Of a stretch of DNA of 40,179 nucleotides, positions 1 to 40,179 are shown in pieces; position 1 is the stretch's first letter, and each line of letters opens with the position of its first letter. A model generated the notes under the pieces. That model saw only the letters and a list, made by a program, of their open reading frames with translations. It had not been told where the DNA came from and did not search any database. The stretch spans positions 1 through 40,179 of IMG/VR virus record IMGVR_UViG_3300038555_000008; one strand, 5' to 3'. Both the position numbers and the translations under genes were made by a program. Source of the stretch: a virus.

Positions 1-204
1 TCATGCCGCAACGCCCGTCTCGGCGTGCTTGCTGGCCCGGTCAGCACGCCATTTGTTCATGAAATGTTCCACACGGTTTTTCAATCGCGCGCCGGGTTCG
101 CGTCCGCCGCGCAGGTCGCTGACGAGCCGCGGGTCGCGCACCGCCGCGCGGCCGAAGACCGTCGGCGGCATCGCCGATTCCTTCAGAAATGCCTCGATCC
201 GCTG
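1..204 (-). pseudogene. 3' part of host helix-turn-helix-like gene split by the prophage
   Basis: This is the downstream part of a small host gene; its stop codon is at 1..3. The readable product, from QRIEAFLKES onward (66 residues), has a compact helical look (RIEAFL...FGRAAVRDPRLVSDLRGGRE) resembling short Cro/XRE-like DNA-binding proteins. That function is inference. The reading frame runs into prophage DNA at 205. A TTG at 241..243 inside the phage end would keep the frame open but has no visible ribosome binding site. The first seven codons are at 38901..38921 on the other side of the prophage. Joining the two parts through CGCTG gives an in-frame 73-residue protein. Confidence 0.85.
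200..204. repeat. Target-site duplication, left copy (CGCTG)
   Basis: CGCTG sits directly against the prophage left end (TGTAGCC at 205). The same five bases sit directly outside the right end at 38899..38903. Mu-family transposition is known to duplicate 5 bp. Removing one copy restores the host reading frame, which supports this exact boundary. Confidence 0.93.
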
Positions 205-250
205 TGTAGCCGGCCAAAAATTCTGGCCAAAAACTCCGGCCAAAAATTCG
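205..250 (+). repeat. Prophage left end with three 13-bp transposase-site-like repeats
   Basis: After the terminal TGTAGCC come three head-to-tail 13-bp units at 212..224, 225..237 and 238..250: GGCCAAAAATTCT, GGCCAAAAACTCC, GGCCAAAAATTCG. The same 12-mer GGCCAAAAATTC recurs near the right end (38631..38642, 38779..38790). By analogy with the MuA binding sites at the ends of Mu, these are probably transposase binding sites. That is inference from position and repetition. The exact 13-bp spacing is tighter than Mu end-site spacing. Confidence 0.8.
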
Positions 251-288
251 CCTGATTATGTTAAATTTACACCCGCTGAAGCGGCATT

Positions 289-606
289 TCAAAGAGCGGT
301 GAAGGGCGCATAATCGATCTTGCAGGGCAGCCCCTTCACGCCCTGTTCCTCGAACCACAAACAGACGTCGTTGAGCTTGTCCCAGCCTCGCTGGCCCCAC
401 TCGTCTTTGTTCCGTTGATGCTGGCGAAATCCCTCCTCGCTGTTCTGCTGAAGGATGGCAATATCAGGGACGGGCTTGTCCTCTTGCTCCAGCATTACCG
501 CACTCGGGGATGAGAGACGTATCGGTCCCGGCTTCGTGCAGCTCGCGACAAAGATCGATGCGCTGGCGATCAGTAAGACCGTTATCGGGAATGCCCGCAG
601 TCGCAT
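289..606 (-). CDS. Rz1-like outer-membrane spanin lipoprotein
   Basis: 105 residues with a signal peptide ending in a lipobox-like VASC (about residues 15-18), so probably a lipoprotein of the outer membrane. It is the last gene of the lysis cluster and overlaps the upstream Rz-like gene by 143 bp in another frame. That overlap is typical of nested spanin pairs. The start ATG at 606 was chosen because it directly precedes the hydrophobic signal; the frame is open further upstream but without a signal. The mature part is charged (EEGFRQHQRNKDEWGQRGW) and longer than classical Rz1, with two more cysteines. The spanin role is inferred from topology and position. Confidence 0.65.
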   Translation of the reverse strand: MRLRAFPITVLLIASASIFVASCTKPGPIRLSSPSAVMLEQEDKPVPDIAILQQNSEEGFRQHQRNKDEWGQRGWDKLNDVCLWFEEQGVKGLPCKIDYAPFTAL

Positions 607-874
607 TGTCGAATTCCTCTCTTGCAGTGACCTCGGCCCGTCGCCGCGCTGCCGCGCGCTGGGCAGCCGAGGTGTCGGCCTGACGGCCCGTTCGCTCCAG
701 TTTCGCAGACGTCTTCGCCTCGTGCGAGTCGATGACATTGGCGTCATAGGTGCATTTGCCGATGCCGAGCACAGCGAGCAGAGCGACGATGGCGATCGCC
801 CATGCCAGCCACTTCGCGGGCTTCGCGTCCAGTGCGAACCACTCCATGAGCTTCAATGCGAAGGCCGCGATCAT
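464..874 (-). CDS. Rz-like inner-membrane spanin
   Basis: 136 residues. One transmembrane segment near the N-terminus (about residues 20-40, AKWLAWAIAIVALLAVLGIG) is followed by a charged helical stretch rich in Ala, Arg and Glu, which would extend into the periplasm. This is the shape of an i-spanin (Rz), which works with the lipoprotein encoded in the overlapping frame to disrupt the outer membrane at lysis. The start overlaps the end of the holin-like gene by 4 bp (ATGA). No sequence motif proves the role; topology, gene order and the embedded partner support it. Confidence 0.7.
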   Translation of the reverse strand: MIAAFALKLMEWFALDAKPAKWLAWAIAIVALLAVLGIGKCTYDANVIDSHEAKTSAKLERTGRQADTSAAQRAAARRRAEVTAREEFDNATAGIPDNGLTDRQRIDLCRELHEAGTDTSLIPECGNAGARGQARP

Positions 875-1221
875 GCCGCACCTCCGCCGTCATAGGCTTC
901 GCGCGCCGCGCGTTCGCCCACCGCCTCAAGGCTGCGCTCGCCCCAGCGGGCGCGCCAGCGGCCGACCGGGCCACCGAGGGAGAAAGCGAGGACGACGACG
1001 AATTGATAAGCGACCGCCATCAATGCGATCATGGCGATGATGTTGAGGCGCATCCGCTCGGTCGAGACGCTCCACCCGCCACGCCAGAGCAGCACAACGA
1101 GCGCGATCAACATGAGCGCGGCGACGATGCTGCCGATCCACATGCGGTCGATCATCCAGTGCCGCTTGGCCTCGGCCGGCGTGCGCGCGGCCAGCAGCTC
1201 ATAGGGGATGCCGCCGTTCAT
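871..1221 (-). CDS. Holin-like membrane protein (two transmembrane segments)
   Basis: 116 residues. The N-terminal cytosolic-looking part (NGGIPYELLAARTPAEAKRHW) is followed by two strong hydrophobic segments (about residues 26-47 and 59-82) and a basic C-terminus. It lies between the amidase and the Rz-like gene and overlaps both by 4 bp, the usual place for a holin that lets endolysin reach the wall. The ATG at 1221 was chosen over an upstream start because it overlaps the amidase TGA. I do not recognise a specific holin family. Confidence 0.65.
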   Translation of the reverse strand: MNGGIPYELLAARTPAEAKRHWMIDRMWIGSIVAALMLIALVVLLWRGGWSVSTERMRLNIIAMIALMAVAYQFVVVLAFSLGGPVGRWRARWGERSLEAVGERAAREAYDGGGAA

Positions 1222-1865
1222 CGCGGATCGATCCCGACCGACTGGAGCCACGACGCGACGTCGAAACACGGACATTCCTTCAGCCATTCGTTCGACGTGA
1301 TCTTGCCATCACCGTTCCGGTCGGGACTGGCGTCGCGGTGACCCATGATGCGCGCGGCGGGATAGGCGGCGCCCAGCTCGCGGCACAGCCATTCCATCGC
1401 CTTTTTCTGCGCGTCGGTGCGCGTGTCCTTGGCCTTGCCCTGGGCATCGAGCCCGCCGACGTAGACGATGCCGATCGAGCCGGTGTTGAAGCCCTCGACG
1501 TGTGCGCCGGGGATCGCCTCGTCCCGACCGACCTCGATCGTGCCGTCGAGTCGGATCACAAAATGATAGCCGATATCACGCCAACCGCGCCCACCCTTCG
1601 CTACCGGCGTCACATGCCAACGCTTGATCGTCGCGGCGTCGACATCCTGCCCCTCGCGCGTCGCGGTGCAGTGCAGGAAGACGCGGGTGACATTCTTGCC
1701 GGCGCCCTTGACGATGACGTCGGACAGCGGAGGCAGTGCTTCGCTGGGGGGAACGTCCAGCGTGGCCAGCAGCTTGTCGGCGGTCTCGTTGCCATAGATG
1801 CCATCATCGGTCGCGCCGACAGCGCGCTGGAGGCGCTTTGTCTTTTCGAGAAGGTTCACCGTCAC
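1218..1865 (-). CDS. Endolysin: N-acetylmuramoyl-L-alanine amidase with EF-hand-like loop
   Basis: 215 residues; GTG start. Residues 5-40 resemble a peptidoglycan-binding helical domain (LQRAVGATDDGIYGNETADKL). Residues 60-205 form an Amidase_2/T7-lysozyme-like domain: RVFLHCTATR (His65), GYHFVI (Tyr100), IMGHRDASPD (His176) and ECPCFDV (Cys198/Cys200). These fit the two His and one Cys zinc ligands and the catalytic Tyr of the family. It would cleave the bond between muramic acid and L-alanine at lysis. Residues 182-193 (DRNGDGKITSNE) match an EF-hand calcium loop between the last zinc ligands, which hints at calcium stabilisation (inference). Confidence 0.9.
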   Translation of the reverse strand: MTVNLLEKTKRLQRAVGATDDGIYGNETADKLLATLDVPPSEALPPLSDVIVKGAGKNVTRVFLHCTATREGQDVDAATIKRWHVTPVAKGGRGWRDIGYHFVIRLDGTIEVGRDEAIPGAHVEGFNTGSIGIVYVGGLDAQGKAKDTRTDAQKKAMEWLCRELGAAYPAARIMGHRDASPDRNGDGKITSNEWLKECPCFDVASWLQSVGIDPR

Positions 1866-1923
1866 TGCTCCGCCGGGAAGGTCATTTGCCTTGGCCTAGA
1901 CCTTCGCCTGGACGACGGCGCAC

Positions 1924-1937
1924 AGCCGCTGACGGCT
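1924..1937. repeat. 14-bp hairpin AGCCGCTGACGGCT between tail and lysis genes
   Basis: A 5-bp inverted repeat with a 4-base loop sits in the 74-bp gap between the last tail gene and the endolysin. The exact reverse complement (AGCCGTCAGCGGCT) occurs at 18708..18721 upstream of the protease gene and at 13885..13898 inside a tail gene. A variant (AGCCGCTAACGGCT) is at 29639..29652. There is no T-run, so a simple terminator is not supported. Confidence 0.4.
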
Positions 1938-1939
1938 TG

Positions 1940-2686
1940 TCACCGCCATTCCTCGACGGTCATGGCCCATTTGGTGGCGGCGGGATCTTCGCGCTCGAAC
2001 TGCTCCAGCTTGCGGAACAGCCCATAATGAACCGATGTGGCGAGTGGCGGATAATCCGGCCCCTCAACGACGAGCAGCGTCTTGCTCTCCCCCAGCTCCT
2101 CGACGATCTGCCACAGCTTGGCAAGGGCCGCGGTGTCAAGGTCCACGAAACGCCACTGGAATGAGGTTTTAACGACACCTTCATCGACCCCGAAACCACC
2201 ATCGGCAAGCGAGACGACGCGCGACGTGTCGATCGGCATCCGCCCGCTGCCATAGGCATAGGGCCAATCGAAGGCGAGACCGACGATGACGCGGCCGATC
2301 TCAACTGGCGTCGTCGGTTGGTTCACCGTGAAGCGGAAATAGCGACCCGCGACCGGCGCCGGCAGGCGGGCGAAACAATGATAGCGGGTCCGGATGTTCC
2401 CCGCGAGCCACATCGGCTGCGCGTTGACGTGCGTGGCCGTCACTGCGCCGCCGAGCGCATCGATCGTCTGGATCGTCCACACGGCGTCGACGCGAGCATT
2501 GGTCGCGGCCAGGAAGAAGCTATCGATATTCTCGACGGCCTGCAGATCGATTTCAAACACCTGCGCACCCACGCCCGGTGCGACGCAGATTTCGCGGGGA
2601 GATTTGGTTTGGAGATTGTCGGCACCGCTCCAACCGGCAGCCGACGGGACGAAGGTGATCGGTTTCACGATCAACAGGCCGGGCAT
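1940..2686 (-). CDS. Tail-associated protein, probable distal tail/tail-tip component
   Basis: 248 residues, mostly beta-like with many aromatic and hydrophobic residues, no signal peptide. It follows the tail-tip gene cluster and precedes the lysis genes. The N-terminus (MPGLLIVKPITFVPSAAGWSG) and a middle with FRFTV and VIVGLAFDWPYAYGSGR suggest a jelly-roll-like structural protein. The C-terminus (TLLVVEGPDY...TVEEWR) looks like the kind of tail protein that ends by addressing an outer surface. I do not recognise a named family; the role comes from position. The ATG overlaps the upstream TAA (TAATG). Confidence 0.5.
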   Translation of the reverse strand: MPGLLIVKPITFVPSAAGWSGADNLQTKSPREICVAPGVGAQVFEIDLQAVENIDSFFLAATNARVDAVWTIQTIDALGGAVTATHVNAQPMWLAGNIRTRYHCFARLPAPVAGRYFRFTVNQPTTPVEIGRVIVGLAFDWPYAYGSGRMPIDTSRVVSLADGGFGVDEGVVKTSFQWRFVDLDTAALAKLWQIVEELGESKTLLVVEGPDYPPLATSVHYGLFRKLEQFEREDPAATKWAMTVEEWR

Positions 2687-3048
2687 TACAATCTCCTCAG
2701 GACGGTGATTTTAGTCCCGCCGGTGTCATCGATCTCGTCGGCGCCCAGGACGAACACATCGACTCCTTCGGCATAGCCGCCCTTGTCGGCCGTCAGCGTG
2801 ACGACCTTGCCGATCATTTCGACCTGCAGGCCGGGGACGCGGAGTATCTCGACGACGAGCGGGCCGGGACGGAAGGCGAGTTGTCGCGCCGCCTCGGCGA
2901 CCGCGTCAGCCTTTAGCGCGAGCGCGCTGGAGATCGTCGTGTCGATCGCGATCGTGCCCCAGATCGCGGCTGCGACCGGATCGGATGCGATCGCTGAAAT
3001 CTCCTCGCTCGCGAGCCATTCGGCGAAATCGGGATCGACCTGTGTCAC
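2686..3048 (-). CDS. Hypothetical tail-operon protein
   Basis: 120 residues beginning GTG (TQVDPDFAEWLASEE). The GTG at 3048 overlaps the TGA of the upstream lipoprotein gene by 4 bp, which fixes the start; the frame is open further upstream but would then overlap the upstream gene heavily. The first half is Ala-rich and helical; the second half is beta-like (VVEILRVPGLQVEMIGKVVTLTADKGG). I recognise no family. Its place between a lipoprotein and a tail protein suggests a virion or assembly role. Confidence 0.6.
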   Translation of the reverse strand: MTQVDPDFAEWLASEEISAIASDPVAAAIWGTIAIDTTISSALALKADAVAEAARQLAFRPGPLVVEILRVPGLQVEMIGKVVTLTADKGGYAEGVDVFVLGADEIDDTGGTKITVLRRL

Positions 3049-3365
3049 GGGTGCCACCGCCCCCACGCACAGTGGGCGACCTCGTGCCCGATCCATTCGG
3101 GCCGCCACTCTTTCACTGGATCGACGATGTGAACTTCGCACTCTCCGGGACGTATAATGGACCAGGCCATAAGGTCGCGATCGCGGTCGCGCAGAGCCGC
3201 GGCCGGGGCCTTAGCGCGGAGATCGGCTAGCGACGGATGGGTGACGATCGATATCGCGGGCCGAGCGCGCTCGAACTCTGCGCCTTCGAAGCGATAGCCG
3301 TCGCTGCCCTGCGCTTGGCACGCGCCGAGCAGCAGCGGGACAAGGATGCAGAGCCGGCGCATCAT
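3045..3365 (-). CDS. Small lipoprotein with HExxH metallopeptidase-like motif
   Basis: 106 residues. A signal peptide with lipobox LLGAC (Cys16) predicts a lipid-anchored protein in the cell envelope. Near the C-terminus is GHEVAHCAWGRWHP (HEVAH at 94-98), which fits the HExxH zinc motif of metallopeptidases; about eight residues follow, so a distant third zinc ligand would have to be His105 or lie upstream. The first ATG overlaps the upstream TGA (ATGA). Lying in the tail operon, it could process an envelope or virion protein, or exclude superinfecting phage. Function is inference; signal and motif are visible. Confidence 0.65.
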   Translation of the reverse strand: MMRRLCILVPLLLGACQAQGSDGYRFEGAEFERARPAISIVTHPSLADLRAKAPAAALRDRDRDLMAWSIIRPGECEVHIVDPVKEWRPEWIGHEVAHCAWGRWHP

Positions 3366-3679
3366 GGCGCAACCGGCTCAGGTGCAACCGGTTCAGGCTC
3401 GGCGACCTGAAGCCTCGCCAGCCGATCAAGCAGCGCGCCGAGGTCATAGGTCAGGATTGTGCGGATGCGCGAAATCCTGTTTCTCGTTTCGAGGTCCGCA
3501 CCGCCCACATCCACCAGCTCCAGCGCGGCCAATACAGCAGGGCAATCGAGCACGCCGTCCAGAGGCGCGAGTAGCGCCAACTCCGCGAGGCGCGCCGTCT
3601 CACGCTCCTGCCAAGCCGCGTGCCTCTGCTGATAGGTTAGCTGCTCAAGTTGATTCTTCTCTTCGGGGGTGAGTGTCAT
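3362..3679 (-). CDS. Hypothetical helical protein, possible tail-fibre accessory
   Basis: 105 residues. The N-terminus is strongly helical (LTPEEKNQLEQLTYQQRHAAW) and the C-terminus ends in a repeated PEPVAPEPVAP tail. It starts three bases after the stop of the 1462-residue tail-tip gene, the place where small fibre-assembly proteins often sit. I do not recognise a family, and no signal or membrane segment is visible. Confidence 0.55.
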   Translation of the reverse strand: MTLTPEEKNQLEQLTYQQRHAAWQERETARLAELALLAPLDGVLDCPAVLAALELVDVGGADLETRNRISRIRTILTYDLGALLDRLARLQVAEPEPVAPEPVAP

Positions 3680-3682
3680 GAT

Positions 3683-6600
3683 TTACTCCTCGGTTGTGAC
3701 GATGCTGATGCGCTGCGCCCCGCTGCCGCTGCCCCCGGTATACCCTCTGGACAGGGTGGCCCGAAATTCGCGGTCGCTGATCCCGCCAGCGCTGTCGGTG
3801 TAGGTGAACGACACGACAGAGACCGTCGTGATCGTCGCGTAGCCGTTAACTTCGTCGTATGGCACGGGCGGATAGCCAACGAATGTGGTTGTGGTTTGCG
3901 TCGTGGCGCCGCTCGCCACGTCGGCAAATGATCCACTCCCGATCTTGCGCGCCAGCGTCACCGTCGAATTGGGAACCGTGCCGCCTATCGTCCCATAATA
4001 GCTAAAGCCGCCGTCGCTGGACGACGCATTATAATTCGCAACGTCCGCGTTGAACGCAGACATCTGGGTCGGAAGATAGTCTTTGGTGTGCGTGTGCGTG
4101 TAGGTCCAGCTCACCGCCACAACGATCGGGTTGCCGTTTGTGCCAAACGGGCCGCAAATGACGCTCGCCGTGGTCGAAAGCTCCGACGTTTGCGCGGAGT
4201 TTTTGAGGACACCCGCAGACAGGCTCCCGCCGAAATATCCCGAACCGTCCTTTTTCAGCCACTGCGTCCCATTCGCTTCGGAACAGAGGTTTATCGCCAT
4301 TCTCGGGCCGAACCACTCGACGAATTGGTTGGTCGAGCCGAACCCGTTGCCGATGACCTTCATATGTGTACCGGTATCGACGACGATCCTTCCGTTCTGA
4401 ACGTGGAGATCGCCGTTCACCGTAACCTTGCCGGCGACGACCTCCAGCACGGTCGTCAGCCCCAGCGTGATCCGGTCGGCCGCCATATCGATAACGGTCG
4501 CCGTCGCGCCGTTGCTGTCGAGCGCGGTCATTTTGATCTGCGCATAGCCCGGCCCAGCGGCGACCCGCTGGAGCCAGCTGGCGAGGCGAGTATCGTGCGT
4601 TGCAAGCGTTGACGAGTGCGTCGCGACCGTCGCTTCAAGCGGGGCCAGAACGGTCTGGTCTCGGATTTCAGCCTGTGTCGCGGGGCGAACGCCCAGCTTG
4701 CGCCAAATAATAAGATTGGCGTCAGCGTTAGAGCCTAAAGCGTTCCAGTGGCTCATCAAGAAGAGGGAGAAGCGATCTAGCCCAGCAGTGGTAATCTTCA
4801 CCAGGCTTCGGAACTGATACGCGCGACCCGCAACGCCTGCACCCGGAGCCGTGCCCGACTGATCGGGGTTGGTGCTGAATGCGAAAGGCAAGTCCTGATA
4901 GGTATTCAATCCGCTGTCCCTCGGTCGGAAAAGAACGCCCGCGCCGGTCAACGATCCACTTACCAGAAAAATATCGGCCTCAAGGACATACCACCCTCCG
5001 CTTTGAACGGTCGGGTTGGAAAACATATCCTGCTGAACGTAAGCGTCGCCACCGGCAGGGGCAGGCAAGGCAAGCGCATAGCCGCCGTGCTCGTCAGCCG
5101 TGCGATACGCGCCTGCATATCCGTAGCCACCACCCCAATTGGGAGGCAGATGGCCTACGGTTCCGCTGGGATAATTGTCAAATCCGGGGTCCCTGTTCAA
5201 ATAGCCGGGGCCGACGCTCGCCGAAAGCACTGCGCTCTGCTGCGAAGCTGCTGCCTGTGCGGTCGCAATCGCAGCTTGAGCCGTGGAAATGTTGGCCTGT
5301 GTGTTCGCAGCGACCTCGCTGGTGATGTCGGTGACCTTTGCCGAACGAACGTAAACGAATAAGCCCCCGGCCGCAGTCAAATGGAGGTTGAAACCGATAA
5401 ACGGAGCCGCGGGAGACGCGCCGACATCGTATTCCCAAGTGTATTTTGCATAGCCGGACGAGCCGACATCAGCGTGTGATCCAACCCAACCCAGCCAAGG
5501 CCCGTTGGGCGCTCCTGCTTGTGTTGAAGCGAACGCGCTTACGCGCAATTCATTGCCCGCGCCGTTACACCGCGCAACGACCTCGATGCGGTAACGGTGC
5601 CCCGGCGTAGCCGGGAAGGACCAATTAGGATGGAATTCACCCACTCCGGCGAAGACGGACATAACGGGGATGCCGCCGTTGTCATTGTCCGTCTGGAAAC
5701 CTGCAAAACCTACGCCAGCGTGGGGCCATACCGCGTAGTAATCGGTGCCTCCCGACATATCCTCGGGGTGCGTCTGGGCGAGCGCATTCTTGGCAGCATC
5801 GCGATAGGATGCTGTCAGCGTTTCGCTGGAGGACGCCACCGCTGCCGCCGCATTAGCTGCTGCGGCTTGCGTTGTCGCGATTCCCGCCTGCGTGGTTGCA
5901 GCAACCTCACTGGTGACATCGCGGATGCTACACTCGATGAATTCGGTGATGCTAGGACCAGTTGCATCGTAGCCTGCAAGGCCGACGACATTCATCTTGG
6001 CTCCGCTGACATATCCGGGGATCGCCGATCCCAGCACGTCAATCGTGCGCGTTACAATCGCCCCTGCGGACTCACTATAGGGAACCCCGTTGATGAGCCA
6101 GCCTATTAGACCGATTTCATTCCCATCGGCATCCCAAAGATTCTGCCCCAAATATGCATGGTTGCTGCCGGCCGGAACCGAGGTCATCTTGTAGCGCAGC
6201 GTAAACCGGTAAGTTTTCGCGGGATCGATAGGCATCCGCCACGTTGACTGGACCGAACACGCATCCGCACCGATTGCCTGCCCGCCAGAAAAGACCACCG
6301 AACCGCCCCAGCTCGACCTGCTGATCCATTGACTCGGGTCCGTAAAATCTCCGGGGTAGGTGGCTGAAGCGGCATCCTGAGCGGCGCCGCGGTAGGTCGC
6401 GCTCAAGGTCGCGCTGGTCGCCGCCGAGCTTTCCGCGTCCGATGCCTCTACCGCTTTGGCGGTTGCGACCGTGGCCGCATCACCCGCTGTGACGGCGTCG
6501 GCCTGCGCGGCGCTCGCGAAGCCCGCTGCCTCGTCACGCTTGGTCGAGGAAATCGATGCAAAGCCCTCGGAAGCCGAGGCGGCCGCAAGGGCATCATCCT

Positions 6601-8071
6601 TGGCCTGCGCTGCTGCTGCCGCTGCTGCGCTCGCCGACGCGGTATCGCCATAGGTAGCGAATAGCGCCGCAATATCGGCTTCCGCTTCCTCGACCTTGCC
6701 GGTGAACTCGGCGGTCGTGAACGGGCCGACGTTGCTGGTGTTGAACGCTGTGCCCTTGGAAGTGACCAGATCATCCTCGGTCAGCGGATTGCCGGCCCCG
6801 TCCTTCAAATTGCCCGGATTTTCGTCATCGCCGATCGTTGCTCCGTCCGTGGCGCCACCCTCGGCGGGCTTCAGATCTTCCAGCGGCGTGCCGTCGAGGT
6901 AAGAGACATCGTCAGCCAGGATGACAGCGGCGGAAATTTCGCTGTCGCCGTGGACACGGTGATTGCGGCGATAACCCACCTTGCGCGTCTTGACGGGTGG
7001 CAGCTGCCGTTCACGGGCGATGAAAATGGCCTGAAACGACGCTACCGGAGCGCCCCATGCCCATTCGCCGATGCGGACCGTCGCGTCGGGCTGGAGCACC
7101 CAATAAAGCGACACGCCCAGCAAGAGGCGGTCGATCGCCTGTGCGACGGTGTCGGTGCCGACTGCAATGTGGACACCGCAGGGCGCGGGCCGCAGCGCCT
7201 CCGCTGCGGCCAGATCGGCGAGGGCAGGCCCGCCGACCGCCGCCAGCATCTTCGCAACAATCCCCGCCGCCGTCTCCGAATAACCCCCGCTGTTTTCGCC
7301 ACGGATGTCAGCCGTCAGCGGCCCCGCGGGCACGGTCCACCATTTGACGCAGGCAATCGACGGCGCGGCCACGCATCCGCCGTCGGGCGCATCCGCCGCC
7401 TGGAGCGCGGTGAACGTCGCAGCCACGTTGCCCTGCCACGGCAGCTCGACGATGGCCCCGGCGCGGCCCTTGTCGCGCACGGCGTCGAACGCGCCGATCG
7501 GTTTCGACGGATCGCCGAATTCATAGATATTGCTGGCCTTGTCGAGCAAACCACCCTCGACATCATAGACTCGACCCCAGCTTCGCCGCTTGGGCCTGCC
7601 TGTCGCCTCGGACGGTCCCTCGATCCCGCCCTCGCCGGTAAAGCCTGCGCCAAGCAGCGGCTTGTCGAGCAACTTGCTGGGGTCGGCGATCGTGAGCTGC
7701 AGCTGCCCCTCGTTCACCACGACGTCGGCGACGGTGCCCGTCAGACGCCGGATGAGGACGCCGCCCTCTTCGCCTGCGTCGATCGTGATCGCGGCATCGC
7801 GCCAATAATATCCGAGCAGCTCGGTCATCAGCGACGACGCGCCGGGAACGAAACCAATCTCGCCGTTCGTCGGCACCGTTCCGCCCGTCCAGCCATTGTC
7901 GTCAAATCCGAACGCCGCGCGAAAACGCGGCATGGCGACGACGCCGGCATGATAATTCTCGGCCGCGCGGCGATAGGGCGTGTCGGTGCCCCCGCCGGCA
8001 AGACGAACGGTGACCGCGTCGCCGGTATCTGCCCGCCGCGGCTGGACGTCGATGAACGCGATCTCGCTCAT
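3683..8071 (-). CDS. Tail-tip / receptor-binding protein, multi-module (1462 residues)
   Basis: Residues 1-390 form a baseplate-hub-like region (SEIAFIDVQPRR... VTVRLAGG...), as in long-tailed phages where the tail tip is fused to host-specificity parts. Residues 470-570 are an Ala/Ser/Thr-rich linker. Three modules follow at about 571-718, 770-915 and 955-1128, each rich in Trp, Tyr and Gly and ending at related spacers (TSEVAATTQAGIATTQAAA, TSEVAANTQANISTAQAAI). They look like carbohydrate-binding or Ig-like folds. Residues 1130-1290 resemble lambda J/DUF1983-type C-termini (DLHVQNGRIVVDTGTHMKV). The last 170 residues are beta-rich and probably contact the receptor. It overlaps the tape-measure gene by 4 bp. 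Confidence 0.8.
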   Translation of the reverse strand: MSEIAFIDVQPRRADTGDAVTVRLAGGGTDTPYRRAAENYHAGVVAMPRFRAAFGFDDNGWTGGTVPTNGEIGFVPGASSLMTELLGYYWRDAAITIDAGEEGGVLIRRLTGTVADVVVNEGQLQLTIADPSKLLDKPLLGAGFTGEGGIEGPSEATGRPKRRSWGRVYDVEGGLLDKASNIYEFGDPSKPIGAFDAVRDKGRAGAIVELPWQGNVAATFTALQAADAPDGGCVAAPSIACVKWWTVPAGPLTADIRGENSGGYSETAAGIVAKMLAAVGGPALADLAAAEALRPAPCGVHIAVGTDTVAQAIDRLLLGVSLYWVLQPDATVRIGEWAWGAPVASFQAIFIARERQLPPVKTRKVGYRRNHRVHGDSEISAAVILADDVSYLDGTPLEDLKPAEGGATDGATIGDDENPGNLKDGAGNPLTEDDLVTSKGTAFNTSNVGPFTTAEFTGKVEEAEADIAALFATYGDTASASAAAAAAAQAKDDALAAASASEGFASISSTKRDEAAGFASAAQADAVTAGDAATVATAKAVEASDAESSAATSATLSATYRGAAQDAASATYPGDFTDPSQWISRSSWGGSVVFSGGQAIGADACSVQSTWRMPIDPAKTYRFTLRYKMTSVPAGSNHAYLGQNLWDADGNEIGLIGWLINGVPYSESAGAIVTRTIDVLGSAIPGYVSGAKMNVVGLAGYDATGPSITEFIECSIRDVTSEVAATTQAGIATTQAAAANAAAAVASSSETLTASYRDAAKNALAQTHPEDMSGGTDYYAVWPHAGVGFAGFQTDNDNGGIPVMSVFAGVGEFHPNWSFPATPGHRYRIEVVARCNGAGNELRVSAFASTQAGAPNGPWLGWVGSHADVGSSGYAKYTWEYDVGASPAAPFIGFNLHLTAAGGLFVYVRSAKVTDITSEVAANTQANISTAQAAIATAQAAASQQSAVLSASVGPGYLNRDPGFDNYPSGTVGHLPPNWGGGYGYAGAYRTADEHGGYALALPAPAGGDAYVQQDMFSNPTVQSGGWYVLEADIFLVSGSLTGAGVLFRPRDSGLNTYQDLPFAFSTNPDQSGTAPGAGVAGRAYQFRSLVKITTAGLDRFSLFLMSHWNALGSNADANLIIWRKLGVRPATQAEIRDQTVLAPLEATVATHSSTLATHDTRLASWLQRVAAGPGYAQIKMTALDSNGATATVIDMAADRITLGLTTVLEVVAGKVTVNGDLHVQNGRIVVDTGTHMKVIGNGFGSTNQFVEWFGPRMAINLCSEANGTQWLKKDGSGYFGGSLSAGVLKNSAQTSELSTTASVICGPFGTNGNPIVVAVSWTYTHTHTKDYLPTQMSAFNADVANYNASSSDGGFSYYGTIGGTVPNSTVTLARKIGSGSFADVASGATTQTTTTFVGYPPVPYDEVNGYATITTVSVVSFTYTDSAGGISDREFRATLSRGYTGGSGSGAQRISIVTTEE

Positions 8072-11000
8072 TGCAGATCCACGTTGCGGGAGATGTTGCT
8101 GCCGCCACCCCCGCCGAGCATGACGACTCCGCCGCCGCCCGCGCGCAGGATCGCCCGCATTTCCGCCAGAATGTCGTTCGTCTCGTTGGTCAGCTGGTTC
8201 TGCGTCTGCATCGCCTTGCTGGTGTCGACTGTCGCCTGCTGCGCCGCGCGGATGCGTTCATTCTCGGCCGCGATGATCGCCTCGGCCGTGCTGATCGCGT
8301 TCGAACGATCGCTGGCATATTCGCTGCCCGCGGTGCCATAGGCGTCGCGGCTCGTCTCGACGAGCTGGCGGGTCAGGTCGGCGAGTTTGTCGGCCGCGCC
8401 GTCGACGCCCTTTTCGGCGTCCGACTTGGCGGCGGCGATCTCGGTGAGCAGCTTTTCGCGGCGCTCGGCCGCCGTGCCTTCGGACAGGTCGCCAAACTTC
8501 AGGTCGTCGAGCAGCTGCTGGAGCGATCCCACGCGGCTCGACAGGATCTGCTCGACCAGCTTGGCGCGATCTTCGGCATTGCGCGCTTCGATCTTGCTAA
8601 CGTCAAAGCCATATTGGGTCGCGATCCGGACGCGCTCTTTCGCCTGTTCCTCGAACTCGCGGAACTGGCGTTCGAGCGCGGAGCCAAGGCCGCCGAGCAG
8701 CTCTTCGACTTCGCGGACCTTCAGTGCCTCCTGCACCGCCTTGTCGATGTCGCTACTCGACCGCAGCGCCTTTTGCATCGCCGCTGAAAGCCCATTGATC
8801 GCCCCGTCTCCGATCGCGTCGGCGATCGCAAAGGAAATCGCGCCGGCTTCATCGCCCCCGAAATCGCGTGCGCCCTTCTTGGTCTTCAGCGACGAGCCGC
8901 TGGTGTTGACGCGGTAATCGCCATCGCGCACGCCGATGGTGGTGTAGAAAGAGCCGACCGTCGCATCGAGCGCCTCGGCGATGCGCTGGAGCCCGCCGGT
9001 GACCGATCCGGCGAGCCCTTCGGCCGCACCGTAGTTTTTCTTGTCCTTGCCGCCGATTGTATAATCGTCGACGCCGGTGATCACGGCCCCAGCCGACCGC
9101 GACTTCTTGAACAGCCCGCCGAGCAACCCGCCCGCGATTGACCCGATGATATCGCCGCCGGGGATGGGAAGGAAGGAACCGACCGCGCCGCCGATCTGCG
9201 ATCCTGTCGTGCTCATCTTCAGGCCCAGGGACTTGCCGACGCCGCCGACGAACGATCCGGTTTGCGCGCCGCCGAAGGCCTTGCCGAGAATGCCTTGCAG
9301 CTTGTCGGGCAGGCCGGGCAATTCCTTCGCCGCGCCCAAAATGCCACCGACCGGCCCTGCCGTGAAGAAACCGGCATAGGCACCCTCGAAAACGGGGGAA
9401 AGCCTGCGGAAGAAATCGCCGCCAAGATATTCGTCGAACAGCTTGGCGAGCGGTTCATATTGCGCCCGCGCCAGCTCGCGCAGAAAATCATTCTGCTCGC
9501 GCATCAACGCAGCGCCGATCGACGGCGGCCGATTGCCCGACACGACAATCGGCGGATCGGCCGCGCCGCGCGCCTCGCCGAACACGCCGAGGAACGACTT
9601 GGCACCCTGGCCGATCGCGCCGCGAGCGGTCGACCGATTAATGTCGGCCGTCGCCGCGGCGACCGCCTCGGTGAACATTTTGAGCGCCGCCGACGAGCGC
9701 CCGGCCTCGCCTTCCAGCCCGTCGATCTGTTCAGCCAGATCGTCGATCTCGCGATCGAGCGGCGTCTTGCCGCGCACCCGCTTTTCCAACGCGCGCAGGC
9801 TGTCGCCGAAGATCGCCTCGACCGCCATACTTCCGCGAAACCGCTTGATCAGCTGCTCGGTATTCTTCAGGAAATCGCCGCCGCTGCCGCCGCTGAACAA
9901 TTCCTCCAGCGCGCCGCGCAGGTCGCCGATCGACGACATATAGATCGAGATGATGTCCTGTCGCTTTTCGAGCAGATCGTTGATCCGCTCTTCGGTGTCG
10001 ACAATGCCATCGACGACGCGGCGCCGATCGTCATCGATCTGCTGGCCGTCCCGCTTTAGTTGCTGCATCCGGGCGAGAACCGCCGCTTCGCGTTCCCGCC
10101 CCTGGATAACGAGCAGCTGCACGGCCCATTGCTCGCGACTAACGCGAAGCATGTCATTAAGCGGCCCGTTGACGGTCTCGGCTGCGACAATCTTCAGCTG
10201 CTCCGCGCGCGCGACCAGCTGTTCCCAGTTCGGCGGCTTGCGCGCGCTGAGCACGGCGATGACGCCGTCAAGCTCCTCGACCGCCGCCTGCGCCTTGACG
10301 ATGCCGTCGGGCAACGGGACCAGCCGCTGTTGGATGGCATCGAGCGGCGCCGCGAGCCCACCCATCACCGCCGCGCGCGCGCCCTTGGCCTCGCCGATCA
10401 GCTTCTCGAACGACGGCGGCTTGCGCTTCTCCAGATCGGCGATCAGCCCGTCGATCGCGCGCAGGTCTGCGAACGCCTTGTCCAGCCCGCGCGGCGCCGG
10501 ATTATAGTTGTCGGAGATCCGCGCGATCTTCTCCGCCGCGCTCTCGCCGAAATTGGCAAGCGCATTGGCGGCGCCGGCGCCGCTACGATCCTTGGCGCCC
10601 TTCGGCCCCTTGGTGCGGAATTCCTTCGCCAACGCTCCGCTGTTCAGCGATTGATCGATCAATTCAGCCGCGCGCTCGTTCAGCTCCGCGACCGCAGCGT
10701 CGCGCAGCGCCGCAACAATCTCTGACTTGCTATAGCCGGTGTCTTCGTAGCGGATGCCATCGGCCGCCTGGATCGCATCGGCGCGGCTGATACCACCCTG
10801 CTCGACTCCTTCGAACAGGCTGCGGAGACGCGCCTTGTTGGCGCGCGCGCGTTCGTTACGCGCGCGTGGAGCGCGGCCAAAGAATGCAAGGCCCTCCTGC
10901 AGCATGTCGGGGCCGAGCGAAAGGACGTCCGATCTGACCTCGTCGGCATTGGCGCGCGCCTTGACCGCATCCGCGCGCAGGCTGATCGCCTGCAAGCGGG

Positions 11001-11679
11001 CGTTGATGATCAGCAGCTCATTCTGCGTCTTCAACTTGCCCGAAACCGTGTCGAAAACTTGGCTCAGCGCCGATTGCGCCGCCGCGAGACCGTTCGCGCC
11101 GGCCTCGGCTGCTTCGCTCGCATCGGCACTTTCGAAAAGTTTGGCGGCAAGCATCGAGACGAGCGGGATCGCGACACCGATCGCGATCCCGACCGGCCCG
11201 CCCATGATCGACGCGAACTTCGCGAACTTCGACGATCCCTTGTCGGTTTCGCCGCCCATCATGGCGATCGCAAATTGCGCCTGCGACGCCTGCTGTGAAA
11301 ATGCGGTCAGGATGGGCGTCCCGCCCTGGACCTGGATCAGGAAATCCTGCGCCTGCTGACCCAGCTGCATCTGCCCGGTGCGGTGCCGCGCCTGCGCCCG
11401 CGCGATGACGTCGGCCGCCTGCTGTTCGGCCTGCGCAGCAGCTCGCGACGCACGCGCCTGCCCTTGGCGCGCCTGCTCGACCTCGCGCGCCGCGCGCGCC
11501 GCGTCGCGATCGCTCGCCGCGACCTGATTTGTCGCGGTCGATGCCGTGCGCCCCGCCGCGGCCATGTCGCGCAGTCCGCCCGCCGCACCCTTCGCGCGCT
11601 GCTCGCTCGCGGTGAGCTGGCCGACAAGCCCGTCATCACGCGCCCGCAACCGGGCTTCAAGGATCGTCTGCGCGCTCAT
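8068..11679 (-). CDS. Tail length tape measure protein
   Basis: 1203 residues, the second largest gene, directly after the frameshifting tail chaperone: the standard place for the tape measure. The N-terminal 150 residues are coiled-coil (SEQRAKGAAGGLRDMAAAG... AAREVEQARQGQARASRAA), followed by a hydrophobic segment (GGPVGIAIGVAIPLVSMLAA, about residues 157-176), long heptad-rich helices, and Gly-rich hydrophobic stretches near residue 790-870. Tape measures fix tail length; at the usual roughly 0.15 nm per residue this predicts a tail near 180 nm (estimate). Starts with ATG overlapping the upstream gene end. Confidence 0.92.
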   Translation of the reverse strand: MSAQTILEARLRARDDGLVGQLTASEQRAKGAAGGLRDMAAAGRTASTATNQVAASDRDAARAAREVEQARQGQARASRAAAQAEQQAADVIARAQARHRTGQMQLGQQAQDFLIQVQGGTPILTAFSQQASQAQFAIAMMGGETDKGSSKFAKFASIMGGPVGIAIGVAIPLVSMLAAKLFESADASEAAEAGANGLAAAQSALSQVFDTVSGKLKTQNELLIINARLQAISLRADAVKARANADEVRSDVLSLGPDMLQEGLAFFGRAPRARNERARANKARLRSLFEGVEQGGISRADAIQAADGIRYEDTGYSKSEIVAALRDAAVAELNERAAELIDQSLNSGALAKEFRTKGPKGAKDRSGAGAANALANFGESAAEKIARISDNYNPAPRGLDKAFADLRAIDGLIADLEKRKPPSFEKLIGEAKGARAAVMGGLAAPLDAIQQRLVPLPDGIVKAQAAVEELDGVIAVLSARKPPNWEQLVARAEQLKIVAAETVNGPLNDMLRVSREQWAVQLLVIQGREREAAVLARMQQLKRDGQQIDDDRRRVVDGIVDTEERINDLLEKRQDIISIYMSSIGDLRGALEELFSGGSGGDFLKNTEQLIKRFRGSMAVEAIFGDSLRALEKRVRGKTPLDREIDDLAEQIDGLEGEAGRSSAALKMFTEAVAAATADINRSTARGAIGQGAKSFLGVFGEARGAADPPIVVSGNRPPSIGAALMREQNDFLRELARAQYEPLAKLFDEYLGGDFFRRLSPVFEGAYAGFFTAGPVGGILGAAKELPGLPDKLQGILGKAFGGAQTGSFVGGVGKSLGLKMSTTGSQIGGAVGSFLPIPGGDIIGSIAGGLLGGLFKKSRSAGAVITGVDDYTIGGKDKKNYGAAEGLAGSVTGGLQRIAEALDATVGSFYTTIGVRDGDYRVNTSGSSLKTKKGARDFGGDEAGAISFAIADAIGDGAINGLSAAMQKALRSSSDIDKAVQEALKVREVEELLGGLGSALERQFREFEEQAKERVRIATQYGFDVSKIEARNAEDRAKLVEQILSSRVGSLQQLLDDLKFGDLSEGTAAERREKLLTEIAAAKSDAEKGVDGAADKLADLTRQLVETSRDAYGTAGSEYASDRSNAISTAEAIIAAENERIRAAQQATVDTSKAMQTQNQLTNETNDILAEMRAILRAGGGGVVMLGGGGGSNISRNVDLQ

Positions 11680-12032
11680 TTCGTGGCCTCGGCAAGCGTC
11701 GCCAGCGCCGATTGCTCCATCGCGCGCAGGCCGGGTAGCGTCGCCGGCGTGATCTCGACCCCCGCGAGCTCGGCGGTCGGCTTGATCGCGGCATAATCAA
11801 GCCCGGCGAGCTGGCCCGAAAAGGGATGGCGCCGCCATTGCGTGTCGAGCGCGAAGAACAGGGCGACGATGCCGGCATCATCGCGCAGTATCTCGATCGC
11901 GTCGTCGTCTGGTCGCGCATCGGCCTGAAATCGCGCCGGAAGCGCCGTATTCTGCGTTACCACGTCGTCGGCCTTTTCGCGTCGGCCGCCGCGCCCCGAT
12001 GCCCAGGCGCGCGCGACCGCCCTCAGTTTCCC
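11676..12032 (-). CDS. gpGT-like extension of the tail assembly chaperone, -1 frame (DUF1799-like)
   Basis: Read in the -1 frame from the slippery site GGGAAAC at 12026..12032. The product continues as KLRAVARAWASGRGG... and ends in LFFALDTQWRRHPFSGQLAG...LATLAEATK. The end is like DUF1799 proteins that lie between the tail chaperone and the tape measure. Joined to the upstream protein it would be a gpG-gpT fusion of about 255 residues. Separate initiation at a GTG near 11963 (VTQNTALPARF) is an alternative. The 3' end overlaps the tape-measure start by 4 bp. Confidence 0.75.
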   Translation of the reverse strand, partial: GKLRAVARAWASGRGGRREKADDVVTQNTALPARFQADARPDDDAIEILRDDAGIVALFFALDTQWRRHPFSGQLAGLDYAAIKPTAELAGVEITPATLPGLRAMEQSALATLAEATK

Positions 12033-12436
12033 TTGCGCTGCTCCGGCTGGGCGGTGCGCAACGCACGATAGGCGTCGGTAACTCCGGCGGCGAAGTTCGG
12101 GACGCGAAGCATCCGCTCCAGATTGTTCTTGGTAAACGCGACCGATCGCCCGCCTTCGCTTCCGTCGTCCTCGACCACGCCTTCCCAATTCTCCAGGATA
12201 CGAAGAATGAAGGGGGACAACACGCCGCTCAGCGTCTTGCGATCGTCCGGATTGTCGGCTTGCACCAGCGCGCTACCGACCTTGGCGACGTCGTCGTTGA
12301 ACGCGACGAACTCATCCTCGTCCAGAATGACGAAGCGCCCGCGGATCTCGTTGACGACGATTCCGCCCTCTTCGGTGACGCCGTTGAAGCGGATCGGCCA
12401 CCATGCCTTGGCCTGCGAAACGATTTTATATGCCAC
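12023..12436 (-). CDS. Tail assembly chaperone, gpG-like
   Basis: 137 residues (GTG start preceded by AGGAGG at about 12442..12447). Acidic middle (VVEDDGSEGGRSVAFTKNNLERMLR) with a conserved helical layout; ends TAQPEQRKGN at a slippery sequence. It lies between the tail tube and tape-measure genes, where long-tailed phages keep the chaperone that binds the tape measure and recruits tube subunits. The family identity is from position, size and the frameshift; I do not recognise an exact Pfam name. Confidence 0.8.
   Translation of the reverse strand: MAYKIVSQAKAWWPIRFNGVTEEGGIVVNEIRGRFVILDEDEFVAFNDDVAKVGSALVQADNPDDRKTLSGVLSPFILRILENWEGVVEDDGSEGGRSVAFTKNNLERMLRVPNFAAGVTDAYRALRTAQPEQRKGN
12026..12032 (-). 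other. Programmed -1 ribosomal frameshift site G_GGA_AAC
   Basis: The minus strand reads CGC AAG GGA AAC TGA. The heptamer G GGA AAC has the X XXY YYZ form used for -1 slippage and lies directly before the zero-frame stop (12023..12025). In lambda, GGGAAAG at the same stage of the G gene makes gpGT. A -1 slip here opens the 11676..12032 frame. Confidence 0.75.
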
Positions 12437-12589
12437 GATGGCCTCCTGTCAGAATATGGCGGGGATGTTCGGCTCCCCGCGCCGGACACTGATTGACGGC
12501 CAACCAGGGCTGTCGCTCGCTCCGGCGTGTGCACTGGCTAGGCGCCGCCGCCCCGAACGGCAGCCGCACGCCATCACAGCCCTCGGGTG

Positions 12590-13528
12590 TCAGGTTGCGG
12601 TGATGACCAGATCGTCCTGGCCGGCGAGGATGTTCATGCGGATGTCCATTTCCCACATGACCTTGCGATCCTCTTCGGTCTCGCTGATCGCCGTGATCTG
12701 CGTCTGCGCGCACGAAACGCCGATGGTATTGCCCGCCTCGACGCCGTGGGTAAGCGCGAGCGGCTCGATCGATGAGTCGTCGAGCGATGCGAGGAAGTCC
12801 TTGGCCGCCATCGACGGCGCCTCAACGACGAGCCGCCCCGTGATGCCGTGGTCGCCGCGGTTGACGTATCGCGAACCGATCAAATTGCGCAGATTGATGC
12901 CGATGCCGGCATTCAGCGTTAAGCTGCGCGCGATCAGTGAAAATCCTCCCAGCTCCAGCAGCGTATTGTCGGTGTTGACCTCCAGCGGGTCGATCCAGCG
13001 GTCGATCGTCGCGGCACCGGGCACATTGACGTCGCGCGGCGCCGCTGCCGGGATGAGGCACGTATAACTGAGGCCGATGAACGGATAGGCGCCGGCGGTG
13101 AAATCCATCGTGAACGTGCCGCGCGACCCGACGCCCTTGCGGCGCTGGTCGCCCATCCAGTGATGATGGGTCAGCGACGATTGCGCGGAATTCGCCGCTG
13201 CCATCTGCTGCGTCGCGCTGGTGTCGGGAACCAGCACCGCCGCAGCCATACCGCACGCTTCGAGCAATTCCATCCAGGCGGGAGCAACACCGGGGTCGCC
13301 CGACCCGGCGACCTCGACCTCATAGCTCAGCTCCTGCCGCTTGTTCGTCGCGAGGATCGGTGTCGAGCCGAAACTGCCGCGATCGAGGTTACGTTCGAGC
13401 GGGTCGGTAATCAGCGGCGACGCGCGGAAATTGCGTGTCAGGATCGCGTTATCGGCGAGCGTCGGAGCGGCGTCGGTGCCGTAGACCGCTTCCTTTTTCG
13501 CGGCGAGGACTTTGACGGCGTCAACCAT
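12590..13528 (-). CDS. Phage tail tube protein
   Basis: 312 residues, beta-rich, with typical tube features: an N-terminal segment (KVLAAKKEAVYGTDAAPTLADNAIL) used by siphophage tube proteins to describe a variable first strand, then alternating strands (SYEVEVAG, FTMDFTAGAYPFIGLSYTCLI). It sits after the tail terminator and before the chaperone. No sheath gene is nearby, so the tail should be non-contractile. A 153-bp gap to the chaperone follows, in which I see only the chaperone ribosome binding site. Confidence 0.85.
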   Translation of the reverse strand: MVDAVKVLAAKKEAVYGTDAAPTLADNAILTRNFRASPLITDPLERNLDRGSFGSTPILATNKRQELSYEVEVAGSGDPGVAPAWMELLEACGMAAAVLVPDTSATQQMAAANSAQSSLTHHHWMGDQRRKGVGSRGTFTMDFTAGAYPFIGLSYTCLIPAAAPRDVNVPGAATIDRWIDPLEVNTDNTLLELGGFSLIARSLTLNAGIGINLRNLIGSRYVNRGDHGITGRLVVEAPSMAAKDFLASLDDSSIEPLALTHGVEAGNTIGVSCAQTQITAISETEEDRKVMWEMDIRMNILAGQDDLVITAT

Positions 13529-13823
13529 CGGTGTGCTCCTTTTCGTCAGCGCCGGCCTTCAGCGCGGGATCTTCAATGTTCGCTTCCGCCAGCCAGCGGC
13601 GGCGTGCAGGGCCGGACAGCGGCAGGCCATGCTCGTCCAGCTCAAGCCCGGATTTCGGATCGCGGGCGCGCGGTGCGGTCGGCTCAGCCTGCGTCGCCTT
13701 CGGCTTGGCCGGCTTGCCACCGCGGCCCTTCGGGGCCTTGTCGTCGGCGGGCGGGGACGTAATCTGGTCGCCGCCGCTTTCGCCGGGGGTTGACTGGATC
13801 GCGGGATCGGTGTCATCCGCCAT
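13521..13823 (-). CDS. Hypothetical Pro/Lys-rich head-tail operon protein
   Basis: 100 residues, low complexity: acidic start (ADDTDPAIQSTPGESGGDQ), then a Lys/Pro/Ala-rich stretch (KAPKGRGGKPAKPKATQ), then RRRWLAEANIEDPALKAG. Likely disordered. It is between the tail terminator and tube genes with an 8-bp overlap into the tube gene. No family recognised; the codon pattern and tight packing support a real gene. Confidence 0.55.
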   Translation of the reverse strand: MADDTDPAIQSTPGESGGDQITSPPADDKAPKGRGGKPAKPKATQAEPTAPRARDPKSGLELDEHGLPLSGPARRRWLAEANIEDPALKAGADEKEHTDG

Positions 13824-14251
13824 CAGCTGTTTCCTTTCCTAAGTCTCCATGCGGCAGTAAAATCGACGGCCCATGCGACCCCCCAGCCGTCAGCGGCTAT
13901 CAGCCGCCCGCCCGCATAATCGCAGGCGCCCGAGGCGTCGGGATGCTTCCAGCCCGTCAGCGCATCCATCACTTTGATGATCTGGTCCTCCAGCTCGCGC
14001 GACGGGCCGCCGTCGATGCGCATCTTCGGCTTCAGCACGATGACGACCCGGAACATCGTCGCGACCCGCTGGTCGTGGATACCGTTCATCTCGTTCGGCC
14101 GCGCGGTCTCGCGATCGGGTATGATGAACAGCGCGGGGCTATGTGCCGGCGCCGCCTTCAGTCCCGCCCATTCGAGCACGCCCGCAACCTCGCGAAAGCC
14201 GCGCGCGATCAGGCGATCCACGATCGGCTGCGTCCGGATCAAACGGATCAT
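13823..14251 (-). CDS. Tail terminator / Mu gp37-like protein
   Basis: 142 residues. Order (after the gpG-like morphogenesis gene, before the tube) and fold pattern (helix-rich ends, central strands FRVVIVLKPKMRIDGGPSRELEDQIIKVMDALTGW) fit small tail terminator/completion proteins of B3-like phages. These cap the tail tube and join it to the head. Start ATG at 14251 overlaps the upstream stop. Confidence is moderate because the family is very diverse. Confidence 0.65.
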   Translation of the reverse strand: MIRLIRTQPIVDRLIARGFREVAGVLEWAGLKAAPAHSPALFIIPDRETARPNEMNGIHDQRVATMFRVVIVLKPKMRIDGGPSRELEDQIIKVMDALTGWKHPDASGACDYAGGRLIAADGWGVAWAVDFTAAWRLRKGNS

Positions 14252-14757
14252 GCCGCAATCCCCGCGTTCATCGCGCGCAGCAAATGACCCACCAGGATGC
14301 GGTCGATCGCCATAATGTCGTCATCCGAAAAACCGAGGTAGGAACGGCGCGGCATGGTGACGCTGGCGCGATAGCCGAACGGCGTGTTGAGCGCCTTGCC
14401 CGACTTCGGCCTGATCGTGCCGCCGAATTGATGGATTTTGCCATAGATCGCCGGGCCGCCCGTTCCATAGACGCCGACCGAGGCGAAATCCTCGCCGCTC
14501 TGCCGGTCGAGCGCATTATACAGGTCGCCGCTCGCCTGGAGCGTTTTGCGCCCCTCCTCGATCGCGGCGGCCGATTTCTTCCAGGGAATGCCCAACGGGT
14601 CGCGCTCTTCCTGAAAGCGCTCGAGCGTCCCTTCGAACATCACTTCGGACGATTCGGCCATCGGCGCCGACAGATCCGACGCGGCCTCGCGCAGCCGGCG
14701 CAACGTCGGCGCCAGCGCGTCGACCGTCGTGACATCGATGTCCAGGCCGCCGCTCAT
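14248..14757 (-). CDS. Virion morphogenesis protein, Mu gpG-like
   Basis: 169 residues with the family pattern: helical N-terminus (LDIDVTTVDALAPTLRRLREAASDL), a segment for a helix with PLGIPWKKSAAAIEEGRKTLQASGDLYNAL, then IYGKIHQFGGTIRPKSGK and PRRSYLGFSDDDIMAI. The HQFGG and PRRxYLG motifs are those of phage virion morphogenesis (Mu gpG / tail completion) proteins, which help join heads to tails. Start overlaps the upstream gene by 4 bp. Confidence 0.88.
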   Translation of the reverse strand: MSGGLDIDVTTVDALAPTLRRLREAASDLSAPMAESSEVMFEGTLERFQEERDPLGIPWKKSAAAIEEGRKTLQASGDLYNALDRQSGEDFASVGVYGTGGPAIYGKIHQFGGTIRPKSGKALNTPFGYRASVTMPRRSYLGFSDDDIMAIDRILVGHLLRAMNAGIAA

Positions 14758-15497
14758 CGGCCGTAGGACCGCAGACCGCCGACATAGCCCGAAAGCGCGT
14801 CGGGATAGGCGCGGCCGCCCGAATGGAACGAAACGCCGCCTTCGTCGGACGGGGGCGCGGCCGTGGCACCGGGCAGGCTCGATTTGCCGTCCTCGATCCG
14901 CTCAAGCGCGCGCTGCGCGGCCTTCGCTGGTGCCTCGATCCCGTCGGGGGCGCCGTTCGGATAGAGCCGCGCGCGGGCGATGTCCCCGATCCAGACCTTG
15001 ACGATCTCTGGCACGTCGACCAGCGGCAGCGTGTAACGATTGCCGAGCGCCGCCTGGACGATCGCCTGCGCGGCGGTGAGCGCGCCGACGAGAAGATCCT
15101 TGCCGATCCGGCCATCGCCGCGTTCGTCCGTCATCCGCACGGTCTCGTCCAGGCCGAACCGCTGGACGAATTCCGCGATCGACAGCATCGGCGCGCCGCC
15201 GTCGGGCATCGCCCAGGCGAGATCGAGCACCGCGACCTCGACCTCTGCCTGCGCGCGCGCGCCGACGGCGTCGTCGACCGTGACGGTCACCAGATACCTC
15301 TCGCCTGCGCCGCCTTCGCGAAGTTCCAGCGTCAAAGCCGATGCGAGCAGGTTGCCGACGGCCACCAGCTCGGTCGCGCCGGGCACGAGCCCGCGCGCCT
15401 CGACATCGATGCCGACAAGGTTGCTGATCGTCGATACGCCGCCGAATTCCATCGGCAGCCGCGCGATCTCGGCAGGCTGCTTGACGATAAATTTCAT
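14754..15497 (-). CDS. Mu gp36-like (DUF1320) head protein with extra N-terminal domain
   Basis: 247 residues. The C-terminal half (from about residue 105, MLSIAEFVQRFGLDETVRMTDERGDG...) is DUF1320, known from Mu gp36 and thought to be a head-completion/connector protein. It includes AIVQAALGNRYTLPLVDVPE and IGDIARARLYP. The N-terminal 100 residues (KFIVKQPAEIARLPMEFGGVSTISNLVG..., ending ERYLVTVTVDDAVGARAQAEVEVAVLDLAW) look like a beta-sandwich/Ig-like domain not present in Mu gp36, so this seems to be a fusion. ATG at 15497 chosen because it overlaps the upstream gene by 4 bp. Confidence 0.82.
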   Translation of the reverse strand: MKFIVKQPAEIARLPMEFGGVSTISNLVGIDVEARGLVPGATELVAVGNLLASALTLELREGGAGERYLVTVTVDDAVGARAQAEVEVAVLDLAWAMPDGGAPMLSIAEFVQRFGLDETVRMTDERGDGRIGKDLLVGALTAAQAIVQAALGNRYTLPLVDVPEIVKVWIGDIARARLYPNGAPDGIEAPAKAAQRALERIEDGKSSLPGATAAPPSDEGGVSFHSGGRAYPDALSGYVGGLRSYGR

Positions 15498-15709
15498 CGG
15501 CGCGTAACCCGCCTTGCAAGGCGCGTGACGCGCGTGATGATCACGTCGACCAACAGCGCGACGAGGAAGATGAACCACAGCGAGGCGATGATGCCGCCCA
15601 ATTTCGCCAGCTCGACCCGCTGCCCCTTGGGCGCGGCTGCGACACAGATCGCGACGATGAAGGCCAGCCCGGTCGAAATGGTGAGGTAGAAGATGGCGAG
15701 CGCCGCCAT
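15494..15709 (-). CDS. Small two-helix membrane protein
   Basis: 71 residues: two hydrophobic segments (IFYLTISTGLAFIVAICVAA and IIASLWFIFLVALLVDVII) around a short polar loop, and a basic tail (TRLARRVTRR). It is one of two adjacent membrane proteins placed in the head gene operon, far from the lysis genes. Holin-like in shape, but a role in envelope association of assembly is equally possible. ATG start at 15709 lies one base from the upstream stop. Confidence 0.65.
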   Translation of the reverse strand: MAALAIFYLTISTGLAFIVAICVAAAPKGQRVELAKLGGIIASLWFIFLVALLVDVIITRVTRLARRVTRR

Positions 15710-15710
15710 G

Positions 15711-15938
15711 TCAGCCCCCCGCGATCGGATAGCGAAGCGCCGAAGCGGCCAGCCCGCCGCCGACGATCCAGCCGACCGCACCGGCAAGCGCCGCAATCAG
15801 TCCGAGCAGGAACAGGCCGAGCCCGATTTCGAACATCGGTACATAGGCGCGGTGACCAAGCCGGATGACCGGCAGCGCCATGAGAATGACGCCGAGCAGC
15901 ATCACCAGGCCGGCGAGATGCGACAGCAAGTCGATCAT
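15711..15938 (-). CDS. Small membrane protein, holin-like
   Basis: 75 residues with two long hydrophobic segments (LAGLVMLLGVILMALPVI and EIGLGLFLLGLIAALAGAVGWIVGGG) and a short basic linker. Its start overlaps the stop of the preceding Pro-rich gene by 4 bp. It pairs with the next membrane protein gene. I recognise no specific family; two such proteins within the capsid operon are unusual for Mu itself. Confidence 0.62.
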   Translation of the reverse strand: MIDLLSHLAGLVMLLGVILMALPVIRLGHRAYVPMFEIGLGLFLLGLIAALAGAVGWIVGGGLAASALRYPIAGG

Positions 15939-16213
15939 GCCTTCGGCGCCTTGGGCTTCGGTGCGGCCTTGGGCTTCGCCGCAGGCTTCGGCTTCGCGGG
16001 CGCCAGCGATGCGGCGGGAGCGGGAGCAGGTGTCGGCGCCGGGGTCGGCGCGGGAGTGGGCGCGGGCGACTTCGCCGAGATCGGCGCGAGCTTCAGCGCG
16101 CCGATCTTGACCAGCTTGCCGCCTCGGCCTTCCGGCAGCGTAACAATCGTGCGCGGAGGGATGGGTTTCTTCCTGCCGTTCGACAACGGCGTAACGACTT
16201 CATAATCGGGCAC
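15935..16213 (-). CDS. Small head-operon protein with Pro/Ala/Lys repeat tail
   Basis: 92 residues. The ordered part (PDYEVVTPLSNGRKKPIPPRTIVTLPEGRGG) is short; from residue 50 on it is APTPAP and KPKAAPKP-type repeats, so disordered and positively charged. It lies immediately downstream of the major capsid gene. A role such as DNA or capsid binding is possible but not shown. The repeat DNA means an alignment could be misled. Confidence 0.55.
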   Translation of the reverse strand: MPDYEVVTPLSNGRKKPIPPRTIVTLPEGRGGKLVKIGALKLAPISAKSPAPTPAPTPAPTPAPAPAASLAPAKPKPAAKPKAAPKPKAPKA

Positions 16214-16279
16214 GGGGCACCTCTGGAAATTGGGAAAAGGCGGGCCGCCCGAAGGCGGCCCGCGATCGCGGCGCGCCGG

Positions 16280-17221
16280 TTAGCCGCCAGCGCCCTGGAA
16301 CAGGAAGCCGGCGTCGGCGCCGACCAGCTCGGCCGAGAATTCGTCGAAGACGTCATTGTCCCAGCTGCGCGTGTCCTTTTCCCACTGGCTGGGCGACACG
16401 AACGGATGCGCTTCGAGCTGATAGGTGTAGCCAAAGCTCGGCAGCGGCATCGCGCGCTGTCCTTCGGGCGGGACATAGGCGAGGATCGCATCGTCGCCCC
16501 AGATGTCGACGGTGGTATCTTCGTCCTGGTCGTAGATGCCGTCACCCGACACGACGAGCGGAATGTCCAGATACTCCTGGAGCATCGCGTTGGAGATCGT
16601 CGCCGCCGTCGTATGCTTGAAATGTTCAAGCACCTTGGGATGGTCCTTCAGCGCCTTTCGCGCCGTGGCGGCCAGCCCAAGGACGTTCGGGCGCTTCCCG
16701 GTGCGACCGCGGATCACTTCGACCGCGTCGCTGATCTGCGTTCGCGGATCGCTGCCCGGATCGGTCCAGACATCGGCCCCGGCGAGGGCGAGCTTGTTGG
16801 TCGCGGCATAGTTGGCGGCGTTGCGCGCAACTTCGGCCTGCTGGATTTCCTTCTCCATCGCGATCACCGCCAGCACGATATCGACGGCGGTCTGCTGAAG
16901 GTCGATGCCTGGAACAGCGGCGGCCTCGCCGATATATTCGAGCGGCACCGATGCGCGCAGGGCTTCCTGGTGCAGGTTCACCGCCTTGCCTTCGTAACCG
17001 AATTCGAGCTGCGCGATGCGAGCGCCGGGCGCGCGCCGCGTCTTGCGACGGCGGAAGCTCGATCGGTCGAACTCGATACGCTTGGCGGCGCGCGTCGGCA
17101 TGGTGACCGTCGGGAACAGGAAACGCCCGATAAATTCGGCCTGGACATAGCCTCGGGCATGGTTGGACAAAATCGGATCGACGACGCGAACCTGTGCGGC
17201 ATTCATTCCCGGACCGGTCAT
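16280..17221 (-). CDS. Major capsid protein
   Basis: 313 residues, after the protease/scaffold and decoration genes, as in transposable phages. Recognisable patterns: N-terminal arm (VVDPILSNHARGYVQAEFIGRFLFPTV), YIGEAAAVPGIDLQQTAVDI (long spine helix with MEKEIQQAEVARNAANY), VLGLAATARKALKDHPKVLEHFKHT, and a C-terminal strand FGYTYQLEAHPFVSPSQWEKDTRSW. It forms the icosahedral shell; an HK97-type fold is expected. Closest in style to capsids of sphingomonad and B3-like phages. Confidence 0.9.
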   Translation of the reverse strand: MTGPGMNAAQVRVVDPILSNHARGYVQAEFIGRFLFPTVTMPTRAAKRIEFDRSSFRRRKTRRAPGARIAQLEFGYEGKAVNLHQEALRASVPLEYIGEAAAVPGIDLQQTAVDIVLAVIAMEKEIQQAEVARNAANYAATNKLALAGADVWTDPGSDPRTQISDAVEVIRGRTGKRPNVLGLAATARKALKDHPKVLEHFKHTTAATISNAMLQEYLDIPLVVSGDGIYDQDEDTTVDIWGDDAILAYVPPEGQRAMPLPSFGYTYQLEAHPFVSPSQWEKDTRSWDNDVFDEFSAELVGADAGFLFQGAGG

Positions 17222-17291
17222 GGATGATATTCCTCGTTACTGTTGGAAAGGTTGGGCGACGCCGCCGATCGGATGACCGGCGGCATCAGAG

Positions 17292-17645
17292 TCAGGCCGC
17301 GGCCGGCGTGTGGACCAGCAGCACCTCGATCAGGTCGCCGTCGGCGGCGGCGGCCTGAAGCGCATAGGCGCCGATCGGACCGGCGCCGGCCTGGGCGATG
17401 CCCTTGCCGCTGCCGTCGGCCGCGGGTTTGATCGGCCCGCCCGCCGCGATCGCTCCGCCCGCTTCAAGCATGGCGGTGCCGAGCACGCGGACGGACAGGT
17501 CGACGCCGACGGCCGCGCCATAGGCCGAGACACCAAGCGGCAGCTCACCGTTGGCGGCATGATTGCCCGCAAAATCGACGAACCGCGCTGCCGCGATGAC
17601 CGTCGCGGCCGAAACCGTGAGGGAAAGAATTGGGGACTGCTGCAT
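17292..17645 (-). CDS. Capsid decoration/cement-like protein (DUF2190-like)
   Basis: 117 residues, low in charge and rich in Ala/Gly. Patterns SLTVSAATVIAAARFVDFAGNHAANGELPLGVSAY and AVGVDLSVRVLGTAMLEAGGAIAAGGPIKPAADGSGKGI are like the DUF2190 capsid-cement/head-fibre group, which stabilises shells. It is between the protease and the capsid gene, the usual location for such a protein. Start ATG near 17645 has a TTTCC-type weak upstream region. Confidence 0.7.
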   Translation of the reverse strand: MQQSPILSLTVSAATVIAAARFVDFAGNHAANGELPLGVSAYGAAVGVDLSVRVLGTAMLEAGGAIAAGGPIKPAADGSGKGIAQAGAGPIGAYALQAAAADGDLIEVLLVHTPAAA

Positions 17646-17689
17646 GGATGTTCCTTTCAGTCAGGCAGCGAAAAGGGAGGCGTGAGGCG

Positions 17690-18193
17690 TCAGCCGCCCG
17701 CGCGGCGGACGGCATCCATCCAGCCGAGCTTCGGATTTTCGGCTTGGAGCGCCTGCGCTTTCGCGAAGATCGCGGCGCGGGCGGGATCGACCTCGTAACC
17801 GGCGGGAGCGGCGAAGCTGGCGAGCTTGCCGTCGATCGCCTTGCCGTCGTCGGCCGCGATCTCGCCCAGGCTGACGAGCGGCTGCGCGGTGTCGAAGATC
17901 TTCAGCAGCGCGGCGCGGGGGGTCATGTCGGCAACGCCCTCGCCAAAGCTGACGACGTCGTCGCCGCCCAGCGCATCGAGCACGCCGACGAGCAGCGCCT
18001 TGCCCTCGGGCTTGATCTTCGCTTCCTTCAACAGCCCTTCGGCAAAGCTGACGTTCGCGGTGTGACGATCGTCTTTGGCCTTCTTCTCGGCCGCTTCCTC
18101 GCGCGCCTTGATCTTGGCCTCGCGGTCGGCGAGCGACTGTTCGCGCTCGGCGAAGCTCGCGTCCTTGTCCTTGTTGTCGTCGGTGGGGGGCAT
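17690..18193 (-). CDS. Nested scaffold protein from internal start in the protease gene
   Basis: In-frame ATG at 18193 with a good ribosome binding site (AGGAG, 6 bases before), giving 167 residues that begin PPTDDNKDKDASFAEREQ. The N-terminal half is a charged coiled coil (EREQSLADREAKIKAREEAAEKKAKDD). In Mu, gene Z inside I makes the scaffold from the same frame; this looks like the same strategy. The C-terminal part (TPRAALLKIFDTAQPLV, GWMDAVRRAGG) would bind the capsid protein. Confidence 0.7.
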   Translation of the reverse strand: MPPTDDNKDKDASFAEREQSLADREAKIKAREEAAEKKAKDDRHTANVSFAEGLLKEAKIKPEGKALLVGVLDALGGDDVVSFGEGVADMTPRAALLKIFDTAQPLVSLGEIAADDGKAIDGKLASFAAPAGYEVDPARAAIFAKAQALQAENPKLGWMDAVRRAGG

Positions 18194-18670
18194 GGCTTTC
18201 TCCTGCTCAAAGGTGACGAGATCGCCGGCATCACCGGCGGCGAAACTGACCCGGCCAAGCCCCTTCACGCCGGGCGCGTGCGCGCCCAGGAAGCCGACAT
18301 GCTTCAGGTAATATTGGCCGGGGGTGGGATTGTGGGGGTTGTCGGGCGGATAGAATTGCGCCGACACCTTGGCGTAGCGTCCCGCGTTCACCGCCTCGGC
18401 AAAGCTGGGTTCCAGCTGGGCTGGATCGGGATAGGCCAACAGCTCGTCACCCTGGACCTCCAGATGGTCGACCCAGCCATAGGCGGGATCGTTGAGCTGC
18501 GGATGACCGATGACGAGCGGGGCGGGATTGGCGGCGGCGTCATAGCTCGCCGCGATCGACGCAAGATCGCCTTCGCCCAGCGACACCTTGACGCCCTCGA
18601 CGGACGTGAAGGTGCCGGTGCGGAAAAGCCGGATCGGTTTGGGTGCGTCGGTAGCTGCGGCGTTCGTCAT
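17690..18670 (-). CDS. Prohead protease with fused scaffold domain, Mu gpI-like
   Basis: 326 residues. The N-terminal half (residues 14-150) is Mu gpI/Phage_pro: PIRLFRTGTFTSVEGVKVSLGEGDL, PLVIGHPQLNDPAYGWV (a His-containing motif), KVSAQFYPP (likely holds the active-site Ser), YYLKHVGFLGAHAPGVKGL. The rest is a coiled-coil scaffold also made separately from 18193. The protein cleaves the scaffold and itself during prohead maturation. ATG at 18670 chosen; an upstream GTG at 18679 (three codons earlier) is possible. It is the first gene of the leftward late arm. Confidence 0.88.
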   Translation of the reverse strand: MTNAAATDAPKPIRLFRTGTFTSVEGVKVSLGEGDLASIAASYDAAANPAPLVIGHPQLNDPAYGWVDHLEVQGDELLAYPDPAQLEPSFAEAVNAGRYAKVSAQFYPPDNPHNPTPGQYYLKHVGFLGAHAPGVKGLGRVSFAAGDAGDLVTFEQEKAMPPTDDNKDKDASFAEREQSLADREAKIKAREEAAEKKAKDDRHTANVSFAEGLLKEAKIKPEGKALLVGVLDALGGDDVVSFGEGVADMTPRAALLKIFDTAQPLVSLGEIAADDGKAIDGKLASFAAPAGYEVDPARAAIFAKAQALQAENPKLGWMDAVRRAGG

Positions 18671-18707
18671 TCCCCGCACTTAGGCGGGGGGGATGGCGCT
18701 GACCGGC

Positions 18708-18721
18708 AGCCGTCAGCGGCT
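18708..18721. repeat. 14-bp hairpin AGCCGTCAGCGGCT upstream of the late-left arm
   Basis: Exact reverse complement of 1924..1937, identical to 13885..13898. It stands 38 bp upstream of the protease start in the divergent central spacer. It could be a protein site; the function is unknown. Confidence 0.35.
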
Positions 18722-18741
18722 TACCGGTCCTTTGCCTGCCT

Positions 18742-18903
18742 TTACGCCTTAGCCGCGTCGACGCGCGACTGGCAAGCGTCCGCGTCAGCGATCGACGCGA
18801 TCAGCCGCCCTACACCCCCAATACCACCCTTGCGCCGCAACGGCCCACCCCGCCGCGCCGCACCGTAGACACGAAACCAAACCCGAAATAACAATCGAGC
18901 CAT
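18742..18903 (-). CDS. Possible small basic protein at the head of the leftward arm
   Basis: An open frame of 53 residues starts at an ATG whose complement overlaps the divergent lipoprotein ATG (CATG, 18901..18904). The product is basic and Gly-rich (ARLLFRVWFRVYGAARRGG, then a hydrophobic GRLIASIADADACQ). No good ribosome binding site is visible and GC-rich DNA gives chance frames. Listed because this 230-bp spacer otherwise has only the hairpin at 18708..18721. Confidence 0.3.
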   Translation of the reverse strand: MARLLFRVWFRVYGAARRGGPLRRKGGIGGVGRLIASIADADACQSRVDAAKA

Positions 18904-19285
18904 GACCCAACTTCGAACGTCGATTGCCGCCGCGTCGCTTGTGGCCCTAAGCTTGACCGGCTGCCAAAAGGGTGATGCTGTGCCGCCCGAAACTGACATG
19001 GAAGTGCGGGCTTTTTTTCGAAACGACGGACACCCGGCCGCAGTCGAAAAGCTCTGGCTTGCCGGGTCATCGGACAATCCCCTCGTCTGCGGCCGAATGG
19101 GACCCGTCATGGATGGCACGCGCCACCGCTTCTACTACGACCGCCGGGGACATTATGGGCAAGTCGAAATGACCGAAAAAGTGATTGCCACCACTGGCAT
19201 CGGCGTGGCGCTCGTCGCTCAAAATCGCGAACTGTTCAATGATCTCTGGAAAAACCACTGCGAACCTTCAGAACCGATACTCTGA
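18902..19285 (+). CDS. Accessory lipoprotein (hypothetical)
   Basis: 127 residues with a signal peptide and lipobox LTGC (Cys21), so an envelope lipoprotein. The mature part (ETDMEVRAFFRNDGHPAAVEKLWLAG... VCGRMGPVMDGTRHRFYYDRRG) shows no family I recognise; similar small lipoproteins with R-F-Y pattern occur in sphingomonads. It is the only plus-strand gene in the central lysogeny region and reads toward the repressor module. It may be a lysogenic conversion gene (inference). Confidence 0.6.
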   Translation: MTQLRTSIAAASLVALSLTGCQKGDAVPPETDMEVRAFFRNDGHPAAVEKLWLAGSSDNPLVCGRMGPVMDGTRHRFYYDRRGHYGQVEMTEKVIATTGIGVALVAQNRELFNDLWKNHCEPSEPIL

Positions 19286-19409
19286 CCGGATGAGCGAGGC
19301 GAGGCTCGTGACAAGCGCTCGGCCGCCCACGAGGGTCGCTGTCGAGGCTCAACAATGCAATCGACGAGGAAAAACGATGTCACCCCCCCACTTTTCACTG
19401 GATGGGCCT

Positions 19410-19625
19410 CTACGGGCAAAATTTCCGCTGATCCGACGCCCCATCAGCGCGCGCCAGCTGATCCAGCCGCTTTGCGATGGCTTTCCACATTTCGACGCCC
19501 GCCAAATCGCCCGCCAATATCAAGGCACCGATCCGCTCTGCTACGAATAGGTTGGCGCGTTCACCGTGCTGCCGCTCAACCTCTAGAGCGCACGCCCAAA
19601 CATGTCGCTCCGGCGTGAGGCTCAT
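19410..19625 (-). CDS. DUF6961-like small protein
   Basis: 71 residues, helical: SLTPERHVWACALEVERQHGERANLFVAERIGALILAGDLAGVEMWKAIAKRLDQL. This is the pattern of DUF6961, small proteins common in sphingomonads and their phages, of unknown function. It lies downstream of the repressor on the same strand. ATG 19625 chosen because homology-like sequence begins there; no strong ribosome binding site is seen. Confidence 0.65.
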   Translation of the reverse strand: MSLTPERHVWACALEVERQHGERANLFVAERIGALILAGDLAGVEMWKAIAKRLDQLARADGASDQRKFCP

Positions 19626-19724
19626 CCGGCCACTCGTTGCCAGATGCCCCAACCGGCCATGCCAATCGAAAGCAGCAGCAGGGACCAGAACTCGGCCGCA
19701 AAAAGAAAACGGCGAAGCGGGGCG

Positions 19725-20072
19725 CTAAAAGGCACGCTTGCGAAATTCCTCGACCTTGCAGAAGCCACGATCGGTCGTCTTCAACATCGGCGTTGACCGA
19801 ACGACACTAAGGTCGGTGCGACTAATCTCGAAGGAGGACGGATCTCTTGGCACTAGCACGCGATCAATCATGAACGTCCCGCGCACCTGATCGACGGCCC
19901 CGGTCTTTGGGATAATCACGGCAACGCGGCTTGTTTCCTCGTCCAACACGAAGTTGACCTGAAGCGGCCCGCCATCCTGCTCGATCGAACATTTTAGATA
20001 GACTGGCGCCGCCATGGCAGGCGTCGCTGCTGCCAGCGCCCCAAGTATCGTCAACATTCGCAGCATAGCCAT
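19725..20072 (-). CDS. Secreted hypothetical protein
   Basis: 115 residues with a clear signal peptide (AMLRMLTILGALAAATPAMAA), mature part beta-rich (VYLKCSIEQDGGPLQVNFVLDEETSRVAVIIPK...). It follows the repressor gene on the same strand (13-bp spacing) and may be expressed in the lysogen. No family recognised. Its composition is less GC-rich than the virion genes, as is the repressor's, consistent with a lysogenic accessory module. Confidence 0.65.
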   Translation of the reverse strand: MAMLRMLTILGALAAATPAMAAPVYLKCSIEQDGGPLQVNFVLDEETSRVAVIIPKTGAVDQVRGTFMIDRVLVPRDPSSFEISRTDLSVVRSTPMLKTTDRGFCKVEEFRKRAF

Positions 20073-20084
20073 CGTCGTTCCGCC

Positions 20085-20792
20085 CTACGTCTTTTTTATC
20101 ACCGCCACAACGCGGCCGATAATATGGATTTCGCCATCGACCGCCGTGTCGTCCCGAACGCTCGGATTATCGCTCTTGATGACGATCGTTCCGTCAGCCC
20201 GAGTAGCTAGCCGCTTCACCATTCCCATTTCACCGATTGCACAAACCCAAATCAGATCGGCGAACGAAGGTCGCGTTTCAGACAGGTCGATCAGCATGAT
20301 ATCGCCGTCATCGATGGTCGGCGACATCGAATTGCCTCTTCCCGGTGCAAAACGCAGCTGGCCGACGGGGGCAGATGAATATCGGCGAACCCAATCCGTC
20401 GGAAAATAGCGTGCAGTCTCAGCAACCGGAAATCCATCCACGAAAGTCGCGCCCAAACCATAAGCAAGATCTATCTCGGGAATGAGGATCGCGCCTTCGA
20501 TCTCAACAGGGCGCTCCCCGACATCAAACACATCTGCCGCATCAGCATCGATAAAATCGTCGGCAGAGGCGCCAATCACATCGACGATCGCGCGAATCGT
20601 CCCGACCTTCGGCGTCGATGCTCCGGACATAATTGAATTGAGGGAGTTCCTCGAAATCCCCGCTTTCTCGGCGACGCTCGACGCAGGTCCGAAGGCTTTG
20701 ACCGCCTGCCGAAGACGAGCCGCCGAATGCTCGGTCCAGCCGAGAACGCGTGAATTGTCATTTTCCGGTTGACTTCTCACTTTACTTGTCAC
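20085..20792 (-). CDS. Prophage repressor, HTH plus S24 peptidase-like domain
   Basis: 235 residues. An XRE-type helix-turn-helix lies at about 36-60 (ASSVAEKAGISRNSLNSIMSGASTPKVGTIRAIV). A LexA/CI-like S24 domain follows, with Ser155 in GNSMSPTIDDGD and Lys193 in MGMVKRLA, the catalytic dyad for self-cleavage. It should keep early transcription off and be inactivated on DNA damage through RecA. Unlike Mu c, which lacks this peptidase, induction by SOS is expected (inference). GTG start at 20792; the intergenic gap to ner is 13 bp with overlapping control sites. Confidence 0.9.
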   Translation of the reverse strand: MTSKVRSQPENDNSRVLGWTEHSAARLRQAVKAFGPASSVAEKAGISRNSLNSIMSGASTPKVGTIRAIVDVIGASADDFIDADAADVFDVGERPVEIEGAILIPEIDLAYGLGATFVDGFPVAETARYFPTDWVRRYSSAPVGQLRFAPGRGNSMSPTIDDGDIMLIDLSETRPSFADLIWVCAIGEMGMVKRLATRADGTIVIKSDNPSVRDDTAVDGEIHIIGRVVAVIKKT

Positions 20793-20819
20793 TATTCATG
20801 TCAACATGAGAAATGACAT
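20769..20819. promoter_or_regulatory. Divergent early promoter and operator region
   Basis: Rightward, TTGACT (20769..20774) and TATTCA (20793..20798) are 18 bp apart, a good promoter match. The -10 lies only 7 bases before the ner ATG, so the ner message may be almost leaderless. Over the -10 lie TGTCA direct repeats (20787..20791, 20799..20803) and an inverted repeat ATGTCA/TGACAT (20798..20803, 20814..20819), candidate repressor/Ner sites. The opposite strand has TTGACA at 20799..20804 but no good -10. Confidence 0.6.
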
Positions 20820-21090
20820 CCAAAATGACCTCCGGGATTGGCACCCGGAAGACATCAAGGCGGAAATTCGCAAGCGCGGCGCCACCGTCGCGCAGTTGGC
20901 GCGCAACAGCGGCCTGTCGAAGCAGGCGCTTGGGCAATGCATCGAACGGCGCGCTTCGGAGCGCGGCGATCAAATTATCGCCGAATTTTTGGGCGTAAAA
21001 CCTCACCAAATCTGGCCCTCGCGTTACACTGCCAAAGGGCAGCGCATTCGTTTCTGCGCCCCTAGCGTTGAAGCCCGGATGTCCGCATGA
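20806..21090 (+). CDS. ner: Ner-like regulator
   Basis: 94 residues. DWHPEDIKAEIRKRGATVAQLARNSGLSKQALGQCIERR...GDQIIAEFLGVKPHQIWPSRY matches Mu Ner (same DWH start and IWPSRY end). Ner is a Cro-like negative regulator that shuts down the repressor and early promoters during lytic growth. It is the first gene of the rightward operon, divergent from the repressor, and its TGA overlaps the transposase ATG. Second-strongest identification here after the transposase. Confidence 0.92.
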   Translation: MRNDIQNDLRDWHPEDIKAEIRKRGATVAQLARNSGLSKQALGQCIERRASERGDQIIAEFLGVKPHQIWPSRYTAKGQRIRFCAPSVEARMSA

Positions 21091-22946
21091 CGCGGGCCTA
21101 TCACACCGGGCGCGCGGCGCCAACGTCCCACCAATGTTCCGCTGAATTGCCGTCTCAAACCGGCACATCGGGAGGCAAGGTGCCCGGCTATGCGTCGGCG
21201 CAGGAACTGGCGGGCGCTGTGCTCCCCGGCCTTCCGGCAACGAAGAGCGCTATGATCCGCCGCGCCAAGGCCGATGGTTGGGATTTCATCGACCGCGTTG
21301 GGCGCGGCGGCGGGCGCCTCTACCGCGTCGCCGACTTGCCGATCGAAGCGCAGCAGGCCTTGTTGCAACAGCGAATAAGCGCCGCTTCAGGCGCACCGGT
21401 CGGCCGTCCGAAAGGCAGCGACTATTTCACCCGCAATCCCGAAGTCGCTGCGGCCGTCGAGGCGATCCTTGCCAGCCGCCGCCTCGCGGCCCCCGGCGTG
21501 ATGGAGCTTCTGCAAGACGACTTCGTCACCCTGCCTTCGCTCCGCTCGCTTCGCCGTTTTATCGCCAAGGTGGAGGACGAGCGGAAGACCGTCATCCTGT
21601 CGATGCGCGATCCCGACGCCTTCAAGAGCAAATACCGTGTCTCGATCGGCCGCGCTGACGCCAACACCACCCACGCGCATCAGATTTGGGAAATCGACGC
21701 GACCAAGGCCGACGTGATGACCACCGAAGGCCGCAAGATGATCCTCGGCCTGATCGACCGTTGGTCGCGCCGCGTCCTCTTCATGGTCTGCCCGTCGGAA
21801 AGCGCGCAATCGGTGCGCCGCCTGCTCATCACCGCGATCGAGCGCTGGGGCGTCGTTCCCGAAACCGTCATGACCGACCAGGGCTCGGGCTTCATCAACG
21901 GCGCGATCGTCTCGGCCCTCGAAATGCTCGGCATCGAACATTGGCCGTGTCCACCCGCCTCTGGCGACAAGAAGCCGCATATCGAACGCGTCTTCGGCAC
22001 CTTCCAGCGCCAACGCACCGAACTCTTCGACGGCTATTTGGGGCATAGCGTTGCCGAGGCGCAGCAACTGCGCGCCAAGGCGCGCAAGGACAGTGGGCGC
22101 CCGGTCATCACCGCGAGCATGTCGCCCGCCGAGCTTCAGGCCGCGCTCGATGGCTGGACCGATGGCGTCTACCATCTCCGCGAACATGGCTCGTTGCGCA
22201 TGTCGCCGATGCGCAAATGGCAGTCCTCGCCTGTCCCGGCCCGCGCCGCGCCCGGCGCCGACGTGCTCCGCATGGCACTCTCGGCCCTCGTCGGCGCCCG
22301 CACCGTCGGCAAGCGCGGCATTCAGTGGCAGGGCGGTCGCTATTGGTCGCCCGCGCTCGCGCCTTGGGTCGCGCGCCAGGTGCTCGTCCGCCGCGACGAG
22401 GACGAGCTGGGCGAGCTGCTCGTCTTCAGCCCCGAGGGCGCGTTCATCGACATCGCGGTGAACCACGCCCGTTCCGGCCTGTCCGAAGCCGAATTCGCTG
22501 CCGAGGCGCGCGCGCAGCAGGCACGGTGGCTGCGCGAACAGCGCGCCGACCTGAAGGGCCGGGCGAAAGACTTCAATTTCGAGCGTGCGCGCGACGCGAT
22601 CCTGCGCCGCGACGCCGAAGCGGCGGGCAAGCTCGTCCAACTGCCGATGCCGACGCAGACGCATTCGACCCCGGCGATCGACACGCTCTCGGAAGCCGCG
22701 GGATCGGCAGCGCCCCAGCCGACGCGCCGCGAACGTCCCGCTGCCGCGACGATCGTGACGATGCCCAAAAGCCCGGCGGTCAAGATGCGCGAGGCCGACG
22801 CGATTATCGCGCGCGCCGATGCGGGCGAGGCCGTCGATGCCGACGCCCTTCGCCGTGCCCGCCTTTACGCCTCGACCAGCGAATATCGCGCCCAGCGCGC
22901 CGTTGCCGAGCACCTCGCAGCCCCCACCAGCAAGACATCCGCCTGA
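21087..22946 (+). CDS. MuA-like DDE transposase
   Basis: 619 residues. An N-terminal Mu-type winged helix (about 36-96: YASAQELAGAVLPGLPATKSA... GGGRLYRVADLP) binds DNA. A catalytic core has Asp204 (WEIDATKAD), Asp264 (VMTDQGSGF) and Glu300 (KPHIERVFG), the DDE triad of the RNase H-like fold. A MuA-like beta-barrel follows, then a C-terminal tail (from 500) that should contact the B partner. It cuts and joins phage ends into new targets for integration and replication, consistent with the 5-bp duplication seen. Starts ATGA with ner. Confidence 0.96.
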   Translation: MTRAYHTGRAAPTSHQCSAELPSQTGTSGGKVPGYASAQELAGAVLPGLPATKSAMIRRAKADGWDFIDRVGRGGGRLYRVADLPIEAQQALLQQRISAASGAPVGRPKGSDYFTRNPEVAAAVEAILASRRLAAPGVMELLQDDFVTLPSLRSLRRFIAKVEDERKTVILSMRDPDAFKSKYRVSIGRADANTTHAHQIWEIDATKADVMTTEGRKMILGLIDRWSRRVLFMVCPSESAQSVRRLLITAIERWGVVPETVMTDQGSGFINGAIVSALEMLGIEHWPCPPASGDKKPHIERVFGTFQRQRTELFDGYLGHSVAEAQQLRAKARKDSGRPVITASMSPAELQAALDGWTDGVYHLREHGSLRMSPMRKWQSSPVPARAAPGADVLRMALSALVGARTVGKRGIQWQGGRYWSPALAPWVARQVLVRRDEDELGELLVFSPEGAFIDIAVNHARSGLSEAEFAAEARAQQARWLREQRADLKGRAKDFNFERARDAILRRDAEAAGKLVQLPMPTQTHSTPAIDTLSEAAGSAAPQPTRRERPAAATIVTMPKSPAVKMREADAIIARADAGEAVDADALRRARLYASTSEYRAQRAVAEHLAAPTSKTSA

Positions 22947-22962
22947 CTGAAGGAGAATAGCC

Positions 22963-23733
22963 TTGATCGACCTTTTGACCCGCCCCGCGCCGGCACCCGC
23001 CGCGCCCCGGCGCGGATATGCCCCGCTCCCCAACATGGCGCTCGCGCTACAGACGATTGTCGAATGCACCGAGGCCGAGGAAGATCAGCCCCGCCTTGGC
23101 CTGCTCTACGGCAACAGCGGCTTCGGCAAGACCGTTGCCGCCGCGTTCGCCGCCGCACAGACCGGCTCGGTCTATATCGAGGCGAAGAGCCTCTGGACCG
23201 TGCGCGCGCTGCTGGAGGCGATTGCCGAGGAACTCGGCATCACCAAGCCGGAGCGCACGGCGCCACGCCTGCTGCGCCAGATTATCGACGAACTCAACCG
23301 CGCGCCGCGCCCGCTGATCATCGACGAGATGGACCACCTCGTCAAAAAGCAGATGGTCGAAATCATCCGCGACATTCACGACGCGACTTCGATCGCGATC
23401 CTGATGATCGGCGAAGAGGCGCTGCCTTCGAAGCTCAAGGAATGGGAACGGTTCGACAACCGTATCCTCGTCGCAACGCCCGCACAGCCTGCGACGGCCG
23501 AGGACGCGCTATTGCTCCGCGATCACTATGGCCTGAACGGCATCATCGCTGACGACCTCGCCATTTATTTCGCCGAGCGGTGCAAGGGCGTCACGCGCCG
23601 CATCGTCAACAACCTGCGCGCGGCTGCCCGCACCGCCGCGACCGAAGGCGTCGATACTATCGACCGCGCCTGGTGGGGACCGCGCCTCGTCACCAACGGC
23701 GACATCCCGACCCGCCGGAGCCTCGGCCAATGA
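22963..23733 (+). CDS. MuB-like ATPase, transposition target protein
   Basis: 256 residues, TTG start with a good AAGGAG site 8 bases upstream. Walker A YGNSGFGKT (49-57) and Walker B PLIIDEMDHL (116-125) are present, as is a sensor-like region (LMIGEEALP). AAA+ MuB proteins coat target DNA, stimulate the transposase and steer it away from the phage's own DNA. It lacks the N-terminal HTH part of Mu B (312 residues in Mu), as do several alphaproteobacterial versions (from memory). Its stop overlaps the next start (ATGA). Confidence 0.92.
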   Translation: MIDLLTRPAPAPAAPRRGYAPLPNMALALQTIVECTEAEEDQPRLGLLYGNSGFGKTVAAAFAAAQTGSVYIEAKSLWTVRALLEAIAEELGITKPERTAPRLLRQIIDELNRAPRPLIIDEMDHLVKKQMVEIIRDIHDATSIAILMIGEEALPSKLKEWERFDNRILVATPAQPATAEDALLLRDHYGLNGIIADDLAIYFAERCKGVTRRIVNNLRAAARTAATEGVDTIDRAWWGPRLVTNGDIPTRRSLGQ

Positions 23734-24086
23734 GCCACGATCTCCCGCCCATCCGGACAGGCGAGGCGCGCGCCTTTCGACAGTGCTCCTGCGGTCGCGT
23801 CGGCTGGTATGATTATCTTCCCTATTCGCTCTCGGTTCCGATCCTGGCGTTTCCGTGCGGGCATGATCCGCAGGCTGCGCGCTACATCACGGAAGACGAA
23901 TTCCACGCGGCGATAGCAATCCCGCAGCCGTTCCACGTCACCAGGGACGATATCAATCGGCTGCTCTGCGAAACGAACGGCAGAACGCTGCACGTCTGTT
24001 TCGGGCGCGATGAAGTGACCCTGCACCCCGATTGCAAATGGCCGATCCCGCTGCTCGCCGAATGGCGAGCGGGAGCACCCGCGTGA
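23730..24086 (+). CDS. Hypothetical early protein with Cys/His-like motif
   Basis: 118 residues. CSCGRVGWYDYLPYSL... FPCGHDP suggests a small metal-binding region (C-x-C-G ... C-G-H) at residues 19-45. The rest is unremarkable. ATG start overlaps the MuB stop by 4 bp, and its own stop overlaps the next GTG. No family recognised; the tight coupling to MuB places it in the early operon. Confidence 0.6.
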   Translation: MSHDLPPIRTGEARAFRQCSCGRVGWYDYLPYSLSVPILAFPCGHDPQAARYITEDEFHAAIAIPQPFHVTRDDINRLLCETNGRTLHVCFGRDEVTLHPDCKWPIPLLAEWRAGAPA

Positions 24087-24772
24087 CGTCCGCCGCCCTC
24101 CCGCGTTTCTGGCCGCCCCAGCATTGGGCCGCGCGCCAGCGTCTCGCCGACCCCGCCGAGGCGCTGTGGAGCGAGCTACGCATCGCGCGCGGCGCGATCG
24201 ACGTCGTCGAACTGACAATCCGCGCGATCGAGCATTGCGAGGACGCCTTCGCAATCCGCGGCGATGCCTTCCGCCGCTTCGATCAGCTGCTCGACGACTG
24301 GGTCGCGCGCGGCCTCGTCACCCTCACCGGCCATCCGGCCCGCTACGATCTTGTCAGGGAATATCAGCACTTGCGCTCGCCGCCACCGCCGCCCGCTCCG
24401 CGTCCCTTGCCATTTCCGAAACGCACCCAGCAGCAACGGTTGTGGTCGGCGATGAAGGTACTTCGGACCTTCGACCTGCCGACCCTGATGATGGCCGCCT
24501 CGGCAAACCGGCGCGCCGCCGCCGACATGGTCCGCCTGCTCGAACAGGGCGGCTGGCTTCGGGCGACGGCAAACGGCTGGACGACCGCCGCTTCCCGCAA
24601 ATGGGGGCCGGTCGTGCCGTCGATGCGCCGCGAGCGCGGCCGCGGCGGTTCCGTAACGCGCATCACCGACCGGATCAGCGGTCTCACGGTCGAAATTCCG
24701 GCGCGTTCGTCGGCGCGCTCCAGACGACAGGACGCTTCCAACAACGCCTTTGCAGACGGGGGGATAGGTTAA
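24083..24772 (+). CDS. Hypothetical early protein with winged-helix-like domain
   Basis: 229 residues. The middle (KRTQQQRLWSAMKVLRTFDLPTLMMAASANRRAAADMVRLLEQGGWLRATANGW) has the layout of a winged helix-turn-helix that might bind DNA. The first part (LWSELRIARGAIDVVELTIRAIEH... LLDDWVARGLVTLTGHPARYDL) may be a second helical domain. GTG start with a 4-bp overlap. Similar genes follow B in several Mu-like phages, but I do not know their role. Confidence 0.6.
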   Translation: MTSAALPRFWPPQHWAARQRLADPAEALWSELRIARGAIDVVELTIRAIEHCEDAFAIRGDAFRRFDQLLDDWVARGLVTLTGHPARYDLVREYQHLRSPPPPPAPRPLPFPKRTQQQRLWSAMKVLRTFDLPTLMMAASANRRAAADMVRLLEQGGWLRATANGWTTAASRKWGPVVPSMRRERGRGGSVTRITDRISGLTVEIPARSSARSRRQDASNNAFADGGIG

Positions 24773-24774
24773 CC

Positions 24775-25182
24775 ATGTCGGGTAACGTTAATAAAAACAG
24801 TGACTTGTCTAACCTTGACCGCGCCCGCGCCGCATGGGGTCCGAACTTGCCTCGCTGGGTCCAGCTGCTCGCCAGCGCCTGCGATGCGACCAGCCAACAG
24901 AGGGCGGGCGAGCGGATCGGCAAGTCCGGACCCTATGTCAGCCGCATCGTCCGCAACGACTATCCCGGCGATCTCGCCGAGGCGGAGAAGCTCGTCCGCG
25001 CCGCTTGGGGCAATGAGGATGTCGTCTGCCCGCTCTGGGGTCCGATCCCGCTCGCCAGCTGCATGACCGCGCGCCGCCGCACCCTGCCGCCGACGAACCG
25101 CGTCCATCACCTCCATCGCGGCACCTGCCCGACCTGTCCGAACAATAGCGACGGGCAGGGCTTCGACGAGGAGGCGGCCTGA
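24775..25182 (+). CDS. Hypothetical early protein, XRE-like fragment
   Basis: 135 residues, ATG after GGGGGATAGG. Residues 26-62 (PRWVQLLASACDATSQQRAGERIGKSGPYVSRIVRNDYPGD) look like an HTH that reads host/phage DNA (SGPYVSRIVR as recognition helix). The C-terminal part has a CPTCP pair and LHRGTCPTCPNN, possibly metal-binding. This matches a type of transcriptional-regulator-like gene found after MuB in alphaproteobacterial phages; the exact job is unknown. Confidence 0.6.
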   Translation: MSGNVNKNSDLSNLDRARAAWGPNLPRWVQLLASACDATSQQRAGERIGKSGPYVSRIVRNDYPGDLAEAEKLVRAAWGNEDVVCPLWGPIPLASCMTARRRTLPPTNRVHHLHRGTCPTCPNNSDGQGFDEEAA

Positions 25183-25298
25183 TGCGCCCGCCCGCCGAAG
25201 TTCGTCGTGCGCAATGGCGCGGCGCAGTCCTGACGGTCGTTTGGCTGTTCGTTCTGCTGTGGGCGCTGCTGACCGGCGTGATGGTGGTGACGCCGTGA
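25182..25298 (+). CDS. Single-pass membrane microprotein
   Basis: 38 residues: short basic start (RPPAEVRRAQWRGA) then one hydrophobic segment (VLTVVWLFVLLWALLTGVMVV). Shares one base (A) with the upstream TGA. It is followed by a similar membrane microprotein. Function unknown; perhaps membrane-targeted exclusion (speculation). Confidence 0.55.
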   Translation: MRPPAEVRRAQWRGAVLTVVWLFVLLWALLTGVMVVTP

Positions 25299-25408
25299 TC
25301 GCGCCGCCTCCGCCGCCGTCGCTTTGGCACCAGCTGTTGATGGCCGTCTCCAGCGTCCTCGCCGGCGCCTTCGTGGCGACCATCATCATTTTCGCCCCGC
25401 TCATCTGA
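25295..25408 (+). CDS. Second single-pass membrane microprotein
   Basis: 37 residues from a GTG overlapping the upstream stop by 4 bp: Pro-rich start (IAPPPPPSLWHQ) and one hydrophobic segment (LLMAVSSVLAGAFVATIIIFAPLI). Forms a tandem pair with the upstream protein. Function unknown. Confidence 0.5.
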   Translation: MIAPPPPPSLWHQLLMAVSSVLAGAFVATIIIFAPLI

Positions 25409-25419
25409 AAGGAATTCCC

Positions 25420-26019
25420 ATGGGCCGCCGTAAAGCCGCACCTCAACAAGCGCCGACGACACTCCCTGAGGCGATCGCCACGCTCGAACGCTATCTTTCC
25501 ATCACGGGTGAGATCGACCGCACGAAGACCGAAGCCGATCGTGCGATCCTTGCGATCCAGACGTCACGCGACGAACTCGTCGCGCCGATGAAGGCGCAGG
25601 CCGAAGATCTGTTCCTTCAGCTGCGCGCATGGTGGGGCGTCGCCGGGCCGGACATGACGAAGGGCCGCAAGTCGATCGAACTGGCCGGCGCCCTGATCGG
25701 CATCCGCAAGACGACGCCCAGCCTGAAACTGCCGCGCGGCATGAAGGTCGAAGAGGCCGTGGCGTTCGTCCAGGCGATCGTCGCCGACTATCCGGGCGCC
25801 CGCGATCTGCTTCGCGTCAAGACCGAGCTGGAAAAGCCCGCGCTCATCACGCTGCTGCGCAGCTCGACGGCCGTCGGTCCGGTGGCGGAGCGGATCTCGC
25901 GCGGCGGCTTCACCGTCGCGCAGCGTGACGAATTCTTCATCGATCGCGCGGCGCCGAAAGTGCCCGATCCCGAAACCGTCGAAACGCCCGCGCCCGCGAT
26001 TGCCGAGGTGGCGTCGTGA
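25420..26019 (+). CDS. gam: Gam-like host-nuclease inhibitor
   Basis: 199 residues. Helical coiled N-terminus (EAIATLERYLSITGEIDRTKTEADRAILAIQTSRDELVAPMKAQAEDLFLQLRAWW) then KGRKSIELAGALIGIRKTTPSLKLPRG, typical of Mu Gam proteins. Gam binds DNA ends and protects phage DNA from exonucleases during transposition. An RBS AAGGAATTCCC precedes the ATG at 25420. The C-terminus is Pro/Ala-rich. It sits in the semi-essential early region as in Mu. Confidence 0.88.
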   Translation: MGRRKAAPQQAPTTLPEAIATLERYLSITGEIDRTKTEADRAILAIQTSRDELVAPMKAQAEDLFLQLRAWWGVAGPDMTKGRKSIELAGALIGIRKTTPSLKLPRGMKVEEAVAFVQAIVADYPGARDLLRVKTELEKPALITLLRSSTAVGPVAERISRGGFTVAQRDEFFIDRAAPKVPDPETVETPAPAIAEVAS

Positions 26020-26270
26020 TCGTCGCCCACAGCAACGCGGCAGGCGAGCTGCTGCTCCACTTCCGTTTCGACAACGGCTGGACCGCCTCGTTGGCGCCGA
26101 ACGCCGACGGCACCGCCACGGTCGCCGCCTGGGCCAGCCACGAAGCCGAGCCAAGGTTCGGCCTGTGCCGCGTCGTCGGCGGCGGCCCCGTCGGCGCCGA
26201 ACAGGCCACAGCCTTCCTCTCCGACATCTTCAACGCAGCCGAGGTGAAATCCCATGACAAAACGATTTGA
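26016..26270 (+). CDS. Hypothetical FDNGW-motif protein 1
   Basis: 84 residues from a GTG overlapping the gam stop. Core LHFRFDNGWTASLAPNADGTATVAAWASHEAEPRFGL; related in layout to the next gene (RLNFDNGWAVSIVL). Beta-rich, probably a small globular protein. Tandem relatives suggest duplication. Function unknown. Confidence 0.6.
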   Translation: MIVAHSNAAGELLLHFRFDNGWTASLAPNADGTATVAAWASHEAEPRFGLCRVVGGGPVGAEQATAFLSDIFNAAEVKSHDKTI

Positions 26271-26520
26271 AGCGGACGTGTGCCCTGAGACGTTCGCGCC
26301 ACGCTTGCGCCTCAACTTCGATAACGGATGGGCCGTGTCGATTGTCCTCCGCATGGAGGCGAACAGCCGTTGCGAATTCGGCATGGCCTCTCTCGCGGCC
26401 TGCCCGACCGGGCGCTGGGGCACCGGTGCGACGGAGCTGGGGGAAAACGAGGCGTCGCCCGACGAAGTCGCGACATACGTCGCCATGATCGCGGCGCGCC
26501 CGCAGGTGGTGGCGTCGTGA
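26254..26520 (+). CDS. Hypothetical FDNGW-motif protein 2
   Basis: 88 residues, overlapping the previous gene by 17 bp. LRLNFDNGWAVSIVLRMEANSRCEFGMASLA and a helical C-terminus (ASPDEVATYVAMIAARPQV) align in order with the previous protein, so a tandem paralogue. Function unknown. Confidence 0.6.
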   Translation: MTKRFEADVCPETFAPRLRLNFDNGWAVSIVLRMEANSRCEFGMASLAACPTGRWGTGATELGENEASPDEVATYVAMIAARPQVVAS

Positions 26521-26783
26521 GTGACTATACCCTTATCCCCGCCTCGACGCTGCTGACCGAAACGGCGGGCGGGCCGCCCCGCACCGGCGGCATCGGCTTC
26601 ACGATCGACGCCGGACAGCTCAGCTTCGCGATCGCCGACGCGAACGGCAACGTGATGCTGGCAACGCTTCACGCAACGGTGCTCGACGAATTCTGCGGCA
26701 GGCTCGCCGATCATATCGCCGAAGTGTCGCCCGAGGCGGCGAAAGCCCAGCTGGAGGCCGAGTCATGGCCGACCATGCAATAA
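26517..26783 (+). CDS. Hypothetical early protein
   Basis: 88 residues from GTG (SDYTLIPASTLLTETAGG) overlapping the upstream stop by 4 bp. Central beta part (GIGFTIDAGQLSFAIADANGNVMLATLH) and a helical end. Loosely similar in size and order to the two preceding proteins, but without the FDNGW motif. The final 19 bases overlap the DnaA-like gene. Confidence 0.55.
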   Translation: MSDYTLIPASTLLTETAGGPPRTGGIGFTIDAGQLSFAIADANGNVMLATLHATVLDEFCGRLADHIAEVSPEAAKAQLEAESWPTMQ

Positions 26784-27154
26784 GTGACGCCGTCACTATC
26801 CGCGTCGATCGCTTCCGTCACTGGTTACCCCAGCTCGTGGCGGCGACGGCGGAGATCGGCGGAATGGACACGACCGAGCTGGTGGCGCCGTGCCGCATCG
26901 GATGGAACGTCAAGCTGCGCGCCGCAGTCATTCTCGCCGCGGTCGACGTCTTCGGCAAAAGCTGGAGCGAGATCGGGCGCGCCCTTGGCGGCCGCAATCA
27001 TGCGACGATGATCCATGCCTATAAGGCTGCCGAGCGGCTCGCCGAGCACGATGCAGAGTTCCGGAAGCTTTCGACGCTGATCTTCGCGGTAGCGCGCGAG
27101 ATCGCGCGGCGTCCGACCCTGACGGTCGAGATCGAGCCGGGGCAGCCGCTGTGA
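26765..27154 (+). CDS. DnaA domain IV-like DNA-binding protein
   Basis: 129 residues. RAAVILAAVDVFGKSWSEIGRALGGRNHATMIHAYKAAERLAE (52-94) is the DnaA C-terminal domain: the GGRNHATMIHAYK stretch (75-87) matches the DnaA signature (GGRDHSTV...A) that contacts DnaA boxes. There is no ATPase domain, so it cannot act as an initiator itself. It might bind DnaA boxes in host or phage DNA to redirect or block replication (inference). Unusual for Mu. Overlaps upstream gene by 19 bp. Confidence 0.8.
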   Translation: MADHAISDAVTIRVDRFRHWLPQLVAATAEIGGMDTTELVAPCRIGWNVKLRAAVILAAVDVFGKSWSEIGRALGGRNHATMIHAYKAAERLAEHDAEFRKLSTLIFAVAREIARRPTLTVEIEPGQPL

Positions 27155-27342
27155 AGCCCAATCCCGGTCACTGTCCCGAAGAGGCGATCGGCAAGCGCGT
27201 CCGCGTCCGCTTCGCCGACGGCTCGATCGCCAAGGACGTGCCCGGCGCCCCGCCGGGCTGGGCGGCCGATGGCCGGAACGGCTGCCGCTGGACGCTCACC
27301 AGCCATCCCCTCGACATCGCTGAATATGAGGTGATTTCATGA
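27151..27342 (+). CDS. Hypothetical small early protein
   Basis: 63 residues from a GTG overlapping the DnaA-like stop. KRVRVRFADGSIAKDVPGAPPGWAADGRNGCRWTLTSHPLDIAEYEVI has the look of a small beta-barrel-like protein with a repeated GR/W pattern. No family recognised. Confidence 0.5.
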   Translation: MKPNPGHCPEEAIGKRVRVRFADGSIAKDVPGAPPGWAADGRNGCRWTLTSHPLDIAEYEVIS

Positions 27343-27614
27343 AACCCGACGAAGAGAAGCTGCTCGCCTTCATCGCCAGTAAGATCGAAGCGACCGGCGA
27401 AGCCCCGACCTATAGGGAAATGCGGGCGCATACAGGACTTCAGAGCAATCACGGCGTTGCCCTTCGCATCGACCGCCTCTGCGCCAAGGGACACCTCATC
27501 CGCGACGCGCGCGTCCACCGCGGGCTGAAGCTCGCGGGCTCGCCGCTGGGAAATATCCCGACCGCCGAGTTGCAGGCCGAACTGGCGCGCCGCGAGCGGG
27601 AGAGCGAACGATGA
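27339..27614 (+). CDS. LexA N-terminal-like winged-helix protein
   Basis: 91 residues. KLLAFIASKIEATGEAPTYREMRAHTGLQSNHGVALRIDRLCAKGHLIRDARVHRGLKL (residues 7-66) matches the LexA DNA-binding domain (cf. I..TG..PT..E.A..LG..S....L..L..KG.I....RG). It has no peptidase part. Could be a phage regulator binding LexA-like sites or a decoy for SOS control (inference). ATG overlaps upstream TGA. Confidence 0.75.
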   Translation: MKPDEEKLLAFIASKIEATGEAPTYREMRAHTGLQSNHGVALRIDRLCAKGHLIRDARVHRGLKLAGSPLGNIPTAELQAELARRERESER

Positions 27615-27871
27615 CAACGCTCCTTCCCGACGAGGCGGCGATCGTCGCCGCATGGTCCGCGTCGGAGGCCGCCGCCGAGTTGCTGCGTTTCGCGCGCGAA
27701 GGCCGCTTCAGCGACAACATACCCTTTTCGGATGACGTTGTCGGCAAGCTCGCTGACGCCATGCTGAAGGTGATCGACATCGAGGGGCCATCGCCCTTCC
27801 TGATCGCCGAAGAGCGTGAGCTACTTGCCGCGTTTCGCGCCCACGTCGCCCAATTCATCGAAGGTTGGTGA
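27611..27871 (+). CDS. Hypothetical early protein
   Basis: 86 residues, ATG overlapping the upstream stop by 4 bp. Helical (EAAIVAAWSASEAAAELLRFAREGRF... VGKLADAMLKVIDIEGPSPFLIAEERELLAAFRAHVAQFIEGW). No recognised family. Confidence 0.55.
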   Translation: MTTLLPDEAAIVAAWSASEAAAELLRFAREGRFSDNIPFSDDVVGKLADAMLKVIDIEGPSPFLIAEERELLAAFRAHVAQFIEGW

Positions 27872-27873
27872 AA

Positions 27874-28095
27874 ATGAGCGACCTGCAATTCAAGTTGGCC
27901 GTGCAGCGCGTCACGCGCGGCAAGTTCGACATCGGCCTCTCCGGCGTGTTGCGCGATCTCTATAACGCCGGCCTTCCCGATCTCGGCGGCGCCCAGGTCG
28001 CGCGCCAACTTCGCGCGCTGGGCTATCGCCGCGATGGCTGGCACGGCACCGGCTATGACCGGACGCCTCGCTATGTGTGGGGGAACGTGTCGTGA
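27874..28095 (+). CDS. Hypothetical early protein
   Basis: 73 residues from ATG two bases after the upstream TGA; the short upstream TTG/GTG extension was not used. Basic and helical, with a layout (RVTRGKFDIGLSGVLRDLYNAGLPDLGGAQVARQLRALGYRRDGWHGTGYDRTPRYVWG) like small winged-helix proteins. No confident family. Confidence 0.55.
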   Translation: MSDLQFKLAVQRVTRGKFDIGLSGVLRDLYNAGLPDLGGAQVARQLRALGYRRDGWHGTGYDRTPRYVWGNVS

Positions 28096-28811
28096 GCGTC
28101 CGTCCCGCACCGCGCCGCGGCCCCGCTGCGCCCGCCGATCCCAAGGCCGCGCTGATGCGCGCGATCATGGCCGCCTGCAAGCGCCAGGGCATCGACAACG
28201 ACACCCGCCATGCCACGCAAAAGCGGGTCACCGGCAAGGACTCGATGACGGATATGACCGTCGCCGAACTGATGCGCCTGCGCGACCATTTCAACCGCGG
28301 CTGGAAGGGGCCGAAGGGCCAGCGCCCGCATATCGGCAAGGTCCGCGCGCTCTGGTGGTCGCTCTACTGGATCGGCGCTATCGAGCGCGTTGAAGACGAG
28401 GCGCTCAATGCCTTCGTCAAACGCCAGGCGCATATCCAGCACATTAATTTCCTCGACCATCGCGGCGCCATGCCGGTGATCGAAGGGCTGAAGGCCTGGT
28501 TGGAGCGCGAAGGCGTTATGTGGTGGTCGGCCGAACAGCTCGCCGGCGTGGTCGCGACCGGCGCAATGACATCGGCGGGCACGGCCTTTTCACAGGCCGA
28601 GGCCGATCGCCACGCCGTCCTCGACCAGCTGGCGATCCGCCTCGATCGCGCCGGCCTCATGAACCGCTTCGCGCTCTATGACTGGATAGGTGCGTGCGTC
28701 GGACGGGAGACGCCCCGGCAATGGTCGTTCTCAGCGTCCGAACTGGACCAAGGCCTCCGCGCCCTCGGCAAGAAATACCGCTCCCACCTCGCAAAGGTGC
28801 AGCGGCTGTGA
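28092..28811 (+). CDS. gemA: GemA-like (Mu gp16, DUF1018) regulatory protein
   Basis: 239 residues from a GTG overlapping the upstream stop. AALMRAIMAACKRQGIDNDTRHATQKRVTGKDSM and GPKGQRPHIGKVRALWWSLYWIGAIERVEDEALNAFVKRQAHIQHINFLD are the DUF1018/GemA pattern (Mu gp16). GemA affects host gene expression and gyrase-related supercoiling in Mu. The C-terminal 100 residues (from WWSAEQLAGVVATGAMTSAG) appear to be an additional helical region. Confidence 0.85.
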   Translation: MSVRPAPRRGPAAPADPKAALMRAIMAACKRQGIDNDTRHATQKRVTGKDSMTDMTVAELMRLRDHFNRGWKGPKGQRPHIGKVRALWWSLYWIGAIERVEDEALNAFVKRQAHIQHINFLDHRGAMPVIEGLKAWLEREGVMWWSAEQLAGVVATGAMTSAGTAFSQAEADRHAVLDQLAIRLDRAGLMNRFALYDWIGACVGRETPRQWSFSASELDQGLRALGKKYRSHLAKVQRL

Positions 28812-29323
28812 AACTCGATCGCCCCTGCACGATAGACGAGCTGCCGATCCCGAAAGACGCTCGGGTCACCAAGAAATGGACCGAGCAGATGCGTGAAATG
28901 GCCGCCCATATCGGCGCCTATCGCACGCTCCTGGTCGTAGACGCCCTTGGCGGGCAGCAGATCGATATTCCCAGCGATCCCGCCAACAATCGCATGGCGT
29001 CGTTCCTCGGCGACGAGGGCGCCGCGATCATGTCGCGGATCTACGGCGGCAACAAGCTGTGGGTGCCCGTTGCCCGCCCGGCGCTTAACGAGGCGCGGCG
29101 CGCTGGCATCATCGCCGCGATCCGCGAGCGCAAGATGACGATCGCCGAGGCGGCGCCGATCCTGAGGACGTCGCGCAGTTATCTCGGCTACCTCGTGAAC
29201 AAGACCGACGAGGGCGAGGAGGTTGAGCCCTACGTCCCGCGCCGGGGTCAGCCCGACCCGCGCCAGCTCGACATGTTTGCCGCCCCAGCGCCGATCACCG
29301 ATGAAACTGCGGCCGCTTCCTGA
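28808..29323 (+). CDS. Mor-like transcription activator (putative)
   Basis: 171 residues from a GTG overlapping gemA's stop. IGAYRTLLVVDALGGQQIDIPSDPANNRMASFLGDEGAAIMSRIYGGNKLWVPVA resembles the beta-rich dimer domain of Mu Mor/C. The following EARRAGIIAAIRERKMTIAEAAPILRTSRSYLGYLVNK would be a helix-turn-helix. Right after gemA is the position of mor in Mu, which turns on middle transcription. Identification is moderate: no exact signature, but order and domain layout fit. Confidence 0.65.
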   Translation: MKLDRPCTIDELPIPKDARVTKKWTEQMREMAAHIGAYRTLLVVDALGGQQIDIPSDPANNRMASFLGDEGAAIMSRIYGGNKLWVPVARPALNEARRAGIIAAIRERKMTIAEAAPILRTSRSYLGYLVNKTDEGEEVEPYVPRRGQPDPRQLDMFAAPAPITDETAAAS

Positions 29324-29666
29324 AACCGCCGCGCTCGCCCGGTCGATGACGGCGGCGGCCGATCAGCCCGACGCGATCATCGGCAAGCATCTGGCGCGGC
29401 GGCTATGGTCGGCGCTGAAGGCGCGCGAGGGCGACATATTGAGCGCGTTCCTGAATTGCGACGCGATGGAAATCCTCGACCCGACCTATCAGGCCGCTGC
29501 GATCCTGTTCGCGCGCGGCGTCTACGTCGAACCATGCCGGCGCTTGATCCCGACCCAGCCTCTCGTTTATCTCGCGACGTGGCCCGATGGCAGCAGCCGT
29601 AATCTGTCCGAAGCCAGCCTCCTCTATCTCGCCGGAATAGCCGCTAACGGCTGCCCGCTCCGGTGA
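29301..29666 (+). CDS. Hypothetical protein at end of early/middle operon
   Basis: 121 residues, ATG 23 bp before the end of the Mor-like gene. KHLARRLWSALKAREGDILSAFLNCDAMEILDPTYQAAAILFARGVYVEPCRRL... no family recognised. The last gene before the terminator at 29696..29721. Confidence 0.55.
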   Translation: MKLRPLPETAALARSMTAAADQPDAIIGKHLARRLWSALKAREGDILSAFLNCDAMEILDPTYQAAAILFARGVYVEPCRRLIPTQPLVYLATWPDGSSRNLSEASLLYLAGIAANGCPLR

Positions 29667-29695
29667 CCCGTCTCTGACAATGTGAACTCCACGCG

Positions 29696-29721
29696 CGGCG
29701 CCTGAAAGGCGCCGTTGTTTT
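29696..29721 (+). terminator. Rho-independent terminator between early/middle and packaging genes
   Basis: CGGCGCC-TGAAA-GGCGCCG followed by TTGTTTT: a 7-bp GC stem, 5-base loop and a T-rich tail. It separates the gemA/mor-like operon from the packaging operon, whose first start is only 21 bases further, so a downstream promoter has little room. Partial read-through or antitermination is likely. Confidence 0.8.
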
Positions 29722-29742
29722 GCTGCTGCATTGGGGTTTCAC

Positions 29743-30105
29743 ATGGGTTCAACACTGGCAAAGTTCATGGTCTATTGGCCGCTTGCCGTTTTCGCGCTGC
29801 CGATCCTGCTGGCGGTCGGCCTTCTCTGGCTCCGCACCAAGTTCCCCGAGCTGACCGCGTTCAACCAGGCGGTCAAAGACATCGCCGATCTCAAATCCAA
29901 GGTGGGTATCTTCGAAGTCGAGCTGAAGGAGCTTCGCAACGACATCGAAAGCGAGCCGACCCGCGCCCAGGTGCTAGCACAGCTCGCCGACGCGATCGCG
30001 CGGCTGAGCCGGGTCGAGGGCGGGATCGAGGGCGTCAACCGCCAGCTTCAGGCGCAAAGCCAGTGGATACAGGCCCTCGCGCTGCCGCCGGAGGGACGCC
30101 GGTGA
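29743..30105 (+). CDS. DUF2730-like membrane/coiled-coil protein
   Basis: 120 residues: one N-terminal membrane segment (FMVYWPLAVFALPILLAVGLLWL) followed by a coiled coil (AVKDIADLKSKVGIFEVELKELRNDIESE...RLSRVEGGIEGVNRQLQAQSQW). This is the shape of DUF2730 proteins found just before the DUF3486/terminase genes of Mu-like phages. Function unknown; could tether packaging or lysis components. Overlaps the next GTG by 4 bp. Confidence 0.75.
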   Translation: MGSTLAKFMVYWPLAVFALPILLAVGLLWLRTKFPELTAFNQAVKDIADLKSKVGIFEVELKELRNDIESEPTRAQVLAQLADAIARLSRVEGGIEGVNRQLQAQSQWIQALALPPEGRR

Positions 30106-30392
30106 TCCATCCTGCCATTGCTCCGACCGTTCGGCGAGCGATCCTCGATCTCATTCACGACGTCGGCGGCGAGGTCGATGATGACACTGCTACGATCTTG
30201 CTCAACGAGATCGGTCACCGCGTCGCCCGATCGGACGTCGCCGACGAAATCCGCTGGCTCGCCGACAAGGGGCTCCTGAAGGTCACCGAAACGCCGGCGA
30301 TGCTCGTCATCGCCTCGACGAGCGACGGCCGCGACACCGCGATGGGCCGCCTGCGGTTCGAAGGCGTCAGCCGTCACAAGACGGGCGAATGA
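30102..30392 (+). CDS. VpaChn25_0724-like winged-helix phage protein
   Basis: 96 residues from a GTG overlapping the upstream stop. RRAILDLIHDVGGEVDDDTATILLNEIGHRVARSDVADEIRWLADKGLLKVT is a winged-helix pattern of the VpaChn25_0724 family, which lies between DUF2730 and DUF3486 genes in transposable phages. Function unknown. Confidence 0.75.
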   Translation: MIHPAIAPTVRRAILDLIHDVGGEVDDDTATILLNEIGHRVARSDVADEIRWLADKGLLKVTETPAMLVIASTSDGRDTAMGRLRFEGVSRHKTGE

Positions 30393-30393
30393 C

Positions 30394-30927
30394 GTGGCAC
30401 CTCGTTCCTCAATCGAGCGCAACCCGGCCCTTCAGGCTGCCGTCGAAAAGCTGATCGCCGAGGGCGAGCACACGATCGACGACATCCACGAGGCTGTCGC
30501 CGAATATGGCGTCTCGCGCTCGGCCGTCGGCCGCTACGCCAACCGATATCGCCCACTCGTCGATACCATCATCCGCGACCGCGCCGTCCGGCAGGCGATG
30601 CATAAGCACCTGCCCGCCGGCATCGACACCGGCCTGATCGACATCGCCATCCATCGCGCGCAGTCGGAAGTCCTGCGCGCGATGGATGCCTTGGGCGACG
30701 ATGAGGAGCCTGCGAACGCCGATCGCATCGGCAAACTCGTCCGCGCCCTCAACGGCGTCATCAAGGCGATGCGCGAAAAGCGCGAGTTCGAGGAAGAGGT
30801 CCGCGCCAGCGAGCGCGCTCGCGCTGCAGACGCTGCGGCCGAGGCAATGACCGAGGCCGGGGCCGGCGAGGCGCAGATCGAGGCAATCCGGCGCAAAATC
30901 CTCGGAATGCGGGAAAAGCAAGGATGA
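30394..30927 (+). CDS. DUF3486 protein, small-terminase-like (Mu gp27)
   Basis: 177 residues; GTG start one base after the upstream stop. Contains an HTH (TIDDIHEAVAEYGVSRSAVGRYANRY) and helical body (ALNGVIKAMREKREFEEEVRASERARAA), matching DUF3486 (Mu gp27). By position it is the likely small terminase subunit that recognises the pac site near a phage end. Ends overlapping the next ATG by 4 bp. Confidence 0.85.
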   Translation: MAPRSSIERNPALQAAVEKLIAEGEHTIDDIHEAVAEYGVSRSAVGRYANRYRPLVDTIIRDRAVRQAMHKHLPAGIDTGLIDIAIHRAQSEVLRAMDALGDDEEPANADRIGKLVRALNGVIKAMREKREFEEEVRASERARAADAAAEAMTEAGAGEAQIEAIRRKILGMREKQG

Positions 30928-31349
30928 GCGCGACCGATCGGCCGCAGCCGCTCTTGCGTTTCGCGGGACGGAGACCGGAGGAGGGCGCGCGTGCCAGCGC
31001 GCCGTTTCCGCTGGCCGTCGCACTGCGCGATTATGCGATAGCGCAGGGCCTGGCGATCGACAAGCTGACGCGCAGCCGCGTGGCAGCATCGGACAGCATC
31101 CATCTCGCGATGACCGACCTCGCTGGTCGCTGTTGGAATATGCGCGTTTCCAACCATCGCCGCCCGCGTCGCACTGGCCATGCCGTCCCGCACGTCGACC
31201 TTGTCAGTCTGGACGGCGTCGCCGGCATCGCCGTCGGCCGTCGTCTGATTGACGAAATCCTCGCGGGCAATGTGCCGTGGTTCGATCCCGATGAAACCAT
31301 CCGCCCCCTCCCGCGCACTCGCCGCAACAGCAGGATACGGCGCCGATGA
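30924..31349 (+). CDS. Hypothetical packaging-region protein
   Basis: 141 residues. Basic, with HLAMTDLAGRCWNMRVSNHRRPRRTGHAVPHVDLVSLDGVAGIAVGRRLIDEILAG and a very basic end (RTRRNSRIRRR). It is between the small and large terminase genes and overlaps both by 4 bp; DNA binding is plausible. No family recognised. Confidence 0.55.
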   Translation: MSATDRPQPLLRFAGRRPEEGARASAPFPLAVALRDYAIAQGLAIDKLTRSRVAASDSIHLAMTDLAGRCWNMRVSNHRRPRRTGHAVPHVDLVSLDGVAGIAVGRRLIDEILAGNVPWFDPDETIRPLPRTRRNSRIRRR

Positions 31350-33022
31350 CCGCCGCCCAGGAAGCGCCGACGGTCCTCCTGCCTTATCAGGTCGAGAGCA
31401 TCGAACTCGCCGAGGAGCATCAGTTCCTCGTCGTCGAAAAGTCGCGCCGTATCGGCCTCTCCTACGCCTTTTCGCCGTGGGCGAACCTTATGGCATCCGC
31501 CGCGTCGGGCGCGCAGAACGTCTATTACATCGGATACAACCTCGACATGGCGCGCGAGTTCATCGGCTATTGCGCCGATTTCGCTCAGGCATTCGAGGAT
31601 GTCCGCGTCTCGCTCCCCGACGAGGATCGATCCGAAACCTTCGTCCAGCGCCGTTTCGACGGCAGCTATCTCGACACGGCGGGCAGGGTTCTGCCCGACG
31701 CGACTGACGGCGATTTCCGTTCGGATCGCGTTGTCCAGGAAGCGCGCGGCGGCTTCCTGATCAAGGGCGATGCCGGCAAGTCGATCAAGTCCTTCCGAAT
31801 TGACTTTCCGTCGGGCAAGGCCGTCGTCGCGCTGCCGTCCAGTCCGCGATCGGTGCGCGGTAAGCAGGGCATCTTCATAATCGATGAAGCGGCCTTTCAC
31901 GACAATCTGGAAGAGCTGATCAAGGCGATCCTCGCCGCCCTGATGTGGGGCGGCCGTGTTGTCGTCATCTCGACCCACGACGGCACCGACAATTATTTCA
32001 ACACGCTGATCGAAGAGATCCGCGCCGACAAGCGTGGCGGCCACGTCCATCGCATCACGCTGAAGGATGCCATTGCCGCCGGGCTCTACAAGCGCATCTG
32101 CCTCGTCCAGGGCAAGGACTGGACGCCGGAGGCCGAGACGAAGTGGGAGGCCGATCTCCGCAAGACCTATGGCGATGCCGCCGACGAAGAACTGGACGTT
32201 ATCCCGTCGCGCGGGACCGGCACCTATCTCGCGCGCGCCACGATCATCGAAGCGATGTCCGCCGATCTGCCCGTCGTCCGACTGCGCTGCCCCGACGGCT
32301 TCGAACGCTGGGACGACGAGCGCCGCCGCGATTGGCTGCTCGAATTCCTTGAGGATGAGGTGAAGCCTTGGCTCGCCAACTTCGATCCAGCCCGCCGCAC
32401 CTTCATGGGTCAGGATTTCGCGCGCTCCGGCGACGTCTCGCCGGTCAAGTTTGGGCAGCATGACGAATATATGCGCCTGGTCTGCCGGCTGACGCTGGAG
32501 ATGCGCAACGTTCCCTTCTCGGATCAGGAATTCATCCTCGAATGGCTGATCCGTCGCGTCCCCCATTTCGCGGGCGGCAAGATGGACGCGCGCGGCAACG
32601 GCTCGGCGCTGGCCGAAAAAATGCAGATGCTCTTCGGCTTCGACGTGATCGAGGCCGTCATGGCCAGCGACAAGACCTACCTGAAATTCATGCCGCTGCT
32701 GAAGGCCGGCATCGAGGATCGCACCGTCATCTTGCCCTTTGACGAGGGCGAACTCGACGATTTGCGGATGATCAAAATGGTCCGCGGCATCCCGAAAATC
32801 CCCGATGGTCCGCAGCGGAGCAAGGAAGGCGGCAAGAGCGCCAAGCGCCACGGCGACAATGCGATCGCCGACATGCACCTGATCGCCGCCGCCGCCGAAG
32901 ATCCCGGCGACATCGAATTCATGAGCGCCGGCTCGCGCACCAGCGAAACTGGCGATTTCGGCACCAGCAATCGCGGCTTCGGCACCGTGTCGCGCCGCTC
33001 ACTCGGAGGATATGGACTATGA
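31346..33022 (+). CDS. Terminase large subunit, Mu gp28-like
   Basis: 558 residues. ATPase: Walker A-like VVEKSRRIGLSYA (29-41), Walker B GIFIIDEAA (175-183), coupling motif VVVISTHDGTDN (206-217). Nuclease: GQDFARSGDVS (Asp357), MDARGNGS (Asp414), HGDNAIADMHL (Asp504/Asp509) supply metal-binding acids. It pulls DNA into the prohead and cuts host DNA beyond the phage end. Start overlaps upstream by ATGA; the stop overlaps the portal start. Confidence 0.92.
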   Translation: MTAAQEAPTVLLPYQVESIELAEEHQFLVVEKSRRIGLSYAFSPWANLMASAASGAQNVYYIGYNLDMAREFIGYCADFAQAFEDVRVSLPDEDRSETFVQRRFDGSYLDTAGRVLPDATDGDFRSDRVVQEARGGFLIKGDAGKSIKSFRIDFPSGKAVVALPSSPRSVRGKQGIFIIDEAAFHDNLEELIKAILAALMWGGRVVVISTHDGTDNYFNTLIEEIRADKRGGHVHRITLKDAIAAGLYKRICLVQGKDWTPEAETKWEADLRKTYGDAADEELDVIPSRGTGTYLARATIIEAMSADLPVVRLRCPDGFERWDDERRRDWLLEFLEDEVKPWLANFDPARRTFMGQDFARSGDVSPVKFGQHDEYMRLVCRLTLEMRNVPFSDQEFILEWLIRRVPHFAGGKMDARGNGSALAEKMQMLFGFDVIEAVMASDKTYLKFMPLLKAGIEDRTVILPFDEGELDDLRMIKMVRGIPKIPDGPQRSKEGGKSAKRHGDNAIADMHLIAAAAEDPGDIEFMSAGSRTSETGDFGTSNRGFGTVSRRSLGGYGL

Positions 33023-35061
33023 ACGCTCGCACTCGCAAGCGGGCTACCGCAGCCGCAAACCGCAGGCTCCCGGCGCAGCTCGGCGCGGAGATCGCGACCA
33101 CCTCCGATGGCCGCGACATCACTCAGCCTTTCATTTCAGGGCTTCGCCAGCCCGCCGATCCGCGCCTCGCAGGCGCGGTCGATTGGGGCGTCTACGATAG
33201 TGTCTATCAGGACGATCAGGTCAAATCGACCTTCCAGCAGCGCCGCCTCGCCGTCGTCAAGCATACCTGGTCGACCTTGCCCGGCGACGAGAATGATCCC
33301 CGATCGGTCGAGGCCGCCGCACGTTTCGGCGAGACGATGGATCGCATCGGCTGGGACCGCATTACCGACAAGATGCTCTATGGCATCTATAACGGCTATT
33401 CCGTCGCCGAAATCATTTGGGGCGCCCGCGACGGGTTGATCGATATCGACCGCGTCAAGGTCCGCCACGCGCGCCGCTTCCGCTACGATGCGCAGATGCG
33501 ACTCCGGATGCTGACCATGACGGGCGGCCTCGGCGAGATTTTGCCCGATCGGAAATTTTGGGTATTCAAGTCGGGCGGATCGAACGACGACGAGCCCTAT
33601 GGTCGCGGCCTCGCCGAATGGCTCTATTGCCCGGTGCTGTTCAAGCGCAACGGTATCGGCTTTTGGAACACCTTCCTCGACAAGTTCGGCTCGCCGACGG
33701 CCGTCGGCAAGTTTCGTCCCGGCACCCCGAAGTCAGAACAGGCCAAGCTCCTCGCTGCGCTCCAGGCGATCGCCACCGACAGCGGGATTGCTATCCCCGA
33801 GGGCATGGCAATCGAGCTGCTCGAAGCCGCGCGATCGGGCACCGGCAATTACGAGCAGCTCGTCCGCTACATGGACGAGGCGATCGCCAAAATCGTCCTG
33901 TCGCAGACCATGACCACGCAAAATGGCTCCAGCTTGAGCCAGGCCGAGGTTCATCAGGACGTGAAGTTCGAAGTCGTCAAATCCGACTCCGATCTGCTCT
34001 GCGACAGCTTCAATGCCGAGGTTGCGCGCTGGTGGACCGATCTCAATTTTGGCCCCGACGTCGCCAGCCCGATCGTCTCGCGACCGGTCGAGCAGGAAGC
34101 CGACACCAAGGCACAGGCCGAGACCGACGAAAGCCTTGACCGGCTGGGCTGGGTCCGCACCGACGAAAGCTTCCGCGACACCTATGGCGACGGCTACGTC
34201 CGCAAGCCGAAGGCGGCCGACCCCGCCGATGGCGACAAGGTCGATGGCGATGATCCCGACGCCGGTGAAGCGAACGACAACGATCCCGCCGACCCGAACG
34301 TCAACGACCGCAATATCAGCTTCGCGGCCGACGATCCGCGCCCGCTCTACGTTTACCGTCCCTTGACCGAGGAAAGCGCGGCCGAGCTGCTCGCCTGGGC
34401 CCGCGAGGAGGGCTTCACCGAATTGATGCGGCCCGAGGATCTGCACGTCACCGTCATGTATTCCAGCCGCCCGGTGAACTGGATGAAGATGGGCGGCTTT
34501 TGGGGATGGGGACCGGACACAAGCGAGCATCTCGTCCCCTTCGGCGGCCCGCGCCTGGTCGACCGGATTGGCGCCGACGGCGCCGTCGCGCTCCACTTCT
34601 TCTCGGGCCACCTCAATCAGCGCAATCGCGAAATGCGCGACGCCGGCTGTAGCTGGGATTATCCCGACTATCTGCCGCACATCACCTTCACTTACTGGCC
34701 GGGCGACGTCGACCTGAAAAAGGTGACCCCATTCCGCGGCGAACTGCGCTTCGGTCCCGAGGTTTTCGAGCCGATCCAGTCGGAGTGGGAAAAGGAAATC
34801 CGCGAGGCCAGCTTCGCCGAAACCGACGTCCCCGACAGCGCGACCGACGATCTGGTCGACGATTTGATCGCCGAGGACGGCTACCGTGCTGTCCGCGCGC
34901 TCACCGAGCCCATGCTTGGCGCGATCCGCGCGGCACGCTCCCCCGCAGAGCTGCTCGCCATCCTGGGCGTCGCGCCCGGCGACACCGCGCCGATCGCCGC
35001 CGACATCGAAGCCGCCGGCCTCGCCGCCTCGCTCGATGCCCAGGAGAGCAACGATGTGTGA
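33019..35061 (+). CDS. DUF935 portal protein (Mu gp29-like) with inserted Acb1-like 2H phosphoesterase domain
   Basis: 680 residues, about 170 more than Mu gp29. Residues 20-380 are the DUF935 portal core (FISGLRQPADPRL..., TFQQRRLAVVKHTW, KIVLSQTMTTQNG). A low-complexity acidic linker (398-440) follows. Residues 442-590 match the Acb1-like C-terminal domain of DUF1073 proteins: LHVTVMYS (His476, Thr478) and LPHITFTYW (His554, Thr556), with GGPRLVDRIG and DAGCSWDYPDY. T4 Acb1 uses the same two HxT motifs to cleave CBASS cyclic nucleotides. The last ~75 residues (PMLGAIRAARSPAELLAIL) resemble the normal portal C-tail, so the domain is inserted. Activity is untested. Confidence 0.85.
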   Translation: MNARTRKRATAAANRRLPAQLGAEIATTSDGRDITQPFISGLRQPADPRLAGAVDWGVYDSVYQDDQVKSTFQQRRLAVVKHTWSTLPGDENDPRSVEAAARFGETMDRIGWDRITDKMLYGIYNGYSVAEIIWGARDGLIDIDRVKVRHARRFRYDAQMRLRMLTMTGGLGEILPDRKFWVFKSGGSNDDEPYGRGLAEWLYCPVLFKRNGIGFWNTFLDKFGSPTAVGKFRPGTPKSEQAKLLAALQAIATDSGIAIPEGMAIELLEAARSGTGNYEQLVRYMDEAIAKIVLSQTMTTQNGSSLSQAEVHQDVKFEVVKSDSDLLCDSFNAEVARWWTDLNFGPDVASPIVSRPVEQEADTKAQAETDESLDRLGWVRTDESFRDTYGDGYVRKPKAADPADGDKVDGDDPDAGEANDNDPADPNVNDRNISFAADDPRPLYVYRPLTEESAAELLAWAREEGFTELMRPEDLHVTVMYSSRPVNWMKMGGFWGWGPDTSEHLVPFGGPRLVDRIGADGAVALHFFSGHLNQRNREMRDAGCSWDYPDYLPHITFTYWPGDVDLKKVTPFRGELRFGPEVFEPIQSEWEKEIREASFAETDVPDSATDDLVDDLIAEDGYRAVRALTEPMLGAIRAARSPAELLAILGVAPGDTAPIAADIEAAGLAASLDAQESNDV

Positions 35062-35182
35062 CGATGCGCTGGAAAGCGACGATCTCATCGAATGCGCCCA
35101 TTGCGAGGGCCTATTCCTGTCGGAAGACATGAATGGCGAGCATTGCCGGGAATGCGCATCGGAGCTGTTCGGCGATGACTGA
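35054..35182 (+). CDS. Zinc-ribbon-like microprotein
   Basis: 42 residues, starting 8 bp inside the end of the portal gene. Two CxxC pairs (ECAHC and HCRECAS) suggest one bound zinc ion. Such short phage proteins often bind nucleic acid or a partner protein. It is followed by a DUF1643-like gene and precedes gp30. No family named. Confidence 0.6.
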   Translation: MCDDALESDDLIECAHCEGLFLSEDMNGEHCRECASELFGDD

Positions 35183-35717
35183 CGACATCCGCCGGGCCGC
35201 TCAGTTCATTCTCGGTGACCGCATCTCACTATCCCGCGATTGGGGACCGGGACCAAGAGCGTTCGTCCTCGGCCACAATCCGGCACGCGCGGACGCGGAC
35301 GACGACGACATGACGGTGCGTTGGCTAATTGCATGGTTCCGACTTTTCGGCTTCGGCGGATTTGATCTCGGCAATCTCTATCCTTTTGTTACGGCTGATC
35401 CGTCGGAATGCCGCCGCCGCGCAAATTGGGCTGCGACCAACGATTGGCACGCTCGCGACCAGATGCTGTTCGTCAATCTGCCCGCCGTCGTGGAGATGGC
35501 GAAGGCGGCCGATCAGGTATTTGTGTGTTTCGGCGCGATCGCGCGCGACTGGCAATGGGTCGAACATGTCGTCGAGGAAATCCAGAGTGGCCTAAGTCCA
35601 TATCCCGATCTTTGGTGCTGGGAAAAGGCGAAGGCCGGGGCACCAAAGCACCCGATGGCGCGCGGTGCCCATAGAATTCCCCGCGATCAGAAACCGATCC
35701 TCTGGAGGGCAGCGTGA
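35175..35717 (+). CDS. DUF1643-like protein
   Basis: 180 residues. RAFVLGHNPARADADDDDMTVRWLIAWFRLFGFGGFDLGNLYPFVTADPSECRRR and QVFVCFGAIARDW fit DUF1643 (pattern LNPS.AD...D.T..R...F....G..G....NL...). Function unknown; the fold resembles uracil-DNA glycosylase-like proteins in my recollection, which is weak. Inserted between portal and gp30, where Mu has nothing. Confidence 0.7.
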   Translation: MTDDIRRAAQFILGDRISLSRDWGPGPRAFVLGHNPARADADDDDMTVRWLIAWFRLFGFGGFDLGNLYPFVTADPSECRRRANWAATNDWHARDQMLFVNLPAVVEMAKAADQVFVCFGAIARDWQWVEHVVEEIQSGLSPYPDLWCWEKAKAGAPKHPMARGAHRIPRDQKPILWRAA

Positions 35718-35953
35718 GCGGCTGGAAGAAGCAAAATCTTGACCTTGCGAAGGCGGGCGAGATGCTTCGCGACTATGCGGCGCCATGCGACGGTGATCCG
35801 ATCCACGCGGCGGTGTTTCGCGATCGGCGGGGGAGGCATCGCCGCATCGCTGCCCAATATGCCGACGGCCGGAAGCTCCAGGTCAATTTTTCTCTATGCG
35901 GGGCCGTCAGCAGTTTTTCGCTATCCTGGTCGTTGCGTTTGGCGAATAAATGA
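35714..35953 (+). CDS. Hypothetical small protein before gp30
   Basis: 79 residues from a GTG overlapping the upstream stop. Basic middle (FRDRRGRHRRIAAQYADGRKLQVNFSLCG) and a hydrophobic end. Its stop overlaps the gp30 ATG by 4 bp. No family recognised. Confidence 0.5.
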   Translation: MSGWKKQNLDLAKAGEMLRDYAAPCDGDPIHAAVFRDRRGRHRRIAAQYADGRKLQVNFSLCGAVSSFSLSWSLRLANK

Positions 35954-37158
35954 GCACCCGGCCCGACCTCCGCGACACGATCTACTTGGACCCCGGCGAC
36001 ATCATTGCCGCCTGGGCCGAACGATCGGGCTATCGCTTCTCCAAGCATTGGACCGATACGTGGCAGGAAGAGCACGCGGCCGCGTTCACCGTCGCCAAGG
36101 TCGCCCGCCTCGATCTCCTCACCGCGATCCGCAATTCGCTCGACGACGTGATCCGCAATGGCGGCACGTTCGAGCAGTGGAAGGCGAACCTGCTCCCGGA
36201 GCTGAAGAAGCACGGCTGGTGGGGCGTCGTCCAGGACGAGGCGCTGACCGGCACGCCCGATCCCGTCATCGTCAACGAGCGTCGGCTGCGCACCATCTAC
36301 CGGACCAATATCCGGATGAGCATGGCGGCGGGCCGCTGGCGCAAATATCAGCGCGAAAAGGAGCTGTTCCCCTATCTGCGCTACCGCTCGGACCATTTCC
36401 GCAAGCACCCGCGCCTCGATCACAAGAGCTGGCATGGCCTGATCCTGCGCGTCGACGATCCCGCGTGGCAGTGGCTCTTCCCGCCCAACGGCTGGGGCTG
36501 CAATTGTCGCGTCGAGCAGGTCAGCGAAGCGCGGATGCGTCGCATGGACTGGAAGGTCGATGAGGCACCCAATCCGCCCCGCCACGACTTCATCACCGCC
36601 GCCGGGGAGATCGTGTCGGTGCCGCAGGGCATCGCGCCGGGCTTCGGCTACAACCCCGGCACGGCGCACCTTCGCGTCCTCGCCGATCGCGCGACCGCGT
36701 CGCTGACCTCGGCGATCGGCGCCGGCCTCGAAGGCGTCGCGCGGCAGACGCTGCGTGAGCTGGTCGCCGAACCCGCCTTCGATCAATTTCTCGCGCTGCC
36801 CGATCCGCAGTTCCCGGTCATGATCCTCGACGACATGATGGCGGGCGCAATCGGCGCGAGGGCGCGCGTCGCCGTCCTGTCCGAGCAGACGATGGAGAAG
36901 CAGCTGCACAAGCGCGGCGAGTTGTCGGCCGACGTCTATCGTCAGCTCCCCGGCCTCGGCGATCGGCCCGACGTCGTCGCTCGCGACGGGGAAAATGTGC
37001 TGATCGTCACGCGCGAGGAAAGCGGCGCCTGGGTGGTCGCGATCGTGAAACGCACGGCAAGCGGCGAGGGCCTGTTCGTCGTCAGCGTCCGGCGCCAGAA
37101 CGAAGCGTCGCTCCCGCGCCTTCTGCGCGATGCGGAGATCATCCTTGACCGTCGGTAA
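35950..37158 (+). CDS. Head morphogenesis protein (Mu gp30/F-like) with C-terminal PBECR-like nuclease domain
   Basis: 402 residues. Residues 20-210 are the Mu F-like minor head protein: RTIYRTNIRMSMAAGRWRKY, HPRLDHKSWHGLILRVDDP, PPNGWGCNCRV (180-188). The C-terminal domain (about 285-400: VAVLSEQTMEKQLHKRGELSADVY... WVVAIVKRT... FVVSVRRQNEASL) resembles the PBECR domains (phage barnase/EndoU/colicin-E5/D/RelE-like nucleases) fused to such proteins. His320, Lys367 and Ser379 could be active residues. If right, infection could deliver an RNase with the virion. The domain call is from memory of the family and needs a profile search. Confidence 0.8.
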   Translation: MSTRPDLRDTIYLDPGDIIAAWAERSGYRFSKHWTDTWQEEHAAAFTVAKVARLDLLTAIRNSLDDVIRNGGTFEQWKANLLPELKKHGWWGVVQDEALTGTPDPVIVNERRLRTIYRTNIRMSMAAGRWRKYQREKELFPYLRYRSDHFRKHPRLDHKSWHGLILRVDDPAWQWLFPPNGWGCNCRVEQVSEARMRRMDWKVDEAPNPPRHDFITAAGEIVSVPQGIAPGFGYNPGTAHLRVLADRATASLTSAIGAGLEGVARQTLRELVAEPAFDQFLALPDPQFPVMILDDMMAGAIGARARVAVLSEQTMEKQLHKRGELSADVYRQLPGLGDRPDVVARDGENVLIVTREESGAWVVAIVKRTASGEGLFVVSVRRQNEASLPRLLRDAEIILDRR

Positions 37159-37445
37159 AGAAGGTGGACGCGCGGCGAGGACTTGCATCCCTCGCATGGC
37201 GCTTCGTCAGCCCGATGGCTGGCGTGCTACGGCCGCAAGGTTCACCGTGTCACGCGCGTCCTGCGCTCCATATAGCACCGCGCCGGTTAATTCTCAATTC
37301 TCAAGCTTCGCCGATCCCAAAGAGGGGGAGGCAAGGGGCGTTGCAGCGCCCATCACCGCAGGAAGTCAGTCCCGCACCTTGCGATGCCGCGGCATCGCGC
37401 AGTTCCCCCACCGGCGCACCGGCTGGGGTCCGATAGGTGCTTCGA
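37159..37445 (+). other. 287-bp spacer between gp30 and com
   Basis: I find no convincing gene here: the open frames are GC-rich shadows without ribosome binding sites. The stretch should hold the promoter or control region of the com-methyltransferase unit, as in Mu where C activates mom and Dam/OxyR modulate it. I see a locally AT-richer segment around 37271..37305 and one GATC at 37313..37316, but no clear promoter. Confidence 0.45.
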
Positions 37446-37646
37446 ATGCAGGAGTCGATCAGGTGCGGCGGTTGCCGCGCTCTTTTGTTCAAATGTCAGC
37501 CGGACGCGATTTCCGGCGCTATAGAAATCAAGTGTCGACGTTGTCGGCAAATGAACCATCTGAGGCCGCTGAGCCCTTCTCCGACCGCCGATCGAGCAGC
37601 AAGTGGAGAATGCCATTGTGGCTCTACGTCCCCCCAACCAACATGA
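37446..37646 (+). CDS. com: Com-like zinc-binding translational activator
   Basis: 66 residues. SIRCGGCRALLFKC...IEIKCRRCRQMNHLRPLSPS matches Mu Com (SIRCKNCNKLLF...IEIRCPRCK), with CxxC pairs forming the zinc finger. In Mu, Com opens a hairpin on the mom message to allow its translation. Here com runs 29 bases into the methyltransferase gene, so Com probably controls that gene instead. This is one of the clearest family matches in the right arm. Confidence 0.9.
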   Translation: MQESIRCGGCRALLFKCQPDAISGAIEIKCRRCRQMNHLRPLSPSPTADRAASGECHCGSTSPQPT

Positions 37647-38538
37647 ACTCCTCGGCCTGTCCCTCTGTGCAGGCTACGCCGGTCTCGATCTCGGAATATC
37701 CATCGCCGAGCCCCGATATCGAACTGTCTGTTACGTCGAGCGGGAAGCCCACGCGGCGGCAACTCTCGTGGCCCGGATGGAAGACGCGGCCTTGGATCAG
37801 GCGCCTATATGGGACGATCTGCGATCCTTCGACGGCCGACCGTGGCGCGGCCGCGTTCATATCCTCTCTGCCGGTTACCCCTGCCAGCCATTCAGCCTTG
37901 CCGGAAAGCGACGAGGCGAAGCCGACCCTCGCCATCTGTGGCCGGAGGTCGAGCGAATTATCGGTGAAGCCGATCCAGCGATCGTCTTCGCCGAAAATGT
38001 CGAAGGCCACATCGATCTGGGATTTGCCGACGTCGCCGCAAGCCTTCGCCGGTTGGGCTACCGCACAAAAGCGGGCTTGTTCACATCGCGAGAAGCGGGC
38101 GCTCGCAACCGCAGGCGACGCCTCTTCATCATGGCCCACTCCGACCGCGTCGGATGCCGGCTACATGCCGGACTTGATGGTTGGCGGGACCGTTCGTCCG
38201 ACCTCGCCCTATCACAAAGCGCAAGGAAGCAGCGGCCAATACAGTCTGACGAACGCGGCGCGGGCATGGACGCAGCTCTGGCGGACGATGCGGGCGCTCG
38301 GGTGGGTGCCGATTGCGATGCCCCCTTGTTCGCACCCGGTCCGGGTGAGCTTCAGCATTGGCACTGGCTCCTCAATCGGCAACCTGATCTCCAACCCGCG
38401 CTTCTTCGAGATGGTGATGGGGTGGCCGATCGATTGGACCGCACCCGAGGGGCGGGTAACGGGGTTTGCAGCTTGGCGGCGGCGCTCGCGTGGAGCACTC
38501 TCCGGGCTGACTTTGCCCGGTCCGAGTGGCCTCTATGA
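37618..38538 (+). CDS. Cytosine-C5 DNA methyltransferase
   Basis: 306 residues from GTG 37618, which has GGAG 9 bases upstream; GTG 37603 is also possible. Motif I LSLCAGYAGLDLG (14-26), motif IV AGYPCQPFS (Cys89 nucleophile), motif VI FAENV, then GLFTSREAGARNRRRRLFIMAHSD and C-terminal motif IX/X TRGAGNGVCSLAAALAWSTL. It methylates cytosine in a sequence-specific way and could protect phage DNA from host restriction, taking the place of Mu mom. The 3' third is also open in the +1 frame with methyltransferase-like motifs (separate entry). Codon use in that part is less host-like (more CTA, ATA, CGA) than in the +1 frame. Confidence 0.9.
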   Translation: MALRPPNQHELLGLSLCAGYAGLDLGISIAEPRYRTVCYVEREAHAAATLVARMEDAALDQAPIWDDLRSFDGRPWRGRVHILSAGYPCQPFSLAGKRRGEADPRHLWPEVERIIGEADPAIVFAENVEGHIDLGFADVAASLRRLGYRTKAGLFTSREAGARNRRRRLFIMAHSDRVGCRLHAGLDGWRDRSSDLALSQSARKQRPIQSDERGAGMDAALADDAGARVGADCDAPLFAPGPGELQHWHWLLNRQPDLQPALLRDGDGVADRLDRTRGAGNGVCSLAAALAWSTLRADFARSEWPL

Positions 38539-38545
38539 GGCGTGA
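38102..38545 (+). other. Second reading frame over the methyltransferase 3' third, with methyltransferase-type motifs
   Basis: Reading one base later gives SSSWPTPTASDAGYMPDL, YSLTNAARAWTQLWRT, NPRFFEMVMGWPIDWT and GFAAWRRRSRGALSGL, in the order I know from C-termini of phage methyltransferases. The same DNA in the main frame gives MAHSD and TRGAGNGVCSLAAA. By hand count, third-position G+C is near 77% in this frame against 62% in the main frame from 38161 on. ATG 38165 is a possible start but has a weak binding site. No slippery site is evident. It may be an overprinted gene, or a relic of a frame switch. Confidence 0.45.
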
Positions 38546-38559
38546 GTGCAGCAGTCGTT

Positions 38560-38585
38560 CGGGCGGGTTTTTTCGGCCCCGCCCG
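38560..38585. repeat. GC hairpin with a T6-containing loop after the methyltransferase
   Basis: CGGGCGGG (38560..38567) and CCCGCCCG (38578..38585) pair perfectly around a loop of TTTTTTCGGC. The T-run is inside the loop, so this is not a standard terminator, but it is the only hairpin directly after the gene and could stop transcription before the phage end. Confidence 0.5.
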
Positions 38586-38596
38586 GTGGCGCAGAT

Positions 38597-38713
38597 CGCG
38601 TCACACTTCGCGTCACAGTTCGGAGACGCCGGCCAAAAATTCGTTCAGGTTGAAGCCCGCGGATTTCCGCCGATTCTCGCGTCACAGTTCGTAAACCGCG
38701 GAACTGTGACGCG
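38597..38713. repeat. Four CGCGTCACAGTTCG-type repeats at the right end, one inverted
   Basis: Copies: 38597..38610 (CGCGTCACACTTCG), 38609..38622 and 38678..38691 (CGCGTCACAGTTCG), and an inverted copy 38700..38713 (GGAACTGTGACGCG). The last two form a perfect 13-bp inverted repeat around 10 bases. They are in the non-coding 360 bp between the methyltransferase and the prophage end. I do not see them elsewhere in the window. They may be sites for a phage or host protein. Confidence 0.7.
38631..38642 (+). repeat. Transposase-site-like repeat GGCCAAAAATTC, right inner
   Basis: Exact match to the left-end units at 212..223 and 238..249, in the same orientation as those (opposite to the terminal right copy). 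It lies 256 bp inside the right end. Likely an internal transposase binding site. Confidence 0.65.
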
Positions 38714-38778
38714 CCGACGCATTTTCGCGCCTTTCAGGGCCGTTGAAACCCACTTTTCGCCGCAATGCACGTCATCCC

Positions 38779-38790
38779 GGCCAAAAATTC
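38779..38790 (+). repeat. Transposase-site-like repeat GGCCAAAAATTC, right middle
   Basis: Second exact internal copy, 108 bp inside the right end, same orientation as at 38631. Together with the terminal CCGGCCAATAAT this gives three right-end elements, as Mu has at each end. Confidence 0.65.
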
Positions 38791-38879
38791 AATATCCCAC
38801 GTCGAAACCGCAAAAATCCCGGATTTCGGCCACTTCGATCCCGTCGAAATGCCCCGATGTCCCCGCATATCCCGTCACG

Positions 38880-38898
38880 GTATTATTGGCCGGTCACA
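38880..38898 (-). repeat. Prophage right terminal inverted repeat
   Basis: Read inward on the minus strand: TGTGACCGGCCAATAATAC, matching the left end at 15 of 19 positions and beginning 5'-TG. The plus strand ends ...GGTCACA at 38898, then CGCTG. Confidence 0.9.
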
Positions 38899-38903
38899 CG
38901 CTG
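38899..38903. repeat. Target-site duplication, right copy (CGCTG)
   Basis: Identical to 200..204 and directly outside the right end. On the minus strand it codes the CAG CG of the split host gene. Confidence 0.93.
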
Positions 38904-38921
38904 CAACAGGCTACGCTCCAT
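38899..38921 (-). pseudogene. 5' part of the split host gene
   Basis: ATG at 38921 with a strong binding site (GGGAGG, 5 bases upstream on the minus strand) codes MERSLLQ, then meets the prophage. In place it would run into phage DNA and stop after MERSLLQRVTGQ. Joined to 1..204 it gives MERSLLQRIEAFLKES and so on, 73 residues. It is divergent from the host S24 regulator and shares a promoter region with it. Confidence 0.85.
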
Positions 38922-39058
38922 ATTGTCCTCCCTGATGATTCCAAAGAAACCGGGTGAGTCGCCCGATAGGATATTTCCTATCTGATACTCAATTTCCTAC
39001 TTGTCTAGGAAAAATCCGCTTGCTAGAAAGAAAGGGGAAGGACCAGACCGAAACGCCC

Positions 39059-39727
39059 ATGATCGAACCCGTTCACGACCCGCGCGCCGCGCTCGACCGG
39101 CTATTGTCCGAAAAGGGCATCGATTATGCGCGCCTGTCGCAGGTGATCGGGCGCAATCCCGCCTATATCCAGCAATATATCAAGCGCGGCTCGCCGCGGC
39201 GACTGGCCGAACAGGATCGCGCGCGCATCGCCGCCTATCTGGGAGTTTCCGAAGCGATGCTCGGCGGGCCGGTGCCGCGCGTCGCCACCCCGGCGCGGAG
39301 TCGCGGGCCGGGAATGATCCTGGTGCCCAAGCTCGCGATCGGGGCGTCGGCAGGCGCGGGCGCCAGCGTTGACGGCGAACCGGTCGAGGGCGAGGTCGCC
39401 TTCGACCCCAAATGGCTGCGCGACCTTGGCGCCGACCCGCGCGCGCTCAGCATCATTCGCGTCGAAGGCGATTCGATGGCGCCGACGCTCGACGACGGCG
39501 ACGACATATTGGTCGACGGCGGCGATGCGGCGGCGCGGCTGCGCGACGGCATTTACGTGCTGCGCATGGACGATGTGCTGATGGTCAAGCGGATCGCGCG
39601 CGCACCGGGGCCGGGGCGCGTGTCGGTCATCAGCGACAATCCGCATTATCGCAGCTGGGACGATTTGCCTTTGTCGGCGATCCGGCTCGTCGGGCGCGTC
39701 GTGTGGACGGGACGGCGGGTGCGGTAG
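39059..39727 (+). CDS. Host S24-family regulator (HTH plus peptidase-like domain)
   Basis: 222 residues from ATG 39059. N-terminal HTH (IDYARLSQVIGRNPAYIQQYIKRG), C-terminal S24 domain with Ser139 in VEGDSMAPTLDDGD and Lys177 in VLMVKRIA, the LexA/CI-type dyad. The frame is open further upstream, but only this ATG is preceded by a ribosome-binding-like GGGGAAGGA. Distinct from the prophage repressor (different N-terminus), it lies outside the prophage and divergent from the interrupted host gene. Confidence 0.85.
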   Translation: MIEPVHDPRAALDRLLSEKGIDYARLSQVIGRNPAYIQQYIKRGSPRRLAEQDRARIAAYLGVSEAMLGGPVPRVATPARSRGPGMILVPKLAIGASAGAGASVDGEPVEGEVAFDPKWLRDLGADPRALSIIRVEGDSMAPTLDDGDDILVDGGDAAARLRDGIYVLRMDDVLMVKRIARAPGPGRVSVISDNPHYRSWDDLPLSAIRLVGRVVWTGRRVR

Positions 39728-39755
39728 CGGCGACGTTGAGGTGAACCCTCCATTC

Positions 39756-39835
39756 CCGTTCGTGTCGAGCGAAGTCGAGACACGCTTGGGGAGCGCCGAC
39801 CTTCGGGGTGTCTCGACTTCGCTCGACACGAACGG
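39756..39835. repeat. Perfect 28-bp inverted repeat, dispersed host repeat
   Basis: Arms 39756..39783 and 39808..39835 (left arm begins CCGTTCGTGTCGAGCG) are perfect complements around 24 bases. This TGTCTCGACTTCGCTCGACA core is a repeat I associate with sphingomonad intergenic regions. It would form a strong hairpin between the S24 gene and the convergent lipoprotein gene and may stop transcription from both. Confidence 0.8.
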
Positions 39836-39873
39836 AATTTGAGGAATGGCCGAGAGCCTCAGCCACCTTCAAA

Positions 39874-40179
39874 TTAATAGGGCGCCGCCATCAGTGCTTC
39901 GATTTCATGGTCGAGCACTTCGGCGCGGCGGCATTGTTCGTCACTACCGTCGCGGCATTTTTCGGCCGCCTTGTCGCGCTGGCGCGACAGCTTGCCCATT
40001 TGTTCCTCGCGCTTGCGCAGTTCGCGGCCGCGGTTGCGGTCGGCTTCGTCCTGGCTGGTCGTCGACCAGTCGGCGACCTGACCGACTGCCTTAACCGGCG
40101 CGGTGACGACCGATTTCACGGCGCTGACGCAGCCCGCGAGCAGGGGAGCGGCGATCAGGGGCAAAATCAAAGCGCGCAT
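39874..40179 (-). CDS. Host lipoprotein, hypothetical
   Basis: 101 residues with signal peptide and lipobox LLAGC (Cys17). The mature part is charged and helical (SQDEADRNRGRELRKREEQMGKLSRQRDKAAEKC). The ATG is exactly at the window edge (40179). A conserved-looking chromosomal gene; function unknown. Confidence 0.75.
   Translation of the reverse strand: MRALILPLIAAPLLAGCVSAVKSVVTAPVKAVGQVADWSTTSQDEADRNRGRELRKREEQMGKLSRQRDKAAEKCRDGSDEQCRRAEVLDHEIEALMAAPY

What the first reader, a model, noticed from the sequence alone, without database searches (positions are those of the whole stretch)
26765..27154. Phage protein with isolated DnaA domain IV
The signature GGRNHATMIHAYK is on a 129-residue protein without the AAA+ part. 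It could compete for DnaA boxes, redirect replication during transposition, or sense replication state.
Basis: partly seen in the sequence, partly recalled or inferred. Interest (0 to 1): 0.5.

Follow-up and report, generated by a model that had tools for sequence, protein, structure and literature searches.

The report
Mu-like phage's lone DnaA DNA-binding domain
A Mu-like virus of sphingomonad bacteria carries just the DNA-gripping part of the bacterial replication starter DnaA as a small separate protein, which is probably reused as a gene switch rather than to interfere with the host's replication.

Summary
Confirmed: window 26765-27154 (+) encodes a 129-aa protein whose residues 19-112 are a complete DnaA domain IV: Pfam Bac_DnaA_C 33.2 bits (cut-off 31.5), model covering all 94 residues of E. 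coli domain IV at rmsd 1.6, Z 14.9, no AAA+ part. The gene lies in a Mu-like early operon between gam and gemA. Of 41 related loci 19 carry such a protein, always in that interval; 0 of 115 more distant Mu-like loci do. It is under purifying selection. The DnaA-box idea is not supported: the phage has no DnaA box (one with a mismatch, 5.4 expected), carriers as a group are not enriched, and several residues invariant in the 14 alphaproteobacterial DnaA rows compared (R398, P406, Q408, K415, P423, D433) plus T435 are replaced; R399, R407, H434 and T436 remain. Best explanation (0.55, function inferred): a phage transcription regulator working like GafY/GafA of gene transfer agents, with its own target site. 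Effects on host replication remain possible. A lone LexA DNA-binding domain is encoded 184 bp downstream. New variant of a known kind.

The parts
26765..27154 (+). stand-alone DnaA domain IV protein, 129 aa (the finding)
   Evidence: translation; PF08299 over cut-off; fold = 1j1v
26837..27025 (+). Bac_DnaA_C match within it (residues 25-87), including the recognition-helix signature GGRNHATMIHAYK
27339..27614 (+). isolated LexA DNA-binding domain, 91 aa, same operon
   Evidence: PF01726 36.4 bits, cut-off 23.7; TIGR00498 35.2 bits, under the 110.95 cut-off for whole LexA
27151..27342 (+). conserved 63-aa neighbour that overlaps the stop codon of the DnaA-IV gene
   Evidence: 68-95% identical in the six nearest carriers L008-L011, L033, L100
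26517..26783 (+). upstream ORF overlapping the DnaA-IV start (start codon uncertain; the longest form is 26328-26783)
   Evidence: homologues in relatives
25324..26019 (+). Mu Gam-like end-protection protein (start uncertain)
   Evidence: PF07352 46.4 bits, phrog_491
28077..28811 (+). GemA
   Evidence: PF06252 77.5 bits, phrog_286
28694..29323 (+). Mor/C-like transcription activator (start uncertain); the only ORF of the window that a Mor model built here matched
   Evidence: phrog_836; Pfam Mor only 14.5 bits, under cut-off; model from 37 rows
21087..22946 (+). MuA-like transposase
   Evidence: PF00665, PF09299, PF02316; phrog_310
22963..23733 (+). MuB-like AAA ATPase
   Evidence: PF13401; phrog_296
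20806..21090 (+). Ner-like regulator
   Evidence: PF13693 93.7 bits; phrog_769, named transcriptional repressor
20085..20792 (-). S24/XRE-type repressor
   Evidence: PF00717, PF01381

Best explanation
The protein is a DnaA domain IV separated from the rest of DnaA and used by a lineage of alphaproteobacterial Mu-like phages as an early-expressed, sequence-specific DNA-binding regulator, most likely a transcription regulator of phage (and perhaps host) promoters, working like GafY/GafA of gene transfer agents. Shown here: fold, lack of an AAA+ part, operon position between gam and gemA, conservation of that interval, purifying selection, retention of the minor-groove arginine and the helix-turn-helix core, and loss of several residues shared by alphaproteobacterial DnaAs. 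Inferred: it is made with the early transcript; it binds DNA at a site different from the 9-mer DnaA box; it contacts RNA polymerase or blocks a promoter. In 8 of 22 phage rows an N-terminal heptad repeat suggests dimers; the window's own clade lacks it and has instead conserved N- and C-terminal extensions.
For: Domain and fold. Same interval in 19 of 19 carriers among 41 related loci (Gam not detected in 4 of them, GemA in 2), and upstream of gemA in three other Mu-like contexts: L189 Sphingobium faniae, L230 and L231 from the order of Aureimonas. DnaA-invariant residues replaced while R407 (22 of 22 phage rows), H434 (20 of 22) and R399 (17 of 22, K in 3) stay. No DnaA-box enrichment in the phage or in carriers as a group. 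Stand-alone DnaA-IV relatives with tested function are transcription activators: GafY binds about 20 chromosomal regions and the published model has it contact RpoD domains 3-4 (PMC11150451, passages); mutations in the DnaA-like domain of GafA impair RcGTA activation (PMC9638019, passages). The phage profile matches the GafY profile over 100 columns, E 6.3e-15. Three phages without DnaA-IV have a small helix-turn-helix ORF in the same interval: L162 over the Pfam cut-offs of HTH_23 and HTH_28, L027 and L031 under cut-offs, with sigma-region-4 or GerE among the weak matches. Purifying selection. Heptad repeat in 8 of 22 phage rows (by inspection).
Against: No binding site, target promoter or RNA-polymerase contact was found; inverted-repeat and promoter-like scans gave nothing usable. 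The phage already has a Mor/C-like activator. The phage proteins form their own group apart from the 15 GafY rows in a poorly resolved tree, so shared function with GafY is analogy. Similarity to the DnaA profile (E 2.4e-17 over 66 columns of a profile cut to 69) is at least as strong as to GafY. 22 of 41 related loci have no detectable DnaA-IV (one, L007, is cut off before the interval), so it is not essential to the lineage. A helix-turn-helix alternative was recognised in only 3 of the 16 non-carriers whose interval was listed; of 5 candidate ORFs sent to Pfam, those of L012 and L017 gave no match.
Confidence: 0.55

Rival explanations
1. Interference with host replication: the lone domain IV occupies DnaA boxes at oriC or DnaA-regulated promoters, or binds Hda/DnaA, and so slows or triggers host initiation during replicative transposition.
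For: Same fold as the box-binding domain; R399, R407, H434, T436, H439 kept; a prophage protein that acts on DnaA is known (YfdR binds DnaA and its gene cluster inhibits initiation, PMC4776307, abstract); GafY was first reported as HdaB, a replication stimulator (title seen in the reference list of PMC9632790); DnaA boxes are scarce in the phage itself, as one would want for an agent aimed at the host.
Against: Several DnaA-invariant residues replaced, including T435, described as base-contacting in PMC9638019, and D433, Q408, R398, K415, P423; variation at these positions among the phage rows argues against one shared target; the authors of PMC9632790 propose that GafY does not act on oriC replication via DnaA.
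Confidence: 0.22
2. Accessory factor of phage DNA transactions: it binds phage ends or the centre and helps transpososome assembly, target choice or replisome loading.
For: Next to gam and downstream of muA/muB in the early operon; in another mobile element, the TnpA-REP transposases, the same domain is fused to a transposase (PMC6006769, passages).
Against: No enrichment of box-like sites; not found in 22 of 41 relatives with related MuA/MuB (one of them truncated) nor in 115 of 115 more distant loci, many of them partial; the ends of the phage were not defined here.
Confidence: 0.13
3. A recent, still decaying capture of the host dnaA gene's 3' end without function.
For: Score only just over the Pfam cut-off (33.2 vs 31.5 bits).
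Against: dN/dS well under 1; conserved interval; the phage rows branch together (20 of 22 plus L005, support 94/98) away from host DnaA.
Confidence: 0.04

Closest known systems
GafY (also called HdaB, CCNA_01111) of Caulobacter and its stand-alone homologues in Hyphomicrobiales; N-terminal domain of Rhodobacter GafA
   Same: Small stand-alone (GafY) DnaA domain IV; phage-derived setting; R399, R407 and T436 shared; profile match E 6.3e-15 over 100 columns.
   Different: All 15 GafY rows have R where DnaA has H434, H where it has K415, and one residue fewer in the GGR turn; 20 of 22 phage rows keep H434. GafY sits beside gafZ (DUF6456) and/or sufE; the phage protein sits between gam and gemA, and no neighbour that was scanned matched DUF6456. 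Separate branches of the tree.
DnaA domain IV of bacterial DnaA (PF08299; 1j1v)
   Same: Whole fold, Z 14.9, rmsd 1.6 over 94 of 94 residues.
   Different: No AAA+ part, several DnaA-invariant residues replaced; only 30.1 bits against 343.9 needed for the DnaA equivalog TIGR00362.
Phage stand-alone DnaA-IV proteins in public records: Sulfitobacter phage phiGT1 gp62 (annotated 'DnaA C-terminal domain IV'); hypothetical proteins of Bradyrhizobium phage ppBeUSDA76-2 and Microcystis phage Mvi-Yong1342-1
   Same: Same domain alone in a phage.
   Different: No Mu-type genes in the stretches looked at, 15-16 kb each; low identity (30-34%).
TnpA-REP (HUH transposase) subgroup 2.1.2 with C-terminal Bac_DnaA_C (PMC6006769)
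   Same: DnaA-IV detached from DnaA in a mobile element; that paper notes that the flanking repeats do not resemble DnaA boxes (passages).
   Different: Fused to a transposase; different element.

Membership tests
Bac_DnaA_C (DnaA domain IV, PF08299) | score over the curated gathering cut-off | tested here: met
   33.2 vs 31.5 bits
Bac_DnaA_C (DnaA domain IV, PF08299) | domain IV fold over its whole length | tested here: met
   94 of 94 residues of 1j1v, Z 14.9, rmsd 1.6, on a predicted model
DnaA initiator | AAA+ domain plus domain IV, score over the DnaA equivalog cut-off | tested here: not met
   129 aa, only the domain IV region matches; 30.1 vs 343.9 bits
DnaA initiator | DNA-reading residues R399, D433, H434, T435 and neighbours as in host DnaA (roles of D433 and H434 recalled; R399 and T435 from PMC9638019) | tested here: not met
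   R399 and H434 kept; D433 is N, T435 is A, R398 is C, Q408 is A, K415 is V
DnaA initiator | binds DnaA boxes | not testable with these tools
   needs gel shift
GafY | small stand-alone DnaA-IV-like protein | tested here: met
GafY | gafZ and/or sufE next door | tested here: not met
   neighbours are small genes, Gam, GemA and Mor; the 15 GafY rows have gafZ and/or sufE within the stretch fetched
GafY | groups with GafY in the tree; R at position 434, H at 415 | tested here: not met
   window protein has H at 434 and V at 415; the GafY rows are a separate group, support 88/92
GafY | activates promoters, contacts RpoD | not testable with these tools
   needs experiment
Mu-like transposable phage | MuA, MuB, Gam, GemA and Mor/C genes | tested here: met
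   Mor/C by PHROG only

The most novel reading that the evidence does not exclude
The early operon of these phages carries the severed DNA-binding domains of two host master regulators, DnaA (replication) and LexA (SOS), as separate small proteins about 0.2 kb apart. Together they could sit on host and phage operators without the parts that sense ATP/replication or RecA, taking over both control circuits during replicative transposition.
Probability: 0.12. Interest if true: 0.7.

Novelty: new variant of a known kind. Interest (0 to 1): 0.42.

Why it matters
It shows a second phage-related setting, besides gene transfer agents, in which DnaA's DNA-binding domain has become a separate protein in a conserved gene position, here the early operon of Mu-like phages. 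That suggests that DnaA-IV is a general-purpose phage DNA-binding module with its own specificities, and warns against reading such genes as replication initiators. Inducible Mu-like prophages are known in the same bacterial order (Citromicrobium, PMC12486242, passages; Sphingomonadales; whether they carry this gene was not checked), so a test system may exist.

Tried and rejected
DnaA boxes in the phage: none exact, not enriched. Replacement of Mor by the DnaA-IV protein: my first idea, dropped because a Mor/C-like gene lies just downstream. PHROGs and PADLOC: no match for the protein. A scan of the 84,980-species genome collection with the window clade's own patterns gave 186 stretches and no confirmed relative; it was not sensitive, since it missed L100 (55% identical), found later through MuB. 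A viral scan with the diverse alignment was not possible. Motif and inverted-repeat search in intergenic stretches gave nothing usable. Plasmid search: 8 records, all under 60% identity: two places annotated dnaA, three unannotated Acinetobacter places, three 'helix-turn-helix' proteins, not followed. L226 and L227 looked to the eye like TnpA-REP transposases with a C-terminal DnaA-IV; Pfam showed no transposase family at E 0.01 or better and their DnaA-IV matches are under the cut-off (30.3 and 23.6 bits), so that label is unproven.

Literature: searches listed no paper that by title, abstract start or the passages opened describes a DnaA-IV protein in Mu-like phages; only the held open-access library was searched, and most listed papers were not opened. 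Fujikawa 2003 (contacts) and Frandi & Collier 2020 (HdaB) are not held. Contact roles rest on PMC9638019 passages for R399, S400, T435, R442, K443 and on recall for the others.

Counts and what was left out: the 41 'related loci' are L007-L037, L100-L103 and L162-L167. They include near-duplicates (L009/L010, L015/L016, L019/L102, and L012/L101 by their identical match tables) and L007, which ends inside gam; several others are partial. One search used 156 MuB-related loci, that is all and 59 of the 62 (L159-L161, the weakest matches, left out); one locus outside the near clade, L140, gave a sub-threshold match (E 0.078). The DnaA rows are 14 of 30 available: one search found the frame in 28 of 35 loci, of which 12 were used, plus L229 and L233. 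The tree and residue tables use 22 phage rows; L086 (same as L185), L097 (same as P0002) and L099 (same as L098) were left out. L235 is called Mu-like only on one weak MuA match (E 4e-7). In one search the heptad pattern flagged 12 of 22 phage rows; four (P0002, L089, L093, L191) are not coiled-coil-like on inspection and are not counted. It flagged 0 of 37 other rows, but the DnaA rows had been cut short at the N-terminus, so that is no fair control.

Full report
WHAT IS THERE. The ORF 26765-27154 (+) encodes 129 residues with GGRNHATMIHAYK at 75-87. Pfam Bac_DnaA_C matches residues 25-87 at 33.2 bits, cut-off 31.5; no PHROG matches. The closest solved sequence is E. coli DnaA domain IV on DNA (1j1v, E 4.8e-5). 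An AlphaFold model from 14 phage sequences (pLDDT 81) superposes on all 94 residues of 1j1v with Z 14.9 and rmsd 1.6; Foldseek's 12 best chains are all DnaA, best E 1.3e-3.

SURROUNDINGS. The window is held as an IMG/VR virus record. Its centre holds a Mu-like early region: S24/XRE repressor (-), Ner-like, MuA, MuB, Gam, several small genes, the DnaA-IV protein, a LexA DNA-binding domain alone, GemA and one Mor/C-like activator. The DnaA-IV gene overlaps the end of the ORF before it and the start of the one after it, so it is probably translated from the early transcript (inference). Head, neck and tail genes lie to the left on the minus strand; terminase, portal and minor head genes lie to the right on the plus strand. 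Oppositely transcribed arms separated by regulatory genes are described as typical of phage B3 (PMC8705779, passages).

RELATIVES. With MuB as query I collected related transposable phages. The Pfam model at E 0.01 found DnaA-IV in 14 of 46 viral records (11 over the cut-off) and 0 of 33, and in 3 of 7 further ones. Two genome loci also carry it: L102 (Sphingomonas sp. UBA1000) over the cut-off, and L100 (Sphingomonadales MAG) at 26.2 bits, under it. A search with models built here gives 19 of 41 loci of the near clade and 0 of 115 others. In all 19 the gene lies after Gam (in the 4 where Gam was not detected, after the homologue of window 24787-25182) and before GemA (before Mor in the 2 where GemA was not detected). 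The order DnaA-IV then GemA also occurs in a different Mu-like element of Sphingobium faniae with a full-length MuB (L189) and in two elements from genomes of the order of Aureimonas, Hyphomicrobiales (L230, L231). In 147 Sphingomonadales genomes, 6 have a match on an ORF other than a DnaA (one further 254-aa frame at 107.9 bits was taken as a cut DnaA). One of the 6 is a phage like that of P0002 (G172), one is L189, one is untyped (L225, 66.1 bits), two are longer proteins of unproven kind (L226, L227), and one is a 99-aa frame that the models built here did not find again.

WHAT THE RESIDUES SAY. Numbered on E. coli DnaA, 14 alphaproteobacterial DnaA rows are invariant at S396, R398, R399, P406, R407, Q408, K415, T418, S421, P423, G431, R432, D433, H434, T436, V437 and H439 among the 27 positions tabulated; T435 is T in 13. 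The window protein keeps R399, R407, S421, G431, R432, H434, T436 and H439 and has lost the rest. Among 22 phage rows R407 is kept in 22, H434 in 20, R399 in 17 (K in 3), T435 in 9, R398 in 3 and Q408 in 0. DNA binding is thus very likely, DnaA-box reading unlikely for this protein and variable between phages. The phage rows form a group of 20 of 22 plus the Microcystis phage protein (94/98), apart from 15 GafY rows (88/92) and 14 DnaA rows (75/61). With 95 columns many forks are unresolved, and one clade of all 22 is not rejected (p-AU 0.093). A recent copy of host dnaA is therefore unlikely. Selection is purifying (dN/dS 0.32 NG86, 0.17 YN00).

DNA SITES. The window has no TTATNCACA and one place with one mismatch, against 5.43 expected. 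TKWTNCACA with up to one mismatch gives 27 against 36.1. Over the 41 loci, the 19 carriers have 30 sites with up to one mismatch against 40.9 expected and 2 exact in 330 kb (both in near-duplicates L019 and L102); the 22 non-carriers have 53 against 86.8 and 1 exact in 418 kb. Single loci exceed expectation in both groups (L166, a carrier, 5 against 1.6; L031, a non-carrier, 5 against 1.0). There is no sign that carriers collect DnaA boxes.

HOW IT MOST LIKELY WORKS. The functionally studied stand-alone relative is GafY, and GafA has the same domain at its N-terminus. GafY, homologous to DnaA domain IV, had been reported to alter gene copy number and division, but the authors of PMC9632790 explain those effects by gene transfer agent production (passages). 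GafY binds about 20 chromosomal regions, and the model of PMC11150451 has it contact RpoD domains 3-4 with help from IHF (passages). Mutations in the DnaA-like domain of GafA impair activation (PMC9638019, passages). The phage profile matches the GafY profile over 100 columns (E 6.3e-15) and a 69-column DnaA profile over 66 (E 2.4e-17). Eight of 22 phage proteins carry an N-terminal heptad repeat (by inspection), which suggests dimers; the window's clade does not. Three phages without DnaA-IV have a small helix-turn-helix ORF in the interval, one of them over Pfam cut-offs. From this I infer an early phage transcription regulator with its own target site, 0.55. Interference with host replication stays possible, 0.22; an accessory of transposition 0.13.

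NOVELTY. Stand-alone DnaA-IV proteins are known in phages (phiGT1 gp62 is annotated so) and in gene transfer agents. What I did not find in print (searches, open-access library only) is the conserved family in the gam-gemA interval of alphaproteobacterial Mu-like phages. I rate it a new variant of a known kind. The bolder reading, that the operon carries the cut-off DNA-binding domains of DnaA and LexA side by side to override both host circuits, is not excluded. The LexA domain is real (36.4 vs 23.7 bits); tblastn found it in 15 of 19 DnaA-IV carriers (in one of them, L036, outside the MuB-GemA stretch) and in 8 of 22 others. These are lower bounds: L022 has it by Pfam but was missed. Its presence without DnaA-IV shows that the two are not an obligate pair.

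Noticed in passing
window 27339-27614: Isolated LexA DNA-binding domain (PF01726) in the same early operon; common in related phages, also in ones without DnaA-IV.
   Followed up: partly
window 38954-39727: Second repressor-like gene (phrog_4, transcriptional repressor) besides the one at 20085-20792.
   Followed up: no
window 1940-18679 (-) versus 20806-39727 (+): Head/tail genes on the minus strand left of the repressor, early and packaging genes on the plus strand: a B3-like layout.
   Followed up: partly
window 1-221 and 36312-36559: In the related prophage of G172, window 1-221 matches in inverted orientation next to the stretch matching 38596-38898, and 36312-36559 matches in inverted orientation just before the repressor region: rearrangement, duplication or record ends.
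   Followed up: no
window 33019-35061: Portal-like protein whose C-terminal part (residues 441-592) matches phrog_755, named RNA ligase.
   Followed up: no
window 29695-29715: Terminator-like hairpin with T-run some 370 bp after the Mor/C-like gene (2.7 such sites expected by chance in the region scanned).
   Followed up: no
window 27116-27151 (protein C-terminus): The C-terminal tail is conserved in the window's clade (EPELPL in P0002, L093 and L191, EPELAL in L089, EPQFAL in L098, EPGQPL in the window); possibly a linear binding motif.
   Followed up: no
L226 5150-6130 (+), L227 6800-7633 (-): Sphingomonad proteins with a C-terminal DnaA-IV-like region (30.3 and 23.6 bits, under the cut-off) and an N-terminal part that looks TnpA-REP-like to the eye; Pfam gave no transposase match. 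TnpA-REP fusions of this kind are described in PMC6006769.
   Followed up: partly
L225 1966-2484 (+); L232 6417-6857 (-): Further stand-alone DnaA-IV proteins (66.1 and 49.2 bits) without recognised Mu, GafZ or SufE neighbours in the stretch fetched.
   Followed up: no

Follow-up and report, generated by a model that had tools for sequence, protein, structure and literature searches.

In the complete virus record analysed here – 40,179 bases, referred to throughout as the window – the Mu-type portal gene contains an Acb1 domain placed between two short motifs that resemble repeats in the phage's own head maturation protease. We propose that the head protease probably excises Acb1 from the portal at head maturation, and that the released enzyme would degrade CBASS messengers. 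This proposal is built on the identity, fold, and active site of the domain, the purifying selection acting on it, the flanking motifs, the co-variation of portal and protease motifs, and the existence of relatives with an empty site.

The portal open reading frame is uninterrupted over its full length, and lies between the large terminase and F genes, as is typical for a Mu-type portal (Table 1). Its Portal_Mu match is nearly full length, covering profile positions 3–335 of 336. The head and tail genes are split, unlike those of Mu, with terminase, portal, and F organized rightward (30394-37158, +) and the protease, capsid, and tail genes leftward (3683-18679, -). This split order is common to relatives with and without Acb1, and a connection between the divergent head-gene order and the cassette was rejected because several portals lacking Acb1 are in genomes with the same order. 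At the right end, a cytosine-5 DNA methylase gene (37603-38538, +) adjoins F; an S24-type repressor gene and sequence resembling host DNA come after the methylase.

Table 1. Coordinates of the portal gene, its parts, and other head genes in the window.
Feature	Coordinates	Strand	Evidence
Mu-type portal gene with Acb1 cassette, 680 aa	33019..35061	+	ORF; Pfam; PHROG 113
Portal_Mu (PF06074 = DUF935) domain, residues 58-390	33190..34188	+	Pfam E=4.5e-97
Upstream predicted head-protease site ISFAA, residues 433-437	34315..34329	+	11.3 bits; conserved in fusion family
Acb1 domain (PF23474), residues 442-592	34342..34794	+	Pfam, AF2, Foldseek, residue mapping
Downstream predicted head-protease site ASFAE, residues 597-601	34807..34821	+	13.1 bits
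Portal C-terminal tail, residues 606-675	34834..35043	+	own HMM
Large terminase	31346..33022	+	PHROG 2 E=8e-27
Mu F-like minor head protein	35950..37158	+	Pfam PF04233 E=6e-16
Head maturation protease, scaffold-like C-terminal part	17690..18679	-	PHROG 976 E=6e-80; motif scan
Major capsid protein	16280..17221	-	PHROG 1005 E=4e-80

Portal residues 442-592 belong, with near certainty, to the Acb1 family. Their match to Pfam PF23474 (E=4e-34) scores 118 bits, above the cut-off of 27, and covers profile positions 2–143 of 144, and a DNA-level search locates Acb1 at the same place as the protein match. The initial annotation had suggested an Acb1-like domain at 34342-34788 (residues 442-590) from two HxT motifs located 78 residues apart – LHVTVM (His476, Thr478) and PHITFT (His554, Thr556) – with GGPRLVDRIG and CSWDYPDY between them; all of these are present as described, and both the profile and structural comparisons bear out the suggestion. 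PHROG comparison of the portal reports portal families together with phrog_755 ('RNA ligase') at residues 441-592, and a phmmer search of PDB sequences matches the Pam3 portal 8hds (E=7e-24) and Acb1 7t26 (E=3e-6). The NCBIfam profiles gave no named match to the portal, and the PADLOC profiles returned nothing for it.

An AF2 model of the domain, generated from 53 aligned domains, has a pLDDT of 87.6 and a pTM of 0.83, and was used in place of a whole-portal model from 12 sequences, which was poor (pLDDT 49). Foldseek comparison with the domain model ranks the FBB1 Acb1 structures 7t26/7t27 first (E 9e-9), followed by the phage phosphodiesterase 9q2y and LigT, and the named top matches in a BFVD structural search are also Acb1. 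The 8hds portal chain is absent among the 50 structural matches listed, despite being the best sequence match; the Acb1 domain may have been left out of the 8hds model.

Acb1 activity was demonstrated in 2022 (PMC9117128), and the catalytic tetrad of the T4 protein (gp57B) – H44, T46, H113, and T115 – aligns with portal H476, T478, H554, and T556. T4 Y12, E141, and W147 align with portal Y444, E584, and W590, and comparison with the T4 ligand residues Y12, W74, F107, E141, and W147 yields matches at Y444, Y548, E584, and W590; the T4 Trp74 contact is without a clear counterpart, which counts against our proposal. The tetrad and the Tyr, Glu, and Trp residues are kept in 22–23 of 23 non-redundant Mu-type members (the T115 position is Thr in 21 and Ser in two), and dN/dS values of 0.03-0.26 for the Acb1 part in five comparisons show it to be under purifying selection. 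From these residues and the modelled fold, the domain is quite likely to be active on CBASS messengers. Substrates of 2H enzymes vary and structures of the LigT type rank next after Acb1 in the fold comparison, so a 2H domain with another role (in RNA end processing, as an RNase, or as a structural part) has to be considered, and an RNase was favoured in PMC5512222, which predates knowledge of Acb1. We regard such a role as unlikely, since Acb1 and not LigT provides the best fold and profile matches, and 22 of the 23 members retain the Glu that reads adenine (T4 E141) and the Trp of the lid (W147). In the L014/L042 lineage the first catalytic His is exchanged for Tyr, with the remainder of the domain and the two protease motifs intact; this substitution also weighs against the proposal, and this form of the domain is possibly inactive or binding-only.

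The portal tail that follows Acb1 is recognized by our own HMM in relatives that lack the domain, so the initial annotation was correct in describing an insertion with the normal portal tail behind it, and also in placing it in a portal family other than DUF1073. Two pairs of sister portals (L081/L163 and L040/L162) each comprise one with and one without Acb1, and both pairs differ by a block (SFAADDP...Acb1...) positioned directly before a common SFAE.

The head maturation protease contains repeats behind its protease domain, reading VSFAA, ASFAE, VSFAE, VSFGE, VSLGE, and ASFAA. The similar motifs around Acb1 – ISFAA, separated by 4 aa from the start of the domain, and ASFAE, the one also present in relatives without Acb1 – are, by sequence comparison, very likely protease sites. 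In an unbiased scan of all portal 4-mers against the protease of the same phage, the top two non-overlapping positions of the window portal are the flanks of Acb1. For Mu, B3, JY19, and L013 the scan ranks the single linker site highest; for YPCBV-1, StM171, and L046 it did not show the linker site. A five-column site profile was also built from the proteases of other phages, with the window left out. Across the 9,930 aa of window proteins it finds matches above 8 bits at eight places in the protease, two in the portal (13.1 and 11.3 bits), and three elsewhere (maximum 10.5); the shuffled rate of 0.32 per 1,000 aa means that about three such matches are expected by chance.

Both sites are conserved among 26 non-redundant portals with Acb1. 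The downstream site scores at least 8 bits in all 26, and the upstream site does so in 21 and reaches at least 5 bits in 26/26, while 1–2% of shuffled segments attain 8 bits. Of 26 Mu-type portals lacking Acb1, 22 carry a site ahead of the tail. RR1-B and RcapMu (L057:6929-8347 and L058:6899-8275) have a protease-like motif near the portal N-terminus (residues 10-15) and not before the tail.

The motifs in portal and protease also vary together. The residue preceding the F/L position agrees between a portal and its own protease at a frequency of 0.61, compared with 0.35 when permuted (reached in 0/20,000), and at 0.447 compared with 0.203 for portals without Acb1 alone; shared ancestry is retained in both comparisons, and is counted against our proposal. 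In Mu, ALSA is repeated in the protease and the portal has KEAALSAED at approximately position 428; B3 has EFAE and JY19 has FAA in protease and portal alike, and a Sphingomonas paucimobilis type has AFAE/ALAE. In one clade the portal site reads VSLAEG or VDLAEG, and the corresponding protease contains VSLAEG and V/ADFAER.

Repeated scaffold motifs can act as binding elements, and the SFAE-like motif could in principle be a docking or scaffold-binding element common to protease, scaffold, and portal, with Acb1 remaining on the portal. We consider this improbable, because the first copy of the motif is at the protease/scaffold boundary with additional copies in linkers, and the motif falls within low-confidence, probably flexible segments of the poor whole-portal AF2 model. 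Moreover, in a fused portal-MuF frame (L240) the motif is located between the portal and its tail (NFAEAF) and again before MuF (VAFAAP), as at a polyprotein junction. Mature Mu particles lack the portal tail past this point, and the last 124 residues of gp29 are unseen there; this is ascribed to cleavage by protease I, in the wording that the portal 'may undergo' it, and published portal cleavage is confined to Mu, as an inference (PMC11915804). The initial annotation had envisaged that the domain could remain on the portal, in perhaps 12 copies per virion. With protease motifs at both edges and the region absent from the mature Mu portal, excision is the likelier outcome.

In the mechanism that we favour, cutting at the motifs, enzyme activity, and the place of action are the parts that we infer. 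The portal would assemble with Acb1 attached, bringing the domain into the procapsid, where the activated protease would cut at both flanking sites to yield a trimmed portal (approximately residues 1–435), free Acb1 (approximately 18 kDa), and a tail peptide. Release of Acb1 as a free domain is likely, judging from the flanking sequences, and the freed enzyme would hydrolyse CBASS messengers through HxT/HxT acid-base chemistry, in the producing cell, less certainly after travel in the virion, or in both settings. Such release appears unnecessary for Acb1 generally, because the domain is at the C-terminus of DUF1073 portals without such sites.

It is a real possibility, a little short of even, that Acb1 acts in the producing cell at a late stage, either on unassembled portal or as a freed domain, and that the sites mainly serve to trim the portal for unobstructed packaging. 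The portal gene is a late structural gene expressed in the lytic cycle, fusion to it gives co-expression, and the uncut Acb1 of DUF1073 portals is compatible with action at this stage. However, T4 Acb1 activity is early (PMC11722364), and trimming would need the upstream site alone, yet the downstream site is present in all 26 fusions; its retention suggests that separation from the tail matters, beyond portal trimming.

Excised Acb1 could alternatively stay in the capsid and be ejected with the DNA, pre-arming the next host in the manner of P1 DarA and the T4 internal proteins. In the related phage JBD30 the portal crown and wing are inside the head (PMC11445458), and the tail and Acb1 should be inside too; P1 DarA sets a precedent as a co-ejected protein that the prohead protease cuts (PMC12810830), and head-packaged 2H fusions were proposed earlier in PMC9503650. 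Carriage in the virion and ejection into the next host is nonetheless doubtful, as no more than 12 copies would be present per head and no retention signal was seen. In addition, the cleaved JBD30 scaffold exits the procapsid through pores (PMC11445458), and freed Acb1 might be lost likewise.

The window portal has features in common with several known systems. Its Acb1 domain resembles T4/FBB1 Acb1 (gp57B; PMC9117128, 7t26/7t27) in its PF23474 match, fold, HxT/HxT tetrad, and Tyr/Glu/Trp ligand residues, but T4 Acb1 is a free early protein and not a portal domain with protease motifs on both sides. DUF1073 portals with Acb1 (phiPSA1, RHEph04, and Pam3 8hds) are likewise portal fusions and contain the domain's nearest sequences, although they are of another family and have Acb1 as the last domain, whereas in this PF06074 portal a tail follows it. 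Bracketing motifs were looked for in these DUF1073 portals and not found, with phiPSA1 a weak case. In Mu (portal gp29, protease gpI) the portal is of the same family, carries a single protease-like motif, and lacks its tail in the virion (PMC11915804), but it has no Acb1 and one ALSA site rather than two SFAE-like ones. P1 DarA (PMC12810830) is similarly an anti-defence protein processed by a prohead protease and ejected, but it is a protein in its own right that targets restriction, rather than a portal domain with two predicted cutting sites.

Polyvalent-protein surveys from 2017 and 2022 (PMC5512222, PMC9503650) already reported 2H domains fused to MuF or portal domains and suggested that these might be injected to counter nucleotide signalling, so the general idea of a 2H domain on a head protein is not new. 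The available text of these surveys describes no Mu-type insertion cassette or head-protease processing, and neither a bracketed plug-in cassette in Mu-type portals nor motif co-variation was found in the openly licensed literature searched. From its sequence organization, the Mu-type portal linker might conceivably be a cargo slot, in which an immune-evasion enzyme placed between protease sites enters the procapsid within the obligatory portal dodecamer, is cut free, and is delivered with the DNA, although we hold this only tentatively. If true, this would be a polyprotein-like loading of a fixed dose of anti-CBASS enzyme, released once the protease is activated. More broadly, the loose idea of head-carried portal-2H domains becomes a mechanism that can be tested at defined sites, in which the head-maturing protease would also release an immune-evasion enzyme. 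A simple sequence rule, that protease and substrate have a repeated motif in common, can serve to find other processed proteins in Mu-like heads, and near-identical phage pairs with and without the cassette provide natural comparison material.

SMODS (CBASS cyclase) profiles score above cut-off in 32 of 299 host-family genomes, some weakly, and this scarcity of CBASS cyclases is a further point against our proposal. Sphingobium faniae has both an Acb1-portal prophage (L040/L229) and a CBASS set of consecutive CD-NTase, HORMA, and TRIP13 genes (L220:1483-3412), with PADLOC matches to the cyclase (E=6e-128), HORMA (5e-80), and TRIP13 (2e-66). The target pathway is present in a host, which does not imply its encounter with the Acb1 portal. 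Acb1 itself is above cut-off in nine of the 299 genomes of this Sphingobium faniae family, always in portal-sized frames, four of them Mu-type and five of another portal type.

The fusion is recurrent, and is present in IMG/VR records, prophages of Sphingomonadales, and one Thermomonas MAG. A search of 50,697 phage genomes gave no match spanning 80% of the portal plus Acb1 query, and the Acb1 part by itself matched portals of the DUF1073 type and T4-like phages as well as stand-alone genes. The presence and absence of Acb1 on a 60-portal tree involves five changes, at least three of them forced by supported branches, and single descent of the cassette with the portal was tested against this pattern and set aside. 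Acb1 domains from Mu-type portals cluster in a single weakly supported group (67) nested within those of DUF1073 portals. Together with the changes on the portal tree, this makes a single acquisition, followed by exchange or loss, the likeliest history of the Mu-type Acb1 as read from the sequences.

Among the ten longest Mu-type portal frames from 783 further genome searches no other cargo was found in the slot, and the extra length results from portal-MuF fusion or run-on. Portal-MuF fused frames of 731-904 aa are present in other Pseudomonadota genomes (L235, L237, L238, L239, and L240). 'Prohead protease' labels in Roseobacter and Edwardsiella phages suggested an Acb1-protease fusion, which was rejected because these genes are stand-alone Acb1 homologues (Roseobacter phage DSS3P8, L066:3992-4444; Edwardsiella phage ZHS, L067:2116-2715). 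In Synechococcus phage Yong-M3-232 (L065:158-2144) Acb1 is a separate frame behind the portal, and the portal 3′ end and Acb1 5′ start encode the same approximately 42 residues, reflecting either a tandem duplication or an assembly error. In a further locus (L021:5734-6813) Acb1 is fused, as judged by eye, to a ChaB-like part on its N-terminal side and to an XkdF-like prohead protease part on the other, a further tie of Acb1 to head proteins.
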